Assembly (NCBI RefSeq): GCF_002797495.1
Contig: NZ_PGEZ01000003.1
Span: 1 to 64,000 of the forward strand
From: Mumia flava
GTDB taxonomy: Bacteria; Actinomycetota; Actinomycetes; Propionibacteriales; Nocardioidaceae
DNA length: 64,000 nt
Reading direction: 5' to 3'
Below are positions 1 through 64,000 of this stretch, one piece after another. The notes below the pieces were generated by a model that saw nothing but the letters and a program-made list of their open reading frames with translations, had not been told where the DNA came from and made no database searches. Made by a program: the position numbers and the translations under genes. How positions within the stretch are numbered: the stretch's first letter is position 1; each line of letters starts with the position of its first letter.

Positions 1-919
1 CGCCCACGTTCAAGAAGACGTTCGGGTACCACCCGCTCGGCGTCTGGTGCGACAACACGCAAGAGTTCGTGGCCGCCAAGCTGCGCACCGGCGGTTCAGC
101 CGGGTCGAACACGACAGCCGACCACATCGATGTCCTGACCGACGCGATCACCCAGATCCCCAGCCGGCATCGCAAGAACCTGCTGATCCGTGGCGACGGG
201 GCCGGCGCCTCCCACGGCCTGCTGGACTGGATCGTCGCCCAAGGCCAGGTCCGCGGCCGGACGGTGGAATACTCAGTGGGTTTCGCGGTCACCGAGAAGC
301 TCCGCGACGCGATCCGGCTGGTCCCGAAGAACGTCTGGACGCCCGCGCTCGACGCCGACGGCGGTGTACGTGACGGCGGTGACGTCGCCGAGCTCACCGG
401 GCTGCTCGAGACGACGATGCTCACGAAGGGCCTGACGGGATGCGGGTCATCGTCCGCCGGGAGCGTCCGCATCCGGGTGCGCAGCTGTCGCTGTTCGAAG
501 AGGCCGACGGGCGGCGCTACCAAGCGTTCGCAACCAACACCCCGGTCGGGCAGCTCGCCTTCCTGGAAGCCAGGCACCGCGCCCACGCCCGCGTCGAGGA
601 CCGCATCCGCCACGCCAAGGACTCCGGACTCGGCCGCTTCCCGTCGCGATAGTTCGCGATCAACCAGACCTGGCTCGCGTTGACCATGATCGCCGCCGAT
701 GTGGTCGCCTGGACCAGGCTGCTCGCGCTGACCGGCGACGCGAAGACCCTCGCCACGTGCGAGCCGAAAGCGCTGCGCTACCGGCTCTGGCACGTCCCCG
801 CCCGACTCGTCCACACCGGCCGGCGGCGGCGCCTGAAGATCCCGCAGTCCTGGCCCTCGGCCGCAGCGATCGTCGCGGTGTTCGCGAACATCGCCGCGAT
901 CCCACCACCACCGGCTTGA
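1..919 (+). pseudogene. IS1380-family transposase, 5'-truncated and broken
   Basis: This is the C-terminal part of an IS1380-family DDE transposase cut by the window edge. Family-typical stretches are readable: AGSNTTADHIDVL near base 105, EYSVGFAV near 270, MRVIVRRERPHPGAQ from 440, LGRFPSR near 630 and FAINQTWLAL from 653. The first part is read in frame 3. From about base 430 the homology moves to frame 2, so there is a frameshift between roughly 415 and 437. A TAG at 650-652 then interrupts the second half just before FAINQTW. The last in-frame stop is at 917-919. Two independent lesions mean the copy cannot make an intact transposase. It marks the left side of a less GC-rich accessory segment. 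Confidence 0.85.
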
Positions 920-1050
920 CGAGCCCTGTCCGCCCACCACCTCAGCACCCGGAGAACCGCAGCCCGGCAGCGCCAGCCGGCGCACCGTCGTACCCGAGAT
1001 CACCATGGACACGCGCACACCCCATCACGCGCCACCGACACGAACGACGC

Positions 1051-1075
1051 CCTCGTCATTAAAGACCGGGGCTAG
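1051..1075. mobile_element. probable right terminal repeat of the IS1380 element
   Basis: About 130 bases after the transposase stop lies a segment ending in GGGGCTAGG and starting CCTCGTCATTAAAG. This matches the look of IS1380-family ends, which typically read CCTA(A/G)CCC... inward. The left end is outside the window, so the pairing cannot be confirmed here. Confidence 0.45.
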
Positions 1076-1092
1076 GAGAGTCGGACGGCGCT

Positions 1093-1887
1093 TCAGCCAG
1101 ACACGCGGTCCAGGGCGCGCCCCAGAGAACCGGCCAGGTCGGCGAGGCCCGCCTCGGACACGACGTAGACGCGCCGCCGCGGCGCCTGGCCGAACTTGAC
1201 GGAGACGTCGAACCGCTCCACGGGAGTCAGGATCGGCTGGCCCTCATGACCAAGCTCGCACTGGAACAAGGGCGCTTGGGTCACCACCACGGGCATGACG
1301 CCGCCTAGGACCGTGCCGATGTTGTCGCCAGCCATCGTCAGCGTCCCCTCGCCAGCGAGGGCCCGCGCGAAGCTCATCGACTGCATGATGGCGTCCTGAG
1401 CGCTGTTGATAGATTCCTTTCCCAGCGCTGACACTGCGTGCGAGGCAAGCCGGTCGGTGAGCAGGCCGTTCTCCCACTCGAACGCCCCGACGACTTTGGT
1501 GCGCAGTTCCTCGGTCCAGTCCTTCCCACACGGCAGCCACCAGTCGCTGAGCTTGGCGGGGTGGGTGGAGCGGCGCTGGTCGTAGAAAGCGATCCACGGC
1601 TTGTCGCTGCCGGACTTGCACTCAACGGCGAGCCTGAAGGAGGTGTTGAGAGTCCTTGACAGGTTACTGCCTCCGAAGAGGGCCATCACGTCACCCTCAC
1701 GCTGCTTCTTCGTCACCCCGTCCTCGTACTGGTAGGCGGGCAGGGCCAGCCTGCAGCCGGGCGTGCCCATGAGGGATCTCGCGGCGCGAAGTTCAAGGGC
1801 ACGCCCGCTGTCCTCGAGCCACTTGTATAGCTTTTCGGTCAGTTCGTTCACGCGAACAAGCATGCGCGAACGGTCCGGCCCGATCAT
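1093..1887 (-). CDS. putative PD-(D/E)xK nuclease-like protein
   Basis: A 264-residue protein of no family that I can name. It contains a plausible restriction-endonuclease-fold core: Asp66 in REGDVMALFG followed by Glu89-x-Lys91 in AVECKSG, with Glu55 upstream as a possible extra acidic residue. This is the D...ExK arrangement of PD-(D/E)xK nucleases. There is no signal peptide or membrane segment, so it should be cytoplasmic. It is divergent from the AIPR gene with about 100 bases between them, which suggests joint regulation and a shared defence role; that role is inference. Its composition is less GC-rich than the catabolic genes. The ATG at 1887 is used, but no strong ribosome site is visible and ATG 1863 is an alternative. 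Confidence 0.6.
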   Translation of the reverse strand: MIGPDRSRMLVRVNELTEKLYKWLEDSGRALELRAARSLMGTPGCRLALPAYQYEDGVTKKQREGDVMALFGGSNLSRTLNTSFRLAVECKSGSDKPWIAFYDQRRSTHPAKLSDWWLPCGKDWTEELRTKVVGAFEWENGLLTDRLASHAVSALGKESINSAQDAIMQSMSFARALAGEGTLTMAGDNIGTVLGGVMPVVVTQAPLFQCELGHEGQPILTPVERFDVSVKFGQAPRRRVYVVSEAGLADLAGSLGRALDRVSG

Positions 1888-1925
1888 CAGCGGCTCGCGG
1901 ACAACCAGAACTACAGGGAGTGGTG

Positions 1926-1942
1926 GCCAGCGACTAGCTGGC
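1926..1942. promoter_or_regulatory. inverted repeat between nuclease and AIPR genes
   Basis: GCCAGC (1926-1931) and GCTGGC (1937-1942) form a perfect 6-bp inverted repeat with a 5-base spacer in the divergent promoter region. It is placed where one operator could serve both genes. The binding protein is unknown. Confidence 0.35.
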
Positions 1943-1988
1943 GTGATGCGGCCTTAGGGTGAAGTGGACCGCTAGTGAAGGGGATCTG

Positions 1989-3743
1989 ATGGATCGCGTT
2001 ACGAAGTCGTACCTGGACGAGTTCAGGTCGGAGCAGTCCTTGTCTTCGAGCCTGTCGGAATCGGACTTGTTCGAACTATTCGCGGACTACTGCGTGGTGT
2101 CGCTTGCCCATGAAGAAGAGTTCGACACGGAGGACGTCCACGTCGGGGGCGAAGGCGATCTAGGGCTCGATGGACTGGCGATCATCGTCAACGGGGCCCT
2201 GATCAGTTCGGTCGAGGAAGCGTCAGATCTGCTCGAAATCAATGGCTTCCTGGACGTGAAGTTCATCTTCGTCCAGGCCAAGACGAGCAGCAGCTTCAGT
2301 GGCGAGCAGATCATGACGTTCTTCGACGGCGTCGACGAGTTCTTCGCAGAGGACCCTGCGCTGCCGGTGAACGAGAAGGTCGAGGCGGCGCGAGAGGTCA
2401 TGTCTTGGCTGTACTCGAAGAGCGTGAAGTTCAAGCGCCAGAAGCCTGTGATCGAGATGACCTTTGTAACGACCGGTCAATGGCAGGAGGACCAGTACCT
2501 GACGGCCAAGATCGAGAAGCGCAAGGGACAGCTGATGGCGACGGGCCTCTTCGGCGAGGTCAAGTTCACACCCCTGGGAGCCAACGAGATCCAGACGGCG
2601 TATCAGCGCTCCAAGAACAACGTGACCGTCGAGTTCTCGTTCTCAAACAAGGTCTTGCTGCCCGAAATCGAAGGGGTGGAGGAGGCCTACCTAGGTGTGT
2701 TGCCGGCGAAGGAGTACCTGTCCCTGATCACGGACCCACTTGGCAACATCCGGAAGCCTCTGTTCTATGACAACGTCCGAGACTTCCAGGGAGACAATGA
2801 GGTCAACGGCGAGATTCGACAGACGTTGCAGGACCCAGCGGGTCAGCAGAGGTTCGCGGTCCTCAACAATGGGGTAACCGTCGTCACTCGCGGCCTCGAT
2901 ACGACCGGCAACAAGTTCGTGGTCACGGACTACCAGATCGTCAATGGGTGCCAGACGAGCCATGTTCTGTTCGACGCGGCCGAGGAACTGAGTGACGAGG
3001 TCCACGTTCCGCTGAAGGTGATCTCGACGGCTGACGAGGAGATCATCAGCGCGATCATCACGGCAACCAACCGGCAGACCGAGGTCACCGCGGACGATCT
3101 CTACGCGATGAGCGCGTTCCAGAAGCGCCTGGAGGCTCTCTATGACGCGTTCCCGGACAAGAAGAAGTTGCACTACGAACGCCGCTCGAAGCAGTATGCG
3201 TCGGCCAACGGCATCGAGAAGGTCCGAATCATCGGCAAGACCCTGCAGGTCCGGGCCTTTGCTGCGATGTTCCTAGACGATGCCCACCGTGCTGCGCGGT
3301 ACTACGGGGACTTGAGGGCGCAGGTCGGCACCAAGATCTTCATTGACACTCACAAGCTCGAGCCGTACTACGTGTCGGCGTACGGCTATTACAGGTTGGA
3401 GTTCCTCTTCCGGAACAACCTTCTGCCCGTCTACTACAAGCCCGCCCGATACCACCTGCTGATGGCTCTGCGCTATCTCGTCGGCGGAACGGACATGCCT
3501 GCACTGACGGCCAACAAGATGACCGGGTATGCGAACAAGATCGCCGAGGTCTTGTGGTCCGATGACGCATCGGTCGAGGCGTTCAAGGAAGCGATCGAGG
3601 TGATCGACGCGGTCCTTGCGGGAGATGTCCTTACGCGGGACGTGGTGAAGACGCAGTCGTTCACCGACTCCGTGAAGGCAGCAGCGGTTGCTCGGGCAGA
3701 GGAGAAGGAGGCAACCGCGGACGGCAACGCCGCGAAGAAATGA
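1989..3743 (+). CDS. AIPR-family (abortive infection phage resistance) protein
   Basis: A 584-residue AIPR-domain protein. The N-terminal part has a restriction-endonuclease-like core, with Asp61 in GLDGLAI and the FVQAK segment (Gln96-x-Lys98). The AIPR signature follows: LFYDNVRDFQG near residue 258, VLNNGVTV near 291 and IVNGCQTSHVLF near 317. AIPR proteins are linked to abortive infection and often occur beside restriction or other defence genes; the mechanism is not established for this one. ATG 1989 is preferred over an in-frame GTG at 1959 because AAGGGG lies six bases upstream. Its GC content is by eye 15-20 points below the flanking catabolic genes, a sign of transfer. A strong hairpin overlaps its stop codon. 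Confidence 0.85.
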   Translation: MDRVTKSYLDEFRSEQSLSSSLSESDLFELFADYCVVSLAHEEEFDTEDVHVGGEGDLGLDGLAIIVNGALISSVEEASDLLEINGFLDVKFIFVQAKTSSSFSGEQIMTFFDGVDEFFAEDPALPVNEKVEAAREVMSWLYSKSVKFKRQKPVIEMTFVTTGQWQEDQYLTAKIEKRKGQLMATGLFGEVKFTPLGANEIQTAYQRSKNNVTVEFSFSNKVLLPEIEGVEEAYLGVLPAKEYLSLITDPLGNIRKPLFYDNVRDFQGDNEVNGEIRQTLQDPAGQQRFAVLNNGVTVVTRGLDTTGNKFVVTDYQIVNGCQTSHVLFDAAEELSDEVHVPLKVISTADEEIISAIITATNRQTEVTADDLYAMSAFQKRLEALYDAFPDKKKLHYERRSKQYASANGIEKVRIIGKTLQVRAFAAMFLDDAHRAARYYGDLRAQVGTKIFIDTHKLEPYYVSAYGYYRLEFLFRNNLLPVYYKPARYHLLMALRYLVGGTDMPALTANKMTGYANKIAEVLWSDDASVEAFKEAIEVIDAVLAGDVLTRDVVKTQSFTDSVKAAAVARAEEKEATADGNAAKK

Positions 3744-3777
3744 GGTGGGTGGGCGGCACTGCCGTCCACCCACCTCA
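3741..3777 (+). terminator. hairpin at the end of the AIPR gene
   Basis: Bases 3741-3757 pair with 3761-3777 over 17 bp with a single G-U pair and a 3-base loop. The stop codon is part of the left arm. There is no U-run, as is usual in high-GC actinobacteria. Confidence 0.75.
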
Positions 3778-4162
<385 letters not shown>

Positions 4163-5911
4163 TCAGCGCGTATGCACTCGATCAACGGCCGAGCGCGGAT
4201 CCTCGCTCGGCGAGGGTCGTCCGCCTTGGGCTGCCGCGTGCAAGACGGCGTCGGCGAGGGAGGTCGGATTATCCCCCCGCCACGCCACGTGCTGGTCGGG
4301 ACGCACGAGCACGTACGGCGCGTCCCAGTCCTGCGTGAACGAGCCCTCCGTCCGGCGCACGCGGACCAGGTCGAGCGGAATCCCGGCGACGTCGGCTACC
4401 CGCTGGGCGGCGGCGAACTCCGACTCCGCATCCCGGTCAGCCGGCGCAGCGCCATCCACCTCCGCGCCCGCATCCACCAGCACCGTGAAGCCCGCCCCCA
4501 GCACGTCGTACAGCGAATGCCCGTCCGCCAGCCACGCGTGCGGCAGCAGACATCCCGGCGCCGCCGACGGCACGTAGCGGATCGGGTCCGGCTCCGGCGC
4601 GGAAGCACCCGACGGCGTCACGCACGGCGAGGACGCGTAGTCGTACCCGAGCACCAGCCCGAGCGACAGGAACTCCGAGGTCTTCACCTGCAACGCCTCA
4701 CCCGCGAGCCGCCGCAGCTCCTCGCCCCGCTCCCCCGCATCGCCCAGACCCTCCTGCACGAAGTCATCGGCCAGGGCGGTCCCGTTCGTCGCCGCATCGT
4801 CGATCGTGCGGCGCGCGACCGGCCGGCGCTCCGCCTCGTACGAGTCGAGCAGGCCTGGTCCCGCCCAACCGTGCAGCTCGGCGTCGAGCTTCCAGGCGAG
4901 GTTCGCAGCGTCGCCGATGCAGGTGTTGAAGCCGTGCCCGCCCCACGGCGGGTTCGCGTGCGCGGCGTCGCCGACGAGGAAGCAGCGGCCGCGGCGGTAC
5001 TGCGGCGCGAGCAGCATCCGCGCGGTCCACGGGTCCTCCGCGAGCACCTCCACGTCCACGTCGTCGCCGACCCCGGCGAGGTCGCGGATGATTGCGTCGC
5101 GCGGCACGCCGGCGAACGCGGGCGCCTCCGCGTCGTACCCCTGGACGATCGACCACCACAGACCGTCGAGGTCCATCTGCCCGATCATCCCCGCGTACGT
5201 GCGCCCGACCACCCAGAACTGCACCGCCGGGTCGATCCGGACCAGGTCGGCGAGGGCCTCGGAGCGGAACAGCAGACCGAGGTTCGACTTCGCCGCGGAC
5301 GAGCCCTCGAGCCGCAGCCCCAGCGCCCGCCGTACGTCCGACGAGACGCCGTCGGCACCGACGAGGTAGCGCGCACGGACGAGCCGCTCCTCCCCCGCCG
5401 CGTCAGCCACCCGGGCCACCACACCGTCGACCGCATCCGGCTCGGACTCCAGCCCCACGAACCGCGACCCCAGACACAGCGTCGAGAGGGGCTGCGCCTC
5501 CACGGCCCGGCGCAGGACCTGTTCGACGACGGGCTGCGCGACCTGCTGGCCGCACTCGGGCGCGACGTCGTATCGGCCCGACCGCAGCTGGAACGCCTCG
5601 TGGAACCGCGTCAGCTCGTGCCCGACCAGCGACGTGCAGAACGCGACGCTGTCGGAGTAGTCGACCGGCAGCGGCGACGCGTCGCGGAGCCGGTCGGCCA
5701 GGCCGATGCGCCGCAGGTGCGTCATCGTGCGGGCGTTCGTCGTCTTCGCGCGCGGGTGGAGCCAGTCGAGCTCGACGCGCGGTTCGAGGACGGCGCTGCG
5801 GACCCCGCGACCCGCCAGGTCGGCGGCCAGGAACAGCCCGCTGGGGCCTCCGCCGGCGATCAGGACGTCGACCTGTGCCGGGACGGGGTGCGGGTCGCGG
5901 GGTGCGGTCAT
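4163..5911 (-). CDS. FAD-dependent aromatic ring hydroxylase (MhpA/PheA-like)
   Basis: A 582-residue class A flavoprotein monooxygenase that should hydroxylate a phenolic ring using NAD(P)H and O2. Visible motifs are the FAD-binding GGGPSG (residues 20-25), the DG motif in VGADG (185-188) and the GD motif FLVGDAAH (from 312). The C-terminal region after about 400 fits the thioredoxin-like domain of the phenol hydroxylase/MhpA group. The ATG at 5911 overlaps the stop of the upstream transporter gene as ATGA, so translation is coupled. Neighbours are an aromatic-acid transporter, a LysR regulator, a bicupin dioxygenase and an esterase-like hydrolase. The substrate is not readable from sequence; a phloroglucinol, resorcinol or hydroxyphenylpropionate type phenol is plausible. 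Confidence 0.85.
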   Translation of the reverse strand: MTAPRDPHPVPAQVDVLIAGGGPSGLFLAADLAGRGVRSAVLEPRVELDWLHPRAKTTNARTMTHLRRIGLADRLRDASPLPVDYSDSVAFCTSLVGHELTRFHEAFQLRSGRYDVAPECGQQVAQPVVEQVLRRAVEAQPLSTLCLGSRFVGLESEPDAVDGVVARVADAAGEERLVRARYLVGADGVSSDVRRALGLRLEGSSAAKSNLGLLFRSEALADLVRIDPAVQFWVVGRTYAGMIGQMDLDGLWWSIVQGYDAEAPAFAGVPRDAIIRDLAGVGDDVDVEVLAEDPWTARMLLAPQYRRGRCFLVGDAAHANPPWGGHGFNTCIGDAANLAWKLDAELHGWAGPGLLDSYEAERRPVARRTIDDAATNGTALADDFVQEGLGDAGERGEELRRLAGEALQVKTSEFLSLGLVLGYDYASSPCVTPSGASAPEPDPIRYVPSAAPGCLLPHAWLADGHSLYDVLGAGFTVLVDAGAEVDGAAPADRDAESEFAAAQRVADVAGIPLDLVRVRRTEGSFTQDWDAPYVLVRPDQHVAWRGDNPTSLADAVLHAAAQGGRPSPSEDPRSAVDRVHTR

Positions 5912-7245
5912 CGAGCGATCTCCTCCAGGGACGCGGCCTCCGCGGCCGGGGTGTCGAGCGGAGCCTTCTTGGGCACGAGCGCCATCACGATGCCGCCGAG
6001 CAGCGCGGTGATCGCGAAGGCGGTGGCGGTCGCGTGCAGGGGATCGTTGCCGGAGACGACCCAGGCGCCGAACGTCGGTCCGACGATGCCGCCGATCCGG
6101 CCGACGCCGAGCGCCCAGCCGAGCCCGGACGCACGCGACGACGCCGGGTAGAAGCGGGCGATGAAGTCGTTGAGGATGTTCTGCGTGCCGAACCCGCCGA
6201 ATCCGGCCAGCATCACCAGCACCACGAGCAGCCCGGTCGCGGGCTGGCCGGACACGAGCGTCAGCGCGATCGCGGCGGCGAGGTAGCCGGCGATCACGAG
6301 CGGCTTCGGCCCGAACCGGTCGGCGAGCCACGCCGCGATCACGGTGCCGACGACGGCGCCGAGGCAGTAGACGAGCAGGAAGTTGATCGACGACCCGAGC
6401 CCGTACCCGGACGTCGCCATCACCTGCGGCAGCCACGTCGTGATCCCGAAGACGGTGAGCAGACTGAAGAACGTCGTCGCCCAGATCAGCAGGGTCGGCA
6501 CGAGCATGCGCCCGGACACCAGCGCGGTGACCGACGAGAACCGCCCGCCCGCAGCACCGGCCGCGGTGCCGGCCGGCACCGCCGGAGCCGCCGGCGTCGG
6601 GAGGCCGTACGTGTCGCGCACCCGTGCTGCCGCCTCGGCGTCACCGCGCGCCGCGAGGTAGCTCGGCGACTCCGGCAGCGCCCGGAACAGCACCGGCACG
6701 ACGAGCAGCATCAGACCGGCCGCGAGGTAGACCGGACGGAACCCGTGGTCCGCCACGACCCGCGACGCGAAGAACGACGCGACCACCATGCCGACCGGCG
6801 GACCGGTCAGCACGAGCCCCAGGGTGCGCGATCGCGTCTCCGGCCGCGTGAACTCGCTCGCCAGCGCGACCGCGGTCGGCAGCAGACCGCCGACGCCGAA
6901 GCAGGTGAGGATGCGCAGCGCGACGAACGCCTCGACGTTCGGCGCCAGAGCGGCCAGCACCATGCCGGCGGAGAAGATCGTGACGCTCGCCAGGAAGATC
7001 TTGCGCCGCCCGATCCGGTCGGTCAGCGTGCCCGCGACCAGCGAGCCGGCGAGCATGCCGGTCAGCGCGAGGCTGCCGACGTGACCAGCACCGTCCACGG
7101 TGAGGTTGAACGGCGGCTGACCGATCAGCGCCGGGAGCGTCGCCCCGTACGCCATCAGGTCGTAGCCGTCGGCCACGAGACACAGCCAGCACAAGACGTA
7201 GACGAGGGTCCGCGATCGTGGTGCGGATCGGGTCGCAGTGGACAT
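5908..7245 (-). CDS. MFS transporter, aromatic acid:H+ symporter type
   Basis: A 445-residue, twelve-helix major facilitator protein. The N-terminal region contains DGYDLMAYG, an Asp-containing helix-1 signature common in the AAHS family (PcaK, BenK, MhpT), and the loop 2-3 motif GTLTDRIGRRKI. It likely imports an aromatic acid for the monooxygenase encoded downstream, whose start it overlaps by four bases. ATG 7245 is chosen because GGAGC lies just upstream and the protein then starts with a short cytoplasmic tail; longer upstream reading has no family similarity. About 100 bases upstream lies a palindrome that may be the LysR operator. The import direction and substrate are inferred from family and context. 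Confidence 0.88.
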   Translation of the reverse strand: MSTATRSAPRSRTLVYVLCWLCLVADGYDLMAYGATLPALIGQPPFNLTVDGAGHVGSLALTGMLAGSLVAGTLTDRIGRRKIFLASVTIFSAGMVLAALAPNVEAFVALRILTCFGVGGLLPTAVALASEFTRPETRSRTLGLVLTGPPVGMVVASFFASRVVADHGFRPVYLAAGLMLLVVPVLFRALPESPSYLAARGDAEAAARVRDTYGLPTPAAPAVPAGTAAGAAGGRFSSVTALVSGRMLVPTLLIWATTFFSLLTVFGITTWLPQVMATSGYGLGSSINFLLVYCLGAVVGTVIAAWLADRFGPKPLVIAGYLAAAIALTLVSGQPATGLLVVLVMLAGFGGFGTQNILNDFIARFYPASSRASGLGWALGVGRIGGIVGPTFGAWVVSGNDPLHATATAFAITALLGGIVMALVPKKAPLDTPAAEAASLEEIAR

Positions 7246-7341
7246 GGGTGCTCCTGGGCGTCGGAAGTTCGGGCGGTCGACGTGACCGGAGCCACATCGC
7301 CGCCCCAGCGTGTCCGCGGTCACAGGCGCAGACGAGAGGCC

Positions 7342-7358
7342 TTCTCGATCATTGAGAA
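7342..7358. promoter_or_regulatory. candidate LysR operator before the MFS gene
   Basis: TTCTCGATCATTGAGAA is a near-perfect 17-bp palindrome with arms TTCTC and GAGAA. It lies directly after the lysR stop codon and about 100 bases before the transporter start, in a gap of 113 bases. Confidence 0.45.
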
Positions 7359-8345
7359 TCACGCCAGCGCCACCGAGCCCGTACGGGCGGGTGCCGCCGT
7401 ACCGGCGGGTGCGGCCACGTCCAAGGCGGCGCCATCCAGAGACCCCGCCGCCCGGGCGAGCAGCCCGCGCAGCCACTGGTGCGCCGGGTCATGCTCGCGG
7501 ACCGGGTGCCACCAGACCGCCTCGACCAGCGGCGCGACCGGCCACGGGCACTCGACGGTCCGCAGCCCGGCGACACCGGCGAACCGCGCCGCGAGCCGCC
7601 GCTGCAGCAGCGCCACCCGCGGCGTGCCCTGGAGCAGGAACGGCAGGGAGACGAAGCTGTCGGTGACGACCTCGACCCGCGGTTCGACGCCGAGCGTGCG
7701 GAGCTGGCGCGCCGCCGACGCGAAGGTCGCGGGTCGCTCCGACATCACCGCCCACGGCAGCGCCGCGAGGTCGGCGAGACTCGGCTCGTCTCCGACCAGA
7801 GCGTTGTCCGCCGCGAGGACGCACACCCAGTCATCGGTGCAGAGCCGCAGCGAGGGCAGGTCGCCGACCAGCCCGTACGGCAGGACGAGCGCGTCCACTG
7901 CGCTCAGCGTCGACTGGACGTGCTCGACCGCGTGCGGCGTCACGCCCGTGAACCGGATCCGTACGCCCGGCGCCTCCGTACGCGCCAGCGCCGACGCACG
8001 CGCCCCGAGCACCACCGACGCGTAGTCCGACGCCATCACGATGAACTCGTCGTCGGCATGCTCGGCATCGAACGACGCCGTCGCGTCGAACACCCGCTGC
8101 GCCGTCGCCAGCGCGGTCGCGACCCGGACGCGGAGCTGGCGCGCGAGCGGGGTGGGCCGGTACTCGTTGCCGTGCCGCACCAGCAGCTCGTCGCCGAAGT
8201 GCCTGCGCAACCGCGCCAGCGCGTGCGACGTCGCCGGCTGGCTCAGCGCGAGCGACTCCGCGGCACGCGTGACGTTCTGCTCGGTCAGCAGCGCGTCGAG
8301 CGCGAGCATCAGGTTGAGGTCGAGACTGCGCAGGTCACCGGGCAT
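7359..8345 (-). CDS. LysR-type transcriptional regulator
   Basis: A 328-residue LysR regulator. The N-terminal winged helix-turn-helix is readable at residues 5-65 (LNLMLALDALLTEQNV, then ESLALSQPATSHALARL), followed by a periplasmic-binding-protein-like effector domain. The opening LRSLDLNLMLALDALL resembles the NodD/NahR subgroup, whose members often respond to aromatic or flavonoid ligands. It lies in the same direction as the catabolic genes: 27 bases after the bicupin gene and 113 before the transporter gene. AGGAGGT just before ATG 8345 gives a strong start. It probably controls this cluster in response to the aromatic substrate, but the ligand is inferred. Confidence 0.88.
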   Translation of the reverse strand: MPGDLRSLDLNLMLALDALLTEQNVTRAAESLALSQPATSHALARLRRHFGDELLVRHGNEYRPTPLARQLRVRVATALATAQRVFDATASFDAEHADDEFIVMASDYASVVLGARASALARTEAPGVRIRFTGVTPHAVEHVQSTLSAVDALVLPYGLVGDLPSLRLCTDDWVCVLAADNALVGDEPSLADLAALPWAVMSERPATFASAARQLRTLGVEPRVEVVTDSFVSLPFLLQGTPRVALLQRRLAARFAGVAGLRTVECPWPVAPLVEAVWWHPVREHDPAHQWLRGLLARAAGSLDGAALDVAAPAGTAAPARTGSVALA

Positions 8346-8372
8346 GGGGCACCTCCTGCCGCACGGCGGGGT

Positions 8373-9425
8373 TCAGAGCCCCGCGGGCGTCTCGGGCGGC
8401 GGGCCGACCATCGTCACGTCGAGGTCGGAGATCTCCTGGAGGCGGCCCATCATCACCGACGGGTCGATCATCCCCTCGGTGTAGACGTGGTCGTCGGTCG
8501 CCGGACCGGTGCGGTCGAAGAACGGCTCGAACACGTCCGTCGTGAGGATCCCGAGCATCCGCGTGGCGTGGCCGCCGAGCGCGAAGCTGTGGATCGTCCC
8601 CGCCGGCGCGTGCACGTAGTCGCCGGGCGTGAGCAGCACCTGCTCGCCGTTCACCCAGAGCCAGATCCGGCCGGAGAGGCAGAAGAAGTTCTCGGTGTGC
8701 TGGGAGTGGAAGTGCCGCGGGATGTACGGCTGGCGGGCGCCGATCGTCGTGACGGCGATGTAGCGGCCACCGGTGTTGCGGCCGCGCGCCGAGAACGCGT
8801 TGACCGCGTCCGGCCACATCCGGCGGTCGCCCTCGCCGGCGCGCAGGAAGTACGGCTCGACGCCGCCGGGCAGCGCCACGTCGTCGCCGTCGCGCGCGTC
8901 GACCTGCGGCAGGTCGTGGACCGACGCCCCGCCGGGAACGATCAGCCGTCCGCTCGGCGGCGGGACGTCGGCGGCCGGGTACACGTGCGTCGCGACCGGC
9001 GACTCGCCCTCGAGCAGCGCGTCGAGCGCACCGCCCGGCGCGCTCCAGAACAGCAGCTTGGTCATCTCCGAGAGCATCCGGTACGCGACCGGGACGCCCG
9101 GCGGGACGTGGATCGTGTCGCCGGTGCCGAGCACGCGGCTCTCCCCCGGCAGCCACACCTGCACACTCCCCTCGAACACCACGTACGACCGCTGGTGCTC
9201 GGCGAGGCTGTGGAACGGGGCAGACGCGCCGCGCGGTCCGAGGACGAACGCCGCGTCGAACGCGTTGCCCGAGTCGGCCGCACGGGCGACGACGGTCCAC
9301 AGCTGGCCGTCCACCTCGTACCGCTGGCCCTCCCCGCTCGTGATCGCGTACGGGACGGGCTCGCCGGGCAGCGTATCCACGACGGGACGCATCTGGTGCA
9401 CGGACTCGAGGTCGAGAGTGGTCAT
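8373..9425 (-). CDS. bicupin dioxygenase, QdoI-type quercetin 2,3-dioxygenase homologue
   Basis: A 350-residue two-cupin protein similar along its whole length to the Bacillus quercetin 2,3-dioxygenase QdoI/YxaG, including paired PYxxxSGEG openings for each domain and a shared FEPFF segment. The C-terminal cupin keeps all metal ligands: His238, His240, Glu245 and His279. In the N-terminal cupin the equivalent positions read His72, Leu74, Arg79 and Val113, so that metal site is lost. Such enzymes open the flavonol heterocycle, releasing CO and a depside. ATG 9425 overlaps the stop of the upstream hydrolase (ATGA). The neighbouring esterase-like hydrolase could cleave the depside and the ring hydroxylase could act on the phloroglucinol part. 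Gentisate dioxygenase was considered and fits less well. Confidence 0.78.
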   Translation of the reverse strand: MTTLDLESVHQMRPVVDTLPGEPVPYAITSGEGQRYEVDGQLWTVVARAADSGNAFDAAFVLGPRGASAPFHSLAEHQRSYVVFEGSVQVWLPGESRVLGTGDTIHVPPGVPVAYRMLSEMTKLLFWSAPGGALDALLEGESPVATHVYPAADVPPPSGRLIVPGGASVHDLPQVDARDGDDVALPGGVEPYFLRAGEGDRRMWPDAVNAFSARGRNTGGRYIAVTTIGARQPYIPRHFHSQHTENFFCLSGRIWLWVNGEQVLLTPGDYVHAPAGTIHSFALGGHATRMLGILTTDVFEPFFDRTGPATDDHVYTEGMIDPSVMMGRLQEISDLDVTMVGPPPETPAGL

Positions 9426-10384
9426 GCGGATCCTTCCGTCAGGCATCGCGCGAGGAAGTCGGCGGTGCGGTCGAAGCCGAACGTCGTCGGCACGGGGCAG
9501 GGGTGGCGCGAGGAGCAGACGGTGGCTTTCGGGGACACCTCGGCGGCGAGGCGGCCGTCGTCCATCGCGGCCGGTACGTCGGCCCGCCCCGCGGGGTTGA
9601 GGAACCCGTGCCGGTACCCGTCGACGAGCCACAGCTCCGCGTCGGCGCCGGCGGCGAGCAGCGCCTCGTACAGCAGCTCGCTGTGCCGCGACGGGACCAT
9701 CAGGTCGCCGGTGCCGTGCGCGATCTGGAACGGCGGCGCGTCCGCGGTGACGTAGGTGAGCGGGGAAGCGGAGCGGGCGCGGTCCGGGTGCTCGGCCGGG
9801 ATCCCGCCGAGCAGGCGCGCCTCCGGGGTCGCCGCCGGGTCGGGCGGTCCGAGCGGCGCCCCGGGCGGGACCTGGTCGCCGAGGAGGTCGACCGGCGGGT
9901 ACGCGGCGGCGACCGCGGTCACCGACGCGTCCCGTACGGGGTGGTCGGCGTCAGCTTGGACGGTCCGGGGGTGGTCGGCGCGCTGCTCGCCGGGAAGGGC
10001 GTCGAAGTGTCCGGTGAGTCCGGCCAGTGCCGCCAGATGCCCGCCGGCCGATGCGCCCCAGAGCGCGATCCGGTCGCCGTCCAGGCCGAGCTCGCCGGCG
10101 TGCGCGCGAAACCACCGGATCGCCGCGCGGACGTCGTGCAGCTGAGCGGGGAAGAGCGCGTCGCCCGACAGCCGGTACTCGATCGACGCCATCGCGATCC
10201 CCCGCTCGGTCAGGTGGCGCGGATCGGGCGCGAGCTCGCGGTCGCCGGTGAACCAACCGCCGCCGTGCAGCCACACAACTACCGGCACCGGCGCGGACGC
10301 GTGGGGTCGGTGCAGGTCGAGCACGAGCGGGCCGGTGTCGCGCCGCGCGTACTCGAGCGCGCGCAGCGGCGGCGGCTGGGACAT
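9422..10384 (-). CDS. alpha/beta hydrolase, HSL/BD-FAE esterase type
   Basis: A 320-residue esterase-like hydrolase. It has the oxyanion motif HGGGW (residues 40-44) and the nucleophile elbow GASAGG with Ser112. The Asp and His of the triad are likely in the GTGDLMVP and YRHGF segments near the C-terminus. These are features of the hormone-sensitive lipase and BD-FAE branches, which cleave small acyl or aryl esters in the cytoplasm. There is no signal peptide. It is the first gene of the minus-strand cluster and overlaps the bicupin start. A role in hydrolysing the aryl ester released by flavonol cleavage is attractive but inferred. Its promoter region abuts a tandem repeat array. Confidence 0.8.
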   Translation of the reverse strand: MSQPPPLRALEYARRDTGPLVLDLHRPHASAPVPVVVWLHGGGWFTGDRELAPDPRHLTERGIAMASIEYRLSGDALFPAQLHDVRAAIRWFRAHAGELGLDGDRIALWGASAGGHLAALAGLTGHFDALPGEQRADHPRTVQADADHPVRDASVTAVAAAYPPVDLLGDQVPPGAPLGPPDPAATPEARLLGGIPAEHPDRARSASPLTYVTADAPPFQIAHGTGDLMVPSRHSELLYEALLAAGADAELWLVDGYRHGFLNPAGRADVPAAMDDGRLAAEVSPKATVCSSRHPCPVPTTFGFDRTADFLARCLTEGSA

Positions 10385-10509
10385 CGTCGTCTCCCGGAGA
10401 TACGGCGTGGGCGGTACGGGTGGTCGCCGACCATGCTCCGAGTGCGACCTGGGTCACGTCCAACAGGAAGTCGCGAACCACCCTTCGGGAAACCCGAACG
10501 GATCCGCCG

Positions 10510-11001
10510 GTCGAGGCGCGAGCGAAGACCCACCCCGCTGGTCGAGGCGCGAGCGAAGCGAGCGATCGAGACCCCTGACTCGTTCGTTGGGGGTCTCGAT
10601 CGGGCTCGTCCCTCGCCCGACTCGACCAGCGTGAGAGTCCCCCGCTGGTCGAGGCGCGAGCGAAGCGAGTGATCGAGACCCCTGACTCGTTCGTTGGGGG
10701 TCTCGATCGGGCTCGTCCCTCGCCCGACTCGACCAGCGTGAGAGTCCCCCGCTGGTCGAGGCGCGAGCGAAGCGAGTGATCGAGACCCCTGACTCGTTCG
10801 TTGGGGGTCTCGATCGGGCTCGTCCCTCGCCCGACTCGACCAGCGTGAGAGTCCCCCGCTGGTCGAGGCGCGAGCGCAGCGAGCGATCGAGACCCCTGAC
10901 TCGTTCATTGGGGGTCTCGATCGGGCTCGTCCCTCGCCCGCCTCGACCAGCGTGAGAGTCCCCCGCCGGTCGAGGCGCGAGCGAAGCGAGTGATCGAGAC
11001 C
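10510..11001. repeat. 107-bp tandem repeat array of paired palindromic elements
   Basis: GTCGAGGCGCGAGCGAAG begins at 10541, 10648, 10755, 10862 and 10969, giving four complete units of exactly 107 bp and a 33-base fifth copy. A truncated copy lies at 10510-10527. Each unit contains an element running from GGTCGAG to GATCGAGACC and, further on, a second version of it in reverse orientation. Units differ at only a few bases. The rest of the 10385-11016 gap has no gene. Since 107 is not a multiple of three, frames through it are not coding. Confidence 0.92.
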
Positions 11002-11016
11002 CGACGGTCCGAGGCG

Positions 11017-11901
11017 TCACGCGCGGGCGATCTGCTCCACCACCGCGTGCGCGAGGTCACCGAATTCCCGCACCACCTCCGTCGGCTGCTCCCGCGCGAA
11101 GCACAGCGACGTGGTCACGTCGGGCACACCGCGCAGGGGTACGAAGGCGAGCCCGGGCCGCGCGAACGACTCCGGCGCCGACGCCCCTGCGATGTTGACC
11201 CCGAGGCCGGCACCGCACAGCTCGAGGACCTCTTCGAACGAGTGCGCGACCGCCATCGTCTTGAGGTCGTCGCGGCCGGTGATGGTCTGCAGCCACGCGT
11301 GCTCGCCGGTCGGGTCGTGGACCGCGATGAACGTCTCGCCGGCCAGGTCGGCGACCTCCACCGACGGCTGCGCGGCGAGCGGGTGCGCCTCGGGGACGAC
11401 GAGGACGAGCCCTTCGGACCACAGCGACTCGGCGTGCAGGTGCGCAGGCAGCGGCCCGGCCTCCGCGACGAACGCGCAGTCGACGTCGCCGCGCTCCAGC
11501 GCCGCGACCCACCCGTCGAACCCGAGCTGCCGGATCTCCCACTGCACGTCGGGCCGTTCGCGCGCCGCCTCGGTCATCACCGCCCGGAACCGCGGTGTCG
11601 TCACCATCAGGCCCACCCGTACGCGCGGTGTGTCCCGTACGCGCTGTCCCCACGCGGCGATCGCGTCGATCCCGTCGACGACCCGCTCCGCGAGCGGCAG
11701 GAGCTCGACACCCTCGGGCGTCAGGCTCGCGCCGCTGCGTCCTCGGTCGAACAGCCGCCGCCCGATCCGGCGCTCGAGCGTCGCGACGTTCTCGCTCAGC
11801 GTCGACGTGGCGAGGTGCAGCGACTCGGCCGCGCGCCCGAAGTGCCCGTGCCGCGCCACGGCGACGAACACCCGGAGCTGGTGCGCGGTGACGTCGATCA
11901 C
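11017..11901 (-). CDS. LysR-type transcriptional regulator
   Basis: A 294-residue LysR regulator. The DNA-binding domain starts TAHQLRVFVAVARHGHF and includes ESLHLATSTLSENVATLE; the effector domain follows from about residue 90. GTG at 11901 is chosen because the family alignment begins there; the reading frame continues upstream without homology. The stop lies 15 bases from the 107-bp repeat array. The neighbouring upstream gene is a membrane protein, and the next is a tannase in the same direction. It may govern a local catabolic gene, but no operator could be assigned and its target is unknown. Confidence 0.82.
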   Translation of the reverse strand: MIDVTAHQLRVFVAVARHGHFGRAAESLHLATSTLSENVATLERRIGRRLFDRGRSGASLTPEGVELLPLAERVVDGIDAIAAWGQRVRDTPRVRVGLMVTTPRFRAVMTEAARERPDVQWEIRQLGFDGWVAALERGDVDCAFVAEAGPLPAHLHAESLWSEGLVLVVPEAHPLAAQPSVEVADLAGETFIAVHDPTGEHAWLQTITGRDDLKTMAVAHSFEEVLELCGAGLGVNIAGASAPESFARPGLAFVPLRGVPDVTTSLCFAREQPTEVVREFGDLAHAVVEQIARA

Positions 11902-11940
11902 GACCGCCAGTCTGACACGCACCGCCCGCGTCCACGGTTT

Positions 11941-11988
11941 GTCGAGTTCCGGCGACTTCCGGCACATCCGATCGCGCCGCAACTCGAC
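11941..11988 (-). terminator. inverted repeat after the membrane protein gene
   Basis: GTCGAGTT (11941-11948) pairs with AACTCGAC (11981-11988), starting about 20 bases past the stop at 12008. A smaller hairpin CCGGCGACTTCCGG sits in the loop. It may end the membrane protein transcript. Confidence 0.4.
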
Positions 11989-12007
11989 GAATCGGGGTCG
12001 GGATAGA

Positions 12008-12643
12008 TCACGCGTCCGCGTCCTCGTAGGTGTTGACGCCGGTGATGCGCCGGACGGATCCCCACCCCCACACCGCCCACGCGACCAGGAGGAGCGCACC
12101 GAGCAGCGACCCGACGGCATCGGCGACGAGGTCGCCGACGGTGTCGGAGTTGCCCTCCGACAGCGCGGTGTCGAACGTGCCGTCGGAGGTGAACTCGACG
12201 ATCTCCCACAGCCCGCCGACCGCCATGCCCAGGCAGAACACGACGATCGCCATCCCGGTGTAGTGCCGCGCGTGCGTCTCGTCGCGCGGGTCGGGCAGGA
12301 CGTCGAGCCTCGCGAGCCCGATGTAGAGCACCGGGGCGACCAGGCACGGCAGCACCACGTGCACGACGCGGTCGAACCAGCTGATCGAGTCGTACCAGCC
12401 GAGCGCCTCCCCGACCGCGTGCAACGTGAGCACGAGGACGAACCCGGCGTCGTACGGCCGCGGGAGGTTGATGATCCGCGCGAGCAGCGCCAGGACCGTC
12501 GCGAAGCCGAGCGCCAGCGCGCCGCCGACGTTGCCGGCGACGAGCGCGACCAGGGTGGCGACGACGAGACCGATGCGGAGCACGTCGATGCCGTCACGGA
12601 CCAGCGGGGTCCAGTCACCGAGGATGAGCCTGCGGGCGTCCAC
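12008..12643 (-). CDS. integral membrane protein, DUF2238/YjdF-like
   Basis: A 211-residue membrane protein with about six hydrophobic segments. Conserved-looking features are WFDRVVH in the middle, GGLWEIVEF, and DTVGDLVADAVGSLLGA near the end. This spacing of Trp-Glu and Asp-rich helices matches the DUF2238/YjdF type of uncharacterised bacterial membrane proteins. No transport or catalytic role is established. It stands between a LysR gene and a tannase gene on the same strand, with hairpins on both sides, so it is probably its own transcript. The ATG at 12643 is the first possible start in good context. Confidence 0.65.
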   Translation of the reverse strand: MDARRLILGDWTPLVRDGIDVLRIGLVVATLVALVAGNVGGALALGFATVLALLARIINLPRPYDAGFVLVLTLHAVGEALGWYDSISWFDRVVHVVLPCLVAPVLYIGLARLDVLPDPRDETHARHYTGMAIVVFCLGMAVGGLWEIVEFTSDGTFDTALSEGNSDTVGDLVADAVGSLLGALLLVAWAVWGWGSVRRITGVNTYEDADA

Positions 12644-12690
12644 GACGGCAGACTACGCCGACGGCACGGGACGGTCTGGCGGCCGCGGGT

Positions 12691-12731
12691 CTGGCACGCT
12701 GTCCGCCTCCCTGCGACGGACAGCGTGCCAG
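12691..12731 (-). terminator. strong hairpin terminator after the tannase gene
   Basis: CTGGCACGCTGTCCG (12691-12705) and its exact reverse complement (12717-12731) form a 15-bp perfect stem with an 11-base loop, 14 bases beyond the tannase stop. Confidence 0.8.
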
Positions 12732-12745
12732 GTTCAGCAGCGAGG

Positions 12746-14605
12746 TCAGCGCCCCGTACGGCCGTGGCCCCCCTTGTCGTTCGGGTGACCCTTGCCGTGC
12801 TTCTTCGCCTTGCCCTTCGGATGGAGCGGCTTGCAGACGAGGTCGTCGCCGACGGCCTTGCACTGCGTCTGGTAGCCGTGTGACAGGAGCGACTCGCCGA
12901 CCCAGCGGTAGTCCGGTCCAACGTCCTTCTTCGGTGTGTACGCCACGAAGTTCGCGGCGTCGTCGGTGCTGCCGGTGCCGTCGTAGCGGGCGACGGTCGG
13001 GTACGGGTAGACCGGGCGGGTTCGGGTCACCGTGCCCTGATCGTCGGTCGCGGAGGCGATCAGCCGGTCAGGGGCCCGGCCGCTCTCGACCCACGCCATC
13101 ACCGGGGTGAGCACATCGGTCGAGTTCGGGCCGTCGCCACCGCCGCAGTGCGCCATGCCCGGGAACAGGTAGAGCTTCGCGAACTGCTTCACCGCGCCCT
13201 TGCCCATCGTCTTCTGCATCGCGTCGTAGTACGCGAGGGTGTTCTGCGGTGAGATGTGCTGGTCGTTCCACCCGTGCCACAGCAGCAGCTTGCCGCCGCC
13301 CTTGCGGTACGCCTTGAGGTCCGGGTCCAGCGCGGCCATGTAGCTCGACGAGGGCATCACGGTGTCCCAGAAGCCCTTGACGGTCAGCGGCAGGTCGCTG
13401 AGCTCGTAGTCGGGGTCCGCGTCGTTCGGGTCGGCGAGGTAGCGCAGGTACGACAGCGCGAAGTTCTCGCTCTGCGCGTGCCCGTCGGGTGTCGCCGGAA
13501 CGAACAGCGTCCACTCCAGCTCCGAGCCCCACTCGTGCGAGATCTCCTGCTCGAGACGCTTCCCGTCGGCCGTCCTCGCACCCTCGTGGAGCTTCTGGAC
13601 GACCTCGGCCTCCTCCGTCGACAGGCAGGTCGACGGGTCCTGACCGTCGGCGCAGACGATCGTCATCGGGTCGAAGCCACAGGCGCGCGGATCGTCGAGG
13701 ATCCCGTCCTCCACGCCGTCGATCCCGTCGCACGCGGCGATCACCGCGTCGTGGACGACCGGCAGCTTGTCGGCGAGCAGGATGAACTGCCCCTTCTCGT
13801 CCTGGTTGGCCAGCACGTTCCAGGCGTGGTGGTACGTGTTCTGCACCGCCATGTTGCTCGCCGGAGCGCCCGCGGCGATCCCGTCGAAGTCGTCGGGGTA
13901 GCGCTGCGCCTCCATCAGCGCCTCGCGGCCGCCGTCGGAGCAGCCGGTGAAGTACGAGTACGCGGGCGCCTGTCCGTAGAACCTCGTGATGAGCGCCTTC
14001 GCGACCTCGGCGGTGACGTGCACCCCGCGGTACGCGAAGTCGATCTGCGCCTGCGGGTTGTCCGCGGCCCACGAGCCGTCGTTCTGACCCTGGTGCCCCA
14101 TGTCGGTGCTGGCGCTGGCGACGCTGCCGTCCTCGATCACCGGGCAACCGGAGGACTGGCCGTAGTTGATCCGCACGTTGCCGCACAGCCCGCCGCAGCC
14201 GGTCTGGACGTACCGCTGGGTCCACCCCTCGACGGGGAGACGGACCATGATCGTGTTCGCCGGGGCGACCGTGCCGGTCACCTCGCAGTACGGGGCGGTG
14301 GTGCCGTCGTCGACCACGCTCGCGGCCGTGATCGTGACGGGTGCGTCGGTGACGCCGTCGAGGTCGAGACCGACGACGTCCTCGCACGCCATCACCGGGG
14401 CGAGCGCGGCGAGGTCACGCAGGCCGTCGGCGGTGACGGCGGTGCGCCCGTGAGAACCGGCGCTCGTCGCGGCGCTGACCGTACCGGCCTGCGCGAGCGA
14501 CAGCACCAGGATCGCGGCGGCACCCACGGCGGCCGCGAGAAAGGCCGGACGTCGGCGAGTGCTGCGTACCGACGGCCGCTCCTGCCTCTGGAAGGTCCAA
14601 GGCAT
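12746..14605 (-). CDS. secreted tannase / feruloyl esterase family protein
   Basis: A 619-residue tannase-family (PF07519-type) esterase. It has a basic N-terminus and a hydrophobic segment ending near ...GTVSAA, a Sec signal peptide. The family CS-D-HC arrangement is intact: Cys222-Ser223 in GCSDGG, the Asp in WHGWNDQH, and His-Cys in GMAHCGGG, where the two Cys form a disulfide linking Ser and His. Members cleave galloyl or feruloyl esters. A Lys/Gly-rich tail of about 25 residues ends the protein and may bind the cell surface. AGAGGAG seven bases before ATG 14605 supports the start. It diverges from an importer and galBCD homologues, so it probably releases gallate outside the cell for import and breakdown. 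Confidence 0.88.
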   Translation of the reverse strand: MPWTFQRQERPSVRSTRRRPAFLAAAVGAAAILVLSLAQAGTVSAATSAGSHGRTAVTADGLRDLAALAPVMACEDVVGLDLDGVTDAPVTITAASVVDDGTTAPYCEVTGTVAPANTIMVRLPVEGWTQRYVQTGCGGLCGNVRINYGQSSGCPVIEDGSVASASTDMGHQGQNDGSWAADNPQAQIDFAYRGVHVTAEVAKALITRFYGQAPAYSYFTGCSDGGREALMEAQRYPDDFDGIAAGAPASNMAVQNTYHHAWNVLANQDEKGQFILLADKLPVVHDAVIAACDGIDGVEDGILDDPRACGFDPMTIVCADGQDPSTCLSTEEAEVVQKLHEGARTADGKRLEQEISHEWGSELEWTLFVPATPDGHAQSENFALSYLRYLADPNDADPDYELSDLPLTVKGFWDTVMPSSSYMAALDPDLKAYRKGGGKLLLWHGWNDQHISPQNTLAYYDAMQKTMGKGAVKQFAKLYLFPGMAHCGGGDGPNSTDVLTPVMAWVESGRAPDRLIASATDDQGTVTRTRPVYPYPTVARYDGTGSTDDAANFVAYTPKKDVGPDYRWVGESLLSHGYQTQCKAVGDDLVCKPLHPKGKAKKHGKGHPNDKGGHGRTGR

Positions 14606-14659
14606 CGAGAACTCCTCTGGGTTCAGAGCCCACCCGAGAACGCGACGGACGCCGCTGGG

Positions 14660-14692
14660 GTGTGACGGACGTTACACATGATCGTCAACAAT
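14660..14692 (-). promoter_or_regulatory. tannase promoter arm with GntR-type operator
   Basis: Read on the minus strand, ATTGTTGACGAT (14681-14692) is followed by GTGTAACGTCCGTCACAC (14660-14677). A -35-like TTGCAG lies just upstream, 18 bases from the -10-like TAACGT, so the operator sits in the promoter spacer. The arrangement is mirrored in the importer promoter with 17 of the 18 downstream bases identical. Confidence 0.6.
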
Positions 14693-14714
14693 CTGCAATG
14701 CAATCTTGCGAACG

Positions 14715-14747
14715 GGTCTCGATCGCTCGCTCCGCTCGCGCCTCGCC
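14715..14747. repeat. solitary copy of the GGTCGAG...GATCGAGACC element
   Basis: This 33-base segment is a reverse-orientation copy, with a few changes, of the element that makes up the 107-bp array at 10.5-11.0 kb. It sits between the two mirrored promoters of tannase and importer. Its presence at two loci shows it is an interspersed family. Confidence 0.75.
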
Positions 14748-14802
14748 ACCGACAGGTCTCGGGGAGGTCACGGTTCCGATCGCTCCACAAATTGGCTTCA
14801 CT

Positions 14803-14835
14803 ATTGTTCACAATCTGGTGTAGCGTCCGTCACAC
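14803..14835 (+). promoter_or_regulatory. importer promoter arm with GntR-type operator
   Basis: ATTGTTCACAAT (14803-14814) has perfect ATTGT/ACAAT arms, as expected for a FadR-type GntR dimer site. It lies between a -35-like TTCACT and a -10-like TAGCGT spaced by 18 bases, and is followed by GTGTAGCGTCCGTCACAC (14818-14835). Confidence 0.62.
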
Positions 14836-14886
14836 AATCCCCCGCCACACCCGCGGCGGGCCGTTGACCCTCTCAAGGAGGACCCG

Positions 14887-15885
14887 ATGCACCGGTTGTT
14901 CACCCGCGTCGCCCGGCGGCGAGGCCGCACGATCGCCGCACTCACGCTGGCCCTGACGCTGAGCGCGACGGCGACCGCCTGCGGTGGCGACGACGCCTCC
15001 GCCGGCGACGGATCCGGCGACGACACGACCGCGGTCACGGTCGGCGTCATCCCGATCCTCGACGTCGCGCCGATCTACCTCGGCGTCGAGCAGGGCTTCT
15101 TCGCCGACGAGGGCCTCGACGTGACGCTCGAGACCGCACAGGGCGGTGCGGCGATCGTGCCCGGCGTGGTGAGCGGGCAGTTCCAGTTCGGCTTCAGCAA
15201 CACCATCTCGCTGCTGCTCGCGACGTCCGAGGGCCTCCCGCTGACGGTCGTCGCCGACGGTGTCTCGTCCACCGGCGAGGAGGGCAACGACTTCGGCGCG
15301 GTGATCGTCCCCGCGGACTCCGACATCAAGACCGCCGCGGACCTCGAGGGCAAGAAGGTCGCGGTCAACACGCTGAACAACATCAACACCACCACGACCA
15401 ACGAGGCGGTCCGCAAGGACGGAGGCGACCCGTCGACCATCGAGTACGTCGAGCTGGCCTTCCCCGACATCATCCCCGCGATCCAGAAGGGTGACGTCGA
15501 CGCCGGGCAGGTCGTCGAGCCGTTCCTCACGATCGGCACGTCCTCGGGCATGCGCGCGGTCACGGACAACTTCGTCCAGACCGACCCCGACCTCACCGTG
15601 GCGATGTACTTCACCTCCGAGCAGTTCGCCCAGGAGGATCCGGAGGTCGTCGAGGCGTTCACAAGCGCGATGAACGAGTCGCTCGACTACGCCCAGGAGA
15701 ACCCGGATGCGGTTCGCGAGGTCCTCGGCACCTACACGGAGCTCGACGCCGACCTCCAGGAGCAGGTCATCCTGCCGCGCTGGACGTCGGAGATCGACGT
15801 CGACTCCGTCGAGCTTCTGTCCGAGCTGGCCGTGACCGACGGCCTGTACTCCGAGCAGCCCGACATCGACACGCTGCTGCCGTGA
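14887..15885 (+). CDS. ABC importer substrate-binding lipoprotein (NitT/TauT type)
   Basis: A 332-residue periplasmic-binding protein of the NMT1/SsuA/TauA class. An Arg-rich N-terminus, a hydrophobic stretch and Cys32 (TATAC) form a lipoprotein signal, although the lipobox is not canonical. The mature protein shows the class hallmarks PIYLGVEQGFFADEGLDV and the hinge segment LEGKKVAVN. It probably captures a small organic anion at the membrane surface. AGGAGG before ATG 14887 sets the start. Two permease genes and an ATPase gene follow with overlaps. Because galBCD homologues come next and a tannase diverges, gallate or a related acid is the best guess for the ligand; this is inference, as the class also takes sulfonates, nitrate and thiamine precursors. 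Confidence 0.85.
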   Translation: MHRLFTRVARRRGRTIAALTLALTLSATATACGGDDASAGDGSGDDTTAVTVGVIPILDVAPIYLGVEQGFFADEGLDVTLETAQGGAAIVPGVVSGQFQFGFSNTISLLLATSEGLPLTVVADGVSSTGEEGNDFGAVIVPADSDIKTAADLEGKKVAVNTLNNINTTTTNEAVRKDGGDPSTIEYVELAFPDIIPAIQKGDVDAGQVVEPFLTIGTSSGMRAVTDNFVQTDPDLTVAMYFTSEQFAQEDPEVVEAFTSAMNESLDYAQENPDAVREVLGTYTELDADLQEQVILPRWTSEIDVDSVELLSELAVTDGLYSEQPDIDTLLP

Positions 15886-16661
15886 CACGAGCACCGCGGA
15901 CCCGCGACGCGCTGCTCGGCCTGACCGGGCTCGCGCTCGTGGTCGCCGTCGTCCAGCTCCTCCCCACCCTCGGCCTGGTCGACCCCGCGTACCTCCCGCC
16001 GGCGACGGAGATGTTCTCCGCCCTGGCGCGGGAGGTCACCGAGGCGTCGTTCTGGACCCAGCTCGGCGAGACCCTGCGCGGGTGGGCGATCGGTCTCGCG
16101 GCCGCGATGGTCGCCGGTGTGCTGGCCGGCATCGTGATCGGCAGCGTCGACTTCCTGCGCAAGCTGACGGCGTCGACGATCGAGTTCCTGCGGCCGATCC
16201 CGTCGGTCGCGCTGATCCCGCTGGTCGTCCTGATCTACGGCAGCAAGCCCGCATCGGCCCTCGTCCTCGTGGTGTACGCGTCGTTCTGGCAGGTGCTCGT
16301 GCAGGTGCTGTACGGCGTCGCCGACGTCGATCCGGTCGTACGCGACACCGCGCGCTCGTACCGCTTCTCCCGCCGGGCGCTCGTCCGGCGGGTGATCTGG
16401 CCGACCGCGCTGCCCTACGTGCTCACCGGGTTCCGGCTCGCAGCCGCGGTCGCGCTGATCCTCGAGATCACCGCGGAGCTCGTGATCGGCGTGCCGGGGC
16501 TCGGAAACGCCATCGGCGTCGCACAGAGCTCGGGTGCGGTCGCGCTCACGTACGCCCTGGTGATCGTCGTCGGCCTCGTCGGCGTCGCGGTCAACCTCGG
16601 CGCCCGCACCATCGAGCGGCGGGCGCTGCACTGGCACGCCTCGATCCGGAGGGACCTATGA
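15882..16661 (+). CDS. ABC importer permease (SsuC/TauC type) 1
   Basis: A 259-residue inner-membrane permease of the binding-protein-dependent family. The cytoplasmic EAA-type loop that contacts the ATPase is readable as ARSYRFSRRALVRRVIWPTALPYV, and hydrophobic helices flank it. The GTG start at 15882 overlaps the stop of the binding-protein gene by four bases, and its own stop overlaps the next permease. The second permease is only distantly similar, so the importer probably uses a heterodimeric membrane part. That is less usual than the single SsuC or TauC homodimer. Confidence 0.88.
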   Translation: MTRAPRTRDALLGLTGLALVVAVVQLLPTLGLVDPAYLPPATEMFSALAREVTEASFWTQLGETLRGWAIGLAAAMVAGVLAGIVIGSVDFLRKLTASTIEFLRPIPSVALIPLVVLIYGSKPASALVLVVYASFWQVLVQVLYGVADVDPVVRDTARSYRFSRRALVRRVIWPTALPYVLTGFRLAAAVALILEITAELVIGVPGLGNAIGVAQSSGAVALTYALVIVVGLVGVAVNLGARTIERRALHWHASIRRDL

Positions 16662-17446
16662 CGACCGTCGCCACCTGGGGCCGGCAGCTGTTCTGGCTGC
16701 TCGCCCTCCCCCTGGTGCTGCTCACGCTGTGGTGGGTCGCCTCCGCCGACAGCACGAGCATCTTCTGGCCACCGCTGTCGACGATCCTCGAGGCGTTCCC
16801 GCAGACCTGGGACGCAGACCGGATCGTGAACGACGCCCTGCCGAGCCTGGCCCGGCTCGGCATCGGCTACGCCCTGGCGCTGGTCGCCGGGGTCGCGGGC
16901 GGGATCCTGGTCGGGCTCTCCCGTACGGTACGCGCGCTCTGCGAGCCGTCGATGGAGTTCTTCCGGGCGATCCCGCCGCCGGTGCTGGTGCCGGTGATCG
17001 CCCTGTTCGCCGGCTACACGGGGTCGACCTCGAAGATCGTGACGATCGCGCTCGGCTGCCTGTGGCCGATCCTGCTGAACACCGTCGAGGGCGTCCGCGG
17101 CCTCGACGAGGTCCAGCTCGACACCGCACGGGTCTACCGGTTCCGTTCCCGCACGCGCCTCCTGCAGGTCGTCCTGCGCGGCGCGAGCCCGCAGATCGCC
17201 GCCGGTGCCCGCCAGGCTCTGTCGATCGGCGTGATCCTCATGGTGATCAGCGAGCTGTTCGGAGCGAACCGCGGTCTCGGTGCCTCGATCGTGCAGTTCC
17301 AGCGGGCCTTCGCCGTGCCCGAGATGTGGACCGGCATCATCCTGCTCGGCCTGATCGGCGTGGCCCTCGCGGGCCTGTTCCGGCTGGTCGAGCACCGTGC
17401 GCTCGCGTGGTACCGCGGCGTACGTCGCGCAGACAGAGGAGCATGA
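16658..17446 (+). CDS. ABC importer permease (SsuC/TauC type) 2
   Basis: A 262-residue permease with an N-terminal hydrophobic segment and the coupling loop TARVYRFRSRTRLLQVVL, followed by QALSIGVILMVISELFG. It shares fold and loop position with the permease encoded just upstream but differs in most residues. ATG 16658 overlaps the previous stop (ATGA). Together with the other permease it would form the membrane channel of the importer. The ATPase gene begins one base after this stop. Confidence 0.88.
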   Translation: MTTVATWGRQLFWLLALPLVLLTLWWVASADSTSIFWPPLSTILEAFPQTWDADRIVNDALPSLARLGIGYALALVAGVAGGILVGLSRTVRALCEPSMEFFRAIPPPVLVPVIALFAGYTGSTSKIVTIALGCLWPILLNTVEGVRGLDEVQLDTARVYRFRSRTRLLQVVLRGASPQIAAGARQALSIGVILMVISELFGANRGLGASIVQFQRAFAVPEMWTGIILLGLIGVALAGLFRLVEHRALAWYRGVRRADRGA

Positions 17447-17447
17447 C

Positions 17448-18305
17448 GTGAAGACCACGACCGACGAGCGCGCGAGCGCCGCAGCGACCACCGGAGACCG
17501 ACCCGTGATCCCGGACGGCGCAACGATCGCGCTCGACGTGCGCAGCCTGCAGAAGGTCTACCGCACCCAGGACTCCGAGCTCGAGGCGATCCGCGACCTC
17601 ACCTTCCAGGTGCCGCGTGGCCAGCTGGTCTGCATCGTCGGCCCCTCCGGCGCCGGGAAGACCACGCTCCTGCGCTGCATCTCCGGCCTGCTGGAGTCGA
17701 CCTCGGGCGAGGTGCTGCTCGACGACGAACCCGTGACAGGTCCGCCGCCCGGGATGGCAGTCGTGTTCCAGGAGTACGGGCGGAGCCTGTTCCCATGGAT
17801 GACCGTCCGTCAGAACGTCGAGCTGCCGCTGCGGGAGAAGGGGATCGGCAGGGCGGAGCGGCACGCACTCGTCGACGAGGCCCTGGACGCGGTCGGTCTC
17901 GGCGACGTCCCGTCGGCGTACCCGTGGCAGCTCTCCGGCGGGATGCAGCAGCGGGTCGCGATCGCCCGCGCGGTCGCGTACCAGCCCGAGGTCCTGCTCA
18001 TGGACGAGCCGTTCGCCGCCGTCGACGCCCAGACCCGTGCCGACCTGGAGGACCTCATCCGCACGCTCTGGAAGCGCCTCGGGATCACGGTCCTGTTCGT
18101 CACCCACGACATCGACGAGTCGGTCTACCTGGGCCAGCGGGTGCTCGTGCTCTCGAACCGGCCGACGGTCGTGATCGAGGATGTCCGCGTCGACCTTCCC
18201 GACGAGCGTGACCAGCTCGAGACCCGGTCCTCGCGCCGCTTCACCGAGCTGCGCGGTCACGTGTACGAGCTGATCCAGAAGGCGAAGAAGGGCTACCGGC
18301 CGTAG
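17448..18305 (+). CDS. ABC importer ATPase (SsuB/TauB type)
   Basis: A 285-residue ATP-binding subunit. It has Walker A GPSGAGKTT, the Q-loop in VFQEYGRSLFPW, the signature LSGGMQQR, Walker B VLLMDEPF and the switch His in VTHDI. It energises the two permeases encoded just before it. GTG 17448 is preferred because AGAGGA lies seven bases upstream; a longer frame from 17397 overlaps the permease and adds no homologous residues. A stretch of 145 bases without a gene then separates it from galB; GAAAGGACC before galB shows that gene has its own ribosome site. Confidence 0.9.
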   Translation: MKTTTDERASAAATTGDRPVIPDGATIALDVRSLQKVYRTQDSELEAIRDLTFQVPRGQLVCIVGPSGAGKTTLLRCISGLLESTSGEVLLDDEPVTGPPPGMAVVFQEYGRSLFPWMTVRQNVELPLREKGIGRAERHALVDEALDAVGLGDVPSAYPWQLSGGMQQRVAIARAVAYQPEVLLMDEPFAAVDAQTRADLEDLIRTLWKRLGITVLFVTHDIDESVYLGQRVLVLSNRPTVVIEDVRVDLPDERDQLETRSSRRFTELRGHVYELIQKAKKGYRP

Positions 18306-18450
18306 GGTCACCGTCGCTGTGCTGGGCCTCGACGCCACCGGCTGACCGGGCGGCACCGCCGCAAGCCCACCCGTACCCGCTCTTGTTGTTGAAACCCTCG
18401 TTCCCGCCACCGCCTCGACCGACGGCCGGGAACCTCACGAAAGGACCGCC

Positions 18451-19197
18451 GTGGCCGACACCGCTTCTCCTTCGGCACCCTCGACCCTCGTGATCACCGC
18501 GCACGCCGGCGACTTCGTCTGGCGCGCCGGGGGCGCGATCGCACTCGCTGCCTCCCGCGGCGAGCAGGTGACCATCGCCTGCCTCACCTACGGCGAGCGC
18601 GGCGAGTCCGCTCGCGCCTGGCGCGAGGGAAAGAGCCTCGACGAGATCAAGGCGATCCGTCGCGACGAGGCCGAGCGCGCCGCCGCCACGCTCGGCGCCG
18701 AGGTGCGCTTCTTCGACGCCGGCGACTACCCGCTGCGCGAGACGCCCGAGCTCGTCGACCAGCTCGTCGGTGTCTACCGCGAGACGCAGCCGGACGTGGT
18801 CCTCACGCACCCGCCGCACGACCCGTACAACGCCGACCACCCGGCCGCCTGCCGGATGGCGCTCGAGGCACGGATCCTCGCTCAGGCGATCGGGTACCCC
18901 GCCGAGGGCGACCCGCTCGGCGCTCCCCCGGTGTTCTACTTCGAGCCGCACCAGCCCGAGGTCTGCGACTTCACGCCCGAGGTGCTCCTCGACATCACCG
19001 ACGTGTTCGCGACGAAGCGGGCGGCGATGGAGTGCCTGTCGGCGCAGCAGCACCTGTGGGAGTACTACACCGACCTCGGCAAGCGCCGCGGCGTCCAGCT
19101 CAAGCGCAACGCGGGACCGAACCTCGGCTTCCCCACCACCACCTACGGCGAGGCGTACATGCGCCCGTACCCGCAGGTCACGGAGCGCCTCGCATGA
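18451..19197 (+). CDS. galB: 4-oxalomesaconate hydratase (PIG-L family, GalB-like)
   Basis: A 248-residue PIG-L/LmbE-fold protein. The metal-binding start reads ITAHAGDFVWRAGGAIA, resembling the variant seen in GalB rather than the usual HPDD of deacetylases, and a second cluster is THPPHDPYNADH. GalB of Pseudomonas putida hydrates 4-oxalomesaconate to 4-carboxy-4-hydroxy-2-oxoadipate in gallate breakdown. The next genes are homologues of the aldolase and tautomerase of that pathway, which strongly supports this reading over a sugar deacetylase. The GTG start follows GAAAGGACC. Its stop overlaps the aldolase start. Confidence 0.8.
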   Translation: MADTASPSAPSTLVITAHAGDFVWRAGGAIALAASRGEQVTIACLTYGERGESARAWREGKSLDEIKAIRRDEAERAAATLGAEVRFFDAGDYPLRETPELVDQLVGVYRETQPDVVLTHPPHDPYNADHPAACRMALEARILAQAIGYPAEGDPLGAPPVFYFEPHQPEVCDFTPEVLLDITDVFATKRAAMECLSAQQHLWEYYTDLGKRRGVQLKRNAGPNLGFPTTTYGEAYMRPYPQVTERLA

Positions 19198-19919
19198 GCG
19201 CCGCGGATCTGCGTCGGTTGATCGTCACCGACACCCGGCGACCCGACCCGGCCGCGGTCGAGCGGCTCCGGGCGTACGGGGTGGCGACCGTGCACGAGGC
19301 GATGGGACGCACCGGCAGTCTCGGTCCGGACCTGCGGCCGATCCAGCAGGGCACCACGATCGCGGGCGCCGCGGTCACCGCGCTGTGCTGGCCCGGCGAC
19401 AACCTGATGATCCACGCCGCGGTCGAGCAGTGCGGTCCCGGGGACGTGCTCGTGGTCGCCGCTGCGGCGCCGTCGACGCACGGGATGTTCGGGGAGCTGT
19501 TCGCGACCGCGCTGGCGCACCGCGGGGTGGTCGGGGTGGTCAGCGACACCGGGGTGCGCGACACCGCCGACCTGCGCGCGATGGGGTTCCCGGCCTGGTC
19601 GCGATACGTCTCCGCGCAGGGCACCGTGAAGGCGACCGCCGGCCACGTGAACCTCCCGGTCGTGATCGCCGGCCAGGTGATCGAACCCGGTGATGTCGTG
19701 GTCGCCGACGACGACGGCGTCGCGGTCGTGCCGCTGGACCGCGTCGAGCAGACGGTCACCGCGTCGCAGGCGCGGTTGGAGAAGGAGGCCGCGACCCGCG
19801 AGGCGTTCCAGCGCGGCGAGCTCGGCCTCGACCGGTACGGGCTGCGGCCGCTGCTGGAGAGCCTCGGGGTCGAGTACCGCACGCACGCCGAGCTGCAGGA
19901 CACGGACGGCCGGCCGTGA
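19194..19919 (+). CDS. galC: 4-carboxy-4-hydroxy-2-oxoadipate aldolase (GalC/LigK-like)
   Basis: A 241-residue RraA-fold class II aldolase. The catalytic stretch reads VSDTGVRDTADLRAMGFP, whose Arg and Asp bind substrate and divalent metal in LigK/GalC. It would split 4-carboxy-4-hydroxy-2-oxoadipate into pyruvate and oxaloacetate, the final step of the gallate and protocatechuate 4,5-cleavage routes. ATG 19194 overlaps the galB stop and its own stop overlaps galD. RraA, the RNase E inhibitor, has the same fold but is shorter, and the operon context excludes it. Confidence 0.85.
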   Translation: MSAADLRRLIVTDTRRPDPAAVERLRAYGVATVHEAMGRTGSLGPDLRPIQQGTTIAGAAVTALCWPGDNLMIHAAVEQCGPGDVLVVAAAAPSTHGMFGELFATALAHRGVVGVVSDTGVRDTADLRAMGFPAWSRYVSAQGTVKATAGHVNLPVVIAGQVIEPGDVVVADDDGVAVVPLDRVEQTVTASQARLEKEAATREAFQRGELGLDRYGLRPLLESLGVEYRTHAELQDTDGRP

Positions 19920-20992
19920 CCCGCGGGATTCGCTGTGCGTGGATGCGCGGCGGCACGTCGAAGGGCGCGCTGTTCCTCGCCGAGGACCTGCCGTCCGACG
20001 ACGCGGCGCGCGACGACCTGCTGCTGCGCGTGATGGGCAGCCCGGACCCGCGCCAGATCGACGGGCTCGGCGGTGCCCACCCGCTGACGAGCAAGGTCGG
20101 CGTGGTCTCGGTCTCCGACGACCCCGATGCCGACGTCGACTACCTGTTCCTCCAGGTCGTCGTGGACCGGCCGGTGGTGTCGACGTCGCAGACCTGCGGC
20201 AACATCCTCGCGGCGGTCGCGCCGTTCGCCCTCGAACGCGGTCTGCTGCCGACGACCGACGGCGTCACCGACGTACGGGTCCGGATGGTCAACACCGGCG
20301 CCCTCGCCACGCTGCACGTCCGCACGCCCGGCGGCGTCGTGACGTACGACGGTGACGTCGCGATCACCGGTGTCCCCGGCACCGCGGCGCCGGTCGAGGT
20401 CGACGTGGAGCCGTCCGGCGCCCCGCTTCTGCCGACCGGCCGGACCACCGACCGGCTCGCCGGCGTCGACGTGACCTGCATCGACAACGGCATGCCGTCG
20501 GTGATCGTGCGCGCCGCCGACGTCGGCCTGAGCGGCGCTGAGGATCCCGACGCGCTCGAGGCGGACCCGGCGCTCGCCGAGAAGGTCCGCGCGATCCGCA
20601 CCGCGGCCGCCGACGCGATGGGCCTCGAGACCGACCTGGAACGCACCACGACCCCGAAGATCGTGTTCGTCGCTCCCCCGGCTGCCGGCGGCACGATCCT
20701 CACCCGCAGCTTCATCCCGGTCCACGTGCACCGCGCGATCGGTGTGCTCGGCGCCGCCACGGTGGCGGCCGCCGCTGCACTGCCGGGCACCACGGCGTAC
20801 GGGGTGGCGCGGCTCGGCGACGACGGCGGCGCGCTGCGGATCGAGCACCCGACCGGCTACCTCGACGTCGGCATCGCCACCACCGACGACCCCGCGCCCG
20901 CGGTCACCCGCACGACCCTCGTGCGCACGGCCCGGATGCTGCTCGACGGCGTCGTCTACCCCGGCCCCGCCCGGACCACCCGTCCCGTCTGA
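19916..20992 (+). CDS. galD: 4-oxalomesaconate tautomerase (GalD/LigU-like, PrpF family)
   Basis: A 358-residue PrpF/DapF-fold isomerase. The opening IRCAWMRGGTSKGALF and the later SQTCGN contain the family substrate loops and the conserved Cys. GalD and LigU interconvert forms of 4-oxalomesaconate so that the hydratase can act. The GTG start overlaps the aldolase stop by four bases. Together with galB and galC this is the complete lower gallate set. The methylaconitate isomerase PrpF is the main alternative, but no methylcitrate genes are nearby. Confidence 0.82.
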   Translation: MTRGIRCAWMRGGTSKGALFLAEDLPSDDAARDDLLLRVMGSPDPRQIDGLGGAHPLTSKVGVVSVSDDPDADVDYLFLQVVVDRPVVSTSQTCGNILAAVAPFALERGLLPTTDGVTDVRVRMVNTGALATLHVRTPGGVVTYDGDVAITGVPGTAAPVEVDVEPSGAPLLPTGRTTDRLAGVDVTCIDNGMPSVIVRAADVGLSGAEDPDALEADPALAEKVRAIRTAAADAMGLETDLERTTTPKIVFVAPPAAGGTILTRSFIPVHVHRAIGVLGAATVAAAAALPGTTAYGVARLGDDGGALRIEHPTGYLDVGIATTDDPAPAVTRTTLVRTARMLLDGVVYPGPARTTRPV

Positions 20993-21021
20993 CCTCCCTG
21001 TACGACCGAAGGAGACCCACC

Positions 21022-21975
21022 ATGCCCGCACCGCTCGGAGACATCGCGCACCTCGGCCACGTCGAGCTGCTGACCCCCGACCTGGAGGGGTCGGTCTGGT
21101 TCTTCACCGAGATCCTGGGCCTGACCGAGACCCGGCGCGAGGGCGACTCGGTGCACCTGCGGACGTTCGACGACTACGAGCTGACGAGCATCGTCGTGAC
21201 CGGCCACACCACCTCCGGACTCCGCCGCACGGCGCTTCGCGCGTCGAGCCCCGAGGCGCTGCAGCGGCGGGTCGACGCAATCGAGGCCGCCGGGGGCACC
21301 GGCCGATGGACCGAGGGGAGCGCGGGGACCGGCCCGATGTACCTGACGACCGACCCGGACGGGCACGAGATCGGGCTGTACTACGAGTCGGAGTGGTACG
21401 AGGCGCCGGAGCACCTCGCGCCCGGCCTGAAGAACCAGCCGCAGGCCAAGCCGCGTCAGGGCGTCGGCGTCCGTCGGCTCGACCACGTGAACTTCCTCGC
21501 CGCCGACGTCGAGCCGAACGCCGACTGGGTCGAGCACACGCTGGGTGCGCGTCCGACCGAGCAGATCCGGCTCGACACGGGCCGGATCGCGGCGCGGTGG
21601 CTGACCTTCAACAACAAGTCGTACGACCTCGTCTACACCGAGGACTGGTCGGGCTCGAGCGGGCGGCTGCACCACATCGCATTCGCGACCGACACCCGCG
21701 AGGACATCCTCCGCGCCGCGGACCTGTGCCTCGACAACGGCGTCCACATCGAGACCGGGCCGCACAAGCACGCGATCCAGCAGACGTTCTTCCTCTACGT
21801 CTACGAGCCCGGCGGCAACCGGATCGAGCTGTGCAACCCGCTCACCCGGCTCGTGCTGGCCCCGGACTGGCCGCTGATCACGTGGACCCAGGCGGAGCGC
21901 GCCAAGGGCCAGGCGTGGGGGCTGCAGACGATCGAGTCGTTCCACACCCACGGCACCCCGCCCCTGGACTCCTGA
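21022..21975 (+). CDS. type I extradiol dioxygenase (catechol 2,3-dioxygenase-like)
   Basis: A 317-residue two-domain vicinal-oxygen-chelate (VOC) dioxygenase. The Fe(II) ligands are all in the C-terminal domain as usual: His155 in RLDHVNF, His217 or His218 in LHHIAF and Glu269 in GNRIEL. GAAGGAGACC precedes ATG 21022, 29 bases after galD. It is the only ring-cleavage enzyme in the tannase-importer-galBCD group. Known gallate dioxygenases (GalA, DesB) are unrelated LigAB-type proteins, and none is present here. It may therefore cleave gallate, protocatechuate or another catechol feeding 4-oxalomesaconate. Its substrate preference cannot be read from the sequence. Confidence 0.85.
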   Translation: MPAPLGDIAHLGHVELLTPDLEGSVWFFTEILGLTETRREGDSVHLRTFDDYELTSIVVTGHTTSGLRRTALRASSPEALQRRVDAIEAAGGTGRWTEGSAGTGPMYLTTDPDGHEIGLYYESEWYEAPEHLAPGLKNQPQAKPRQGVGVRRLDHVNFLAADVEPNADWVEHTLGARPTEQIRLDTGRIAARWLTFNNKSYDLVYTEDWSGSSGRLHHIAFATDTREDILRAADLCLDNGVHIETGPHKHAIQQTFFLYVYEPGGNRIELCNPLTRLVLAPDWPLITWTQAERAKGQAWGLQTIESFHTHGTPPLDS

Positions 21976-21980
21976 CCCGA

Positions 21981-22046
21981 CCGCGATTCGGGCGGTCTGG
22001 GCAGGAATCAGAGCTGTGGTTCTTCCCCGGATCGCCCGAATCGCGG
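21981..22046. terminator. hairpin between convergent genes
   Basis: CCGCGATTCGGGCG (21981-21994) and its exact complement (22033-22046) form a 14-bp stem with a 38-base loop, five bases after the dioxygenase stop and eight before the stop of the opposite gene. It can serve both directions. Confidence 0.7.
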
Positions 22047-22054
22047 ACGGTGAC

Positions 22055-22333
22055 TCACGCGATCTCTCCGTCGACGACGTGAACGTGCTCGGTTCGCCCA
22101 GGTGAGAACTGTCCGATGTGCGCCGGCGTCCCGTGATGATCCCGGCTCGGCCGGAACAGCCCGCGAGCGACCGCGTCGTCGTAAGAACCGACGCCCAGCG
22201 GGTACGCGGTCAGCAGACCGGACAACCGGTGCTCGGCGATCCAGTTCATGCCTTCCTCACGAGATCGGAACACGCCACTGGCGAATCGGGCTCCCTCACC
22301 GTGGAACACCCACACCGTTGGAGGCTCGTTCAT
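22055..22333 (-). CDS. small hypothetical protein (VWVFHGEGARFASGVF type)
   Basis: A 92-residue soluble protein beginning PPTVWVFHGEGARFASGVF, followed by EEGMNWIAEHRLSGLLTAYPLGV. I have seen this pattern in a small domain of unknown function found in many bacteria, possibly DUF7710. It has no catalytic motif. ATG 22333 is chosen because the recognisable part begins immediately after it; the upstream frame overlaps the end of gntR and looks random. It lies 50 bases after gntR and may share its transcript. No link to gallate metabolism can be shown. Confidence 0.6.
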   Translation of the reverse strand: MNEPPTVWVFHGEGARFASGVFRSREEGMNWIAEHRLSGLLTAYPLGVGSYDDAVARGLFRPSRDHHGTPAHIGQFSPGRTEHVHVVDGEIA

Positions 22334-22383
22334 GATCCGATCACCCCGGCCGGGTACGCAGCCGTCATCGCTCGACCTCCGAC

Positions 22384-23055
22384 TCATCGCCGGACGTCGG
22401 ACCGCTCCCCGACCTCGCGCATCGCCGAGATCACGCTGTCGAGATGGGCCCGTACGGCGGCGGCAGATGCCTCGGGGTCGCGGCTGCACACCGCCTCGAT
22501 GATCGCGAGGTGCTCGGGCAGCGAGACCTGCGGCCGGCCGGGCTGCGTCGCGAGCCGAAACTGGTGCCGCACGAGCTGTCCGTGCAGCCGATCCAGCACG
22601 TCGGCAGCGGTCTGCTGGTGCCCGAGCTCGCGGAGCATCTGATGGAGTCGCTGGTTGAGGGCGGAGTAGCCGAAGACGTCGCCGGACGACACCGCGCTCC
22701 GCATCCGATCGCCGATCTCGCGCAGCTCGGCGATCGCGGAGTCGTCGACGTTGCGTGCGGCCTTCTCGGCGCAGAGCGACTCGACGACCGCGCGGACCTC
22801 GTAGATCTCGATCGCCTCGGACAGCGGCACCACCCGCACGCGCGCCCCGCGGTTGGCGACACGCTCGACGAGACCCTCGCCCGCGAGGCTCAGCAGGGCC
22901 GTGCGAACGGCACCGCGACTCGCATCGAACTGCTCGGACAGGTCCGCCTCGACGAGCCGCTGGCCCGGGGCGAAGCCCGCGTCGAGGATGGCCTCCCGGA
23001 TCGCGCGCGCCACGACGGCAGGGTCGCTGGTCGGTCGTACGTCCTGCGCCGTCAT
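22384..23055 (-). CDS. GntR-family regulator, FadR/FCD subfamily
   Basis: A 223-residue one-component regulator. The N-terminal winged helix reads AIREAILDAGFAPGQRLVEADLSE, then SRGAVRTALLSLAGEGLVERV, as in GntR proteins. The C-terminal all-helical FCD domain with metal-binding His residues (RLHQML, HLAIIEAV) binds a small carboxylate. ATG 23055 follows AGGGGG; an adjacent GTG is less likely. A site like those in the tannase and importer promoters lies 50 bases upstream, so the protein probably represses itself and the gallate genes until a pathway compound is bound. This regulatory link is inferred from the shared sites. Confidence 0.87.
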   Translation of the reverse strand: MTAQDVRPTSDPAVVARAIREAILDAGFAPGQRLVEADLSEQFDASRGAVRTALLSLAGEGLVERVANRGARVRVVPLSEAIEIYEVRAVVESLCAEKAARNVDDSAIAELREIGDRMRSAVSSGDVFGYSALNQRLHQMLRELGHQQTAADVLDRLHGQLVRHQFRLATQPGRPQVSLPEHLAIIEAVCSRDPEASAAAVRAHLDSVISAMREVGERSDVRR

Positions 23056-23103
23056 CACGCCCCCTGGATCGTCACCGGCGCGGTGCGCGAACGCCCCACG
23101 GTG

Positions 23104-23131
23104 ATCGCCAACAATATTGGCACCGATACTA
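23104..23131 (-). promoter_or_regulatory. gntR promoter with operator-like site
   Basis: On the minus strand ATTGTTGGCGAT (23104-23115) matches the tannase-side operator at 11 of 12 positions. A -10-like TAGTAT (23126-23131) lies just upstream, so the site would fall close to the transcription start and could mediate autoregulation. Confidence 0.5.
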
Positions 23132-23190
23132 CCCGCCGCGATCGTCTCGCTCGGGAGACCGCGCAGGACGGTCGCGCGACGACGTCGGGG

Positions 23191-23985
23191 TCAGCTCCCC
23201 TCGGCGGACGCGAGCTCCGACTTCCAGGTCCGGAAGCCCTCCTCCGAACGGCCGCGGCGCCAGTAGCCCGAGATCGAGACCTGGCCGCGATCCAGACCGC
23301 GCTCCTTCAGGAGGTACGGGCGCAGTCCGTGCATCGTCGTCTCGGCCTCGCCGTGCACGAACGCCTGGACGCGCCCCGGCCACCACGCGAGATCGCGGAC
23401 GGCGTCGACGAGCGCGCCCGGGGCGGACCCGGCCCGGTGCACGAACCGCACCACCGCGCCGTCCGGCACCGGCAGCACCGGCTCGTACGCCTCCGACTCG
23501 ACCTCGATCACCACCTGGACCCGGGCGTCGGCGGGCAGCGCCGCGAGCGCCGCGGTGATCGCAGGGACGACGGAGTCGTCGCCGACCAGCAGGTGCCAGT
23601 CCGCGCTCGGGTCCGGCGCGTACCCGCCGCCCGGCCCGTTGACCAGCAGCCGGTCGCCGGGATTCGCAGCCGCCGCCCACGGTCCGGCGACGCCCTCGTC
23701 CCCGTGCACCACGAAGTCGATCGCGACCGTGCCCGCCTCGACGTCCGGGAACAGCGCGGTGTACGTGCGGACGGTCGGCAGGTCCTCGGGCGCCATCGTC
23801 CGACGCAGCGCGCGCATGTCGAGCCCGTCCGGGTAGTCCACGCCGGGCTTCGGGAACACCAGCTTCACGTAGCGGTCGGTGTCGGTGCTGTCGGCGAACG
23901 CGGACAGGTCGTCGCTGCGGAACCACACCCGCCGGATCGCCGGCGTCACGTCCTCGGTGCTCGTCACGGTCAGCTCGGTGCTCAC
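23191..23985 (-). CDS. siderophore-interacting protein (FAD/NAD(P)H ferric reductase)
   Basis: A 264-residue flavoreductase of the SIP/ViuB family. The FAD-binding half includes RTYTALFPD and DFVVHGDEGVAGPWA; the NAD(P)H half includes LLVGDDSVVPAI and the C-terminal GYWRRGRSEEGF. Such proteins reduce ferric siderophores in the cytoplasm. A GTG start at 23985 follows GGAGGCGG. It lies 46 bases after an Ldh2-type dehydrogenase gene and may be the last gene of that unit. No siderophore genes are visible here; it may supply Fe(II) for the non-heme dioxygenases, which is speculative. Confidence 0.87.
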   Translation of the reverse strand: MSTELTVTSTEDVTPAIRRVWFRSDDLSAFADSTDTDRYVKLVFPKPGVDYPDGLDMRALRRTMAPEDLPTVRTYTALFPDVEAGTVAIDFVVHGDEGVAGPWAAAANPGDRLLVNGPGGGYAPDPSADWHLLVGDDSVVPAITAALAALPADARVQVVIEVESEAYEPVLPVPDGAVVRFVHRAGSAPGALVDAVRDLAWWPGRVQAFVHGEAETTMHGLRPYLLKERGLDRGQVSISGYWRRGRSEEGFRTWKSELASAEGS

Positions 23986-24031
23986 TCCGCCTCCTCCGCG
24001 GCCGACGACGTCGGAACCGACGACGCGCCCG

Positions 24032-25090
24032 TCACGCGCCGTCCGCGGTCGACGGTAGCGCGACGTCGAGCGTCTCGGCCGCCTCGACCAGCTGCGCCCA
24101 GACCTTCGGCATCACCGGCACGCCCGCGGCGCGCTCCGCCGCCACGCCCGCACTGCGCTCACCCGGGAAGTAGATCCCGTCGACGCCGTCCGCCGTCGGC
24201 AGCGACTTCAGCGCATCCAGCGTCGCGTCGACCTGCTCGCCGAACTCGGCAGCATCCCCGTACGCCGCGGGGTCGATCGCGATCAGCAGCGCGTTCTGAC
24301 GGTGCTTCTTGCCCTCGCCCGTGCCGGTGTGGACCTGGGCGAGCACCGGGGCGCCGACCAGGACGCTGGTGAGCAGCTCGAAGACGAGCGACATGCCGGA
24401 ACCCTTCGCGCCGCCGAGCGGCAGCGGCATCTCGGCGAGCTCCGGGTCGGTGGTCGGGGTGCCGTCGGCGGTGCTGGCCGCGCCCTCGGGCAGCGGGGTC
24501 CCGCTGGCCTTGTGCTGCTTGATCCTGCCCATCGCGATCGTCGCGGTCGCCATGTCGAGCAGCACGATCCCGTGCTTCGCGCTCGGCACGGCCACCGACA
24601 GCGGGCTGGTCGCGACCGCGGCGCCCTTGACACCGGTGTAGCCCATGTTCGGCATCCCGGCGACGAAGCCGATCCCGATCATCCCGGCCTCGGCGATCCG
24701 GTGCGTGTAGTAGCCGATCGCGCCGGTGTGGATGGTGCGCTGCACGCCGACCGACGCGATCCCCGTCGTACGGGCGGTCTCGACCGCGAGATCCGCGGCG
24801 CGGGTGAGCGCCACCGGGCCCGGCGCGCGGTCCGCCTGGACGACCGCGGCCGCCGGCGTGGTGCTGACGACCTGGACGTCCGCCGCGGTGTTGACGACCC
24901 CGCGGTCCAGGAAACGCAGGTAGGTCGGCACCAGGCCGGTGCCGTGGGTGTCGACGCCGCGGACGCTGGCCCAGGTCATCACCTCGGCCATCGTCGCGGC
25001 CTGGTCGGGCGCGACGCCGGACTTCTCGAAGATCGCGGCGATGAACGCACGCAGCTCGTCGGTCGGGATCACGGCGGCAGGTGCCGGCAT
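24032..25090 (-). CDS. Ldh2-type malate/lactate dehydrogenase family oxidoreductase
   Basis: A 352-residue NAD(P)-dependent 2-hydroxyacid dehydrogenase of the PF02615 family, which is not related to classic Rossmann-type LDH. Typical segments are SVRGVDTHGTGLVPTYL with the catalytic His, and GGAKGSGMSLVFELL near the middle. Family members reduce or oxidise small 2-oxo/2-hydroxy acids such as malate, ureidoglycolate or diketogulonate. AGGAGGAG precedes ATG 25090. The ThDP enzyme gene lies 66 bases upstream in the same direction. The substrate is unknown; a 2-oxo acid from aromatic breakdown would fit. Confidence 0.85.
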   Translation of the reverse strand: MPAPAAVIPTDELRAFIAAIFEKSGVAPDQAATMAEVMTWASVRGVDTHGTGLVPTYLRFLDRGVVNTAADVQVVSTTPAAAVVQADRAPGPVALTRAADLAVETARTTGIASVGVQRTIHTGAIGYYTHRIAEAGMIGIGFVAGMPNMGYTGVKGAAVATSPLSVAVPSAKHGIVLLDMATATIAMGRIKQHKASGTPLPEGAASTADGTPTTDPELAEMPLPLGGAKGSGMSLVFELLTSVLVGAPVLAQVHTGTGEGKKHRQNALLIAIDPAAYGDAAEFGEQVDATLDALKSLPTADGVDGIYFPGERSAGVAAERAAGVPVMPKVWAQLVEAAETLDVALPSTADGA

Positions 25091-25156
25091 GGTTCTCCTC
25101 CTCAGGGTGGAGTACGGATGGGTGCCCGTCAGCGGGGCGGGCTCAGCGGGACACGG

Positions 25157-26860
25157 TCAGCGGGAGACCGAGACGTTGACGATCGCGGTCACGCCCTCGC
25201 GCACCGACTTCCAGGCGCGCTCGAGGGCCGGGCCGAGGTCCTCGAGGGTCTCGACGGCCTCCCCGTGCATCCCGAAGGGCGCGGTGAAGGCGGACAGCTC
25301 GGGCTGCGTGCTGAGGTCGACACCGAGGAACTCTCCGCTCCCGACGGCCGCACCGTCGGGGTAGAACCGCAGGTGGTTCATCTTCATCGAGCGGTACTCG
25401 CGGTTGTTGAGCACCACGATCAGCAGCGGCAGACCGACGTCCGCGGACGCCTGGAGCGACTGCACGATCGGGTTGTAGAGGAACGCCCCGTCGCCGATCG
25501 TCAGGACGACCGGACGCTCCCGTACGGCGAGCTTGACGCCGAGCGCGACCGCGAGGCCCTGCCCGAGCCCGCCCTGGACGTAGAAGTAGGAGTCCGGAGT
25601 CTCCCGGGCGAGGTGGCGCTGGACGACCCGGCTGTGCGTGATCGTCTCGTCGACGAACGCCGGGTCCTCGTCCGCGGTGAGCTCGCGCAGCGCGACGGCG
25701 ACTGCGACCGGGTCGATCCCGGACGCACCGTCGCGTGCCTTCTCCTCCGCAGCGGTCACCGACGCGACCTCGGCCGTACGGCGGGTCGCGGCCGCCTCGC
25801 GTCGCGCGTCGAGCAGGTCCGCCGCGATCCGGTCACGGCCGCCAGCGGACAGCGTCCGCAGCGTCGCCGCGACCCCGCCCTCGAGGTAGTGCGACGCGTG
25901 CAGCACCTGGTAGACGACGTGCGGCCGCTGCGGCACCTCGTCGATCACCACGACCGTCGCCTTGTCCGGTCGCCGGCTCGGCGGGTAGAACGGCGCCCGG
26001 CAGTTCACGAGCAGCATCAGGTCGGCCTCGGCCATGTACGGCTCGAGGTCGCCGCCCACGTGCAGGGGGTGGGTCCGCGGGAAGTTCGCGCAGACCGCCG
26101 ACCCGGGCTCGACGACCGGGATCCCGAAGGTCTCGGCGAGCTCGACCAGCGCCTCCATCCCGTCCGACTCGCGTCCCGCCGTCTCGGTCACGATCACGGG
26201 ACGCTCCGCCGACAGCAGCAGCGCCAGCACGCGCTCGACGTCCTCGGGCGCACTGACCGTCCCGCCGCGCGGAGCGGTCGGGGTGATCTCGTCCGGCCCC
26301 TCCCACGCCTCGAGCAGGACCTCGAGCGGCACGTTCAGGTACGTCGGCCCGGCCGGGGCCCGCTCGGCGAGCTCCGCGGTCCGGGTCACCATCCCGTACA
26401 GGGTGTGCACGCTGGCGGCCTGGTTCGACCACTTCGTGAACGGCGCCGCCATCATGTGCGGGCCACCGACGACGGAGAGGTTGCGGTACCACTGGCCGCC
26501 CGGATCAGGCCCGGGCCCGTCACCGTACGTCGTGGACTCCGACGACGCGACCACCATCGGCACGCCGGCCAGCAGCGCCCCGTGGATCGCGCACGACCCC
26601 TGGAGCAGCCCCGGCCCGGCGTGCAGCAGCACGCCCTGGGCACGTCGCTTCACCAGGCCGTACCCCGTGGCCATCGCCACCGCGACGGTCTCGTGCGTCA
26701 GGTCCAGGTACGCCGGGGCGGGCACGCCGTCGGCGTGACGGCGGGCGAGGGCCTCCCACACCGGGGCCCACTCCGACCCCGGCGACGAGAAGATGTAGTC
26801 CGATCCGACGGCGTCGAAGGCCGAGACGATCGCCTCGCCGCCGTCACGCGTGCCGCTCAT
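25157..26860 (-). CDS. ThDP-dependent enzyme (acetolactate synthase-like)
   Basis: A 567-residue thiamine-diphosphate enzyme of the acetolactate synthase/benzoylformate decarboxylase superfamily. The catalytic Glu of the pyrimidine domain is in LTHETVAVAMATGYG near residue 57. The cofactor motif GDGAFLYNP...VVLNN lies at about 450-480. The middle domain lacks a clear FAD-binding signature, so true AHAS activity is unlikely. It probably decarboxylates or carboligates a 2-oxo acid. Its gene follows the amidohydrolase gene after seven bases and precedes the Ldh2-type gene, suggesting consecutive steps on the same compound. Confidence 0.82.
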   Translation of the reverse strand: MSGTRDGGEAIVSAFDAVGSDYIFSSPGSEWAPVWEALARRHADGVPAPAYLDLTHETVAVAMATGYGLVKRRAQGVLLHAGPGLLQGSCAIHGALLAGVPMVVASSESTTYGDGPGPDPGGQWYRNLSVVGGPHMMAAPFTKWSNQAASVHTLYGMVTRTAELAERAPAGPTYLNVPLEVLLEAWEGPDEITPTAPRGGTVSAPEDVERVLALLLSAERPVIVTETAGRESDGMEALVELAETFGIPVVEPGSAVCANFPRTHPLHVGGDLEPYMAEADLMLLVNCRAPFYPPSRRPDKATVVVIDEVPQRPHVVYQVLHASHYLEGGVAATLRTLSAGGRDRIAADLLDARREAAATRRTAEVASVTAAEEKARDGASGIDPVAVAVALRELTADEDPAFVDETITHSRVVQRHLARETPDSYFYVQGGLGQGLAVALGVKLAVRERPVVLTIGDGAFLYNPIVQSLQASADVGLPLLIVVLNNREYRSMKMNHLRFYPDGAAVGSGEFLGVDLSTQPELSAFTAPFGMHGEAVETLEDLGPALERAWKSVREGVTAIVNVSVSR

Positions 26861-26867
26861 CGAACGA

Positions 26868-27728
26868 TCAGCCCTCCATCGGCCAGTCGAGGGCCTCGCA
26901 GATGCCCCGACCCATGATCCAGTCGAGCTCGTCCGCGCTGAAGTCGTAGTACTTCGTGAACTGCTCGATCGTGTCGGTCCACGTCAGGCCGTGGCCCATC
27001 AGGCGGGTGATGTCGGTGCCCCAGAAGCAGCGCTCCGGCCCCATCGCGTCGACCATCTGGCGGACGTACTTCTCGATGTTCTTGTTGGGGAACTCCTGGG
27101 TCGAGTAGCCCGGGATCGCCGACACCTTCACGTAGATGTTCGGGTGCACGTGCAGGTCCGCGGTCTCCTGGACCCAGTAGCCGATCGCATCGTCCACGCA
27201 CCTGGCCATGATGCCCATGTGGTCGATGATGATCTTCAGATTCGGGTGCTTCTCCGCGATCTGACCCAGCTCGGCCTTCCAGATCGGCGCGTGCACCATC
27301 GTCGGGATGCCGAGCTTCTCCGCGATCGGCCAGTACCAGTCGTTGGTCCCGTCGATCATCCAGTTGCGGTCCTGCGGCCGGTGGAACGTCAGCCGCGTGC
27401 CCTTGATGTACGGGTTGTCCTTGAACTCGTGCAGCAGCCGCTCCCCCTCCTCGGGGTCGTCCTGCGGCACCCGCGCCATGATCCCGAAACGGCCGTCGTA
27501 CCTCTCGGCGGCCTCGAGCGAGTAGTCGATCCGGTTGCCCTCCCACGACGGCGGCAGGATCAGCGCACGGTTGACGCCGGCCTCGTCCATCAGCGAGACG
27601 GCCTCCTCCGCGAGGAACGCCTCCTCACGGTGGCCGTTCAACCGGATCCGCTCACGGGCGCCGGGCACCCACGGGCGGTCGGGCGTCTCTTCCTTCCAGA
27701 GGTGGATCTGGCTGTCGACGACGAACAT
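26868..27728 (-). CDS. amidohydrolase family 2 protein
   Basis: A 286-residue TIM-barrel amidohydrolase. The usual N-terminal HxH metal pair is reduced to DSQIHLW with only the second His; other probable ligands are the His in MVHAPIW, the His in IIIDHMG and the Asp in FWGTDITRL. The DSQ(V/I)H variant is common in a branch of PF04909 that includes lactone hydrolases and decarboxylases of aromatic pathways. It could open a lactone such as a pyrone dicarboxylate, as LigI does, but this is a guess. AGAAGGAC before ATG 27728 supports the start. A palindrome shared with two other promoters lies about 90 bases upstream. Confidence 0.8.
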   Translation of the reverse strand: MFVVDSQIHLWKEETPDRPWVPGARERIRLNGHREEAFLAEEAVSLMDEAGVNRALILPPSWEGNRIDYSLEAAERYDGRFGIMARVPQDDPEEGERLLHEFKDNPYIKGTRLTFHRPQDRNWMIDGTNDWYWPIAEKLGIPTMVHAPIWKAELGQIAEKHPNLKIIIDHMGIMARCVDDAIGYWVQETADLHVHPNIYVKVSAIPGYSTQEFPNKNIEKYVRQMVDAMGPERCFWGTDITRLMGHGLTWTDTIEQFTKYYDFSADELDWIMGRGICEALDWPMEG

Positions 27729-27816
27729 GCTGTGTCCTTCTCGGTTCGATGACGTACGGATCGGGTGTGGTGACTCACACGCTAGGTGGGTTCGGGCCGC
27801 TTGCGGAGGCCCTGCA

Positions 27817-27826
27817 GTGCAAGCAC
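27817..27826. promoter_or_regulatory. shared palindrome GTGCAAGCAC, copy 1
   Basis: A perfect 10-bp arm pair GTGC-AA-GCAC upstream of the amidohydrolase gene. The reverse complement GTGCTTGCAC matches TTGCTTGCAC before the aldehyde dehydrogenase (30663) and extradiol dioxygenase (37350) genes. Confidence 0.4.
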
Positions 27827-27860
27827 TAGTTGCGCGCAGCGCACGGCCCGGCGCGTCTCC

Positions 27861-29060
27861 TCAGGCGCCCAGGTCGAGCCGGTCGACCACGTGCTCGGCG
27901 ATCGCCAGGCTGGACGTCGCCGCAGGTGAGGGGGCGTTTCTCACACTCGTGACGCCGTCGGACCGGTGGATCACGAAGTCGTCGACGAGCGACCCGTCGC
28001 GCTCCAGCGCCTGGGCCCGCAGGCCCAGGCCCGTCCGCCGGACGTCGGCGGCTCCGATGGACGGGACGTAGCGCTGAGCGGAGCTCATGTAGGCGCGCTT
28101 CGACAGCACGCCGCGGATCTCGGTGAACCCGGTCCGCCAGTGCTGCCCGGCGAACCGCCAGAAGCCGGGCCACGCCAGGGTGTTGCCCAGGTCGCGGGGA
28201 CGCAGCGACGCCCGGCCGTACGCCCGGCGGCTGCCCGCGAGGAAGGCATTCGGGCCGACCTCGAGCTCGCCCGTGACCCGGCGGGTGAAGTGCACGCCGA
28301 GGAAGGGGTAGCGCGGGTCCGGCACCGGGTAGATCATCCCGCGGACCAGCTCCTGCTTCGCCGGCGCGACCGTCATGTACTCGCCGCGGAACGGCACGAT
28401 CCGCGGCGACGGCGGTCCACCGACGAGCCGTCCCAGCCGGTCGGACTCCAGCCCGCCGCACACGACCAGGTGGTCGACGCGGTGGTGCTGCCCGGCCGCA
28501 GTGACGTCGATCCCGCCGACCGTGCGCTCGACGGCGGTGACCTCCGTGGAGACCAGGATCGTCCCGCCGGACTCCTCGATCCGACGGCCGAGCGCCTGCG
28601 CGACGCCCACGTAGTCCGTGATCGCGGTCTTCGGCGAGTGCAGGGCGGCGACCCCGGCGGCGTACGGCTCGATCTCGGTGATCTCGCGACCGTCGACGCG
28701 CCGCAGCCCGGGGACCCCGTTCTCGTGCGCGGTCTTCTCCAGCGCCTCGAACCGCCCCATCTCGGAGGGGTCGACCGCGACCACCAGCTTGCCGCACTCG
28801 TCGTACGCGACCGCGTGCTCCGCGCAGAAGTCCTGCAGCAGGCCGCGCCCGCGGGTGCACAGCCGCGCCTTGAGGCTGCCCGGCTTGTAGTACAGGCCGG
28901 CGTGGACGACACCGGAGTTGTGGCCTGTCTGGTGAGCGGCGAGGCGGTCCTCCCGCTCGAAGACGACGATCCGGTCCCCCGGCCGCCGGTGCGCGATCTC
29001 GCGTCCGATCGCCAGCCCGACGATCCCTCCCCCGACGATGCCGATCGTGCGGTCGGTCAA
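27861..29060 (-). CDS. lhgO: L-2-hydroxyglutarate oxidase-like FAD oxidoreductase (LhgO)
   Basis: A 399-residue DAO-family flavoprotein with strong LhgO similarity. The FAD site reads VGGGIVGLAIGREI at residues 9-22, followed by the LhgO signature QTGHNSGVVHAGLYYKPGSLK and later PFRGEYM and YPFLGVHFTR. LhgO passes electrons from L-2-hydroxyglutarate to the quinone pool. The TTG start at 29060 is decided by AGGAGGAC directly upstream. It lies 45 bases after an aldehyde dehydrogenase gene and before an amidohydrolase gene, so it may act on a hydroxy acid of that pathway instead of hydroxyglutarate. Confidence 0.85.
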   Translation of the reverse strand: MTDRTIGIVGGGIVGLAIGREIAHRRPGDRIVVFEREDRLAAHQTGHNSGVVHAGLYYKPGSLKARLCTRGRGLLQDFCAEHAVAYDECGKLVVAVDPSEMGRFEALEKTAHENGVPGLRRVDGREITEIEPYAAGVAALHSPKTAITDYVGVAQALGRRIEESGGTILVSTEVTAVERTVGGIDVTAAGQHHRVDHLVVCGGLESDRLGRLVGGPPSPRIVPFRGEYMTVAPAKQELVRGMIYPVPDPRYPFLGVHFTRRVTGELEVGPNAFLAGSRRAYGRASLRPRDLGNTLAWPGFWRFAGQHWRTGFTEIRGVLSKRAYMSSAQRYVPSIGAADVRRTGLGLRAQALERDGSLVDDFVIHRSDGVTSVRNAPSPAATSSLAIAEHVVDRLDLGA

Positions 29061-29105
29061 CGTACGTCCTCCTTCGTCGTGCCGCGTTCGTGTGGGCCGA
29101 CCGGC

Positions 29106-30557
29106 TCAGTCCACGAGGTGGATCGCGACGGCCTTGACCCGGGTGTAGAAGCGCAGTGCTTCCTCACCCTGCTCCTTGAAGGGTGACCCGGACTGCCGGA
29201 ACCCGCCGAACGGGTGGTGCACGTCCCAGCCGGACGTGGCCGTGTTGACGGCGACCTGGCCGCACTCGGCCTCGTCCACGAAGCGGTACGCCGAGGTCAG
29301 GCTCTGGGTGTAGATCGCGGCGGCGAGGCCGAAGTCGGAGTCGTTCACGGAGGCGATCGCCTCCTCCAGCCCGTCGACGGCCATCACGGCGACGACCGGA
29401 CCGAACACCTCCTCGCGCCAGATCGTCATCGCCGGCGTGACGTCGGCGACCAGCGTCGGCGCGACGTAGCAGCCGTGGGCGAGATCGCCGGTCGGGACGG
29501 TGCCGCCGGTGACGACCGTCGCGCCCTCGTCGGCGGCCTGGCGGACGTAGCCGAGCACGGAGTCGCGATGGCTGGTGCTGACGAGCGGTCCCATCGCGGT
29601 CCCGTCGGCGTCGGGAGCGCCGACCTGGAGCGACTCGAGGCGCGCGGCCAGCCGCTTCACGACGTCGTCGTGGACCTGACGGTCGACGATCACCCGGCTC
29701 GTGGCCGTGCAGCGCTGGCCCGCCTGCCCGAACGACGCGGCGACGAGCCCGGCGACGGCGTGATCGAGGTCGGCGTCCGCGAGCACCACGGACGCGTTCT
29801 TGCCGCCGAGCTCACCCTGGAAGCGCACGTTGCGCCGCGCCGCGCGTACGCGGAGCTCCTCGCCGACCGCGTTGCCGCCGGTGAAGGTGACCGCCGCGAC
29901 CCGCGCATCGTCGAGCAGCGCGTCGGAGATCTGAGACGTCCGGCCCGTCACGACGTTCAGCACGCCGGCGGGGAGGCCCGCGTCGTGCAGCGCACGCGCC
30001 AGGTGCATCCCGGACAGCGGGGTCTCGGTGGCCGGCTTGAGCACGGCGGTGTTGCCGACGATCAGGGCGGGGGCGAGCTTGCGGGCCGGGGTGAGCAGCG
30101 GGTCGTTCCACGGCGTGATCGCCAGCACGACGCCGATCGGCTCGCGCTGGTAGCTCGCGCGGGTGCCGGGGCGCACGTCGTTCAGCAGCGCGCCGTACGC
30201 CTCGCGCGCCTGCCCCGCGTAGTACTCGAGGAAGTCCGCGGCCTTGAGCGCCTCACCGGTCGCCTCGGCGGTCGTCTTGCCGTTCTCGGCGACGATGTCG
30301 GCGGCGATCGCGTCCGCCCGCTCGCGCAGCAGCGCGGCCGCCGCCCGGAAGATCTCGGCCCGGCGGAACGGCGAGGTCCGCCGCCAGCCGGCGAACGCCT
30401 CCGCGGCCGCGTCGTACGTCGCGGTCACGTCGGCGGGCGTCAGCGCCGGGACCTGCGCGACCGTCACCCGCACGTCGGCCGGGCTGAGGACGTCGAGCCA
30501 CGACCCGGCCCCGATCCACCGGCCTCCCGACAGCGTCTCGACCTGCTCCACGACCAC
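29106..30557 (-). CDS. NAD(P)-dependent aldehyde dehydrogenase
   Basis: A 483-residue aldehyde dehydrogenase. It has the catalytic Glu in FQGELGGKN, the catalytic Cys in GQRCTATSR, the nucleotide-site segment ITPWNDP and the terminal PFGGFRQSG. The substrate is a small semialdehyde or aromatic aldehyde; ketoglutarate-semialdehyde and benzaldehyde types are closest by look. GTG 30557 is chosen because AGGAGGAGACGAC directly precedes it; the open frame runs on upstream but has no homology. It diverges from an ABM-domain gene, and the shared palindrome lies in the gap between them. It is likely the first gene of the group running down to 23.2 kb. Confidence 0.87.
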   Translation of the reverse strand: MVVEQVETLSGGRWIGAGSWLDVLSPADVRVTVAQVPALTPADVTATYDAAAEAFAGWRRTSPFRRAEIFRAAAALLRERADAIAADIVAENGKTTAEATGEALKAADFLEYYAGQAREAYGALLNDVRPGTRASYQREPIGVVLAITPWNDPLLTPARKLAPALIVGNTAVLKPATETPLSGMHLARALHDAGLPAGVLNVVTGRTSQISDALLDDARVAAVTFTGGNAVGEELRVRAARRNVRFQGELGGKNASVVLADADLDHAVAGLVAASFGQAGQRCTATSRVIVDRQVHDDVVKRLAARLESLQVGAPDADGTAMGPLVSTSHRDSVLGYVRQAADEGATVVTGGTVPTGDLAHGCYVAPTLVADVTPAMTIWREEVFGPVVAVMAVDGLEEAIASVNDSDFGLAAAIYTQSLTSAYRFVDEAECGQVAVNTATSGWDVHHPFGGFRQSGSPFKEQGEEALRFYTRVKAVAIHLVD

Positions 30558-30662
30558 GTCGTCTCCTCCTCGGCTCGGCGCTCTGACGGCACGGCGCTCC
30601 ACCGTGCCGCTGCGAACGTAGGCGCCATCCGGGGGCCGCGACCAGCCGTACGGAGGCATCCA

Positions 30663-30672
30663 TTGCTTGCAC
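30663..30672. promoter_or_regulatory. shared motif TTGCTTGCAC, copy 2
   Basis: It lies in the divergent gap between the aldehyde dehydrogenase and ABM genes. With flanks it reads CATCCATTGCTTGCACG, nearly the same as the copy at 37350 (CATCCCTTGCTTGCACG). Confidence 0.45.
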
Positions 30673-30752
30673 GGTCCGTGGCCCTCGGGCCCTCCCGTCC
30701 GCCGTCGTGCCCTGGTGGGATGGGCAGGACCGATCGAACCGGAGGAGACCCC

Positions 30753-31040
30753 GTGAGCTACGCCGTCGTTGCCCGCTACGTGTGCAGGCCCGAGGACGCG
30801 GACGACATCCGTGCCGCGCTGCTCGAGATGCGCAAGCACACCCTCGCCGAGCCGGCGAACCGCGCGTACGTCGTGCACGAGGTGGCCGACGCCGACGCGG
30901 CGTTCCTGCTGTACGAGGTGTACGACGACGAAGCCGGGTTCCAGGCGCACGCGGCCAGTCCGCACTTCGAGCGCCTGATCGCGGGCCGGGTCCGGCCCAA
31001 GCTGCTCGACCGGAGGGTCGACTTCGCCCACGTGCTCTGA
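30753..31040 (+). CDS. antibiotic biosynthesis monooxygenase (ABM) domain protein
   Basis: A 95-residue ferredoxin-fold protein of the ABM/YgiN type. It contains TLAEPANRAYVVHEV, VYDDEAGFQAHAASPHF, typical of the family. Members form dimers and include quinol monooxygenases acting without cofactor and heme-degrading enzymes. GGAGGAGACC precedes the GTG start. Its stop converges with the MetE-like gene after 26 bases. It might oxidise a polyphenol or quinol in the nearby pathways; there is no direct evidence. Confidence 0.82.
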   Translation: MSYAVVARYVCRPEDADDIRAALLEMRKHTLAEPANRAYVVHEVADADAAFLLYEVYDDEAGFQAHAASPHFERLIAGRVRPKLLDRRVDFAHVL

Positions 31041-31066
31041 CGGGTCGACCGTCCGGTCGTCGGCGT

Positions 31067-32140
31067 CTACAGCTCGTTGCCCCAGAAGTAGCGGGCCGTC
31101 ATCTCCACGAGCTCGAGCTTGTCGTGCTCGGTCTCGCGGGGGGTCCCGGGGACTGCGTGGAAGCCGCCGTTCGTGGCGACCGCGATGTCGTCGATGTCGA
31201 GGAGCTCGGCGGCCTCGTCGATCCGGGCGACCAGGTCGTCGACGTCCTCGAGCGCGGGATCGGACACGTCGACGACACCGAGCGAGACGACGAGCCCGTC
31301 GGGCACGACCTCGAGCGGGAACCGCTGCTCGGCCGCCGCCGGGTAGTCGACGCAGATCCGGTCGTACGGCTGGGCGCCGAGGAACGCCTCGACCGCCGCC
31401 ACGTCCCACGGGCCCGTGGCCGCACCGGCGCTGGTCAGGTCGAGCCCGACTCGGAACTCCTCCGGCACCGCCCCCAGGTCCGCGATCGCGGCGGCGTCCG
31501 CCTCGACCATCGCGGCGACCGCCTTGTCGAGATCGATCCCGAGTGCGGCAGCACGCTCGCGGCCCCCGACGGTGAGCAGGAACGCCAGCGCGGGGTTGCG
31601 CAGCAGCACGAGCGTGACGCCGTCGGCGGCGAGCGCACGCACCTCTCCCCCGATGATCGCCGCGAGCGATGCCCCGGCGTCGGTCTGGAGGTCTTCGGAG
31701 GCGCACAACGCCGCGACGTACCCCGGCGACGGCAGCGCGATCATCGTCGAGCGCTCCGTCAGCGCGCCGAGCCGCGCGCCCTCGGCCGCCGCGATCCGAC
31801 CGGACGCCGTCGGCACCGCGGTCAGCGGGCGTACCTCCGGCGCGTGCGCGGGCCCGACGAGCTGCGCGAGGGGCGACGGGTCGGACGGCTCGCCGAACCC
31901 GTCGACGCCGTCGTAGACCACCGCCAGGTCGTGCCCCCTGCCGTGCTCGCCGTCGCTGAGCGCCAGCAGGCCGAGGCGCCGCTGCCGTACGAAGGAGTCC
32001 GCGACCGCCTCGTCGACCGCTGCTGCGAGGTCGGCGTCGTCGAGCTCGCCGGCCGCGTGCCGGCGGAGCGCGTCGACGAGCGCCGGAGGCGGGACGAGGC
32101 TGGCGTGGTGGTCGATGTGGTACTTGAAGTCGTCAGCCAT
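31067..32140 (-). CDS. MetE C-terminal-domain-like protein
   Basis: A 357-residue TIM-barrel protein resembling the C-terminal half of cobalamin-independent methionine synthase and the epoxyalkane:coenzyme M transferase group. Recognisable segments are HHASLVPPPALVDAL and YDRICVDYP. The conserved zinc Cys near the end is not seen: the place where MetE has a Cys-Gly loop reads TNGGFHAVPG. Many actinobacterial catabolic clusters carry such proteins, with no proven reaction. It is the last gene of the seven-gene minus-strand meta-cleavage unit, six bases after the GlcG/HbpS-like gene. A methyl-transfer role, for example in O-demethylation, is possible but unsupported given the missing ligand. 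Confidence 0.7.
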   Translation of the reverse strand: MADDFKYHIDHHASLVPPPALVDALRRHAAGELDDADLAAAVDEAVADSFVRQRRLGLLALSDGEHGRGHDLAVVYDGVDGFGEPSDPSPLAQLVGPAHAPEVRPLTAVPTASGRIAAAEGARLGALTERSTMIALPSPGYVAALCASEDLQTDAGASLAAIIGGEVRALAADGVTLVLLRNPALAFLLTVGGRERAAALGIDLDKAVAAMVEADAAAIADLGAVPEEFRVGLDLTSAGAATGPWDVAAVEAFLGAQPYDRICVDYPAAAEQRFPLEVVPDGLVVSLGVVDVSDPALEDVDDLVARIDEAAELLDIDDIAVATNGGFHAVPGTPRETEHDKLELVEMTARYFWGNEL

Positions 32141-32146
32141 CGCGGC

Positions 32147-32605
32147 TCAGCCCTTCGCCGCCGGCGTGCCCCAGGCGGGGAACTCCAGCTCGTAGCCGAG
32201 CTCGGCGAGCACCTCGTCGCAGATCTCCTGGTCCTCCGCCGCGGTCCCGCCGGAGACGCCGAGACCGCCGAGGATCGCGCCGTCGCGCTTGACGGTCATC
32301 CCGCCGTCGGTGGCGACGATCGGCTGCGTGGCGTGCTCGGTGAGCGAGGCGAAGAAGACCGGGTTGGACTCCTGCCACTTCTTCAACATCTTCGTCGGCC
32401 GCTGCATGATCGCGGCCGAGTACGCCTTCGAGTGCGCGATGCTCGGCGTCAGCGGCCGCGCCCCCTCGGAGCGCTTGACGACGAGCACGAACCCGCCCGC
32501 GTCGACGACGGCGACCGACAGCGCCTTCCCGAGCTTCGCGCCGCGCTCCAACGCAGCGGTGACGATCTGCTCGGCCTCGGTGAGACCCAGACCCAGTGCA
32601 GTCAT
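32147..32605 (-). CDS. GlcG/HbpS-family protein (DUF336)
   Basis: A 152-residue protein of the GlcG/HbpS/PduO-C family. The signature VAVVDAGGFVLVVKRSEGA and the C-terminal GAILGGLGVSGGTAAEDQ are clear. Family members bind heme, corrinoid-related ligands or sense redox state, and often sit in catabolic operons with no known step. ATG 32605 overlaps the stop of the alpha/beta hydrolase gene. No secretion signal is present, unlike HbpS of Streptomyces. Confidence 0.85.
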   Translation of the reverse strand: MTALGLGLTEAEQIVTAALERGAKLGKALSVAVVDAGGFVLVVKRSEGARPLTPSIAHSKAYSAAIMQRPTKMLKKWQESNPVFFASLTEHATQPIVATDGGMTVKRDGAILGGLGVSGGTAAEDQEICDEVLAELGYELEFPAWGTPAAKG

Positions 32606-33480
32606 GCGACGACCTCCGTGGTGGTGAAGACGTTCTCGAGGAACCGCTCGAGGGCGGCGTTGAACAGCTCCGGCGCCTCCCAGTACAGGGAGTGCGGAGC
32701 ACCGGGCACGAGCTCGACGTGCGCGTCGGGCAGCAGGGACGCGGCCGTACGGATCGTCTCGGTCGACAGGACCGCGTCGAGCTCCCCGGACAGCAGGCAC
32801 AGCGGGAGCCGTACGGCGCGGAGCGCGTCGACCGTCGGCCCGTCGGTGTTGAGGTGGCGCAGGTCGGCCATCCCCGCGTCGTTGAACGTGCCGAGCTGGC
32901 GGAAGAGGAACGTCTTCGCCGGATCGGCCTCGCGGAACGCCGGGGTCAGCAGCCGGTCGAGCACCGGGATCGCGTCGGCGGCGGCGCGGTCGATGCGCAC
33001 GCGCTCGGCGAGGTCCGGGTGGTCGATCCCGCCCAGCGACGCGGCCAGCACGACGCCGGCAACCAGCTCGGACCGCTCGGTCTCGTCGAGCATCATCGCG
33101 GCCCGCAGCGCAGCGGCCGCACCGACCGACTGGCCGACGAGCACCGCCGGGCCGATCCCGGTCGCGCGCAGCGCCGGGTCGCGCAGCACGGCGACGATGT
33201 CCTGCGCCGTGCCCTCGGAGTCGACCGTGCCGTCCGGCGCGGTCACCGTGTCCGAGCGGCCGAAGCCCCGCAGGTCGAGGGTGATCAGCGAGTAGCGCCC
33301 GCGCAGTGCCGGCACCTGCTGCCACCACGCGGCATGGTGACCGCCGGACCCGTGCACGAACAGCACGGCCGGCGGCGGGGTGTCGCCGGCGCCGGCGGCC
33401 AGCCCGTGGGCCTCGTAGTAGATCTGCGTGCCGTCGGCAGCCGTGGCGTACCGGGCCAGGTGCTTCACGCGCTCGGTCAC
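32602..33480 (-). CDS. alpha/beta hydrolase (meta-cleavage-product hydrolase-like)
   Basis: A 292-residue alpha/beta hydrolase. It has the oxyanion segment LFVHGSGGHHAAW, the nucleophile elbow VGQSVGAAAAL, an Asp in LSGELDAV and a His in PGAPHSLYW. In a cluster with an extradiol dioxygenase it most likely hydrolyses the C-C bond of a ring-fission product, as BphD or MhpC do, although an ester substrate is possible. The GTG start at 33480 overlaps the preceding VOC stop and its own stop overlaps the GlcG/HbpS-like gene. Confidence 0.82.
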   Translation of the reverse strand: MTERVKHLARYATAADGTQIYYEAHGLAAGAGDTPPPAVLFVHGSGGHHAAWWQQVPALRGRYSLITLDLRGFGRSDTVTAPDGTVDSEGTAQDIVAVLRDPALRATGIGPAVLVGQSVGAAAALRAAMMLDETERSELVAGVVLAASLGGIDHPDLAERVRIDRAAADAIPVLDRLLTPAFREADPAKTFLFRQLGTFNDAGMADLRHLNTDGPTVDALRAVRLPLCLLSGELDAVLSTETIRTAASLLPDAHVELVPGAPHSLYWEAPELFNAALERFLENVFTTTEVVA

Positions 33481-33932
33481 AGCTGGGCCCTCGCCTCGTC
33501 GGCGCTGTTGGCGCCGCGCCGGACCTTGGCCTTCTCCGCGTGGCGCTCCACCGGAGGCGCACCACCGGGCCGCTTCTCGTGGTAGACCAGCTCGATCATC
33601 GTGTGGTCGGGGTCGTGGATGTAGCAGAACAGCGAGCGGTTCTCGGGGCGCGACGTGATCCGGGTGTGCCGGACCCCGACCTCCTCGAGGTGGTCCATGA
33701 ACTCGTCCCAGTTCTCGATCTCGACCGCGAAGTGGTACGGCGCCATCCGGTCCATCGTCTCGACCGGGGTGAAGTGCAGGTCGAAGTTGCCGCGCGTCAT
33801 CAGCACGACCTTCGTGTTGCTCTTCGGGGTGATCGCCTTCAGCCCGAAGACCTTCCCGTACCACTCCTTGGTGCGCTCGGGATCGGTCGTCGGGAAGTTG
33901 ACGTGGTGGATGTAGGCCGGTGCGTTGCTCAC
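33477..33932 (-). CDS. small single-domain VOC (glyoxalase/dioxygenase-fold) protein
   Basis: A 151-residue vicinal-oxygen-chelate protein. It reads YIHHVNFPTTDPERTKEWY, then APYHFAVEIENWDEF and HTMIELVYHE, giving candidate metal ligands His, His and Glu. It is one module pair, about half the size of a catechol dioxygenase. It may be an isomerase, lyase or single-module dioxygenase working with the larger VOC enzyme of the operon. GTG 33932 overlaps the preceding FAH-family stop. A basic tail follows residue 125. Confidence 0.82.
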   Translation of the reverse strand: MSNAPAYIHHVNFPTTDPERTKEWYGKVFGLKAITPKSNTKVVLMTRGNFDLHFTPVETMDRMAPYHFAVEIENWDEFMDHLEEVGVRHTRITSRPENRSLFCYIHDPDHTMIELVYHEKRPGGAPPVERHAEKAKVRRGANSADEARAQL

Positions 33933-34768
33933 GCCGGGCTCCCTTCCGGTGATGGGGTGGTCTCGGCGACGACGGGGTTGGTGAGCGTGCCGATCCCGCT
34001 GATCTCGATCTCGACGGTCTGGCCGACCGCGATCGGGCAGGTGGTGTCGGCGCCCATCCAGAGCACGTCGCCGGGGTTGACGGTGATGTACCTGCTCGCC
34101 TCGACCAGGTAGTCCGCGGCGTCGAAGATCATGTCGCCGGTCGCGAAGCTTGCGCGCTCCTCGCCATCGACCCGCACGGTCGTCTTCTGCGTCATCGGGT
34201 CCACGTCCGTCTCGATCCACGGACCCATCGGTTTGAAGGTGTCGCTGTTCTTGCTGCGCCAGAACGTACGGTCGGCGTGCTGCCACTCCCGCGCGCTGAC
34301 GTCGTTGCCGATCGTCCAGCCGACGATCGCGTCGACGACCTCCTCGCGAGTCGCGCGCCGCAGCCGGCGTCCGATCACCGCGACCACCTCGCCCTCGGCC
34401 TCGAACCGGCCGGTCACGCCGTCCGGCACGACGATCGGCGAGCGGTGCCCGGTGAGCGCGTTGTTGGCGCGGTAGCCGACCTCGGGCCGGGTCGGGACGA
34501 CACCCTTCGCGTCGCCGAGGGCGGCGCCGTGGGCGACGTGGCTGCGGTAGTTCCAGCCGACCGCGTAGAACACCGGCGGTACGACCGGGGGCAGGTGGTG
34601 CACGGACGCGAGCGGGACCGTGGTCTCGACCCGCGGCGTACGCGCGCCGCCGCTGTCGCCGCCCTCGGCGAACGCGTCGATCGGCGACGCGTCGAGGACG
34701 TGCGCGACCTCGTCGTCGATCCGCGCCCAGCGGGGGCGCTGCTCGTGCAGGATCCGGGTGAAGCGCAC
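33929..34768 (-). CDS. fumarylacetoacetate hydrolase (FAH) family protein
   Basis: A 279-residue FAH-fold enzyme. The divalent metal site is visible in GRFEAEGEVVAVIG and the Asp of WTIGNDVSAREWQ, followed by KPMGPWI and TGDMIFDAADYL. In aromatic meta pathways such proteins act as 2-oxo-pent-4-enoate hydratases, 4-oxalocrotonate decarboxylases or acylpyruvate hydrolases. The position between an aldehyde dehydrogenase and hydrolases fits one of these. GTG 34768 begins two bases after the aldehyde dehydrogenase stop. Confidence 0.85.
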   Translation of the reverse strand: MRFTRILHEQRPRWARIDDEVAHVLDASPIDAFAEGGDSGGARTPRVETTVPLASVHHLPPVVPPVFYAVGWNYRSHVAHGAALGDAKGVVPTRPEVGYRANNALTGHRSPIVVPDGVTGRFEAEGEVVAVIGRRLRRATREEVVDAIVGWTIGNDVSAREWQHADRTFWRSKNSDTFKPMGPWIETDVDPMTQKTTVRVDGEERASFATGDMIFDAADYLVEASRYITVNPGDVLWMGADTTCPIAVGQTVEIEISGIGTLTNPVVAETTPSPEGSPA

Positions 34769-34770
34769 GG

Positions 34771-36267
34771 TCAGTCCACCAGCAGGTGCGAGACGCGCTT
34801 GGTGACGAGGTAGCCGTCGAGGCCCTCCGGACCGCCCTCGCGGCCGAAGCCGGAGTCCTTGAACCCGCCCGACGGCGCCTCGTGCACGGACCCACCGCAA
34901 TGGTTGATCGACAGGATGCCCGCCTCGAACCCACGCACCATCCGCTCGGCCGTCGCCGACGACCGGGTGAAGCCGTACGCGGCGAGCCCGTACGGCAGCG
35001 CGTTCGCGATCGCGAGCGCCTCGTCCAGGTCGGTGTAGGAGACCACGGGAGCGATCGGCCCGAACGGCTCCTCCGTCATCACCGCCGCGGACGCCGGGAC
35101 GTCGGTGAGCACGGTCGGCTCGAAGAAGTAGCCGGGCCGGTCGATCCGGTGGCCGCCGGTACGGAGGGTCGCGCCCGCGTCGACCGCGTCGCCGACCAGC
35201 CGCTCCATCGCGCTGAGCCGGCGGCCGTTGGCGAGCGGACCCATCCCTACGCCATCCTCGAGGCCGTCGCCGACGACGACCTGCTCGGCGGCCGTGACGA
35301 GCTCGTCGACGAACGCGTCGTGCAGACTCGCGTGGACGAGGAACCGGCTCGGCGACGTGCAGACCTGGCCGGCGTTGACGAACTTCGCCGCGGCCGCCTT
35401 CCGGGCTGCGTAGACGGGATCGGCGTCGGGCGCGACGATCACCGGAGCGTGGCCGCCGAGCTCCATCAGGCACGGCTTCATCTGCGCGCCGGCGGCCGCG
35501 GCCAGCAGCTTGCCGACCGGCACGGACCCGGTGAACGCGACCAGCCGGGTGACCGGCGAGTCGATCAGGTGAGCGGAGACCTCGGCCGGCTCCCCGAACA
35601 CGAGGTTGAGCACGCCCGCCGGCACGCCCGCGTCGACGAAGCACTGCACGAGCGCGCACGCCGTACCGGGCGTCTCCTCCGACGCCTTGATCACGATCGA
35701 GCAGCCGGCCGACAGGGCCGCGGCGATCTTGCGCATCGGCGAGCCCGCCGGGAAGTTCCAGGGCGTGAACGCCGCGACCGGGCCGACCGGGACCGTCCGG
35801 ACCGACAGCACGGTGTCGTCGGCGCTCGGGATGATCCGGCCGTACGCCCGCCGCGCGTCGTCGGCGTGCCAGCGCAGGCCGCCCGCGACCCGGGATGCCT
35901 CGCCGCGCGCCTCGGGCAGCGGCTTGCCCTGCTCGAGCGTCATGATCCGGCCGACCTCGGCGCTGCGCTCGACCAGGAGGTCGGCGGCGCGGTGCAGGAT
36001 CGCCGTGCGCTGTGCGATCGGGGTGTCGCGCCACACCCGGAAGCCCTCGTCGGCGGCCGCGAGCGCGACGTCGAGGTCGTCGGTGGTCGCGAGCGGGACG
36101 TCGCCGAGCGTCTCGCCCGTCGCCGGGTTCACGACCGGGACGGTCTTGCCGCGGCTCCCGTCGGTCCACTCCCCCGCGACGTACATCTGGATCCGCGGGT
36201 AGCTGCGGTCCGCGTCGGTCGCTGCGTCGACCCGGTCGTCGGTCCGGGCGGCCTCGGCGCTGGTCAT
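34771..36267 (-). CDS. aldehyde dehydrogenase, semialdehyde type
   Basis: A 498-residue aldehyde dehydrogenase of the succinate-semialdehyde (GabD) type. Motifs are FTPWNFP, the catalytic Glu in LMELGGHAP, the catalytic Cys in NAGQVCTSPSRF and the terminal FKDSGFGREGG. In a meta-cleavage operon it would oxidise a hydroxymuconic semialdehyde or a later semialdehyde. ATG 36267 overlaps the stop of the extradiol dioxygenase gene (ATGA), implying equal production. The first 25 residues are a variable leader. Confidence 0.87.
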   Translation of the reverse strand: MTSAEAARTDDRVDAATDADRSYPRIQMYVAGEWTDGSRGKTVPVVNPATGETLGDVPLATTDDLDVALAAADEGFRVWRDTPIAQRTAILHRAADLLVERSAEVGRIMTLEQGKPLPEARGEASRVAGGLRWHADDARRAYGRIIPSADDTVLSVRTVPVGPVAAFTPWNFPAGSPMRKIAAALSAGCSIVIKASEETPGTACALVQCFVDAGVPAGVLNLVFGEPAEVSAHLIDSPVTRLVAFTGSVPVGKLLAAAAGAQMKPCLMELGGHAPVIVAPDADPVYAARKAAAAKFVNAGQVCTSPSRFLVHASLHDAFVDELVTAAEQVVVGDGLEDGVGMGPLANGRRLSAMERLVGDAVDAGATLRTGGHRIDRPGYFFEPTVLTDVPASAAVMTEEPFGPIAPVVSYTDLDEALAIANALPYGLAAYGFTRSSATAERMVRGFEAGILSINHCGGSVHEAPSGGFKDSGFGREGGPEGLDGYLVTKRVSHLLVD

Positions 36268-37214
36268 CGTGTGCCCTCGTTCCTCGGGGTCGTGATCTCG
36301 GCGGGCTGCTCCGCGTCGCGGTTCGTGCGCAGCGTCCAGACGTGGTGCGGGGGCGTCTCCTCGTGCACCCGGGTCTCGTAGCTGTCGTCGACGCGGTCCA
36401 TGTCGGCGGCGTACTCGACCCGCCCGCCGCACGGCGCGTGCAGGAACCGGAAGACGTTGGAGCCCACGGTGTGCCGGCCGAGCCGCCGGGCCTCGCGCCA
36501 GCCCCGCTCGATCATGTGGTTGCCGCCCTCGATCACGTCGTCGAAGCTCGGCACCTCGAACGACACGTGGTTCGCGCCCGCGCGGTCGGGGCGGTGGCAC
36601 AGCAGCAGGTTGTGCTGGTCGTCGTCGCCCTCCGCCTGCATGAACGTGCCCATCGGCTTGACGATGTCGGTGGCCCGGAACCCGAGCCGGTCGAGGTAGA
36701 AGTCGGTCGCCTCCTGCGCGCCCGCCTTCTCGATGTTGAGGGCGACGTGGCACATCCGGATCGGGCGGACCTGCCCGGTCGACACGACCGAGTCGTTCCA
36801 GCGCCCGACCGCGCCCCACCGGTTGTCGGCGGCGACGTCGCGGGCCTGGGGCTCGACCGGCCGGGCGACGGTGAGGCCGACCCCGAACCCGGACTCGTCC
36901 GCGAAGTGGGCCACGCCGTCGTCGGTCCACCGGACCGTACGGTCCGTTCCGACCGCGGCCACCAGCCGTTCGAGCGACTCGGGGCTGTCCACGCCCCAGA
37001 CCACCTCGCGGATCGTCGGACCGGCCTCGAGCGGTGCCGGCAGCTCGGGCTCGGCCGCGGTCATGAGGTGGAACGTCTGCCCGACCAGCGTGCTCAGCTC
37101 GGCGCGCTCGTCGTCGCGGTGCCGCAGCGCCAGGCCGAAGTCGACGAAGAACCGCACGCACTCCTCGAGGTCGTCCACCTCGTACGTGACGGACTCGATC
37201 CGGTCGATTCCCAA
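36264..37214 (-). CDS. type I extradiol ring-cleavage dioxygenase
   Basis: A 316-residue two-domain VOC dioxygenase. The iron ligands read His156 in MCHVAL, His216 in ANHVSFEV and Glu267 in GRVEYAAD, all in the C-terminal domain. It should open a catechol ring between C2 and C3. A TTG start at 37214 is used because AGAGGA lies six bases upstream and homology begins at once; no ATG fits. It is the first gene of a seven-gene unit in which almost every junction overlaps. It is only distantly similar to the dioxygenase at 21 kb, so the two likely serve different catechols. Confidence 0.84.
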   Translation of the reverse strand: MGIDRIESVTYEVDDLEECVRFFVDFGLALRHRDDERAELSTLVGQTFHLMTAAEPELPAPLEAGPTIREVVWGVDSPESLERLVAAVGTDRTVRWTDDGVAHFADESGFGVGLTVARPVEPQARDVAADNRWGAVGRWNDSVVSTGQVRPIRMCHVALNIEKAGAQEATDFYLDRLGFRATDIVKPMGTFMQAEGDDDQHNLLLCHRPDRAGANHVSFEVPSFDDVIEGGNHMIERGWREARRLGRHTVGSNVFRFLHAPCGGRVEYAADMDRVDDSYETRVHEETPPHHVWTLRTNRDAEQPAEITTPRNEGTR

Positions 37215-37349
37215 CGTTCGTCCTCTGCTTCGGATGAGGCCGCAGCCTCGGGTGATGGCGCCGCGGTGACCCACGTCACCGCCGTGCCTCGATCGTAGGA
37301 ACGGCGTCCTGATCTCCTCAACGGCTGGAGCGGACCGGTGCCTCATCCC

Positions 37350-37359
37350 TTGCTTGCAC
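37350..37359. promoter_or_regulatory. shared motif TTGCTTGCAC, copy 3
   Basis: About 135 bases before the extradiol dioxygenase start, between it and the lysR stop. Its flanks match those of copy 2. It may be the binding site of the LysR protein encoded next to it. Confidence 0.45.
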
Positions 37360-37391
37360 GCCGCGCAGGAGCCGGTCGGCGACTCGACCCA

Positions 37392-38312
37392 TCAGGCGGT
37401 GACCGTCTCCAGCTTCGGCATCGGGTTCTTCGCGAACCACGTGCTGAGGAAGTCGAGGAACACCTTCACCTTGCGCGGCGTCTGCTGCTCCGGGCTGTAG
37501 ATCGCGTACAGGCTGCGGTCCGGGACGGCCAGCTCCGGGAGCAGGACCTCGAGGGTGCCGGCACGCAGCTCGTCGTAGACCGACCGCTGCGGGAGCAGCG
37601 CGATCCCGCGCCCGTGCACGGCGGCCTTCTGGAGGGCGATGTAGGAGTTCGACTGGTACGCGACGTTGCGGATCTTGTGCAGCGTGCTCTCGTGCCCGTG
37701 CCCGATCCGCCACACCGGGTCGTTCGAGTGCACCAGACAGTCGTGGTCCGCGAGCTCGTTCGGGTGCGACAGCCGCCCGTACCGCTTGAGGTAGCGCGCC
37801 GACGCCACCATCACGAACGGCAGGCTCGCCACCTTCTGGAGCCGCACCCGCGAGTCCCGGAGGTCACGCGTGTGGAACGCGACGTCGAACCCGCTGTCGA
37901 GGAAGTCGTAGGTCCGGTCGGACATCCCGCCGAGCTCGAACCGCACGTGGATCTTCGGGTGCGCGACCGCGAAGGCGGCGATGGCGTCCCCGAGGTCGAG
38001 CGTGCCGATCCACTTCGGGCAGATGATCGACAGGTGCCCCTCCGGCTTGTCGCGCATCTGCGCGATCGTCTCGTCCTCGGTGTCGATCTCGCTCAGGATC
38101 CGCCGCGCGAAGTCGCTGTAGCGAACCCCGTGCTCGGTCAGGCTGACCGAGCGGGCCGTGCGGTTGACCAGCCGGACCCCGATCTGCTTCTCGAGGTCGG
38201 CAACGTGGCGAGAGATCAGCGACCCCGAGGTCCCGAGTGCCTTCGCGGCGCCGCTGAAGCTGCCGACGTCGGCCACCGTGACGAAGCTGCGCATCACGAG
38301 CAGACGGTCCAT
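37392..38312 (-). CDS. LysR-type regulator, DmlR/AaeR-like
   Basis: A 306-residue LysR regulator. The DNA-binding domain begins MDRLLVMRSFVTVADVGSFS and includes GTSGSLISRHVADLEKQIG; the effector domain follows from residue 90. AGAGGGACC before ATG 38312 supports the start. It is transcribed in the same direction as the meta-cleavage genes, 177 bases upstream of the first one. The TTGCTTGCAC motif in that gap, repeated at two other promoters, makes it the likely regulator of the 23-37 kb genes. That link is inferred. Confidence 0.87.
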   Translation of the reverse strand: MDRLLVMRSFVTVADVGSFSGAAKALGTSGSLISRHVADLEKQIGVRLVNRTARSVSLTEHGVRYSDFARRILSEIDTEDETIAQMRDKPEGHLSIICPKWIGTLDLGDAIAAFAVAHPKIHVRFELGGMSDRTYDFLDSGFDVAFHTRDLRDSRVRLQKVASLPFVMVASARYLKRYGRLSHPNELADHDCLVHSNDPVWRIGHGHESTLHKIRNVAYQSNSYIALQKAAVHGRGIALLPQRSVYDELRAGTLEVLLPELAVPDRSLYAIYSPEQQTPRKVKVFLDFLSTWFAKNPMPKLETVTA

Positions 38313-38425
38313 GGTCCCTCTCTTCTCCCCCACGGTCCGGGCGCTGGCAGCCGGGTCGGCAGCCTGTCGGCCCACCTCACAGTGTGACCCACGTCCCAAC
38401 CTCCTCGGTCGAGTGCAGGCCGCCG

Positions 38426-39016
38426 CTACGCGTTCGCGCTGTCGCCGGCGTCGACCTTCGCGTACCCGCGCACGTCGGGGAACGGGGGCACCCGGTCGGC
38501 CTGGAGGTCGACCTGGAAGGTGTTCAGGCACATCCCGAGCATCGTGAAGTTGCCGAGCGACCCGATCGCGTCGACCAGGCCCTGCGGCCCGAAGTGCTCG
38601 AGCGCGCGGGCGAAGGTCGCATCGGAGACGAAGTGCTCGGTCAGCACCTCGTGGCAGAAGTCGTGGAACGCCTGGTCGGCCTCGTCTGCGAAGGTGGCGG
38701 GCTCGCGGCGCGCGATCGCCTCGACCGCCTCGCGCGGCACGCCGGCCTCGACGGCCTTGTCGACGTGGGCGTTCCAGGAGTACTGCGCGTCCCAGTTGCG
38801 CGCCGCCATCAGCAGGGTGAGCTCGCGCAGGTGGGTCGGCAGGCTGGAGTCGAAGCGCGTGAATGCGCCGAGCGCCTCGACCCGGTCGCAGAGCTCGGGG
38901 CTGTTCAGCCAGACCTGGAAGGGTCCGCGTACGGCGCCGCGCCGGCCGGCGATCCGGTCGGCGATCTCACGGCCGCGGCCTTCGAGCTGGTCGATCTCGA
39001 GCTGAGGGAGTCGCAT
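38426..39016 (-). CDS. carboxymuconolactone decarboxylase (CMD) family protein
   Basis: A 196-residue all-helical CMD/AhpD-fold protein. It contains RELTLLMAARNWDAQYSWNAHV, the family core, but no CxxC pair, so it is not an AhpD peroxidase reductant. CMD proteins of this kind are often found with aromatic catabolic genes without a known reaction. It follows an oligopeptide-type ABC operon on the same strand. A motif that recurs before the cupin gene at 44.7 kb lies about 100 bases upstream, so it may have its own promoter and be co-regulated with that gene. Confidence 0.8.
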   Translation of the reverse strand: MRLPQLEIDQLEGRGREIADRIAGRRGAVRGPFQVWLNSPELCDRVEALGAFTRFDSSLPTHLRELTLLMAARNWDAQYSWNAHVDKAVEAGVPREAVEAIARREPATFADEADQAFHDFCHEVLTEHFVSDATFARALEHFGPQGLVDAIGSLGNFTMLGMCLNTFQVDLQADRVPPFPDVRGYAKVDAGDSANA

Positions 39017-39111
39017 GGGGTGTCGCACCTCGTGGTGGTCAGGTCCCGTCAGGGACGGTCGATTCGGTCCGAACGTACTCACGGCCAGCGCCCGCTCCCA
39101 CCGCCTGGAGC

Positions 39112-39128
39112 GCAACGTAACCGTGCAC
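39112..39128. promoter_or_regulatory. shared motif GCAACGTAACCGTGCAC, copy 1
   Basis: This 17-base word lies upstream of the CMD gene and directly beside the ABC ATPase stop. It is repeated exactly at 44645-44661. Confidence 0.5.
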
Positions 39129-39129
39129 A

Positions 39130-40011
39130 TCACACGCCCGAGGGAGCCGTGTCGACCTGCTGGCCGCGATGCGCGAGCCTGCGGGCACGACGGCGCTCAC
39201 GGCCGTGCGGGGTCGAGGCGGGCGTTGCCGCCAGCAGCTTGCGGGTGTACGCGTGCTGCGGGTGGTCGAAGATCCGCTCCGCGCGACCCTGCTCGACGAT
39301 CCGGCCCTGGTGCATCACGGCGATCCGGTCGGAGATGTGCCGGACGATCCCCAGGTCGTGGGCGATGAACAGGTAGCTGACCCCGGTGTCGGCCTGGAGG
39401 TCGGCGAGCAGGTTGATGATCTGGCCCTGGGTCGACAGGTCGAGCGCGCTCACCGCCTCGTCGCAGACCACGAGCCGCGGCTTCAGGGCAAGCGCCCGCG
39501 CGATCGCGACCCGTTGGAGCTGGCCACCGGACATCTGGTTCGGGAACCGCGACAGGTGGCTGCGCGCGAGCCCGACCCGTTCGAACGCGCTCGCCGCGGC
39601 ATCGAGCCGCTCGGCCTTCGACCCGATCCCGTGCCGCCGCAGCGCGGTCGTGACAGCCGACCCGACGGTGTGCCGGGGATTCAGGGACGCCGCCGGGTCC
39701 TGGAAGACGGCCTGGACGTCGCGGCGGTACGACAGGGGGGTGGTCCGCCCCATCGCGGTGACGTCGACGCCGTCGAAGTCGATCGAGCCACCGGACGCCT
39801 CGACCAGGCGCAGGATCGCTCGCCCCGTCGTCGACTTGCCCGATCCGGAACCACCGACGAGGCCGAGGGTCTCGCCCGGCCGGATCTCGAAGGACACGTC
39901 CTGGACGACGGCGAGCGGACGCTTGCGCAGCGCCCCGCCCACGTCGTACGAGACCGCGAGGTCGCGCACGTCGAGCAGGGGCCGGTCGGTCTCGTGCGAC
40001 GTGGCGCTCAT
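39130..40011 (-). CDS. oligopeptide/dipeptide-type ABC transporter ATPase (OppF/DppF)
   Basis: A 293-residue ATPase of the Opp/Dpp class. It has Walker A GGSGSGKST, the Q-loop AVFQDPAASLNPR typical of OppF, the signature MSGGQLQR, Walker B LVVCDEAVSALD and switch AHDLG. ATG 40011 overlaps the stop of the fused permease-ATPase gene. An Arg-rich tail of about 25 residues ends the protein. It pairs with the ATPase domain of that fusion protein to drive the importer. Confidence 0.9.
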   Translation of the reverse strand: MSATSHETDRPLLDVRDLAVSYDVGGALRKRPLAVVQDVSFEIRPGETLGLVGGSGSGKSTTGRAILRLVEASGGSIDFDGVDVTAMGRTTPLSYRRDVQAVFQDPAASLNPRHTVGSAVTTALRRHGIGSKAERLDAAASAFERVGLARSHLSRFPNQMSGGQLQRVAIARALALKPRLVVCDEAVSALDLSTQGQIINLLADLQADTGVSYLFIAHDLGIVRHISDRIAVMHQGRIVEQGRAERIFDHPQHAYTRKLLAATPASTPHGRERRRARRLAHRGQQVDTAPSGV

Positions 40012-42050
40012 CGTGGGGCTCCCGTCAGGGTCAGCTCGTCCGTCCGGATGCAGCGGGCCCCGTCGACGAACGGGATCGGGCGGTCCGTGCACTTCTCGGT
40101 GGCGAACGCGCACCGGCTCGCGAAGTGGCAGCCGGCCGGCCAGCTCCCGGCCATCGGGACGGTGCCGGGGATGGTGGGGAGCCGCTCGACGTCGGCGTCC
40201 CCGCTCGGGTTCGACGCGAGCAGGGCGGCGGTGTACGGGTGCTTCGGTCGGGCGAACAGCTCGCCCACCTCGGCGACCTCGACGATCTCCCCGGCGTACA
40301 TCACGGCGACCCGGTCGCAGGACTCGGCGACCACGCCGAGGTCATGGGTGATCATCACGATCGCCATGCCGGTCTCCTCACGCAGGTCGAGGAGCAGGTC
40401 GAGCACCTGGGCCTGGGTGGTGACGTCGAGGGCCGACGTCGCCTCGTCGGCGATCAGGAGCTCGGGCTCCGAGGCCAGGGCCATCGCGATCGCCACGCGC
40501 TGGGCCATGCCGCCGGAGAACTCGTGCGGGTACTGGTCGAGCCGGCGGTGCGGCTCGTCGACGCCCACCCGCTCGAGCAGCTCGGCCGAGCGTGCTCGCG
40601 CCTGCTTGCGGCTCATCCGCTGGTGGGCCCGGAGCGGCTCGGCAAGCTGCCGGCCGATCGTGTGCACCGGTGAGAGAGCCGCGCCTGGGTTCTGGAAGAC
40701 GGCACCGAGCTGCGGCCCGCGCACATCGCGCAGCTCACGCTCGGTGCTGTGAGCGATGTCGCGACCCTCGAGGACGACCTGGCCCTGCGTCAGCCGGATG
40801 CCCGGCGGGAGCAGCCCGAGCACGGAGCGCGCCAGCATCGACTTGCCGGAGCCCGACTCGCCGAGCAGACCGAGGATCTCACCCTTCCGGACCGTCAGGT
40901 CGACGTCGCGGACGAGCGGCACCACGGTGCCGTTCGGCCGGCCCAGCCCGACCGAGACCTGACGGACGTCGAGCAGCGTGTCGGGATCGGTGACCACGGG
41001 TGCTCCCCCGGCCTTCGCCGCACGCGCGGCGGCCTCGGCATCGGCTGCGGCGATCGCCGCAGCAGCCGCCCGCGCGGCCCGCGCCCGTTCGCGCCGGCTC
41101 GGCGAGGTCGCCCGCTCGCCGGCGAGGGCGTCGTTGAGACCGTCCCCGACGAGGTTGAACGCGAGCACCGTCAGCACGATGGCGATACCCGGCGGGAAGG
41201 GGACGAACGGCTGGACGCCCTGGTCCTGGGCCGCGTCGGAGAGCATGGCGCCCCACGTCGCCACGTCGGACTCGAGCCCGAGACCGAGGAAGCTCAGGGC
41301 CGACTCGACCATGATCGCCGCGCCCATGAACACCGCGGCCTGCACGACCAGCGGCCCGGCGAGGTTGGGGAGCACCTGTCGGAAGACGATGTCCGACGAG
41401 CGCAGCCCCGACACGCGCGCCGCGTCGACGTAGAGCTTCTCCCGCTCGACGAGGGTCACCGCCCGGGTCATGCGCGCGAAGTTCATGCAGAAGATCAACC
41501 CGATGGCGATCATCAGGTTCGTCAGACCGCGTCCGAGGATCGCGATCACGGCGAAGCCGACGAGCATGCCGGGGAGCGCCTGCGCGACGTCCATGCCGCG
41601 CGATCCGATCCGGTCCCACCAGCCGCCGCGGAAGCCGAGCAGCAAGCCGATCGGCACGCCGATCGCCATCGCGACGACGACGGATCCGAGTGCGATCACG
41701 AGCGCGATCCGGGCGCCGTAGATCAGCCGGCTGAGCACGTCACGCCCGTACGCGTCGGTGCCGAGCCAGTGCTCGGCGGTCGGCCCCTGCAGCGCGGCGG
41801 CGAAGTCCTTCTCCGCCGGGTCGTAGGGCGCGAGCCACGGGGCGAGCAGCGCGACGACCACGACGAGGGCGAGCAGGCCGAGCGCGATCAGGGCGCCGGG
41901 GTGGTGCCGCAGCCGGCGCAGGACCTGCATCGTGCCGGACGCCTGCCTCGGCTCGGGCTCGGGCGACGACGAGGCACCGACGAGGGGCGAGGTGGTGGGC
42001 CCCTGCGCTGCGACCGGCGCGGACGGACGGGTGGAGGGAGTCTCGATCAT
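40008..42050 (-). CDS. fused ABC permease-ATPase (OppC-OppD/DppC-DppD)
   Basis: A 680-residue fusion. Residues about 40-310 are a DppC-type permease (APYDPAEKDF, then EHWLGTDAYGRDVLSRLIYG, and the coupling loop YVDAARVSG). An Ala/Arg-rich linker of about 40 residues follows. Residues about 355-680 are a DppD-type ATPase with Walker A GESGSGKSM, signature FSGGMAQR, Walker B LLIADEATSALD and the C-terminal Cys-containing region (GCHFASRCAFATEKC). Such fusions occur in Actinobacteria. The start overlaps the stop of the other permease. The ligand is unknown; an amphipathic or peptide-like compound is usual for the class. Confidence 0.9.
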   Translation of the reverse strand: MIETPSTRPSAPVAAQGPTTSPLVGASSSPEPEPRQASGTMQVLRRLRHHPGALIALGLLALVVVVALLAPWLAPYDPAEKDFAAALQGPTAEHWLGTDAYGRDVLSRLIYGARIALVIALGSVVVAMAIGVPIGLLLGFRGGWWDRIGSRGMDVAQALPGMLVGFAVIAILGRGLTNLMIAIGLIFCMNFARMTRAVTLVEREKLYVDAARVSGLRSSDIVFRQVLPNLAGPLVVQAAVFMGAAIMVESALSFLGLGLESDVATWGAMLSDAAQDQGVQPFVPFPPGIAIVLTVLAFNLVGDGLNDALAGERATSPSRRERARAARAAAAAIAAADAEAAARAAKAGGAPVVTDPDTLLDVRQVSVGLGRPNGTVVPLVRDVDLTVRKGEILGLLGESGSGKSMLARSVLGLLPPGIRLTQGQVVLEGRDIAHSTERELRDVRGPQLGAVFQNPGAALSPVHTIGRQLAEPLRAHQRMSRKQARARSAELLERVGVDEPHRRLDQYPHEFSGGMAQRVAIAMALASEPELLIADEATSALDVTTQAQVLDLLLDLREETGMAIVMITHDLGVVAESCDRVAVMYAGEIVEVAEVGELFARPKHPYTAALLASNPSGDADVERLPTIPGTVPMAGSWPAGCHFASRCAFATEKCTDRPIPFVDGARCIRTDELTLTGAPR

Positions 42051-42991
42051 TGCGGACGTGCCTTCGGGTTGAGCAGGCCGTAGCCCAGGTCGATGAGCAG
42101 GTTCACGACGATGACGAGGCAGGCGATCATCAGCACACCCGCCTGCACGACCGGGAAGTCCTTCCCGATCACGCTGCGCAGCATGAGGTCACCGACGCCG
42201 GGGAAGGCGAAGACCTTCTCGACGACGAAGCTCGCTCCGATCATGATCGTGACGGTGATGCCGGTCGACGCCAGCACGGGGACCATCGCGTTCTTCAACG
42301 CGTAGCGCATCACGATCCGCCGGCGGGACACGCCGGCGGCCGTGAGGGTGTCGACGAACGGCGACGAGAGTGCCTGCACCATCGCACCGCGGGTCTGGCG
42401 CGCGATCAGCGCGGCGGCGCCGATCCCGAGCGCGAGCGACGGCAGGATCAGTCCTCGGGCCCAGGCGACGGGGTCGTCGGTGACGGGAGTCCAGGAGATC
42501 ACGGGGACCCATCCGAGCTGGACGGCGAAGACCAGCGTCAGCACGAGCCCGAGCCAGAACTCCGGGATCGCCAGGCCCACTGCCGTCGCGGCGGCGACCG
42601 TACGGTCGGCGAGCCCGCCGGCGCGCACGCCGGCGAGCACGCCCAGGCCGATGCCGAGGACGACCGCGACGAGCAGGCCGCCCAGCACCAGGGAGAGCGT
42701 CGCGGGGAACCGTTCGAGAAGCGTGTCGGTGACCGGGAGGGAGGAGGAGTAGGAGGTTCCGAAGTCACCGGTGAACGCTGCGCCGTACCACTCGACCAGC
42801 CGTTGGAGCGGCGGCGCGTCGAGTCCGAGCTGGCTCTCCAGCTCGGCGATCCGCTCGGGGTTGGCCTGCGCCCCGAGGATGGCCGCCGCCGGGCTCCCCG
42901 GGACCATGTAGGTCATCGAGAAGACCAGCAGCGACACGAGGACCAGCTGGGGCGCCACGAGGGCGAGGCGGTAGCCGATGAGCTTGCCCAT
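42047..42991 (-). CDS. oligopeptide-type ABC transporter permease (OppB/DppB)
   Basis: A 314-residue DppB-type permease with six helices. The N-terminal helix is followed by the exterior region (DFGTSYSSSLPV) and the coupling loop FVDTLTAAGVSRRRIV. It forms the membrane channel with the permease half of the downstream fusion protein. The stop overlaps the next ATG by four bases. ATG 42991 gives the expected short N-terminus; the solute-binding gene ends 40 bases upstream. Confidence 0.9.
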   Translation of the reverse strand: MGKLIGYRLALVAPQLVLVSLLVFSMTYMVPGSPAAAILGAQANPERIAELESQLGLDAPPLQRLVEWYGAAFTGDFGTSYSSSLPVTDTLLERFPATLSLVLGGLLVAVVLGIGLGVLAGVRAGGLADRTVAAATAVGLAIPEFWLGLVLTLVFAVQLGWVPVISWTPVTDDPVAWARGLILPSLALGIGAAALIARQTRGAMVQALSSPFVDTLTAAGVSRRRIVMRYALKNAMVPVLASTGITVTIMIGASFVVEKVFAFPGVGDLMLRSVIGKDFPVVQAGVLMIACLVIVVNLLIDLGYGLLNPKARPQ

Positions 42992-43031
42992 CAGGCCACC
43001 TGCCCCGCCACTCGTGCGGTCGACGCGAAGG

Positions 43032-44558
43032 TCACGAGCCGCCACCCGCAGGCTGGAGGGCCTGGTAGTCGACCAGGTTCGGCTCCCAGGGTTGGCTCGA
43101 CGGGGCCACACCGGTGACGACGTCGGCGTTCCAGGCGATCAGCTCCTCGCCGACCATGTGCCCGCAGGCCAGGGCCTCGTCGGCGATGACCTTCGTGACG
43201 TCGGCCCACAGCGCGTCGGCCTCCTCGGAGGCGCCGGCCGCGATCGCGGCGTCGGCGGCGGCCTTGAGCTCGTCGCTCTCCACACCGGACGGGTTGCCCG
43301 GCGCGTCCGCTGCGAACCAGGCGCGGTACCAGTCGTACGGCGTGAGCTCGTCGTTGCTGCCCAGGCCCATCGGGTAGCGGCCGCTGTTCCACTCCGAGAA
43401 GTACTGCGGCGGCGGTGCGGACTGGACCGAGACGTCCATCCCGGCCTCGCCCATCTGATCCGCGTAGACCTGGATCTGGTCCTCGTTGAACACGGTGGCC
43501 AGGATCTCGGCACTGACCGACGGGTTGCCGGCCTGCTGCATCAGGCTGTTCGCCTCGTCGGTGTCGACCGGGTAGCCGTCGATCTGGTCGTTGTAGCCGG
43601 GCTCACCCTCGGCGAAGTGCTGCGTCGCCGAGACCATGTCGCCCGCGAGATCGGCGACGACCTGCTGGTCGATCGCGTAGCACGCGGCCCGCCGCACGTC
43701 GACGTCCTCGAAGACGCCGCCGGGGCCGCGGTCGAAGAACTGGAGGTTGTTGCGGATCGCCGGGTACGACAGCGTCTCGATGTTGTCGCGACCCTCGAAC
43801 TGCGACTGCACGTACGTCTCGGAGTCGCCCAGGTCGATCTCGCCGCTCGCGAGGGCGGCTGCTGCCGCGTTGTCGTCCTCGATCGCGTAGAGCTCGATCG
43901 TGTCGAAGCCGACGTCCTCGCCCCAGTAGTCGTCGTACGCGGTGAAGCTCATCTGCGTGCCCGAGCTCGACGCCGACTCGTCGTAGGCCCACGGGCCGGT
44001 GCCGACCGGGTCCGTCGCGACCGACCCGTCCGCGATCGCCTCCGGGCTCGCCATGGGCGCGCCGCGGGTCGACAGGAACGTCAGGAGCGACGGGGTCGGG
44101 CTCGCGAGGTTCAGCGTGACGGTCTGGTCGTCCACGACCTCGACCGACTCCACGACCTGCAGCGGCGCGGAGTACGGACCCTGGCTGCCCTGGATCGCCT
44201 CGATGTTCGCCTTCACCGCCTCGCCGTCGAACGGGGTGCCGTCGTGGAACGTGACCCCCTCGCGCAGCGTCAGGGTGAGAGCATCATCGGTCTGCTCCCA
44301 CTCGGTGGCCAGGACCGGCTCGATCTCCCCGCCCTCGCCCAGCGCGACCAGCGTCTCGTACGGGACGCGCATGTAGCCGGCTTCCATCTCGGCGCCCGGC
44401 GCCCAGCTCTCGGGGAATCCACCCCAGTTGGCCGCCAGCGTGCCCGACGCGGCCGACCCGTCGGAGTCCGAACCGTCCGAGCTGCCGCTGCAGCCGGCCA
44501 ACGCCAGCGCCGCGACCATCGCCGGGACGACGGACGATCTCAGCAGTGCCTTCTTCAT
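43032..44558 (-). CDS. ABC solute-binding lipoprotein (SBP_bac_5, OppA/DppA type)
   Basis: A 508-residue extracellular solute-binding protein. The signal MKKALLRSSVVPAM...LALAGC has a good lipobox with Cys23, then a Ser/Asp/Gly linker. Family marks are YETLVALGEGGEIEPVLA, LREGVTFHDGTPFDGEAV and GTGPWAYDE. It delivers its ligand to the permeases encoded downstream. The class takes peptides, nickel, or plant-derived compounds; the cupin, the CMD protein and the neighbouring aromatic genes hint at an aromatic conjugate. AGGAGGAGTCCACC precedes ATG 44558. Confidence 0.9.
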   Translation of the reverse strand: MKKALLRSSVVPAMVAALALAGCSGSSDGSDSDGSAASGTLAANWGGFPESWAPGAEMEAGYMRVPYETLVALGEGGEIEPVLATEWEQTDDALTLTLREGVTFHDGTPFDGEAVKANIEAIQGSQGPYSAPLQVVESVEVVDDQTVTLNLASPTPSLLTFLSTRGAPMASPEAIADGSVATDPVGTGPWAYDESASSSGTQMSFTAYDDYWGEDVGFDTIELYAIEDDNAAAAALASGEIDLGDSETYVQSQFEGRDNIETLSYPAIRNNLQFFDRGPGGVFEDVDVRRAACYAIDQQVVADLAGDMVSATQHFAEGEPGYNDQIDGYPVDTDEANSLMQQAGNPSVSAEILATVFNEDQIQVYADQMGEAGMDVSVQSAPPPQYFSEWNSGRYPMGLGSNDELTPYDWYRAWFAADAPGNPSGVESDELKAAADAAIAAGASEEADALWADVTKVIADEALACGHMVGEELIAWNADVVTGVAPSSQPWEPNLVDYQALQPAGGGS

Positions 44559-44644
44559 GATGGTGGACTCCTCCTCAGGGCCACAGGAACCTCGTTGCGG
44601 TTGTACATAACCACCCTGTGAGAGCAGTCACATGCCCCTTTGGT

Positions 44645-44666
44645 GCAACGTAACCGTGCACGTTGC
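44645..44666. promoter_or_regulatory. shared motif, copy 2, with inverted repeat
   Basis: GCAACGTAACCGTGCAC at 44645-44661 repeats the CMD-gene motif exactly. It extends into GCAACGT (44645-44651) and ACGTTGC (44660-44666), a 7-bp inverted repeat spaced by 8, in the divergent gap between the solute-binding and cupin genes. A second small palindrome GGTTGTACATAACC lies at 44599-44612. Confidence 0.52.
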
Positions 44667-44727
44667 GCGCCTCTCGGCCGAGCCCGTCGCCCCTACGGTC
44701 GAGACAGTCGCGAAACCAGGAGGATGC

Positions 44728-45141
44728 ATGACCGTCATCGTGAAAGCGGCCGAGGTGCCGCTGATGGACCGGGGTGGCGCCGTGGTCACCACGCCGCTCG
44801 TCACGACCCCGGTCGCCGGTGGCGAGAACGAGATCACCAGCGGGATGAGCGTCTATCCGATCGGCAGCGGAGCCCCCCTCCACTCGCACAACTGCGCCGA
44901 GCACGTGACCGTCCTGGAGGGGGAGGCCGAGGTGTTCGTGGAGGGCCGGACCACCCGGTTGAGCCAGTACGACACCACGTACATCCCGTCGCCGCTCCCC
45001 CACCTCTTCCGCAACGTCGGGGACACGCCGCTGCGGATCCTGTGGGTCTACACGTCCGGGGTCGTCACCCGAACGTTCACCGAGACCGGCGTGACGGTCG
45101 AGCACCTGTCGCCCGAGGACCAGATGGGCTCCGACGACTGA
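44728..45141 (+). CDS. small cupin-domain protein
   Basis: A 137-residue single-cupin protein. The metal motif is complete: [14 protein letters not shown] gives His, His and Glu, and motif 2 reads [12 protein letters not shown] with the last His. Such proteins may be dioxygenases, isomerases or sensors. AGGAGG lies four bases before ATG 44728. The gene diverges from the Opp-type solute-binding gene and shares an operator-like motif with the CMD gene, so the three are probably controlled together. Confidence 0.82.
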
Positions 45142-45196
45142 CACCGTCTCCGCGCCGCGGGTCCGCGCCCCCGAGGACCCGCGGCGCGGCCCACCG

Positions 45197-45847
45197 TCAC
45201 CGCCCGTCGCCGAGGTAGCCCAGGCACAGGCGCACCAGCTCGTCGAGGAGCTCGTCGCGCGTGATCGCCGGCTGGTCGAGAACCCAGCGCACGGCCAGGT
45301 TCTCCAGCGCGAGCACGAGGACCCACGCCACCGCCTCCGGCCGGCGCCCCGCCACCAGCCCCGGCCGTACGGCGACGTAGGCGGCGACCAGGTCGCTGAC
45401 CCGTCGTTCGAGGGCGATCCGACGGGCCTCGTTCTGTCGCGCGGGCAGCTCGGTGAAGACGACCCGCAGCAGCGCGACGTTCTGCTCGAGCGCGACCAGC
45501 AGCGCGTCGGCGCTCGTACGCACCATGCCCGGCCCGGTCTCGCCGAGCCGGTCGGCGAGTGCGGCGGCGACCTCGTCGGAGACGTCGTCGGCGTAGCGGG
45601 CGACGATCGCGGCGACGACGGCGTGCTTGTTGCCGAAGTACTGGTAGAGCGAGCCGGGGCTGATCCCGGCGGCCTCGGCGACGCGGTTGGTGGAGAACCC
45701 GTCGTACCCGTCGCGCAGCAGCACCTCCCGCCCTGCCGCGAGGATCCGCTCGACGGTGTCGCGCGATCGGGCCTGGCGGGGCAGCTTGCGCGGGTGCAGA
45801 TCGGCCTCGGGCGCGGCGGGGCCCGTACGGCGTGGGGTGGCGGCCAT
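45197..45847 (-). CDS. TetR-family regulator
   Basis: A 216-residue TetR regulator. The helix-turn-helix reads GFSTNRVAEAAGISPGSLYQYFGNK at about residues 50-75, and the C-terminal part resembles the TetR_C group with AVAWVLVLALENLAVRWVL. It diverges from the MpaB/Lcp-like gene, and the 44-base gap holds a perfect inverted repeat that can serve as operator for both. It probably represses that gene and itself; the ligand is unknown. Confidence 0.87.
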   Translation of the reverse strand: MAATPRRTGPAAPEADLHPRKLPRQARSRDTVERILAAGREVLLRDGYDGFSTNRVAEAAGISPGSLYQYFGNKHAVVAAIVARYADDVSDEVAAALADRLGETGPGMVRTSADALLVALEQNVALLRVVFTELPARQNEARRIALERRVSDLVAAYVAVRPGLVAGRRPEAVAWVLVLALENLAVRWVLDQPAITRDELLDELVRLCLGYLGDGR

Positions 45848-45861
45848 GACGCGAATGGTAT

Positions 45862-45877
45862 GCGAGTGATGACTCGC
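45862..45877. promoter_or_regulatory. TetR operator candidate
   Basis: GCGAGTGATGACTCGC has perfect 6-bp arms and a 4-base spacer in the centre of the 44-base divergent gap between tetR and the oxygenase gene. Confidence 0.6.
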
Positions 45878-45891
45878 GTCAGGATGGACCC

Positions 45892-47121
45892 ATGACGACA
45901 GCACCGCCCGTCACCGACCACACCGCAGCGCCGGAGCCCGCACCGCGCTACCCGAGCCGCTTCCGCGCGGGCGAGCAGCGCGGCGCGAGGCTCGGTCGGC
46001 CCCTGCGCCTGATCACCGGGCTGCACGACGACGTCGACGAGGACCTGATGCGCCGCCTCGGCGAGTCGATGTGGCGCGGTGACGACGTCGCGGACGCGCT
46101 CGCCGACGCGATCCGGATGCGAGCGGGCACGCCGGGGCGGGTGCCGATGGCCGACTTCCACACGCGGCTCCGCGAAGGACCCGGCTCGATCCCCGACGAG
46201 CCCGAGGCGCTCACCTCGTTCTTCGCCGCGGTCGAGGCGACCCCCGACTGGCTCGACCTCGACCTGCTCGCCGAGGGTGCCCGCACGATGCGCCGCTTCG
46301 GCCGCAACGCCGCCGACGTGCTGCTCCAGCTGTCGCTGATCGGCGGGTACCGGTTCGGCGGGCCGACGGACCTGCTGGTCGCGACCGGCGGCCTGACCGG
46401 CGACATGACCCGGCGCCGGCTCGCCGAGACGCAGAAGTGGGCGGTCGCGATCGCCCAGCCCGACGCGATGTTCCCGTACGCCGAGGGCTGGCGCCTCACC
46501 GTCCACGTCCGTGCGATGCACGCGTTGGTGAACCGCACCTTCGCACCGACCTGGGACGTCGACCGCTGGGGCCTCCCGGTCAACCAGACCGACCAGGCCG
46601 CGACGCTCGGGCTTTTCGACGGGGTCCTGCTGATCGGCGTCCGCGCGCTCGGCGTGCCCGTCAGCGCGGACGAGTCGCGGGCCGTGATGCACCTGTGGAA
46701 GTACGTCGGGTGGCTGATGGGGGTCGCCGACGAGTGGCTCGTGGACACCGAGCGCGAGCGGCACCGGATCAACCTGCACGTCCTGCGCGCCCAGGACACC
46801 ATCACCGATGCGGGACCCCAGCTGGCGCAGGCGATCATCGAGGCGCTCCGCGACCTGCCGAACGGCCGGTTCCGGGCCGAGCGCACCCTGTCGATGCTGA
46901 CGACGTTCCTCGGGCCGACGTCGACGCGCGAGCTCGGGCTGCCGGTGCGGGTGCCGTGGGGCACCGCCGCCACGATCGCCGAGAACACCGTCCGCTACCG
47001 CGTCCTCAACCGCGGAGAGCGGGGCCGCCGCCGCCTCGAGCAGTGGGGCGACCGGGTCGCCGACCAGCTGCTGCGCGACTACTACGGCGACGCCGACCAG
47101 GAGCTGGGCGCGCTGGGTTGA
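45892..47121 (+). CDS. DUF2236 / MpaB-Lcp family heme oxygenase-like protein
   Basis: A 409-residue protein of the ER-bound oxygenase MpaB/rubber oxygenase Lcp family. The helical core contains RRFGRNAADVLLQLSLIGGY and the segment LTVHVRAMHALVN with the likely axial His. Lcp cleaves polyisoprene with a b-type heme; most bacterial relatives are uncharacterised. There is no twin-arginine signal, so it is likely cytoplasmic, unlike true Lcp. It is controlled, by position, by the divergent TetR gene. The next gene follows 43 bases later. Confidence 0.78.
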   Translation: MTTAPPVTDHTAAPEPAPRYPSRFRAGEQRGARLGRPLRLITGLHDDVDEDLMRRLGESMWRGDDVADALADAIRMRAGTPGRVPMADFHTRLREGPGSIPDEPEALTSFFAAVEATPDWLDLDLLAEGARTMRRFGRNAADVLLQLSLIGGYRFGGPTDLLVATGGLTGDMTRRRLAETQKWAVAIAQPDAMFPYAEGWRLTVHVRAMHALVNRTFAPTWDVDRWGLPVNQTDQAATLGLFDGVLLIGVRALGVPVSADESRAVMHLWKYVGWLMGVADEWLVDTERERHRINLHVLRAQDTITDAGPQLAQAIIEALRDLPNGRFRAERTLSMLTTFLGPTSTRELGLPVRVPWGTAATIAENTVRYRVLNRGERGRRRLEQWGDRVADQLLRDYYGDADQELGALG

Positions 47122-47164
47122 CCGGGGCTAGCCTGAGGCCGGGCGACGGGCCGGGGGTGGCGAG

Positions 47165-48538
47165 ATGGACGACGGGCGCGCACGAGCGCTGGAGACGGCG
47201 CACGAGAACGCCCGGCGCTTCCTCGCCGGGCTGGACGACCGTCCGGTGTGGCCGCGCGCCGAGTACGACGCGATGCTCGAGGCGTTCGGTGGGCCCCTGC
47301 CGGCGGCGGGTGCGGACCCCGCGGCGGTGGTCGACGAGCTGGCCCGGATCGCCGACCCCGGACTCGCCGGCATCGCGGGCGGGCGCTTCTTCGGCTTCGT
47401 GATCGGCGGCGAGCTGCCCGCCGCGCTGGGTGCGGACTGGCTGACGTCGGTCTGGGACCAGAACGGCGCCCTCACGTCCCTGACGCCGGCAGCAGCCGCG
47501 GCGGAGACCGCGGCGGTCGCGTGGTTGGTGGAGGCCCTCGGCCTGCCGACCGGGACGGTCGCCGGTCTCGTGACCGGCGGCATGATGGCGAACTTCACCT
47601 GCCTCGCCGCCGCGCGCCACCAGGTGCTCGCCGACGCCGGTTGGGACGTCGCCGAGCAGGGTCTCGTCGGTGGCCCCTGGATCCGGGTCGTCGTCGGCAA
47701 GCACCGGCACGACACGGTCGACATGGCGCTGCGCTACCTCGGCATCGGCCGTACGGCGATCGTCGAGGTCGCGACGGACGACCAGGGCCGGATCCTGCCG
47801 GAGGCGCTGTCCGACGCGCTCAGCAGCGGCGGTGGACCGACGATCGTGTGCCTCCAGGCCGGCGAGGTGCACACCGGGGCCTTCGATCCGTTCCCCGAGG
47901 CGATCGCGCTCGCGCGGGAGGCCAAGGCGTGGGTGCACGTCGACGGCGCGTTCGGACTCTGGGCCGCTGCCTCTGAGCAGCTCGCGGACCTGACCCGCGG
48001 GGTCGCCGAGGCCGACTCGTGGGCGACCGACGCCCATAAGACGCTCAACGTGCCGTACGACTGCGGGCTCGCGTTCGTCCGCGACGCGACACCGCTGACC
48101 GCGTCCTTCGGGATCGAGGTCGACTACCTGATCGCGGGGGCGGGCGATCCGCTCGACCGGGTGCCGGAGTTCTCCCGGCGGGCCCGCGGCTTCACGGTCT
48201 GGGCCGCGCTGCGCAGCCTCGGTCGCGACGGGCTCGCGAACCTCGTCGAGACGCTGGCGGCACGGGCGGCGCGGTTCGCCGAGGGCGCGGCGCGGATCCC
48301 GGGCGTGGAGGTCGTGAACGACGTGGTCTTCACCCAGGTGATGGTCCGGCTCGACGACGACGCCCGTACGGCCGCGCTCGGTCGGCAGCTGCTGGCCGAC
48401 GGGACTGCGGTCCTGACACCGGCGGTGTGGGACGGCCGCGCGGCGCAGCGCTTCTCGGTGTCGAGCTGGTCGACGAGCGAGACCGACGTCGACCGCACGG
48501 TCGAGGCGCTCGCACGCGCGGTCGCGGCGGTGTCCTGA
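47165..48538 (+). CDS. PLP-dependent decarboxylase (group II, DDC-like)
   Basis: A 457-residue pyridoxal-phosphate enzyme of the aromatic-amino-acid/glutamate decarboxylase family. The cofactor Lys is in ATDAHKTLNVPYDCGL, the PLP-stacking His region is in AGEVHTGAFDP, and the Asp that contacts the ring is in WVHVDGAFGLWA. The substrate could be an aromatic amino acid; several members are aldehyde synthases. GGTGGC precedes ATG 47165. It converges with an acetyltransferase gene after nine bases with no clear terminator. Confidence 0.87.
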   Translation: MDDGRARALETAHENARRFLAGLDDRPVWPRAEYDAMLEAFGGPLPAAGADPAAVVDELARIADPGLAGIAGGRFFGFVIGGELPAALGADWLTSVWDQNGALTSLTPAAAAAETAAVAWLVEALGLPTGTVAGLVTGGMMANFTCLAAARHQVLADAGWDVAEQGLVGGPWIRVVVGKHRHDTVDMALRYLGIGRTAIVEVATDDQGRILPEALSDALSSGGGPTIVCLQAGEVHTGAFDPFPEAIALAREAKAWVHVDGAFGLWAAASEQLADLTRGVAEADSWATDAHKTLNVPYDCGLAFVRDATPLTASFGIEVDYLIAGAGDPLDRVPEFSRRARGFTVWAALRSLGRDGLANLVETLAARAARFAEGAARIPGVEVVNDVVFTQVMVRLDDDARTAALGRQLLADGTAVLTPAVWDGRAAQRFSVSSWSTSETDVDRTVEALARAVAAVS

Positions 48539-48547
48539 CGCGCGGCC

Positions 48548-49117
48548 CTACTGCTCGCCGCGGGCCGCCTCCCACTCCTCCCGCGTGATCGCGTACTCGA
48601 CGTCGCCGTGCTCGTCGCCGTCGATCCGGACGGGCCAGTCGGCGTGGAACGTGCGGACGTACCGCAGTCCCGACTTCTCCATCACGCGCCGCGATGCGGT
48701 GTGGACCGCCATCGCCTCCGCGTACACACGGCTCGCGCCGAGGTCGGCGAACGCATGGTCGACCAGGGCGCGCGAACCCTCCGCGGCGTAGCCCCTACCC
48801 CAGGCGTCCCGGCGCAACCGGTATCCCAGCTCCGGTTCGTCCGGACCGGCGTCACGACCCGGCCGCAGGTGGAACCACCCGACGAACCGGCCGGTGTCCC
48901 TCTCGACGGCGGCCCAGTACCCGTACCCGTCCGCGCGCTGCCGGGACGCGACCAGCGCCGGGAGGACGTCGTCGACGATCTCGTCGCGCGGAGTCGCCGA
49001 CCCACCGTTGATGAACCGCATCACCGCCGGATCGGCGTCCAGCGCCACGAGGTCGTCGGCGTCGTCGGGAGTGAACCAGCGCAGCACCAGACGGTCGGTC
49101 TCGAGCAGGACGTCCAT
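48548..49117 (-). CDS. GNAT acetyltransferase (RimJ/RimL-like)
   Basis: A 189-residue GNAT protein. It starts LLETDRLVLRWFTPDDADDL, the RimJ/RimL pattern, and the acetyl-CoA loop reads LRRDAWGRGYAAEGSRALV. It probably N-acetylates a small amine or a protein N-terminus. ATG 49117 precedes the recognisable fold. It diverges from an arsR gene. The substrate cannot be given. Confidence 0.87.
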   Translation of the reverse strand: MDVLLETDRLVLRWFTPDDADDLVALDADPAVMRFINGGSATPRDEIVDDVLPALVASRQRADGYGYWAAVERDTGRFVGWFHLRPGRDAGPDEPELGYRLRRDAWGRGYAAEGSRALVDHAFADLGASRVYAEAMAVHTASRRVMEKSGLRYVRTFHADWPVRIDGDEHGDVEYAITREEWEAARGEQ

Positions 49118-49177
49118 GCCAGGAGTGTGACGGTCGCTCAGCACCTGGTCCACGCCTCTCGCTTTACACAATTGAGT

Positions 49178-49189
49178 AGTTGTACAACT
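49178..49189. promoter_or_regulatory. ArsR operator candidate
   Basis: AGTTGTACAACT is a perfect 12-bp palindrome 25 bases before arsR, in an AT-rich promoter stretch (ACAATTG upstream, GTTGTGATAGC downstream). Confidence 0.55.
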
Positions 49190-49214
49190 GATAGGTTGTG
49201 ATAGCGTCGCGAGC

Positions 49215-49601
49215 ATGACGGTGATCGACGACGATCTGACGCTGGTGTTCACTGCGCTGGCCGACCCCACCCGACGAGCACTCCTCGAGCGGCTCGCCGA
49301 GCAGGGCGAGGCGCCCGTCCACCAGCTCGCCAAGCCCTTCGCCATCTCACAGCAGGCGATCTCCAAGCACCTCAAGGTCCTGGAGAACGCGCGACTGATC
49401 ACGCGGCGGCAGGCCGCACAGACGAGACTGTGCGCCTTCGACGGTGACCGGCTGGACCACGCCGCCGACTGGATCGCCCGTCACCTCGCTATCTGGGCCG
49501 ATCGGCACGACCAGCTCGCGGCGCACCTCGCCGCCCTCCGAGCCACCACCGACGACGCCGACAACCGCACCGACTCCGACGAAGGGAACAACGCCCGATG
49601 A
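49215..49601 (+). CDS. ArsR-family regulator
   Basis: A 128-residue winged-helix repressor. It reads VFTALADPTRRALLERLAEQG, then FAISQQAISKHLKVLENARLI. No metal-binding Cys is present, so it is of the non-metal SdpR-like type that commonly pairs with an AHSA1/SRPBCC protein. The next gene is exactly such a protein and overlaps by four bases. A perfect palindrome upstream suggests autoregulation. Confidence 0.9.
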   Translation: MTVIDDDLTLVFTALADPTRRALLERLAEQGEAPVHQLAKPFAISQQAISKHLKVLENARLITRRQAAQTRLCAFDGDRLDHAADWIARHLAIWADRHDQLAAHLAALRATTDDADNRTDSDEGNNAR

Positions 49602-50050
49602 CCACAGGCGAGCTCACGTACACCCGAGTCCACGACGCACCCCCAGAGCTGGTCTTCGACTGTATGACGCAGCCCGAGCACCTCACGCACTTCTGGGGCC
49701 CGACCGGGACGAGCACGCCGGTCGAGGAGATCACGGTCGACCTGCGTCCCGGCGGCTCGTTCGAGACCGTGATGGTGAGCGACGCGGACGGCAGCACCTA
49801 TACGATGCGGGCCGTCTACCTGACCATCGACCGACCACGCCGGCTCGCCTGGTACGAGGGGGACGTCGAGGGAGGCATGCGTACCGAGGTCACGTTCTCC
49901 CGGCTGCCGGACGGCCGCACCGAGGTCGTGACCCGGCAGAGCAACGTCCCCGAGCCGTTCCTGGCCCCGGAGGCCCGCGCCGGGTTCGAGACGAGCCTCG
50001 CGCGCTTCGATGCCTACCTCGCCACCCTCGTCACGCACCCACCAGCCTGA
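49598..50050 (+). CDS. SRPBCC/AHSA1-domain protein
   Basis: A 150-residue START-like fold protein: FDCMTQPEHLTHFWGP at the start, DLRPGGSFETVM, and PRRLAWYEGD. The ATG overlaps the arsR stop (ATGA). ArsR-AHSA1 pairs are widespread and are thought to bind a small hydrophobic ligand; the true role is unknown. An alpha/beta hydrolase gene follows ten bases later. Confidence 0.87.
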   Translation: MTTGELTYTRVHDAPPELVFDCMTQPEHLTHFWGPTGTSTPVEEITVDLRPGGSFETVMVSDADGSTYTMRAVYLTIDRPRRLAWYEGDVEGGMRTEVTFSRLPDGRTEVVTRQSNVPEPFLAPEARAGFETSLARFDAYLATLVTHPPA

Positions 50051-50060
50051 GGAGCCGGCC

Positions 50061-50858
50061 ATGCCCACCACCACTGCACCCGACGGAACCGCCCTCAGCT
50101 ATGAGACCACCGGGGCCGGCCCTGCGCTCGTCCTGGTCGACGGAGCGATGTGCCATCGAGGTGGTGGCCCGATGCGCGCGGTCGCCGCCGCGGTGTCGGA
50201 CCGCTTCACGGTCACTGCCTACGACCGACGCGGCCGGGGCGAGAGCACGGACACCACTCCGTACGACGTCCACCGCGAGATCGAGGACCTGCGGACAGTG
50301 ATCGCTGCCACCGGGGGCCGCGCAGCGGTGTACGGGATGTCGTCGGGGGCTGTGCTCGCGCTCCGCGCAGCGGCCGTGGCGCCCGAGATCAGCGCGCTCG
50401 CCTTGTACGAGCCTCCGTTGCTCGGCGAGCTCGATGACGAGGAGACCACGGCACAGGCCGCCGCGTACACCCGCACCCTGAGCGCTGCGCTGACCAGCGG
50501 CCGCCCGGGCGACGCGGTCGCCGCCTTCCTCCGGTCGGTGGGCGCCCCCGCCGACGCGGTCGAAGGGATGCGCACGAGTCCGGCCTGGGACGCGATGGTG
50601 TCGATCGCGCCCACCCTCGCGTACGACGACACGCTGATGGGCGACGGTCGTGTCCCCCCGGATGTCGCCCGGGACGTCACCGTACCGACGCTCGTGATGA
50701 CCGGCTCCGAGAGTCCACTCGGTCTTCAGCGTGCCGCCGAGGCGACTGCGGTCGCGATCGGGGCCGCAGAGCTGGTGACGCTCCCGGATCAGACGCACGA
50801 CGTCGACCCCGGGGTGCTCGCTTCAGCCCTGACGCGCTTCCTGCACGGCTCAGCGTGA
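50061..50858 (+). CDS. alpha/beta hydrolase
   Basis: A 265-residue hydrolase with nucleophile elbow YGMSSGAVLAL, the strand LVLVDGAMCHRG in place of the usual HG oxyanion motif, the turn YDRRGRGES and the late His in DQTHDVDP. It is of the TAP/RsbQ-like group. GGAG before ATG 50061 sets the start. It is the third gene of the arsR unit. The His-Gly motif is replaced by Asp-Gly, which may alter activity. Confidence 0.82.
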   Translation: MPTTTAPDGTALSYETTGAGPALVLVDGAMCHRGGGPMRAVAAAVSDRFTVTAYDRRGRGESTDTTPYDVHREIEDLRTVIAATGGRAAVYGMSSGAVLALRAAAVAPEISALALYEPPLLGELDDEETTAQAAAYTRTLSAALTSGRPGDAVAAFLRSVGAPADAVEGMRTSPAWDAMVSIAPTLAYDDTLMGDGRVPPDVARDVTVPTLVMTGSESPLGLQRAAEATAVAIGAAELVTLPDQTHDVDPGVLASALTRFLHGSA

Positions 50859-50870
50859 ACGAGACTCCCC

Positions 50871-51350
50871 CTACGGCATGCAGCTGCCGGTGAGCGTGAA
50901 CGTCGTCGGCTGAGCGCTGTCGTCGGCGATCGTGCCGTGCCCGGACGCGGTCACGCTGCCGTCGTCGCCGATCTGGAACTGTTCGATCCGGCCCTCGAAC
51001 TCCGGCCCACCGGTCACGACCACCGAGCCGGTCCCGCCGCTGACCTCCACCGTCGCGGTCCCGGTGCCGTCGGTGAACTCGACCGACAGCGTCGACTCGT
51101 CGGGGTTGTCGCACGACTGCGCGGTGCCGTCGAAGTCGACCGTGTCGTCCTCGGTCTCGAGCTCGAACTCCAGCCCGTCGTCACCGTCGTCGTCCGTCGC
51201 ATCGTCGCTCGCGTCGTCCGCGGCGTCGTCGGTCGTCTCGGTCACCGTCGCGTCGTCGGACCCGTCGTCCCCGTCGTCGTCACCGCAGCCGGCCGCGAAG
51301 AACAGCAGCCCCGCCGAGGCGAGCAGAGCGATCCCTGTCCGAACGTTCAT
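50871..51350 (-). CDS. acidic lipoprotein of unknown function
   Basis: A 159-residue secreted lipoprotein. The signal ends FAAGC with lipobox Cys22. About 40 residues of Asp/Thr/Ala repeats form an acidic linker. The remaining domain is beta-rich with two Cys (AQSCDNPD and LTGSCMP) that may form a disulfide. The look is like mycobacterial LpqH-type antigens. It is anchored outside the membrane; no function can be assigned. Confidence 0.75.
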   Translation of the reverse strand: MNVRTGIALLASAGLLFFAAGCGDDDGDDGSDDATVTETTDDAADDASDDATDDDGDDGLEFELETEDDTVDFDGTAQSCDNPDESTLSVEFTDGTGTATVEVSGGTGSVVVTGGPEFEGRIEQFQIGDDGSVTASGHGTIADDSAQPTTFTLTGSCMP

Positions 51351-51538
51351 CCGTACCCCCTGGTATCCGTGACGACGTCATGTGGTGCGAGCGAGTCCCG
51401 CGGGATCAGCGTGGGGGACGCGTCGCACGCTCGCAACACGGCGCACCAGCACCCGCCGTACGCCGGTCGTGCTGCACTCGCGGTGGCGTTGCGGGCACTC
51501 GCGGTGGCGCCGCGCTGCGGACGCGGCAGGGTGGAGGC

Positions 51539-52063
51539 ATGGCCCTCGCGGTGTGCCTGCTCTTCGACCCGCGCTCGGCCCGCCGTGTGCGGGACCTGTG
51601 GACGCGGCTGGAGGACGAGGGCGTGCACACGCTGGCGACCCACACGCACGGCCGGCACCACCCGCACCTCTCGTACGCGGTGCTGCGCACGTGGGACCGT
51701 GACCGGGTCGACGCGGCACTGTCCGGTCTCGCCGACGGCGGTCCGTTCATCGCGCTCTGCCACGGGACGCTGGTCTTCCCTCGCGGCCGGGTCGCACTCG
51801 CCCCGTCCCTGCCGGCCGACGTCGCGCTGCGCCAGGACCGGGTCGTACGGGCGCTCGCGAGCGCCGGCGCGGACCTGCACCGCCACTACGGGCCGGGCGC
51901 GTGGATCCCGCACGTCTCGGTGGCGACCCGCGCACCGGGGGCCGAGCTGCCGCGCGTCGTGAAGGTCGTGACCGACGCCCTCCCCCTGGAGGTGCTGGTC
52001 GACCGAACCGCGCTGATCGACACGTCGGACGGGACGACGTGGCCGCTGGACGGTGTGCTGTGA
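51539..52063 (+). CDS. 2H phosphoesterase / 2'-5' RNA ligase-like protein
   Basis: A 174-residue protein with two HxS motifs: PHLSYAVL near residue 42 and PHVSVAT near 124, the hallmark of 2H phosphoesterases. These cleave 2',3'-cyclic or 2'-5' phosphodiester bonds in RNA or nucleotide derivatives. ATG 51539 follows GGAGGC closely. The stop overlaps the next gene (GTGA), an HD-domain LuxR protein, so the two are made together. A duplicated CACTCGCGGTGGCG lies in the 188-base gap before it. Confidence 0.75.
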   Translation: MALAVCLLFDPRSARRVRDLWTRLEDEGVHTLATHTHGRHHPHLSYAVLRTWDRDRVDAALSGLADGGPFIALCHGTLVFPRGRVALAPSLPADVALRQDRVVRALASAGADLHRHYGPGAWIPHVSVATRAPGAELPRVVKVVTDALPLEVLVDRTALIDTSDGTTWPLDGVL

Positions 52064-53637
52064 GCGACGGAGCGGGGCCGTGCCCGACCGTGCCGGCCGG
52101 GGAACCGGTCCGGGTCGCGGACCTGGTCGCGGGGCTGTCGCGCCTGGCGGACCTCGGGTTCGGTCTCCCCTCCGGTACGGCGCTGCGCGGGTGCGCGCTG
52201 GCGACGCGTCTGGCCCGCGCAACGGGTGCCGGGGATGCGGAGGTCCGCGCGACCTACTACACCGCGCTCCTGCACCACGTCGGGTGCGTGGGGTGGGCGA
52301 CGGAGTCGGCGGCGGTGTTCGGAGAGAACCTCACAGTCAATCGCGCGGCCGCCGTCACCGACCTGGCGTCGACGGCCGCGATCGTCCGAACGTTCCTCCC
52401 CGGTGCCACCGCCAGTCTGCGACCGCTGGCCCGGGCCCGCGCGACCGCGTCCGGCGTGCTGCACCTGCGCGGGTGGGGCGACGGGTTCGTCGCGACCGCG
52501 TGCGAGGTCGCGTGCGCGTCGGCGGGTCGGCTCCACCTGCCGCGGGCGGTGCAGGACGCGCTGCTGCACGTGTTCGATCTGTGGGCGCCTCCGCGCGGCG
52601 CAGTGGTCCCGGGCGGGTCTGCGATCCCGCTGGCCGCGCGGATCGCCCGGCTCGCCGGGATCGCCGTCCTGTTCGACGAGCTCGGCGGTCCCGAGGTGGC
52701 GATGCAGGCCCTCGAACGACGCTCCGGCGGGATGCTCGACCCAGACCTCGTCACCGTCTTCCGCGGCCACCGTGACGCTCTGCTGCCGGAGGAGCCGATC
52801 GGGGTCGAGGGGGTGCTCGCGCTCGAGCCGCACCCGTACGCGGTGACGGACGAGCCGGCGGCGGTCGCACGGCTGTACGGGGAGCTGGCTGATCTGGTGA
52901 GCCCGAAGCTGACCGGGCACGCGGCCGGGGTCGCGCGGCTCGCGACCGCGGCCGGGGTTGCGCTCGGCCTGCCCGACGCCGACGTCCGGGATCTCGAGGT
53001 CGCCGGCTGGCTCGCCGACGTCGGCGTGGTCGCGGTCTCCAATGCCGTCTGGGACGCGCCCGGCCGGCTCGATGTCGACGCATGGGAACAGGTGCGCCTG
53101 CACCCGTACCATGCGAGCAGGATCGTCGCCGCCTCCCCGACGCTGGCCCGGCTCGCACCCGCGGTCGCGCGCCATCACGAGCACCTCGACGGCAGCGGCT
53201 ACCCGTTCGGTCTGACGGCCCGGCATCTGACGACGGTCGAACGGGTGCTGGCTGTCGCGGTCGCCTACCGGACGGCCCTCGAACCGCGCCCGCACCGCCC
53301 GGCGGCCAGCCCGGACGGGGCCGCCGAGCGCATCACGGGCCGGGCACGCTGCGGGCAGCTCGACGCCGACGCGGTCCGAGCGGTCTTGGAGGTTGCCGGC
53401 CACGCCCACCCGGCGCGGATCGCCGTGCCCCTGCCGGCCGGGCTGTCGGTGCGGGAGGCGGAAGTCCTCGGTCTGCTCGCACGCGGTCTGAGCAACGCCG
53501 CGATCGCGGAGGCTCTGGTGATCTCGCGTCGTACGGCCGAGCACCACGTCCAGCACGCGTACGCGAAGATCGGCGTCTCGACCCGCGCCGCGGCCACGCT
53601 CTTCGCGGTCAAGCACGACCTCCTCGGACCACGCTGA
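52060..53637 (+). CDS. degenerate HD-GYP domain protein with LuxR DNA-binding domain
   Basis: A 525-residue protein. Two halves of HD-like helices are followed by a LuxR/GerE helix-turn-helix at about 465-525 (LSVREAEVLGLLARGLSNAAI). The HD-GYP part keeps HHEHLDGSGYPFGL, but where active enzymes have HDIGK it reads ADVGVV, so the metal-binding His and the Lys are missing. It may therefore sense, not hydrolyse, a nucleotide. The GTG start overlaps the 2H phosphoesterase stop. The pairing with a 2H enzyme suggests nucleotide-controlled transcription, which is inference. Confidence 0.8.
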   Translation: MSDGAGPCPTVPAGEPVRVADLVAGLSRLADLGFGLPSGTALRGCALATRLARATGAGDAEVRATYYTALLHHVGCVGWATESAAVFGENLTVNRAAAVTDLASTAAIVRTFLPGATASLRPLARARATASGVLHLRGWGDGFVATACEVACASAGRLHLPRAVQDALLHVFDLWAPPRGAVVPGGSAIPLAARIARLAGIAVLFDELGGPEVAMQALERRSGGMLDPDLVTVFRGHRDALLPEEPIGVEGVLALEPHPYAVTDEPAAVARLYGELADLVSPKLTGHAAGVARLATAAGVALGLPDADVRDLEVAGWLADVGVVAVSNAVWDAPGRLDVDAWEQVRLHPYHASRIVAASPTLARLAPAVARHHEHLDGSGYPFGLTARHLTTVERVLAVAVAYRTALEPRPHRPAASPDGAAERITGRARCGQLDADAVRAVLEVAGHAHPARIAVPLPAGLSVREAEVLGLLARGLSNAAIAEALVISRRTAEHHVQHAYAKIGVSTRAAATLFAVKHDLLGPR

Positions 53638-53639
53638 GC

Positions 53640-53732
53640 CACGCCTCCGGGCCGGCGGTGAGCTGGTTCCCACGCCTCCGGACCGGCGGTGAGCTGGTTC
53701 CCACGCCTCCGGACCGGCGGTGAGCTGGTTCC
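53640..53732. repeat. three tandem copies of a 31-bp repeat
   Basis: Copies start at 53640, 53671 and 53702 and differ by one base. Each contains the 15-base left arm of the terminator that follows. A partial fourth copy starts at 53733. Confidence 0.9.
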
Positions 53733-53764
53733 CACGCCTCCACTCTCGGTGGGAACCAGCTCAC
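53719..53764 (+). terminator. terminator hairpin after the HD-LuxR gene
   Basis: GGTGAGCTGGTTCCC (53719-53733) pairs perfectly with 53750-53764 around a 16-base loop. Two earlier copies of the left arm lie in the tandem repeats, so alternative longer hairpins are possible. The rest of the 53638-53874 gap has no gene. Confidence 0.7.
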
Positions 53765-53874
53765 CGCGCGCACCCGAGGAAGCCGGCGGATCCGGCGCGG
53801 ATGGGCAGACCTACCGATGCCGGGTGCGTTCCGACCGGCGGAGCCTGGGGACATCGCGACCGAGGAGGGTCACC

Positions 53875-54699
53875 ATGATCACCACCGGCACCACCACGTA
53901 CCCCGTCGTCTCGCCCGACGGCACCACGATCGACGTCCACGTCCGGGGTGACGGACGACCGGTCGTGATCGTGCACGGCACCACGTCGACCCACCGCTCC
54001 TGGGACGCCTTCGTCGACGCACTCGACGGCCGGGTCCGCACGTACGTCCTCGACCGCCGCGGGCGGCTGGGCAGCACCGACACCGAGCCGTACGCCTTCG
54101 CCCGCGAGGTCGACGACCTCGTCGCCGTCGTCGCCGACGTGGCGGAGCGGGAGGGCTGCGACGTCGACGTGTTCGGGCACTCGTACGGCGGGGCGATCGC
54201 GTTCCTCGCCGCTCCGCGCTGCGGCCGGCTGCGGCGGCTCATGCTGTACGAGGGGTGGCCGACCCCCGACCGGGCCGACCGCGAGGTCGACGAAGAGCTT
54301 CTGCGCGCGATCGAGGCACCGCTGGCCGCGGGCCACCCCGACGAGGCGTTGCGCGTCTTCTATCGGAGGATGGTCCGGATGACCGACGCCGAGCTCGATG
54401 CCGTCGCCGCCGACCCGGCCTGGCCGGCCCGGGTCTCGACCGCCGCGACGATCCCCCGCGAGCTGCGTGCGTTCGGCGAACTCGCGTTCGACCCGGCTGC
54501 TGCGGCTGCGATCCGCGTCCCGACCCTGCTGCTCGTCGGGGCCGACTCGCCCGACGCGATCGCCGCCGACCCCGACGTGGTCGCCGCCGCGATCCCGGAC
54601 GCCCGGATCCAGCTCCTCCCCGGGCAGACCCACATGGCTCACGTGGCGGGACCCGACCTGCTCGCCGACGCGATCGTCACCTTCCTTCACGCTGTGTGA
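53875..54699 (+). CDS. alpha/beta hydrolase
   Basis: A 274-residue hydrolase with oxyanion strand VIVHGTTSTHRSW, nucleophile elbow FGHSYGGAIAF, an Asp near LLVGADSPDA and the His in GQTHMAH. It resembles the haloalkane dehalogenase/esterase-type group. GAGGGTCACC precedes ATG 53875. It stands alone between a terminator and a convergent marR gene. It is similar in layout to the hydrolase at 50 kb. The substrate is unknown. Confidence 0.82.
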   Translation: MITTGTTTYPVVSPDGTTIDVHVRGDGRPVVIVHGTTSTHRSWDAFVDALDGRVRTYVLDRRGRLGSTDTEPYAFAREVDDLVAVVADVAEREGCDVDVFGHSYGGAIAFLAAPRCGRLRRLMLYEGWPTPDRADREVDEELLRAIEAPLAAGHPDEALRVFYRRMVRMTDAELDAVAADPAWPARVSTAATIPRELRAFGELAFDPAAAAAIRVPTLLLVGADSPDAIAADPDVVAAAIPDARIQLLPGQTHMAHVAGPDLLADAIVTFLHAV

Positions 54700-54738
54700 A
54701 CGCAGGCCCGTCTCGGTCCGCGCGTTCGGGGGGCCAGG

Positions 54739-55197
54739 TCACACAGCGCGACGGGGCGAGCCGCCGTCGCCCAGGACGCTGCGGAGCAGCGACACGAGCT
54801 GCTCACGCTCGGCGTCGGTCAGTGCCGACAGCGTCTCGGCCTGCGCCCCGCGGATCCGCTCGTCGAGCTCGTCGAGCCGCCGTCGGCCATCGGCCGTGAG
54901 CGTCAGGAGGTTGCGTCGACGGTCGGCGGGATCGGGTTCGCGGACCACGCAGCCGGCGTCCGCGAGGCGGTCGACCAGGCGGACGACGTCGCTGCGGTCG
55001 AGCCCGATCCGGCCGGCGAGCTCCACCTGACTGATCGGGCCCTGCTCGTCCAGGCATGCCAGGGCGGCGAACTCGCTGCGATGACCGTCCACACCGGTGA
55101 GCGCCGACGCGACCTCGCGCCGGGCGTGCAGGGCCGCCTGGGCCAGCAGCCAGCTGGGGAGCGTACGCAGCCGCTCGGGCGCCTCGTCGAGATTCAC
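54739..55197 (-). CDS. MarR-family regulator
   Basis: A 152-residue MarR repressor. The winged helix contains ISQVELAGRIGLDRSDVVRLVDRL, followed by the wing REPDPADRRRNLLTLT, the classic DxRxR pattern. A GTG start at 55197 is used. It diverges from a SnoaL-like gene across 70 bases that contain a small palindrome. It likely controls that gene in response to a phenolic or other small molecule. Confidence 0.88.
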   Translation of the reverse strand: MNLDEAPERLRTLPSWLLAQAALHARREVASALTGVDGHRSEFAALACLDEQGPISQVELAGRIGLDRSDVVRLVDRLADAGCVVREPDPADRRRNLLTLTADGRRRLDELDERIRGAQAETLSALTDAEREQLVSLLRSVLGDGGSPRRAV

Positions 55198-55226
55198 GTT
55201 GTCACGGTAGCGGGCTCTGCCTATTG

Positions 55227-55239
55227 TTGGTATTACCCA
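55227..55239. promoter_or_regulatory. MarR operator candidate
   Basis: TTGGTATTACCCA forms arms TTGGT and ACCCA with one mismatch in an AT-rich stretch between marR and the SnoaL-like gene. Confidence 0.4.
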
Positions 55240-55267
55240 TCATTGGTTACTCCACGAAAGGGAGCTC

Positions 55268-55729
55268 ATGTCCACCACCCTCTCCAGCACCGACGCCACC
55301 CCAGCAAGCCTGACCGACGAGCACGTGCTCACCACGCTGATGAGCCGGCTCGGTCGCTGCCTCGACACGGGCGACTTCGACGGCCTGCGGCACCTGTTCG
55401 CCGCCGACGCCGAGGTCACGACGCCGGGCGGCACCGCACGGGGCCACGACGCCCTCGTCGCGCAGGCCCGCAAGCGCCACAGCGCCGACGCCGGCGTCTG
55501 GCACAGCATCACCAACCCGCTGACCGACATCGACGGCGACGAGGCCGACCTGCGGGCCAACCTGCTGGTCGCGTTCGCGCACGACGGCCCGGCCGACCCG
55601 TCCCCGTTCCTGCTCGGCGAGGTGTACGAGGCGCACGCGCGCCGTGCCGCCGACGGCTGGCGGCTGACCCGGCTGCGGAGCATCCCGGTCTGGACCCTCA
55701 ACCGTCCGGACACCCTGCCGGGCGACTGA
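55268..55729 (+). CDS. SnoaL-like / NTF2-fold protein
   Basis: A 153-residue cone-shaped NTF2-fold protein: LMSRLGRCLDTGDFDGLRHLFAADAEV at the start, then ARGHDALVAQARKR and WHSITNPLTDIDGDEA. It is of the SnoaL_4-like group, which includes isomerases, hydroxylases and ring-modifying enzymes along with many proteins of unknown activity. GAAAGGGAGCTC precedes ATG 55268. Control by the divergent marR is likely from position. Confidence 0.82.
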   Translation: MSTTLSSTDATPASLTDEHVLTTLMSRLGRCLDTGDFDGLRHLFAADAEVTTPGGTARGHDALVAQARKRHSADAGVWHSITNPLTDIDGDEADLRANLLVAFAHDGPADPSPFLLGEVYEAHARRAADGWRLTRLRSIPVWTLNRPDTLPGD

Positions 55730-55845
55730 CCGGCCGCACCCGGCCGTACGAGATCCATGACCGTGTCGGCGGCCGCGGACACGGCAGTGGACGCGGCCGT
55801 CGGCCGATGCTAGGACGGAACGGACGCTACGTGGGAGGCATCACC

Positions 55846-56952
55846 GTGACCGACATCGACAGCAGTGTCAGCCCGCCGGCCGCGCTCGCCGAGCGCGACG
55901 ACGCGATCACGATCGACGAGCTGCGGCTCGCGACCCGCAACCACGGGATGCCGCTGGAGGTGCTCGACCTCGACGTGACGCCGCCCGGACTGCACTACGT
56001 CCTCGTGCACTACGACATCCCGCTGGTCGACCCGGCGACCTGGACGCTCGAGGTCGACGGGCACGTCGACACCCCGCTGAGCCTGACCGCGGCGGACCTC
56101 GACACGCTCCCGGCGGCGAGCGCGCGGGTCACGCTCGAGTGCGCCGGCAACGGGCGCGCCCGGACCTCACCGCGTCCGCTCAGCCAGCCGTGGCTCGACG
56201 AGGCCGTCGGCACGGCGTCGTGGTCCGGCGTCCGCCTGGACGCGATCCTCGAACGCGCGGGAGTCCTGCCGGGCGCGGTCGACGTCGTCTTCACCGGCGC
56301 CGACCACGGGGTCGAGCGCGGGGTCGAGCAGGACTACCAGCGCGCCCTCTCGGTCGAAGAGATCGACCGCGGCGAGGCGTTCCTCGCGACGTCGATGAAC
56401 GGCGTGCCGCTCCCGCCGCAGCACGGGGCGCCGCTGCGGCTCGTCGTGCCCGGCTGGTACGGGATGGCGCACGTGAAGTGGCTGACCCGCATCACCGTCC
56501 TCGACCACGCGTTCGACGGGTTCCAGAACGCCACGGCGTACCGGATCAAGACCGACCCGGACGACCCCGGCGTGCCGGTGACCCGGATCGAGCCGCGCGC
56601 GCTGATCCGACCGCCCGGGTTCCCCGACTTCCAGACCCGCACGCGCGTGGTCGACGCCGGCCCGGTGACGCTGTCCGGCCGAGCCTGGTCCGGGCACGCG
56701 CCGATCGAGCGGGTCGAGGTCAGCACCGACGACGGCACCACCTGGTCCGACGCCGAGGTCGAGCCGGCCGGCACCGACCCGTACGCCTGGCGGCGCTGGA
56801 CGGCGCGGTGGGACGCCGAGCCCGGACGCACGGTCCTGCGCGTCCGGGCCACGGACGCCTCCGGCCGCAGCCAGCCGCTGGAACAGCAGTGGAACCGTCA
56901 GGCGATGGCCAACAGCCACGCCCAGGCCGTCCCGGTGCTGGTGCGCGGCTGA
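55846..56952 (+). CDS. sulfite oxidase-fold molybdopterin oxidoreductase
   Basis: A 368-residue protein of the sulfite oxidase/nitrate reductase Mo-cofactor family. The Mo-ligating Cys is in TLECAGNGRA near residue 100; GWYGMAHVKWL and GFQNATAYRI belong to the cofactor domain; the C-terminal Mo-co dimerisation domain has GRAWSGHAPIERVEVSTDDG. It lacks a heme domain and an export signal. GTG 55846 is preferred because GGGAGG lies seven bases upstream; ATG 55807 is an in-frame alternative. The electron partner is not encoded nearby. It may oxidise sulfite or reduce a sulfoxide. Confidence 0.87.
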   Translation: MTDIDSSVSPPAALAERDDAITIDELRLATRNHGMPLEVLDLDVTPPGLHYVLVHYDIPLVDPATWTLEVDGHVDTPLSLTAADLDTLPAASARVTLECAGNGRARTSPRPLSQPWLDEAVGTASWSGVRLDAILERAGVLPGAVDVVFTGADHGVERGVEQDYQRALSVEEIDRGEAFLATSMNGVPLPPQHGAPLRLVVPGWYGMAHVKWLTRITVLDHAFDGFQNATAYRIKTDPDDPGVPVTRIEPRALIRPPGFPDFQTRTRVVDAGPVTLSGRAWSGHAPIERVEVSTDDGTTWSDAEVEPAGTDPYAWRRWTARWDAEPGRTVLRVRATDASGRSQPLEQQWNRQAMANSHAQAVPVLVRG

Positions 56953-56986
56953 CACGCACCCTCGCGTCAGCGGCTGACCGTCCTCC

Positions 56987-57829
56987 TCATCGCACGGTCC
57001 CCGTCACCAGCAGGTACTCCCACTCCATCACGACACCGTCGTCGCCACCGTGGTCGTAGCGGCGCGCGAGGTCGGCGAGCTCCGCGTCCAGCGCGGCGAC
57101 CCGCTCGGGGTCCTCGGCGTTGAACCCGTACGCGACGATCGTCGGCCCGTACGCCTCCTTGAAGAGGTCCCGGAAGTCCTCCGGCGCCGCGAACGCCTCG
57201 ACGCGGACCGTCCGACGCTCCAGCCGGAGGTCGGCCACCCGGTCGCCGAACAGCTCGCGGACGTGGTCCTCGCTCCCCCACAGCGGCGGCGGCTGCGCCC
57301 CGGGCGGGGGCGGCGGCGCGAACGGCTTCATCGTCGCGAACATCTGGCCGATGAACCCCTGCGGCGTCCAGCTGATCAGCCCGATCCGCCCGCCCGGCGC
57401 GCACACGCGGACGAGCTCGTCGGCCGCCGGGCCGTGGTGCGGCGCGAACATCACGCCGACGCACGACATCACGACGTCGAACCCGTCGTCGTCGTACGGC
57501 AGCGCCTCCGCGTCGGCCTCCTGCCACTCCAGCGTCGCCCCGCGCTCGTCCGCGGCGGCACGGCCGGCATCCAGCAGGGCCGGCGACAGGTCGCTCGCGA
57601 CGACGTCCGCTCCGCGGAGCGCGGCCGGGATCGCCGCGTTGCCGGCCCCGGCGGCCACGTCGAGCACCCGCTCGCCCGCCCGTACGCCGAGCGCCTCGAC
57701 CAGCGTCGCTCCGAGCCCCGGGATCACCGTCCGCTCGACGGCGGGATAGTCGCCCATCCCCCACATCGCCCGGTGCTTGCCCTTCAGCGCCTGGTCCTCG
57801 GGCGTACCGACGCCCTGGTTGTCCCCCAT
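56987..57829 (-). CDS. class I SAM-dependent methyltransferase
   Basis: A 280-residue UbiE-like methyltransferase. Motif I reads VLDVAAGAGNAAIPAA, the acidic motif II is ASDLSPALLDAGR, and DAEALPYDDDGFDVVMS is motif III-IV. It probably methylates a small metabolite. A proline stretch (PPPPPGAQPPP) lies near residue 170. It diverges from an hxlR-type gene across 135 bases, which suggests control by that regulator. GGAAGCACG precedes ATG 57829. Confidence 0.87.
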   Translation of the reverse strand: MGDNQGVGTPEDQALKGKHRAMWGMGDYPAVERTVIPGLGATLVEALGVRAGERVLDVAAGAGNAAIPAALRGADVVASDLSPALLDAGRAAADERGATLEWQEADAEALPYDDDGFDVVMSCVGVMFAPHHGPAADELVRVCAPGGRIGLISWTPQGFIGQMFATMKPFAPPPPPGAQPPPLWGSEDHVRELFGDRVADLRLERRTVRVEAFAAPEDFRDLFKEAYGPTIVAYGFNAEDPERVAALDAELADLARRYDHGGDDGVVMEWEYLLVTGTVR

Positions 57830-57964
57830 CGTGCTTCCTTCCTCGTGGTGGTTCCTCGGGTCAGGACGCTACGAACGAGGCCGGGGTCGCGCCTAGTACC
57901 GGATCTGTACCACCGGCGTGCAACGCCGGCCGGGCAGCGACGGACGCAGGCGTACGGTGACCAG

Positions 57965-58651
57965 ATGGGTGCGTCGTACCACCAGTTCTGCCCGGTCGCG
58001 AAGGCGATGGAGCTGCTCGACGAACGCTGGACGCTGCTCGTCGTGCGCGAGCTCGTGATCGGCAGCCGGCACTTCAACGAGCTGCGCCGCGGGCTCCCGC
58101 GGATGTCGCCGACGCTGCTGTCCAAGCGGCTCCAGCAGCTGGTCCGGGCCGGGGTCGTGCAGCGCCGCGTCGACGGCGACGACGTGACGTACGAGCTGAC
58201 GCCGGCCGGCGCCGAGCTGCGCGGCGTGGTCGAGACGATCGGTCAGTGGGGCACGCGCTGGATCGGTGAGCTCGGGGACGCCGACCTGGACCCGAACCTG
58301 CTCCTGTGGGACATGCACCGCAACGTCGACCGGGCCGCGGTCGACGAGATCCCGGCGGTCGTGCACGTGGCCTTTCCCGAGATGACGGGTCGGCTCCGTG
58401 ACTGGTGGCTGGTGATCGACGCCGACGAGGTCGACGTGTGCGACATCGACCCGGGCCGTCCGGTCACGGTCACGATGACCTCCAGCCTGCGCGACCTCAC
58501 CCGCGTGTGGCGCGGCGACCTGACCTGGACCGACGCCGTCCGCAGCGGCCGGCTCCACGTGGACGGGCCGGCGGCCGTACGGCGGGCGCTGCCGGGCTGG
58601 TTCACGATGTCGGACTTCGCGTCGGTGCCACGCCCCGCCGCCGTGGGCTGA
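57965..58651 (+). CDS. HxlR-type regulator with SCP2-like C-terminal domain
   Basis: A 228-residue protein. The first 110 residues are an HxlR winged helix (CPVAKAMELLDERWTLLVVREL, MSPTLLSKRLQQLVRAGVV). The remaining 115 resemble a sterol-carrier-2-like ligand-binding domain (VTMTSSLRDLTRVWRGDLTW). Such two-domain HxlR proteins are common in Actinobacteria and may bind hydrophobic ligands. It diverges from the methyltransferase gene. It converges with a thioesterase gene after 24 bases. Confidence 0.85.
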   Translation: MGASYHQFCPVAKAMELLDERWTLLVVRELVIGSRHFNELRRGLPRMSPTLLSKRLQQLVRAGVVQRRVDGDDVTYELTPAGAELRGVVETIGQWGTRWIGELGDADLDPNLLLWDMHRNVDRAAVDEIPAVVHVAFPEMTGRLRDWWLVIDADEVDVCDIDPGRPVTVTMTSSLRDLTRVWRGDLTWTDAVRSGRLHVDGPAAVRRALPGWFTMSDFASVPRPAAVG

Positions 58652-58675
58652 GCCGGCTCCCGGTCGGGCCGACGC

Positions 58676-59203
58676 TCAGGCGAGCACCAGGCAGCTGCTC
58701 GTCGCGTACGCGAGCAGCCGCCCGTCGGAATCGAGCAGCTGCGCCTCCGCGAGGGCCGTCGTGCGGCCGCGGTGCATCACCCGGCCGATGCAGCGCACCG
58801 GCCCGGAATCGACCGTGAGTCGCCGGAGGAACTTCACCGTCAGGTCCTGGCTGGTGTAGCCGACGCCGGCGGGCAGCGTGGAGTGGACGGCGCAGCCCGC
58901 CGCGGAGTCGAGCAGCGTCGCGTAGACCCCGCCGTGTACGGAGCCGATCGGGTTGTAGTGGTACTCCTGCGGCGTCAGCGTGAACTCGACGTGCCCGTCC
59001 TCCACCACGGTCAGGTCGAAGCCGACCAGCGTGGCGATCGGTGGTGCGGGCAGGTCGCCGTCACGGACGGCGCGGAGTGCGCCGAGGCCGCTCAGCGCGA
59101 TCGCACCCTGGGCCGTCGCCATCGGGTCGGCCCAGCGGTGCGTACGCTCCCGCGGGGCGTCCGATGCGTGCTCGGCGCGGTGCTCAGTGGTCGGTGCGGA
59201 CAT
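58676..59203 (-). CDS. PaaI-type hotdog-fold thioesterase
   Basis: A 175-residue hotdog protein. The catalytic segment NPIGSVHGGVYATLLDSAAG is the PaaI/4HBT-2 pattern, followed by YTSQDLTVKFLRRL. It should hydrolyse an aromatic or acyl CoA thioester. Its ATG at 59203 lies 20 bases inside the end of the hxlR gene, so the two are co-transcribed and possibly coupled. The first 35 residues are a variable leader. Confidence 0.87.
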   Translation of the reverse strand: MSAPTTEHRAEHASDAPRERTHRWADPMATAQGAIALSGLGALRAVRDGDLPAPPIATLVGFDLTVVEDGHVEFTLTPQEYHYNPIGSVHGGVYATLLDSAAGCAVHSTLPAGVGYTSQDLTVKFLRRLTVDSGPVRCIGRVMHRGRTTALAEAQLLDSDGRLLAYATSSCLVLA

Positions 59204-59726
59204 CGGTTCCTCCTCGGCGCTGCGCGCGGCGCGCCCGTCGTCGTTCGTCGAGGCGCGCGAACCGCTCGCGCGTCGGTGCGCTCGCGGCCGGGCCGGGCGC
59301 GGCGTGGAGTCGCATGCGGGCGACCGGCGTACCGGACGCGGCATCGGTCATCACCGGCTCGATCTCGCGTCCGGTGTCGAGGTCACGCAGGGTCACGAAG
59401 CGGTCCTCGGGAGCGAGCTCGGCGTTGCCCCACGCGAGCAGCGCGAGCACGACGGTCTGCGCGGACCGACCTCGGGCGGTCAGGACGTACTCGTCGCGCG
59501 GCGGGCGCTCGCTGTAGCGGCGCTTCTCCAGCAGGCCCTTGTCGACGAGCGTGCGGAGCCGTCGGCTGAGCATCCCGGGCGCGATCGGCAGGTCCTCGGC
59601 GAACTCGTCGAACCGCCGGATCCCGTCCAGCGCGTCGCGCAGGATCATCAGGCTCCACCAGTCGCCCAGGTCGTCGACGCTGCGGGCGATCGGGCACTCG
59701 AGCTCGCTCAGGTCCGTCCGCTTCAC
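59184..59726 (-). CDS. HxlR-family regulator
   Basis: A 180-residue HxlR regulator: CPIARSVDDLGDWWSLMILRDALDGIRRF and PIAPGMLSRRLRTLVDKGLLEK. The conserved Cys near residue 11 is present and could be redox or electrophile sensing. A basic Arg-rich tail follows residue 150. It overlaps the thioesterase gene. A strong palindrome lies directly upstream, so autoregulation is likely. Confidence 0.88.
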   Translation of the reverse strand: MKRTDLSELECPIARSVDDLGDWWSLMILRDALDGIRRFDEFAEDLPIAPGMLSRRLRTLVDKGLLEKRRYSERPPRDEYVLTARGRSAQTVVLALLAWGNAELAPEDRFVTLRDLDTGREIEPVMTDAASGTPVARMRLHAAPGPAASAPTRERFARLDERRRARRAQRRGGTDVRTDH

Positions 59727-59737
59727 ACCCGCCTCCT

Positions 59738-59762
59738 GGTTACTACTATCTTGATAGTAACC
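59738..59762. promoter_or_regulatory. HxlR operator candidate
   Basis: GGTTACTA (59738-59745) and TAGTAACC (59755-59762) form an 8-bp inverted repeat, and inside it ACTATCTTGATAGT is a second palindrome (59745-59758). It lies 12 bases before the hxlR start and is AT-rich against the background. Confidence 0.65.
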
Positions 59763-59814
59763 TCAACGCGGGGATCCGTCGAGAGCGAACCGCACGTCCC
59801 CCTGCCGGTCGCGA

Positions 59815-60074
59815 GTCGCCGCTGGCGGGGTCGCGAGTCGCGGGTGGTGCGCTCGCGGGTCGCCGCTGGCGGGGTCGCGAGTCACGCGCTGTGAAGACGT
59901 GCCTGCGTTCGGCCAGCTCGGACGGACGGGCCTGCGTTCTCGACCGTCAGCGGGTCGTCGTGCAGGCACCTGCGTCCCCGGGCGGCAGAGCCGGACGAAG
60001 GGGCCTGCAAAGGAGCGGCACGTCGGTTTCGTACGCAGGCACGTGCGGCGCGGTGGCCCGTACGCAGGCACGTC
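59815..60074. repeat. non-coding region with short direct and inverted repeats
   Basis: Within the 582-base gap between 59727 and 60309 a 25-base sequence occurs at 59815-59839 and again at 59859-59883. Further on, GACGTGCCTGCG (59896-59907) is the exact complement of 60063-60074, and GCAGGCAC recurs near 59962, 60036 and 60066. No gene is supported here. Long-range pairing could form a structured RNA or these may be decayed repeat elements. Confidence 0.6.
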
Positions 60075-60309
60075 ATCCCGCCGCGATGACGATCATGCGC
60101 CCGCGTCGGCTCTCGCCGAGCGACGTTCCGTCACCTGGAGCGACGGTACGAATCGCCGCCGGGTGTCACGCTTCGTCGCTCGGTGCGGATCGTGTCCGGT
60201 CTCTCCACGCCATACGTTGCCGGAACCCTCACGACCGACGTGACCCGAGACCGGAGGCGCTGACCGCCCCTTCACGAAGACGAACCACGCGTCCCCTAAG
60301 ATCCCGGGC

Positions 60310-60573
60310 GTGCTGCCTCCCCCGACCCGACGCTGGCCGACCCGTGGGTTCGCGGCGCTCGCGGTGGGGCTGGTCGCGCTGACGTGCTGGTGCGGGGTGC
60401 GCGGGTCGTGGCGCGGCTGCGCGTACGCCGGGTTGTTCGCCGCGCTCGCCGCTCTCTGGGCGGTCGGGTCGGACCGCTGGTACCACCGGGCGTGGCCGCG
60501 CCCCGCCGAGCGGATCGCGGCTCTGCTCGTCGCCGCGATCCTGCTGCTGCTCGCGGCCGACCTGCTGGACTGA
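60310..60573 (+). CDS. small membrane protein, hypothetical
   Basis: An 87-residue protein with two or three hydrophobic segments (FAALAVGLVALTCWCGV, YAGLFAALAALWAV, IAALLVAAILLLLAADLL) separated by basic stretches. No family is recognised. It begins with GTG at 60310 and lacks a clear ribosome site. An acetyltransferase gene follows 33 bases later. It could be a real small membrane protein or a chance frame; the alternation of charged and hydrophobic parts favours the former. Confidence 0.5.
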   Translation: MLPPPTRRWPTRGFAALAVGLVALTCWCGVRGSWRGCAYAGLFAALAALWAVGSDRWYHRAWPRPAERIAALLVAAILLLLAADLLD

Positions 60574-60606
60574 CTGGCGGGACCGCGGGGCGCCTAGCAT
60601 CGGGTC

Positions 60607-61104
60607 ATGCCGCCCGCGCTCCCCGACCTGGCCGTACGAGCGTTGGCACCCGCCGACTGGGACGCCGTCCGCCGGATCTACGCCGAGGGCATCGCGACCC
60701 GCAACGCGACGTTCGAGACCGAGGTGCCCGAGGCCGACGCGCTCGACGCGAAGTGGCTCGCGAACCACCGCTGGGTGGCGGTGGCCGGCGAGGAGGTCGT
60801 CGGCTTCGCGGCGCTCGCGCCCACGTCTCCACGGGAGTGCTACGCCGGTGTCGTCGAGACCTCGGTGTACGTCGCGGACGGCGCGCGCGGCCTAGGCGTC
60901 GGGCGTGCGCTGGTCGCACAGCAGGTCCGCGCCGCCGACGCGGGCGGGATCTGGACGCTCCAGACGTCGATCTTCCCCGAGAACGAGGCGAGCATCGCGC
61001 TGCACCGCACCGCAGGCTTCCGGATCGTCGGGCGGCGCGAGCGGATCGCCCAGCTCGACGGCGCCTGGCGCGACACGATCCTCCTCGAGCGCCGCACCGC
61101 CTGA
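60607..61104 (+). CDS. GNAT acetyltransferase (phosphinothricin/methionine-sulfone type)
   Basis: A 165-residue GNAT enzyme of the PAT/MddA group. It reads IYAEGIATRNATFETEVPEA near the start, the group signature, and the acetyl-CoA loop GARGLGVGRALVAQQV. The C-terminal ALHRTAGFRIVGRRERI is also typical. Natural substrates are likely methionine derivatives or other amino acid analogues. ATG 60607 fits the family start. Confidence 0.87.
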   Translation: MPPALPDLAVRALAPADWDAVRRIYAEGIATRNATFETEVPEADALDAKWLANHRWVAVAGEEVVGFAALAPTSPRECYAGVVETSVYVADGARGLGVGRALVAQQVRAADAGGIWTLQTSIFPENEASIALHRTAGFRIVGRRERIAQLDGAWRDTILLERRTA

Positions 61105-61121
61105 CCCGTCCCGGGGCGGGG

Positions 61122-62171
61122 TCAGATGCCGAGGAGACGGTCGACGCGGGCGCCGACGACGTCCGAGGCGGCGCCCGCACTCCCCAGCACCACGATCACC
61201 CGGGTCGGCGGACCGGACTCCGCGGCGACCAGCGCCTCCTGCACCGCCTCGTCGAACGCGAGCGTCGCCGCGATCCGGCGGCACTCGTCCACGTACCCGC
61301 TGCGTGGTCGCAGCGCCGGCCCGATCACCTGGAGGTACGACCGGTCGTGCTGCTCGAGGAGGGCCGACGCCTGAGCCGTCATCTCGGCCACCGACGGTAC
61401 GTCGTCCGCCGGCGCGGTCGCCACGTCGCAGCCCGCGGACCCGTCCGCGCGACCGTCGGCGACCTCCACCGGGCCCGGGGCGAAGAGCCCCAGCACCGGC
61501 CGGTGCTGGTCGGCCGAGGAGACCCCCCGCAGACCCGCCGCGTCGTCGACGACGGTGTAGCCACGGTCGGAGGCCTGCTGCCGGATCGCGACGTCGCCCC
61601 AGATCCCGACGGTCGCGTCGTCGTCGAACGCGTCGGCGCCACCGCCGAGCACCACGTCGGGCCGCAGGTCGATCAGCTGCTCGACGGCCGAGCCCTCTCC
61701 CCCGTGCTCGCGCGCGTCGCTCGGGCAGACCGCGCTCGTCGCACTCGGAGCCGTGCAGGCGGCGACCCCGACCTCGAGCGCCCCCAGCGAACCAGCCGGG
61801 TCGGCGACGGAACCGACCGTGACGATGCCGGTGGCGAGGCCCGCCCGGCGGGCTCGCACGAGCGGCGAGGTAGCTGCCGGCTCCGATCCGCCGGCGCCGA
61901 CGGCGAACCGCAGCACGGCCGCGTCGTCCGAGGTCGCGGCGGCATCCACGCCGGGGAGCGAGCCGTCCACGCCGTACGCGCTGGTGCGCGCCGCGGCCAG
62001 GTCCGTGTCGGTGATCCCGGGGCCGACGAGCACCACGACGTGGTCGGCGGACGGGGTCGTCGCTGCGGTCGACGGGAGGCTCGGCGAGGTCAGGACGACC
62101 GCGAGCAGGCCCGCGCCGATCACGCCGAGCATCGTCCGGCGTCGCCGCCGGGTCCACGCCTGTCGGTCCAT
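61122..62171 (-). CDS. alkaline-phosphatase-fold protein, probably inactive
   Basis: A 349-residue exported protein with a twin-basic N-terminus (RRRRR), a hydrophobic segment and an Ala-x-Ala site near residue 37. Downstream order follows PhoA: AGLATGIVTVGSV, DVVLGGGADAF, PSVAEMTAQASALL and ATLAFDEAVQEAL. The catalytic Ser segment (PhoA reads DSAAS) is TSDDAAV, and the C-terminal metal-binding His region is missing because the protein stops soon after FDEAVQ. It is about 100 residues shorter than PhoA. It is probably a pseudoenzyme or decaying gene. Confidence 0.7.
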   Translation of the reverse strand: MDRQAWTRRRRRTMLGVIGAGLLAVVLTSPSLPSTAATTPSADHVVVLVGPGITDTDLAAARTSAYGVDGSLPGVDAAATSDDAAVLRFAVGAGGSEPAATSPLVRARRAGLATGIVTVGSVADPAGSLGALEVGVAACTAPSATSAVCPSDAREHGGEGSAVEQLIDLRPDVVLGGGADAFDDDATVGIWGDVAIRQQASDRGYTVVDDAAGLRGVSSADQHRPVLGLFAPGPVEVADGRADGSAGCDVATAPADDVPSVAEMTAQASALLEQHDRSYLQVIGPALRPRSGYVDECRRIAATLAFDEAVQEALVAAESGPPTRVIVVLGSAGAASDVVGARVDRLLGI

Positions 62172-62308
62172 GCTCCTACGGCACCGCGGCCGGGTGACGC
62201 GAAGCCGACCTCCACGTGACCAGCAGGCGACGGTCTCCGGACGCTTCGTGCTCGCCTGCGGACGCCGCGGCCCGCTGCCAGACTGACCTGACGGGTCAGG
62301 GGGTCTCG

Positions 62309-63286
62309 ATGGTCGCGCGCGCACGCTCGGGCAAGATCGCCGTCTGCGGTGCCGGTTCGGTCGGCAGCACGGTCGCCTACGCGGCGCTGCTGCGCGGGCT
62401 GGCCGCCGAGATCGTGCTGTACGACATCGCGACCGGCCTCGTGACCGCGCAGGCGACCGACCTCAACGACGGGGCCGCGTTCGCGCCGCCGGCGAGGATC
62501 GTCGGCAGCGACGACCCGGCAGCCTGTGCGGACGCCGACATCGTCGTGATGACCGCCGGCGCACGGCAGGAACCCGGGCAGACCCGCCTCGATCTCGCCG
62601 GGGTGAACGCCGACATCACCCGCACGGTGCTGCGCCAGGTCCGCGACGTCGCGCCGGACGCGCTCTACCTCGTCGTCACGAACCCGTGCGACGTGCTCAC
62701 CGCGGTCGCGATCGAGGCGCTCGACCTGCCGCCCGGCCGGGTGTTCGGGTCCGGAACCGTGCTCGACACGGCGCGGCTGAAGTACGCGCTGTCCCAGCGC
62801 CTCCAGGTCGCGCCCCGCAGCGTGCACGCGCTGGTCGCGGGCGAGCACGGCGACTCCGAGATCGTGCTCTGGTCGGTCGCGAACGTCGGTGGCGTGCCGC
62901 TCGCGTCGTACGCCGAGCGGGGCCGCTCGATCGCGCCCGGCGAGTACGAGGAGATCCGCACGGCGGTCGCCGGCACCGCGTACACCGTGATCGAAGGCAA
63001 GGGCGCGACCGAGTACGCGATCGGACTCGCCGTCGCGGAGATCATGGAGGCGGCGCTGCGCGACGAGCACCGGTTCCTGCCGGTGTCGGTGCCGTTCACC
63101 GGCCAGTACGGGATCTCGGGCGTGTGCCTGTCCGCACCGTGCATCGTCGACCGCCAAGGCGTCCACGGGCCCGTCGAGCTCCCGATCGACGAGACCGACC
63201 TCGCGGGTCTGCGCGCCTCCGCCGCCACGATCCGCAGCCAGCTCGACGCGCTGGGCCTGCCCGCGCTGGGCCTCCCCGCGGTGTGA
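62309..63286 (+). CDS. ldh: L-lactate dehydrogenase
   Basis: A 325-residue NAD-dependent LDH. The Rossmann motif is GAGSVGSTVAYA at residues 14-25, the ribose-binding Asp is in YDIATG, the substrate and catalytic parts are VTNPCDVLT, GSGTVLDTARLKY and GEHGDSEIV with the catalytic His. It interconverts pyruvate and lactate. Malate dehydrogenase is less likely because the substrate-loop region reads GARQEPGQTR as in LDH. It stands alone; the stop lies inside an 18-bp tandem repeat. Confidence 0.9.
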   Translation: MVARARSGKIAVCGAGSVGSTVAYAALLRGLAAEIVLYDIATGLVTAQATDLNDGAAFAPPARIVGSDDPAACADADIVVMTAGARQEPGQTRLDLAGVNADITRTVLRQVRDVAPDALYLVVTNPCDVLTAVAIEALDLPPGRVFGSGTVLDTARLKYALSQRLQVAPRSVHALVAGEHGDSEIVLWSVANVGGVPLASYAERGRSIAPGEYEEIRTAVAGTAYTVIEGKGATEYAIGLAVAEIMEAALRDEHRFLPVSVPFTGQYGISGVCLSAPCIVDRQGVHGPVELPIDETDLAGLRASAATIRSQLDALGLPALGLPAV

Positions 63287-63323
63287 CACAGCCCCGCGGT
63301 GTGACACAGCCCCGCGGTGTGAC
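63274..63323. repeat. 18-bp tandem repeat at the ldh stop
   Basis: CCCCGCGGTGTGACACAG starts at 63274 and 63292, with a partial third copy at 63310. The ldh stop codon is part of the first copy. Confidence 0.85.
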
Positions 63324-63347
63324 GCCCGCCCCCTGGCGTCACACCGC
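63314..63347. terminator. hairpin between convergent ldh and amidohydrolase genes
   Basis: GCGGTGTGACGCC (63314-63326) pairs perfectly with 63335-63347 around an 8-base loop. It can end both transcripts. Confidence 0.8.
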
Positions 63348-63356
63348 GCGCTGCGT

Positions 63357-64000
63357 TCACACAGCGCGGAGGGGGACCCCCTCGACGACGGTCGTGACGA
63401 CGGGCAGCGTGCCGAGCGTCTCGGCGTCGACCTCCAGCGGGTCGTCGGCGAACACCGTGAAGTCCGCGTCGTACCCGACCGCGACCTTCCCGCGGGTCGC
63501 CTCCTCCCCCGACGCCCACGCGGCGTGCGTCGTGAAGCCCTCCAGCGCCTCGAGCGCGCTCAGACCCTGCTCGGGATGGATCGGCTCCAGGTCCGGGCGG
63601 TCGAACCGGCGGCGCAGCTGCGCGTCCGCCATGATCCACCGCGGGTCGTACGGGGCGATCGGCCAGTCCGACCCGAGCGCGAGCACGCCCCCGGCCCGCC
63701 GGATGTCCGCCCACCGGAAGCCGTCGTCGACCCGGTCGTCGCCGAGCCGTCGCGACCACGAGTCCGAGCGGTCCGCGTGGTTGAAGCGCGTGCAGTGCAG
63801 CGTCTGCATGCTGGCCGCCGCGGCCCGGTCCGCGAACCGCGCGACGACCTCGTCCGGCACGGTCTCGATGTGCTCGATCCGGTGCCGGGCCAGCGGTCCG
63901 TACGCGTCGCGCAGCTCGCCGAGCAGCTCCAGCACCTCGCGTACGCCGCGGTCGCCGATGCTGTGCACGGCTGCGTTGACGCCGGCGCGGTGCAGGGTCG
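63357..64000 (-). CDS. YtcJ-like amidohydrolase (partial)
   Basis: The C-terminal 214 residues of a metal-dependent amidohydrolase of the YtcJ/PF07969 type; the N-terminal part is beyond the window. Readable features are HSIGDRGV with a metal His, RIEHIETVPDEV with a second His, LALGSDWPIAPYDPRW with the catalytic Asp, and the terminal VGYDADFTVFADDPL. The family hydrolyses amides or similar bonds in small molecules. An apparent internal GTG start at 63968 is not used, because homology continues to the window edge. Confidence 0.88.
   Translation of the reverse strand, partial: TLHRAGVNAAVHSIGDRGVREVLELLGELRDAYGPLARHRIEHIETVPDEVVARFADRAAAASMQTLHCTRFNHADRSDSWSRRLGDDRVDDGFRWADIRRAGGVLALGSDWPIAPYDPRWIMADAQLRRRFDRPDLEPIHPEQGLSALEALEGFTTHAAWASGEEATRGKVAVGYDADFTVFADDPLEVDAETLGTLPVVTTVVEGVPLRAV

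Follow-up and report, generated by a model that had tools for sequence, protein, structure and literature searches.

A type I extradiol dioxygenase as the probable ring-opening enzyme of an actinobacterial gallate operon

The window analyzed here, a 64,000-nt stretch of the Mumia flava genome (contig NZ_PGEZ01000003.1 of assembly GCF_002797495.1, positions 1 to 64,000), contains a run of genes encoding an importer, three enzymes of the lower gallate pathway, and a dioxygenase of the VOC type (Table 1). Neighboring genes between positions 14887 and 21975 overlap by 4 nt or are separated by at most 145 nt, and they therefore likely form a single operon. An esterase gene diverges from this operon on one side, and the GntR/FCD protein encoded on the other side is its probable regulator. 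Inverted repeats that might serve as a GntR operator were sought between the genes, but only palindromes or near-palindromes of 6 bases and a single weak repeat (73%) turned up, none of them usable. The operon also adjoins a block of five uncharacterized genes. Beside it lies a gene (26868–27728) for an Amidohydro_2 protein, a member of the Pfam family to which LigI belongs; the sole NCBIfam model matched by both this protein and a control LigI-like protein scores them at 31 and 211 bits, respectively.

Table 1. Genes of the gallate operon and its immediate flanks in the window
Product	Position	Strand	Basis
Tannase/feruloyl-esterase family hydrolase, 619 aa	12746..14605	-	PF07519 405 bits
Importer substrate-binding protein, NMT1/SsuA type	14887..15885	+	PF09084 135 bits
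Importer permease 1	15882..16661	+	PF00528
Importer permease 2	16658..17446	+	PF00528
Importer ATPase	17448..18305	+	PF00005; start codon assigned in this analysis
GalB-type 4-oxalomesaconate hydratase, PIG-L fold	18451..19197	+	PF02585; 5cgz E 9e-79
GalC/LigK-type 4-carboxy-4-hydroxy-2-oxoadipate aldolase	19194..19919	+	NF006731 above cut-off; 3noj E 3e-70
GalD/LigU-type 4-oxalomesaconate tautomerase	19916..20992	+	NF033377 above cut-off; 6p3j E 5e-104
Type I (VOC) extradiol dioxygenase, 317 aa, putative gallate 4,5-dioxygenase	21022..21975	+	PF00903; TIGR03211 below cut-off; alignments; model and fold match
GntR/FCD regulator (probable)	22384..23058	-	PF07729, PF00392

GalB, GalC, and GalD enzymes are all present in the operon. 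The best solved relative of the GalB-type protein is deposited as "4-oxalmesaconate hydratase" (5cgz), and the solved relative of the GalD-type protein, 6p3j, is a (4E)-oxalomesaconate isomerase; the latter protein scored 444 bits against a cut-off of 440 for NF033377. The GalC-type protein reached 314 bits for NF006731 (cut-off 179) and 274 bits for TIGR02798, below the cut-off of 304.5. Together with the Pfam matches, these results bear out the lower gallate-pathway genes and the importer that had been proposed in a preliminary description of the window.

The VOC protein belongs to the type I extradiol dioxygenases by sequence family (PF00903, 1e-25) and by its two-module fold. A structure model (pLDDT 78, pTM 0.82; residues 250–254 and 298–317 under 50) matched 3lm4 in Foldseek with an E-value of 3e-34 and gave TM-scores of 0.76–0.87 to AphC (7q2a), 3lm4 of Rhodococcus RHA1, the catechol 2,3-dioxygenase XylE (1mpy), and the homoprotocatechuate 2,3-dioxygenase HPCD (1f1x). 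With these enzymes, of which AphC and 3lm4 are 38% identical to it, the window protein shares both the fold and the His/His/Glu metal ligands; its H155, H218, and E269 align with the ligands of HPCD and are invariant in 14 out of 14 rows. Equivalents of HPCD Asn157, Trp192, His248, and Tyr257 are aligned as well. The window protein differs from the four enzymes in having a tyrosine (Tyr201) at the position of the second-sphere catalytic histidine, His200 of HPCD, in carrying Arg293 and Lys295 (the latter replaced by Arg in three rows) in its C-terminal segment, and in the lack of a recognized catechol pathway nearby. Tyr201 is found in all 107 related VOC rows besides the window's (106 of them distinct, L023 and L058 being the same stretch), and histidine fills the slot in all seven outgroup rows, in none of whose stretches were galB, galC, or galD found. 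VOC proteins linked to gal genes group together in a single clade (support 99/98). The closest solved relative, 9wgj (323 aa, E 2e-105), was deposited as "Catechol 1,2-dioxygenase" and also carries Tyr in this slot; we found no mention of this PDB code in the open-access literature. Having tyrosine for the usual histidine could make catalysis altered or weak.

The preliminary description had reported a LigAB-type gallate dioxygenase to be absent and had suggested a genome-wide search for such proteins. The absence stands: the VOC protein itself matched neither NF009904 nor PF02900, and a PF02900 search of the whole genome yielded two proteins that match only the 4,5-DOPA-dioxygenase model (317 bits, above the cut-off of 233, and 145 bits, below it). 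We rejected these two LigB-fold proteins as gallate dioxygenases on account of that match and of their location on contigs other than the operon's. GalA of the actinobacterium L161, used as a query at E 1e-30, had no match in the window genome and matched nine other genomes, so that no GalA/DesB-type enzyme was found. A LigA-domain search returned no match either, but it missed its controls as well and is given no weight. Full-length GalA was present in two out of 296 genomes and in none of the 14 genomes with a gal-type VOC protein, the window genome included; with only two GalA genomes among the 296, a mutual exclusion of VOC and GalA rests on little. One VOC genome (G209) has a LigB-type gene elsewhere that is 43% identical to GalA over the latter's first 289 residues.

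We looked at gene neighborhoods in 93 actinobacterial VOC loci, 88 of which extend 4 kb or more upstream of VOC. The 80 named loci are the top-ranking matches among at least 577 relatives of the query of any closeness; these 80 all have the Tyr signature, are mostly from Streptomyces, and are not independent. Within 5 kb of VOC, galC was present in 88 out of 88 loci, galD in 86, and galB in 76, and a GntR relative lay within 11 kb in 83. In a class sample with VOC at 57% identity or more (13 genomes besides the window's), galC adjoins the gene in all 13, galD in 12, and galB in 10. The association extends to 14 proteobacterial and Thermus plasmid loci (VOC identity 53%–60%), with galC in 13, galB in 11, and galD in 10; nine have a tight block of galB, VOC, galC, and galD. 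GalA and LigB queries found no match across the 93 loci, and an aromatic-acid-type MFS transporter was present in 47 of them (40% identity over 60% of length; one typed member scored 271 bits for TIGR00895, below the cut-off of 418.6). The Chimaeribacter VOC gene has no gal gene within 8 kb, and in three galD-bearing genomes (G199, G131, and G250) no VOC or LigB gene stands next to galD.

The VOC protein scored 315.6 bits for TIGR03211, the catechol 2,3-dioxygenase equivalog, which is below the cut-off of 320.2 but within 5 bits of it, and several public plasmid records name its relatives catechol 2,3-dioxygenase. It might thus be a 2,3-dioxygenase for catechol or a substituted catechol, its place next to the gal genes being incidental. 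We consider this very unlikely given the presence of galC in every one of the 88 loci and of Tyr201 instead of His; moreover, no catechol meta-pathway genes were recognized beside VOC, whereas relatives at 39%–42% identity in Thermus thermophilus and Rhodococcus do have dmpG-type genes.

A tannase-family gene lies near VOC in four of the 88 actinobacterial loci, and the walnut Agrobacterium block carries one too; for comparison, 19 out of 148 whole genomes have any match to the family. The nearest solved relatives of the window esterase are MHETase and feruloyl esterases. The preliminary description had assumed a secreted tannase supplying gallate; membership in the family holds, and tannase activity is a family-level guess because PF07519 also spans feruloyl esterases and MHETase. 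The esterase is probably secreted, judging by eye from a signal-like N terminus, and possibly supplies gallate from galloyl esters. A related substrate, 3-O-methylgallate or another carboxylated pyrogallol, could instead be opened to 4-oxalomesaconate (OMA) or to a product one step off, as GalA itself also cleaves 3-O-methylgallate (PMC12481942) and the five-gene block adjoining the operon is uncharacterized. According to that paper, however, cleavage of 3-O-methylgallate leads through CHMOD to PDC, a course that would require a PDC hydrolase, and the LigI-like query has no match in the genome. With the tannase-family genes pointing toward free gallate, we regard this substrate as extremely unlikely.

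A swap in the VOC slot was seen in another actinobacterium, G111, whose homologous importer-galB-galC-galD operon is 53%–74% identical to the window's. The slot of the window VOC gene is occupied there by a gene for a 439-aa protein that scores 754 bits as a gallate dioxygenase (NF009904; cut-off 412). In the galC tree, the G111 GalA locus branches from within the VOC operons, and in the galB tree it belongs to the actinobacterial clade of these operons. Together with the VOC-galC-galD neighborhood and the absence of full-length GalA from the 14 sampled VOC genomes, this swap supports the non-homologous replacement by a type I extradiol enzyme that had been suggested at the outset.

The reactions of GalB, GalC, and GalD are common to the protocatechuate 4,5-route. 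The VOC protein might accordingly be a protocatechuate 4,5-dioxygenase yielding 4-carboxy-2-hydroxymuconate semialdehyde, which a dehydrogenase encoded elsewhere would oxidize before GalD, GalB, and GalC act. In Thermus oshimai, the VOC block lacks galD and includes a PobA-type gene (annotated as 4-hydroxybenzoate 3-monooxygenase) and an aldehyde dehydrogenase gene, a composition that suits protocatechuate; an aldehyde dehydrogenase is also found in Roseibium. A LigI-like gene (68%) stands between galC and VOC in L099, and another (50%) lies near VOC in Roseomonas together with a LigB-type gene (47%–49% to LigB/GalA), so VOC is not a simple replacement in Roseomonas. Furthermore, a type II enzyme of Pseudarthrobacter accepts both protocatechuate and gallate (PMC8431788).

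Against this stands the content of the loci themselves, as the two steps of the protocatechuate 4,5-route before OMA are missing from the window operon. A LigC-type gene was found neither there nor in any of the 93 VOC loci, and a LigI-like gene was found in just one of these (L099), with a further fragment at the edge of L064; both control clusters for the route (L158 and L159) were matched in each case. The controls have LigB-type, LigC-like, LigI-like, and PobA-like genes, labels that come from context and Pfam, the only model over its cut-off being LigB's subfamily model. Near 28 of the 93 loci there is an oxidoreductase of the Gfo/Idh family that lacks a C-terminal domain of the LigC type. 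At E 1e-10, the LigI-like query matched both controls but not the window genome, and it was absent from 12 of the 14 VOC genomes, the other two (G123 and G225) carrying LigI-like genes elsewhere. Finally, the window genome has a protocatechuate 3,4-dioxygenase with both subunits above cut-offs, and the G111 swap partner scores as a gallate dioxygenase. Protocatechuate is thus an unlikely substrate.

We therefore favor, with a probability of roughly 80%, the reading that the 317-residue VOC protein acts as the operon's gallate dioxygenase and is a non-homologous replacement of GalA/DesB in a gal operon that is ordinary in other respects. In the proposed scheme, the esterase would free gallate outside the cell and the ABC importer would take it in. 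A divalent metal, probably Fe(II), would be held by H155, H218, and E269; the enzyme would bind the vicinal hydroxyls and open the ring between C4 and C5, giving OMA directly. GalD would then tautomerize OMA, GalB would hydrate the product, and GalC would cleave the result to pyruvate and oxaloacetate, three steps assigned on the basis of strong homology to solved enzymes.

The gal pathway of Pseudomonas putida KT2440 comprises GalA, GalB, GalC, GalD, and GalT. The window has in common with it the GalB-, GalC-, and GalD-type enzymes, an import step, and OMA as the predicted product; it differs in having a VOC-fold protein in place of GalA, which has the type II LigAB fold, an ABC importer rather than the GalT transporter, and a GntR regulator (GalA and GalT are covered in PMC9649394). 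The type II enzymes DesB, GalA, and LigAB share the proposed conversion of gallate to OMA with the VOC protein but not its fold. Gallate breakdown would run through the intermediates already known (OMA, 4-carboxy-4-hydroxy-2-oxoadipate, and pyruvate plus oxaloacetate), and only the ring-opening enzyme would be new. The idea of an undescribed gallate route was in this respect too strong; we found no description of a type I gallate dioxygenase in the open-access literature searched.

It also seems fairly probable that the Tyr-marked VOC clade serves as gallate 4,5-dioxygenase in many Actinobacteria and in Alphaproteobacteria associated with plants and mangroves, with an origin independent of GalA/DesB and with exchange between the two within one operon lineage. 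If so, gallate catabolism would have two unrelated ring-opening enzymes, one of which has been missed by annotation and recorded as a catechol 2,3-dioxygenase or a VOC family protein. The clade would provide a new biocatalyst for upgrading lignin and tannin and a test of a type I extradiol enzyme working without the usual catalytic histidine, and it would represent a clean case of functional convergence within a single operon slot.

The cluster (see table) is predicted to encode the lower gallate pathway, because the closest solved relatives of its PIG-L protein, aldolase, and 4-oxalomesaconate (OMA) tautomerase are 5cgz (4-oxalmesaconate hydratase), 3noj, and 6p3j ((4E)-oxalomesaconate isomerase), respectively. 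These matches to galB-, galC-, and galD-type proteins bear out the preliminary description, which had all lower-pathway steps present, and the importer it placed in the cluster was recovered at the head of the operon. An adjoining five-gene block may be a second feeder pathway, at a guess for substituted mandelates. Four of its genes (the flavoprotein is missing) precede GntR-galB in the same order at one other locus, L021, and 47/93 actinobacterial loci have an MFS transporter resembling the one in L021.

Features of the window and recurrent features of related loci
Feature	Position	Strand	Remarks
Tandem repeat	10533-11002		107-base unit, 4.4 copies, 97% matches
Tannase-family esterase	12746-14605		Divergent from operon
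Operon	14887-21975	+	In order: NMT1/SsuA-type ABC importer, PIG-L protein, aldolase, OMA tautomerase, VOC dioxygenase; no long gaps
GntR/FCD regulator	22384-23058	-	After VOC gene
Five-gene block	23191-29060	-	Siderophore-interacting-type flavoprotein, Ldh_2-type dehydrogenase, thiamine-diphosphate enzyme, Amidohydro_2 protein (26868-27728), L-2-hydroxyglutarate oxidase
DUF6282 protein, locus L167	10597-11517		58% alike to that of L032
DUF6282 protein, locus L032	12580-13497		
Loci with galC, without galB within 5 kb			L026, L030, L032, L040, L052, L053, L054, L089, L092, L099, L114, L117
DUF1932/NAD(P)-dependent oxidoreductase loci			L164, L165, L166, L168, L169, L179, L182, L183, L189, L116

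The suggestion that a LigAB-type gallate dioxygenase is absent held up in searches of the whole genome (4.40 Mb, seven contigs, 99.75% complete). A PF02900 profile search returned two proteins, both matching the 4,5-DOPA-dioxygenase model only, one of them under its cut-off. A classic gallate dioxygenase (GalA) of another actinobacterium, used as query against 296 genomes of the class, had no match in this genome and matched nine genomes, its own included. Two matches were full-length, namely the query (100%) and one protein at 80% identity; seven spanned only about the first 280-310 residues, at 42%-47% identity.

The dioxygenase of the operon (VOC) was found with gal genes across the Actinobacteria. 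At E 1e-40 or better, it matched 16/296 class genomes, including its own. Among 17 matches outside this genome for which neighborhoods were fetched, the 13 at 57%-78% identity had an adjoining galC in every case (galD in 12, GntR in 12, galB in 10); the stretches of the four at 37%-39% held no gal genes. A scan of named genomes yielded at least 577 relatives among at least 596 candidates, the closest among the matches listed being from Mumia (84%). The best 80 of these, mostly from Streptomyces but also Mumia, Nonomuraea, Amycolatopsis, Actinomadura, Kutzneria, and others, had galC and galD in 75, GntR in 71, and galB in 67. Requiring at least 4 kb upstream of VOC, as a control for contig edges, left 88 of 93 actinobacterial loci (one stretch counted twice, L023 = L058), with galC in 88, galD in 86, GntR in 83, galB in 76, and a tannase-family gene in four. 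In 12/88 loci, galC is present but galB is lacking within 5 kb, so a different hydratase may take its place there.

Beyond the Actinobacteria, 91 plasmid records matched VOC at E 1e-30. Relatives at 53%-60% identity came from Agrobacterium (walnut, grapevine), Rhizobium, Thioclava (mangrove), Roseibium, Roseomonas, Methylobacterium, Pantoea, Chimaeribacter, and Thermus oshimai. Across 14 plasmid stretches, galC was found in 13, galB in 11, and galD in 10, and galB, VOC, galC, and galD formed a single block in nine. The walnut Agrobacterium block shares the tannase-family and VOC-gal combination with the window, but its importer differs. In Pantoea, galB, galC, and galD sit 6 to 9 kb from VOC; in Roseomonas and Methylobacterium, galC is the only gal gene, at a distance of about 7-8 kb. 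LigB-type and LigI-like genes also lie near VOC in Roseomonas. No gal genes were found within 8 kb of VOC in Chimaeribacter, and the T. oshimai stretch lacks galD. Three more distant relatives (39%-43%; Embleya, Thermus thermophilus, Rhodococcus) had no galB, galC, or galD in their stretches, the latter two having catechol meta-pathway genes alongside. Two further genes recurred. An oxidoreductase annotated as DUF1932 or NAD(P)-dependent repeatedly adjoins the block in Proteobacteria, with a relative in 10/93 actinobacterial loci (L116 typed). A DUF6282 protein, which might represent an additional type of OMA hydratase or tautomerase, occurs in VOC loci without galD, or without both galB and galD (T. 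oshimai and class genome G295).

Cleavage of the gallate ring is expected to give OMA directly. Protocatechuate 4,5-cleavage requires a semialdehyde dehydrogenase (LigC) and a PDC hydrolase (LigI) before OMA, and the operon has neither. No LigC-type gene was found in the 93 actinobacterial loci (28 have a Gfo/Idh oxidoreductase of another kind nearby), and a full-length LigI-like gene was found only at L099, besides a fragment at the edge of L064; two protocatechuate clusters used as controls were positive for both. Genome-wide, the LigI-like query was positive in both controls and unmatched in 12/14 VOC genomes, this one included; in the other two (G123 and G225), the matches lie on contigs other than that of VOC. 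The Amidohydro_2 protein of the five-gene block shares its Pfam family with the query and was unmatched at E 1e-10. The genome also encodes both subunits of protocatechuate 3,4-dioxygenase, above cut-offs.

Alignment places the metal site at H155, H218, and E269, and Tyr201 opposite His200, the catalytic His of homoprotocatechuate 2,3-dioxygenase (HPCD). PDB titles of fold matches name HPCD variants at H200 and Y257. Tyr fills this slot in 107/107 other clade rows (99 + 8; 106 distinct), including Chimaeribacter and some rows in which the contig ends before any gal gene appears; His fills it in 7/7 outgroup rows (4 + 3). In a 51-row tree, the 44 Tyr rows form one clade (support 99/98), within which Arg293 is invariant and Lys295 almost invariant, with Arg instead in three rows. 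Together with Lys249, these are candidates for holding the carboxylate. The catalytic His residues of DesB and BphC, at equivalent positions, are reported to be essential (PMC3962378), which makes a natural Tyr there mechanistically interesting. We found no description of a type I gallate dioxygenase in excerpts of the open-access literature searched, including PMC4250580, PMC9867520, PMC8431788, PMC3962378, PMC9649394, PMC12481942, PMC9277890, and PMC8091115. The AromaDeg excerpt gives type I substrates "among others," with gallate not named (PMC4250580).

A galD survey (matches of at least 51% identity) identified 20 sampled genomes: 13 had a gal-type VOC, two had GalA beside galD, two carried a LigB gene in a protocatechuate-type cluster, and the other three (G199, G131, and G250) had none of these beside galD. 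In one GalA genome, G152, the gene adjoining galD scores 765 bits for the gallate dioxygenase model NF009904, and its galC and galB fall outside the VOC-linked actinobacterial rows in both trees. In the other, G111, importer, galB, galC, and galD are followed by a 439-aa protein scoring 754 bits (cut-off 412). Its importer matches that of the window at 65% (substrate-binding protein), 73%-74% (permeases), and 74% (ATPase) identity, and its galB, galC, and galD at 73%, 64%, and 53%. The G111 galC is nested within VOC-linked actinobacterial rows, as sister to L030 (97/84), and its galB lies inside a clade of such rows (99/98). Because this homologous operon is followed by GalA, and given these tree positions, we infer that one operon lineage carries either a LigAB-type GalA or VOC.
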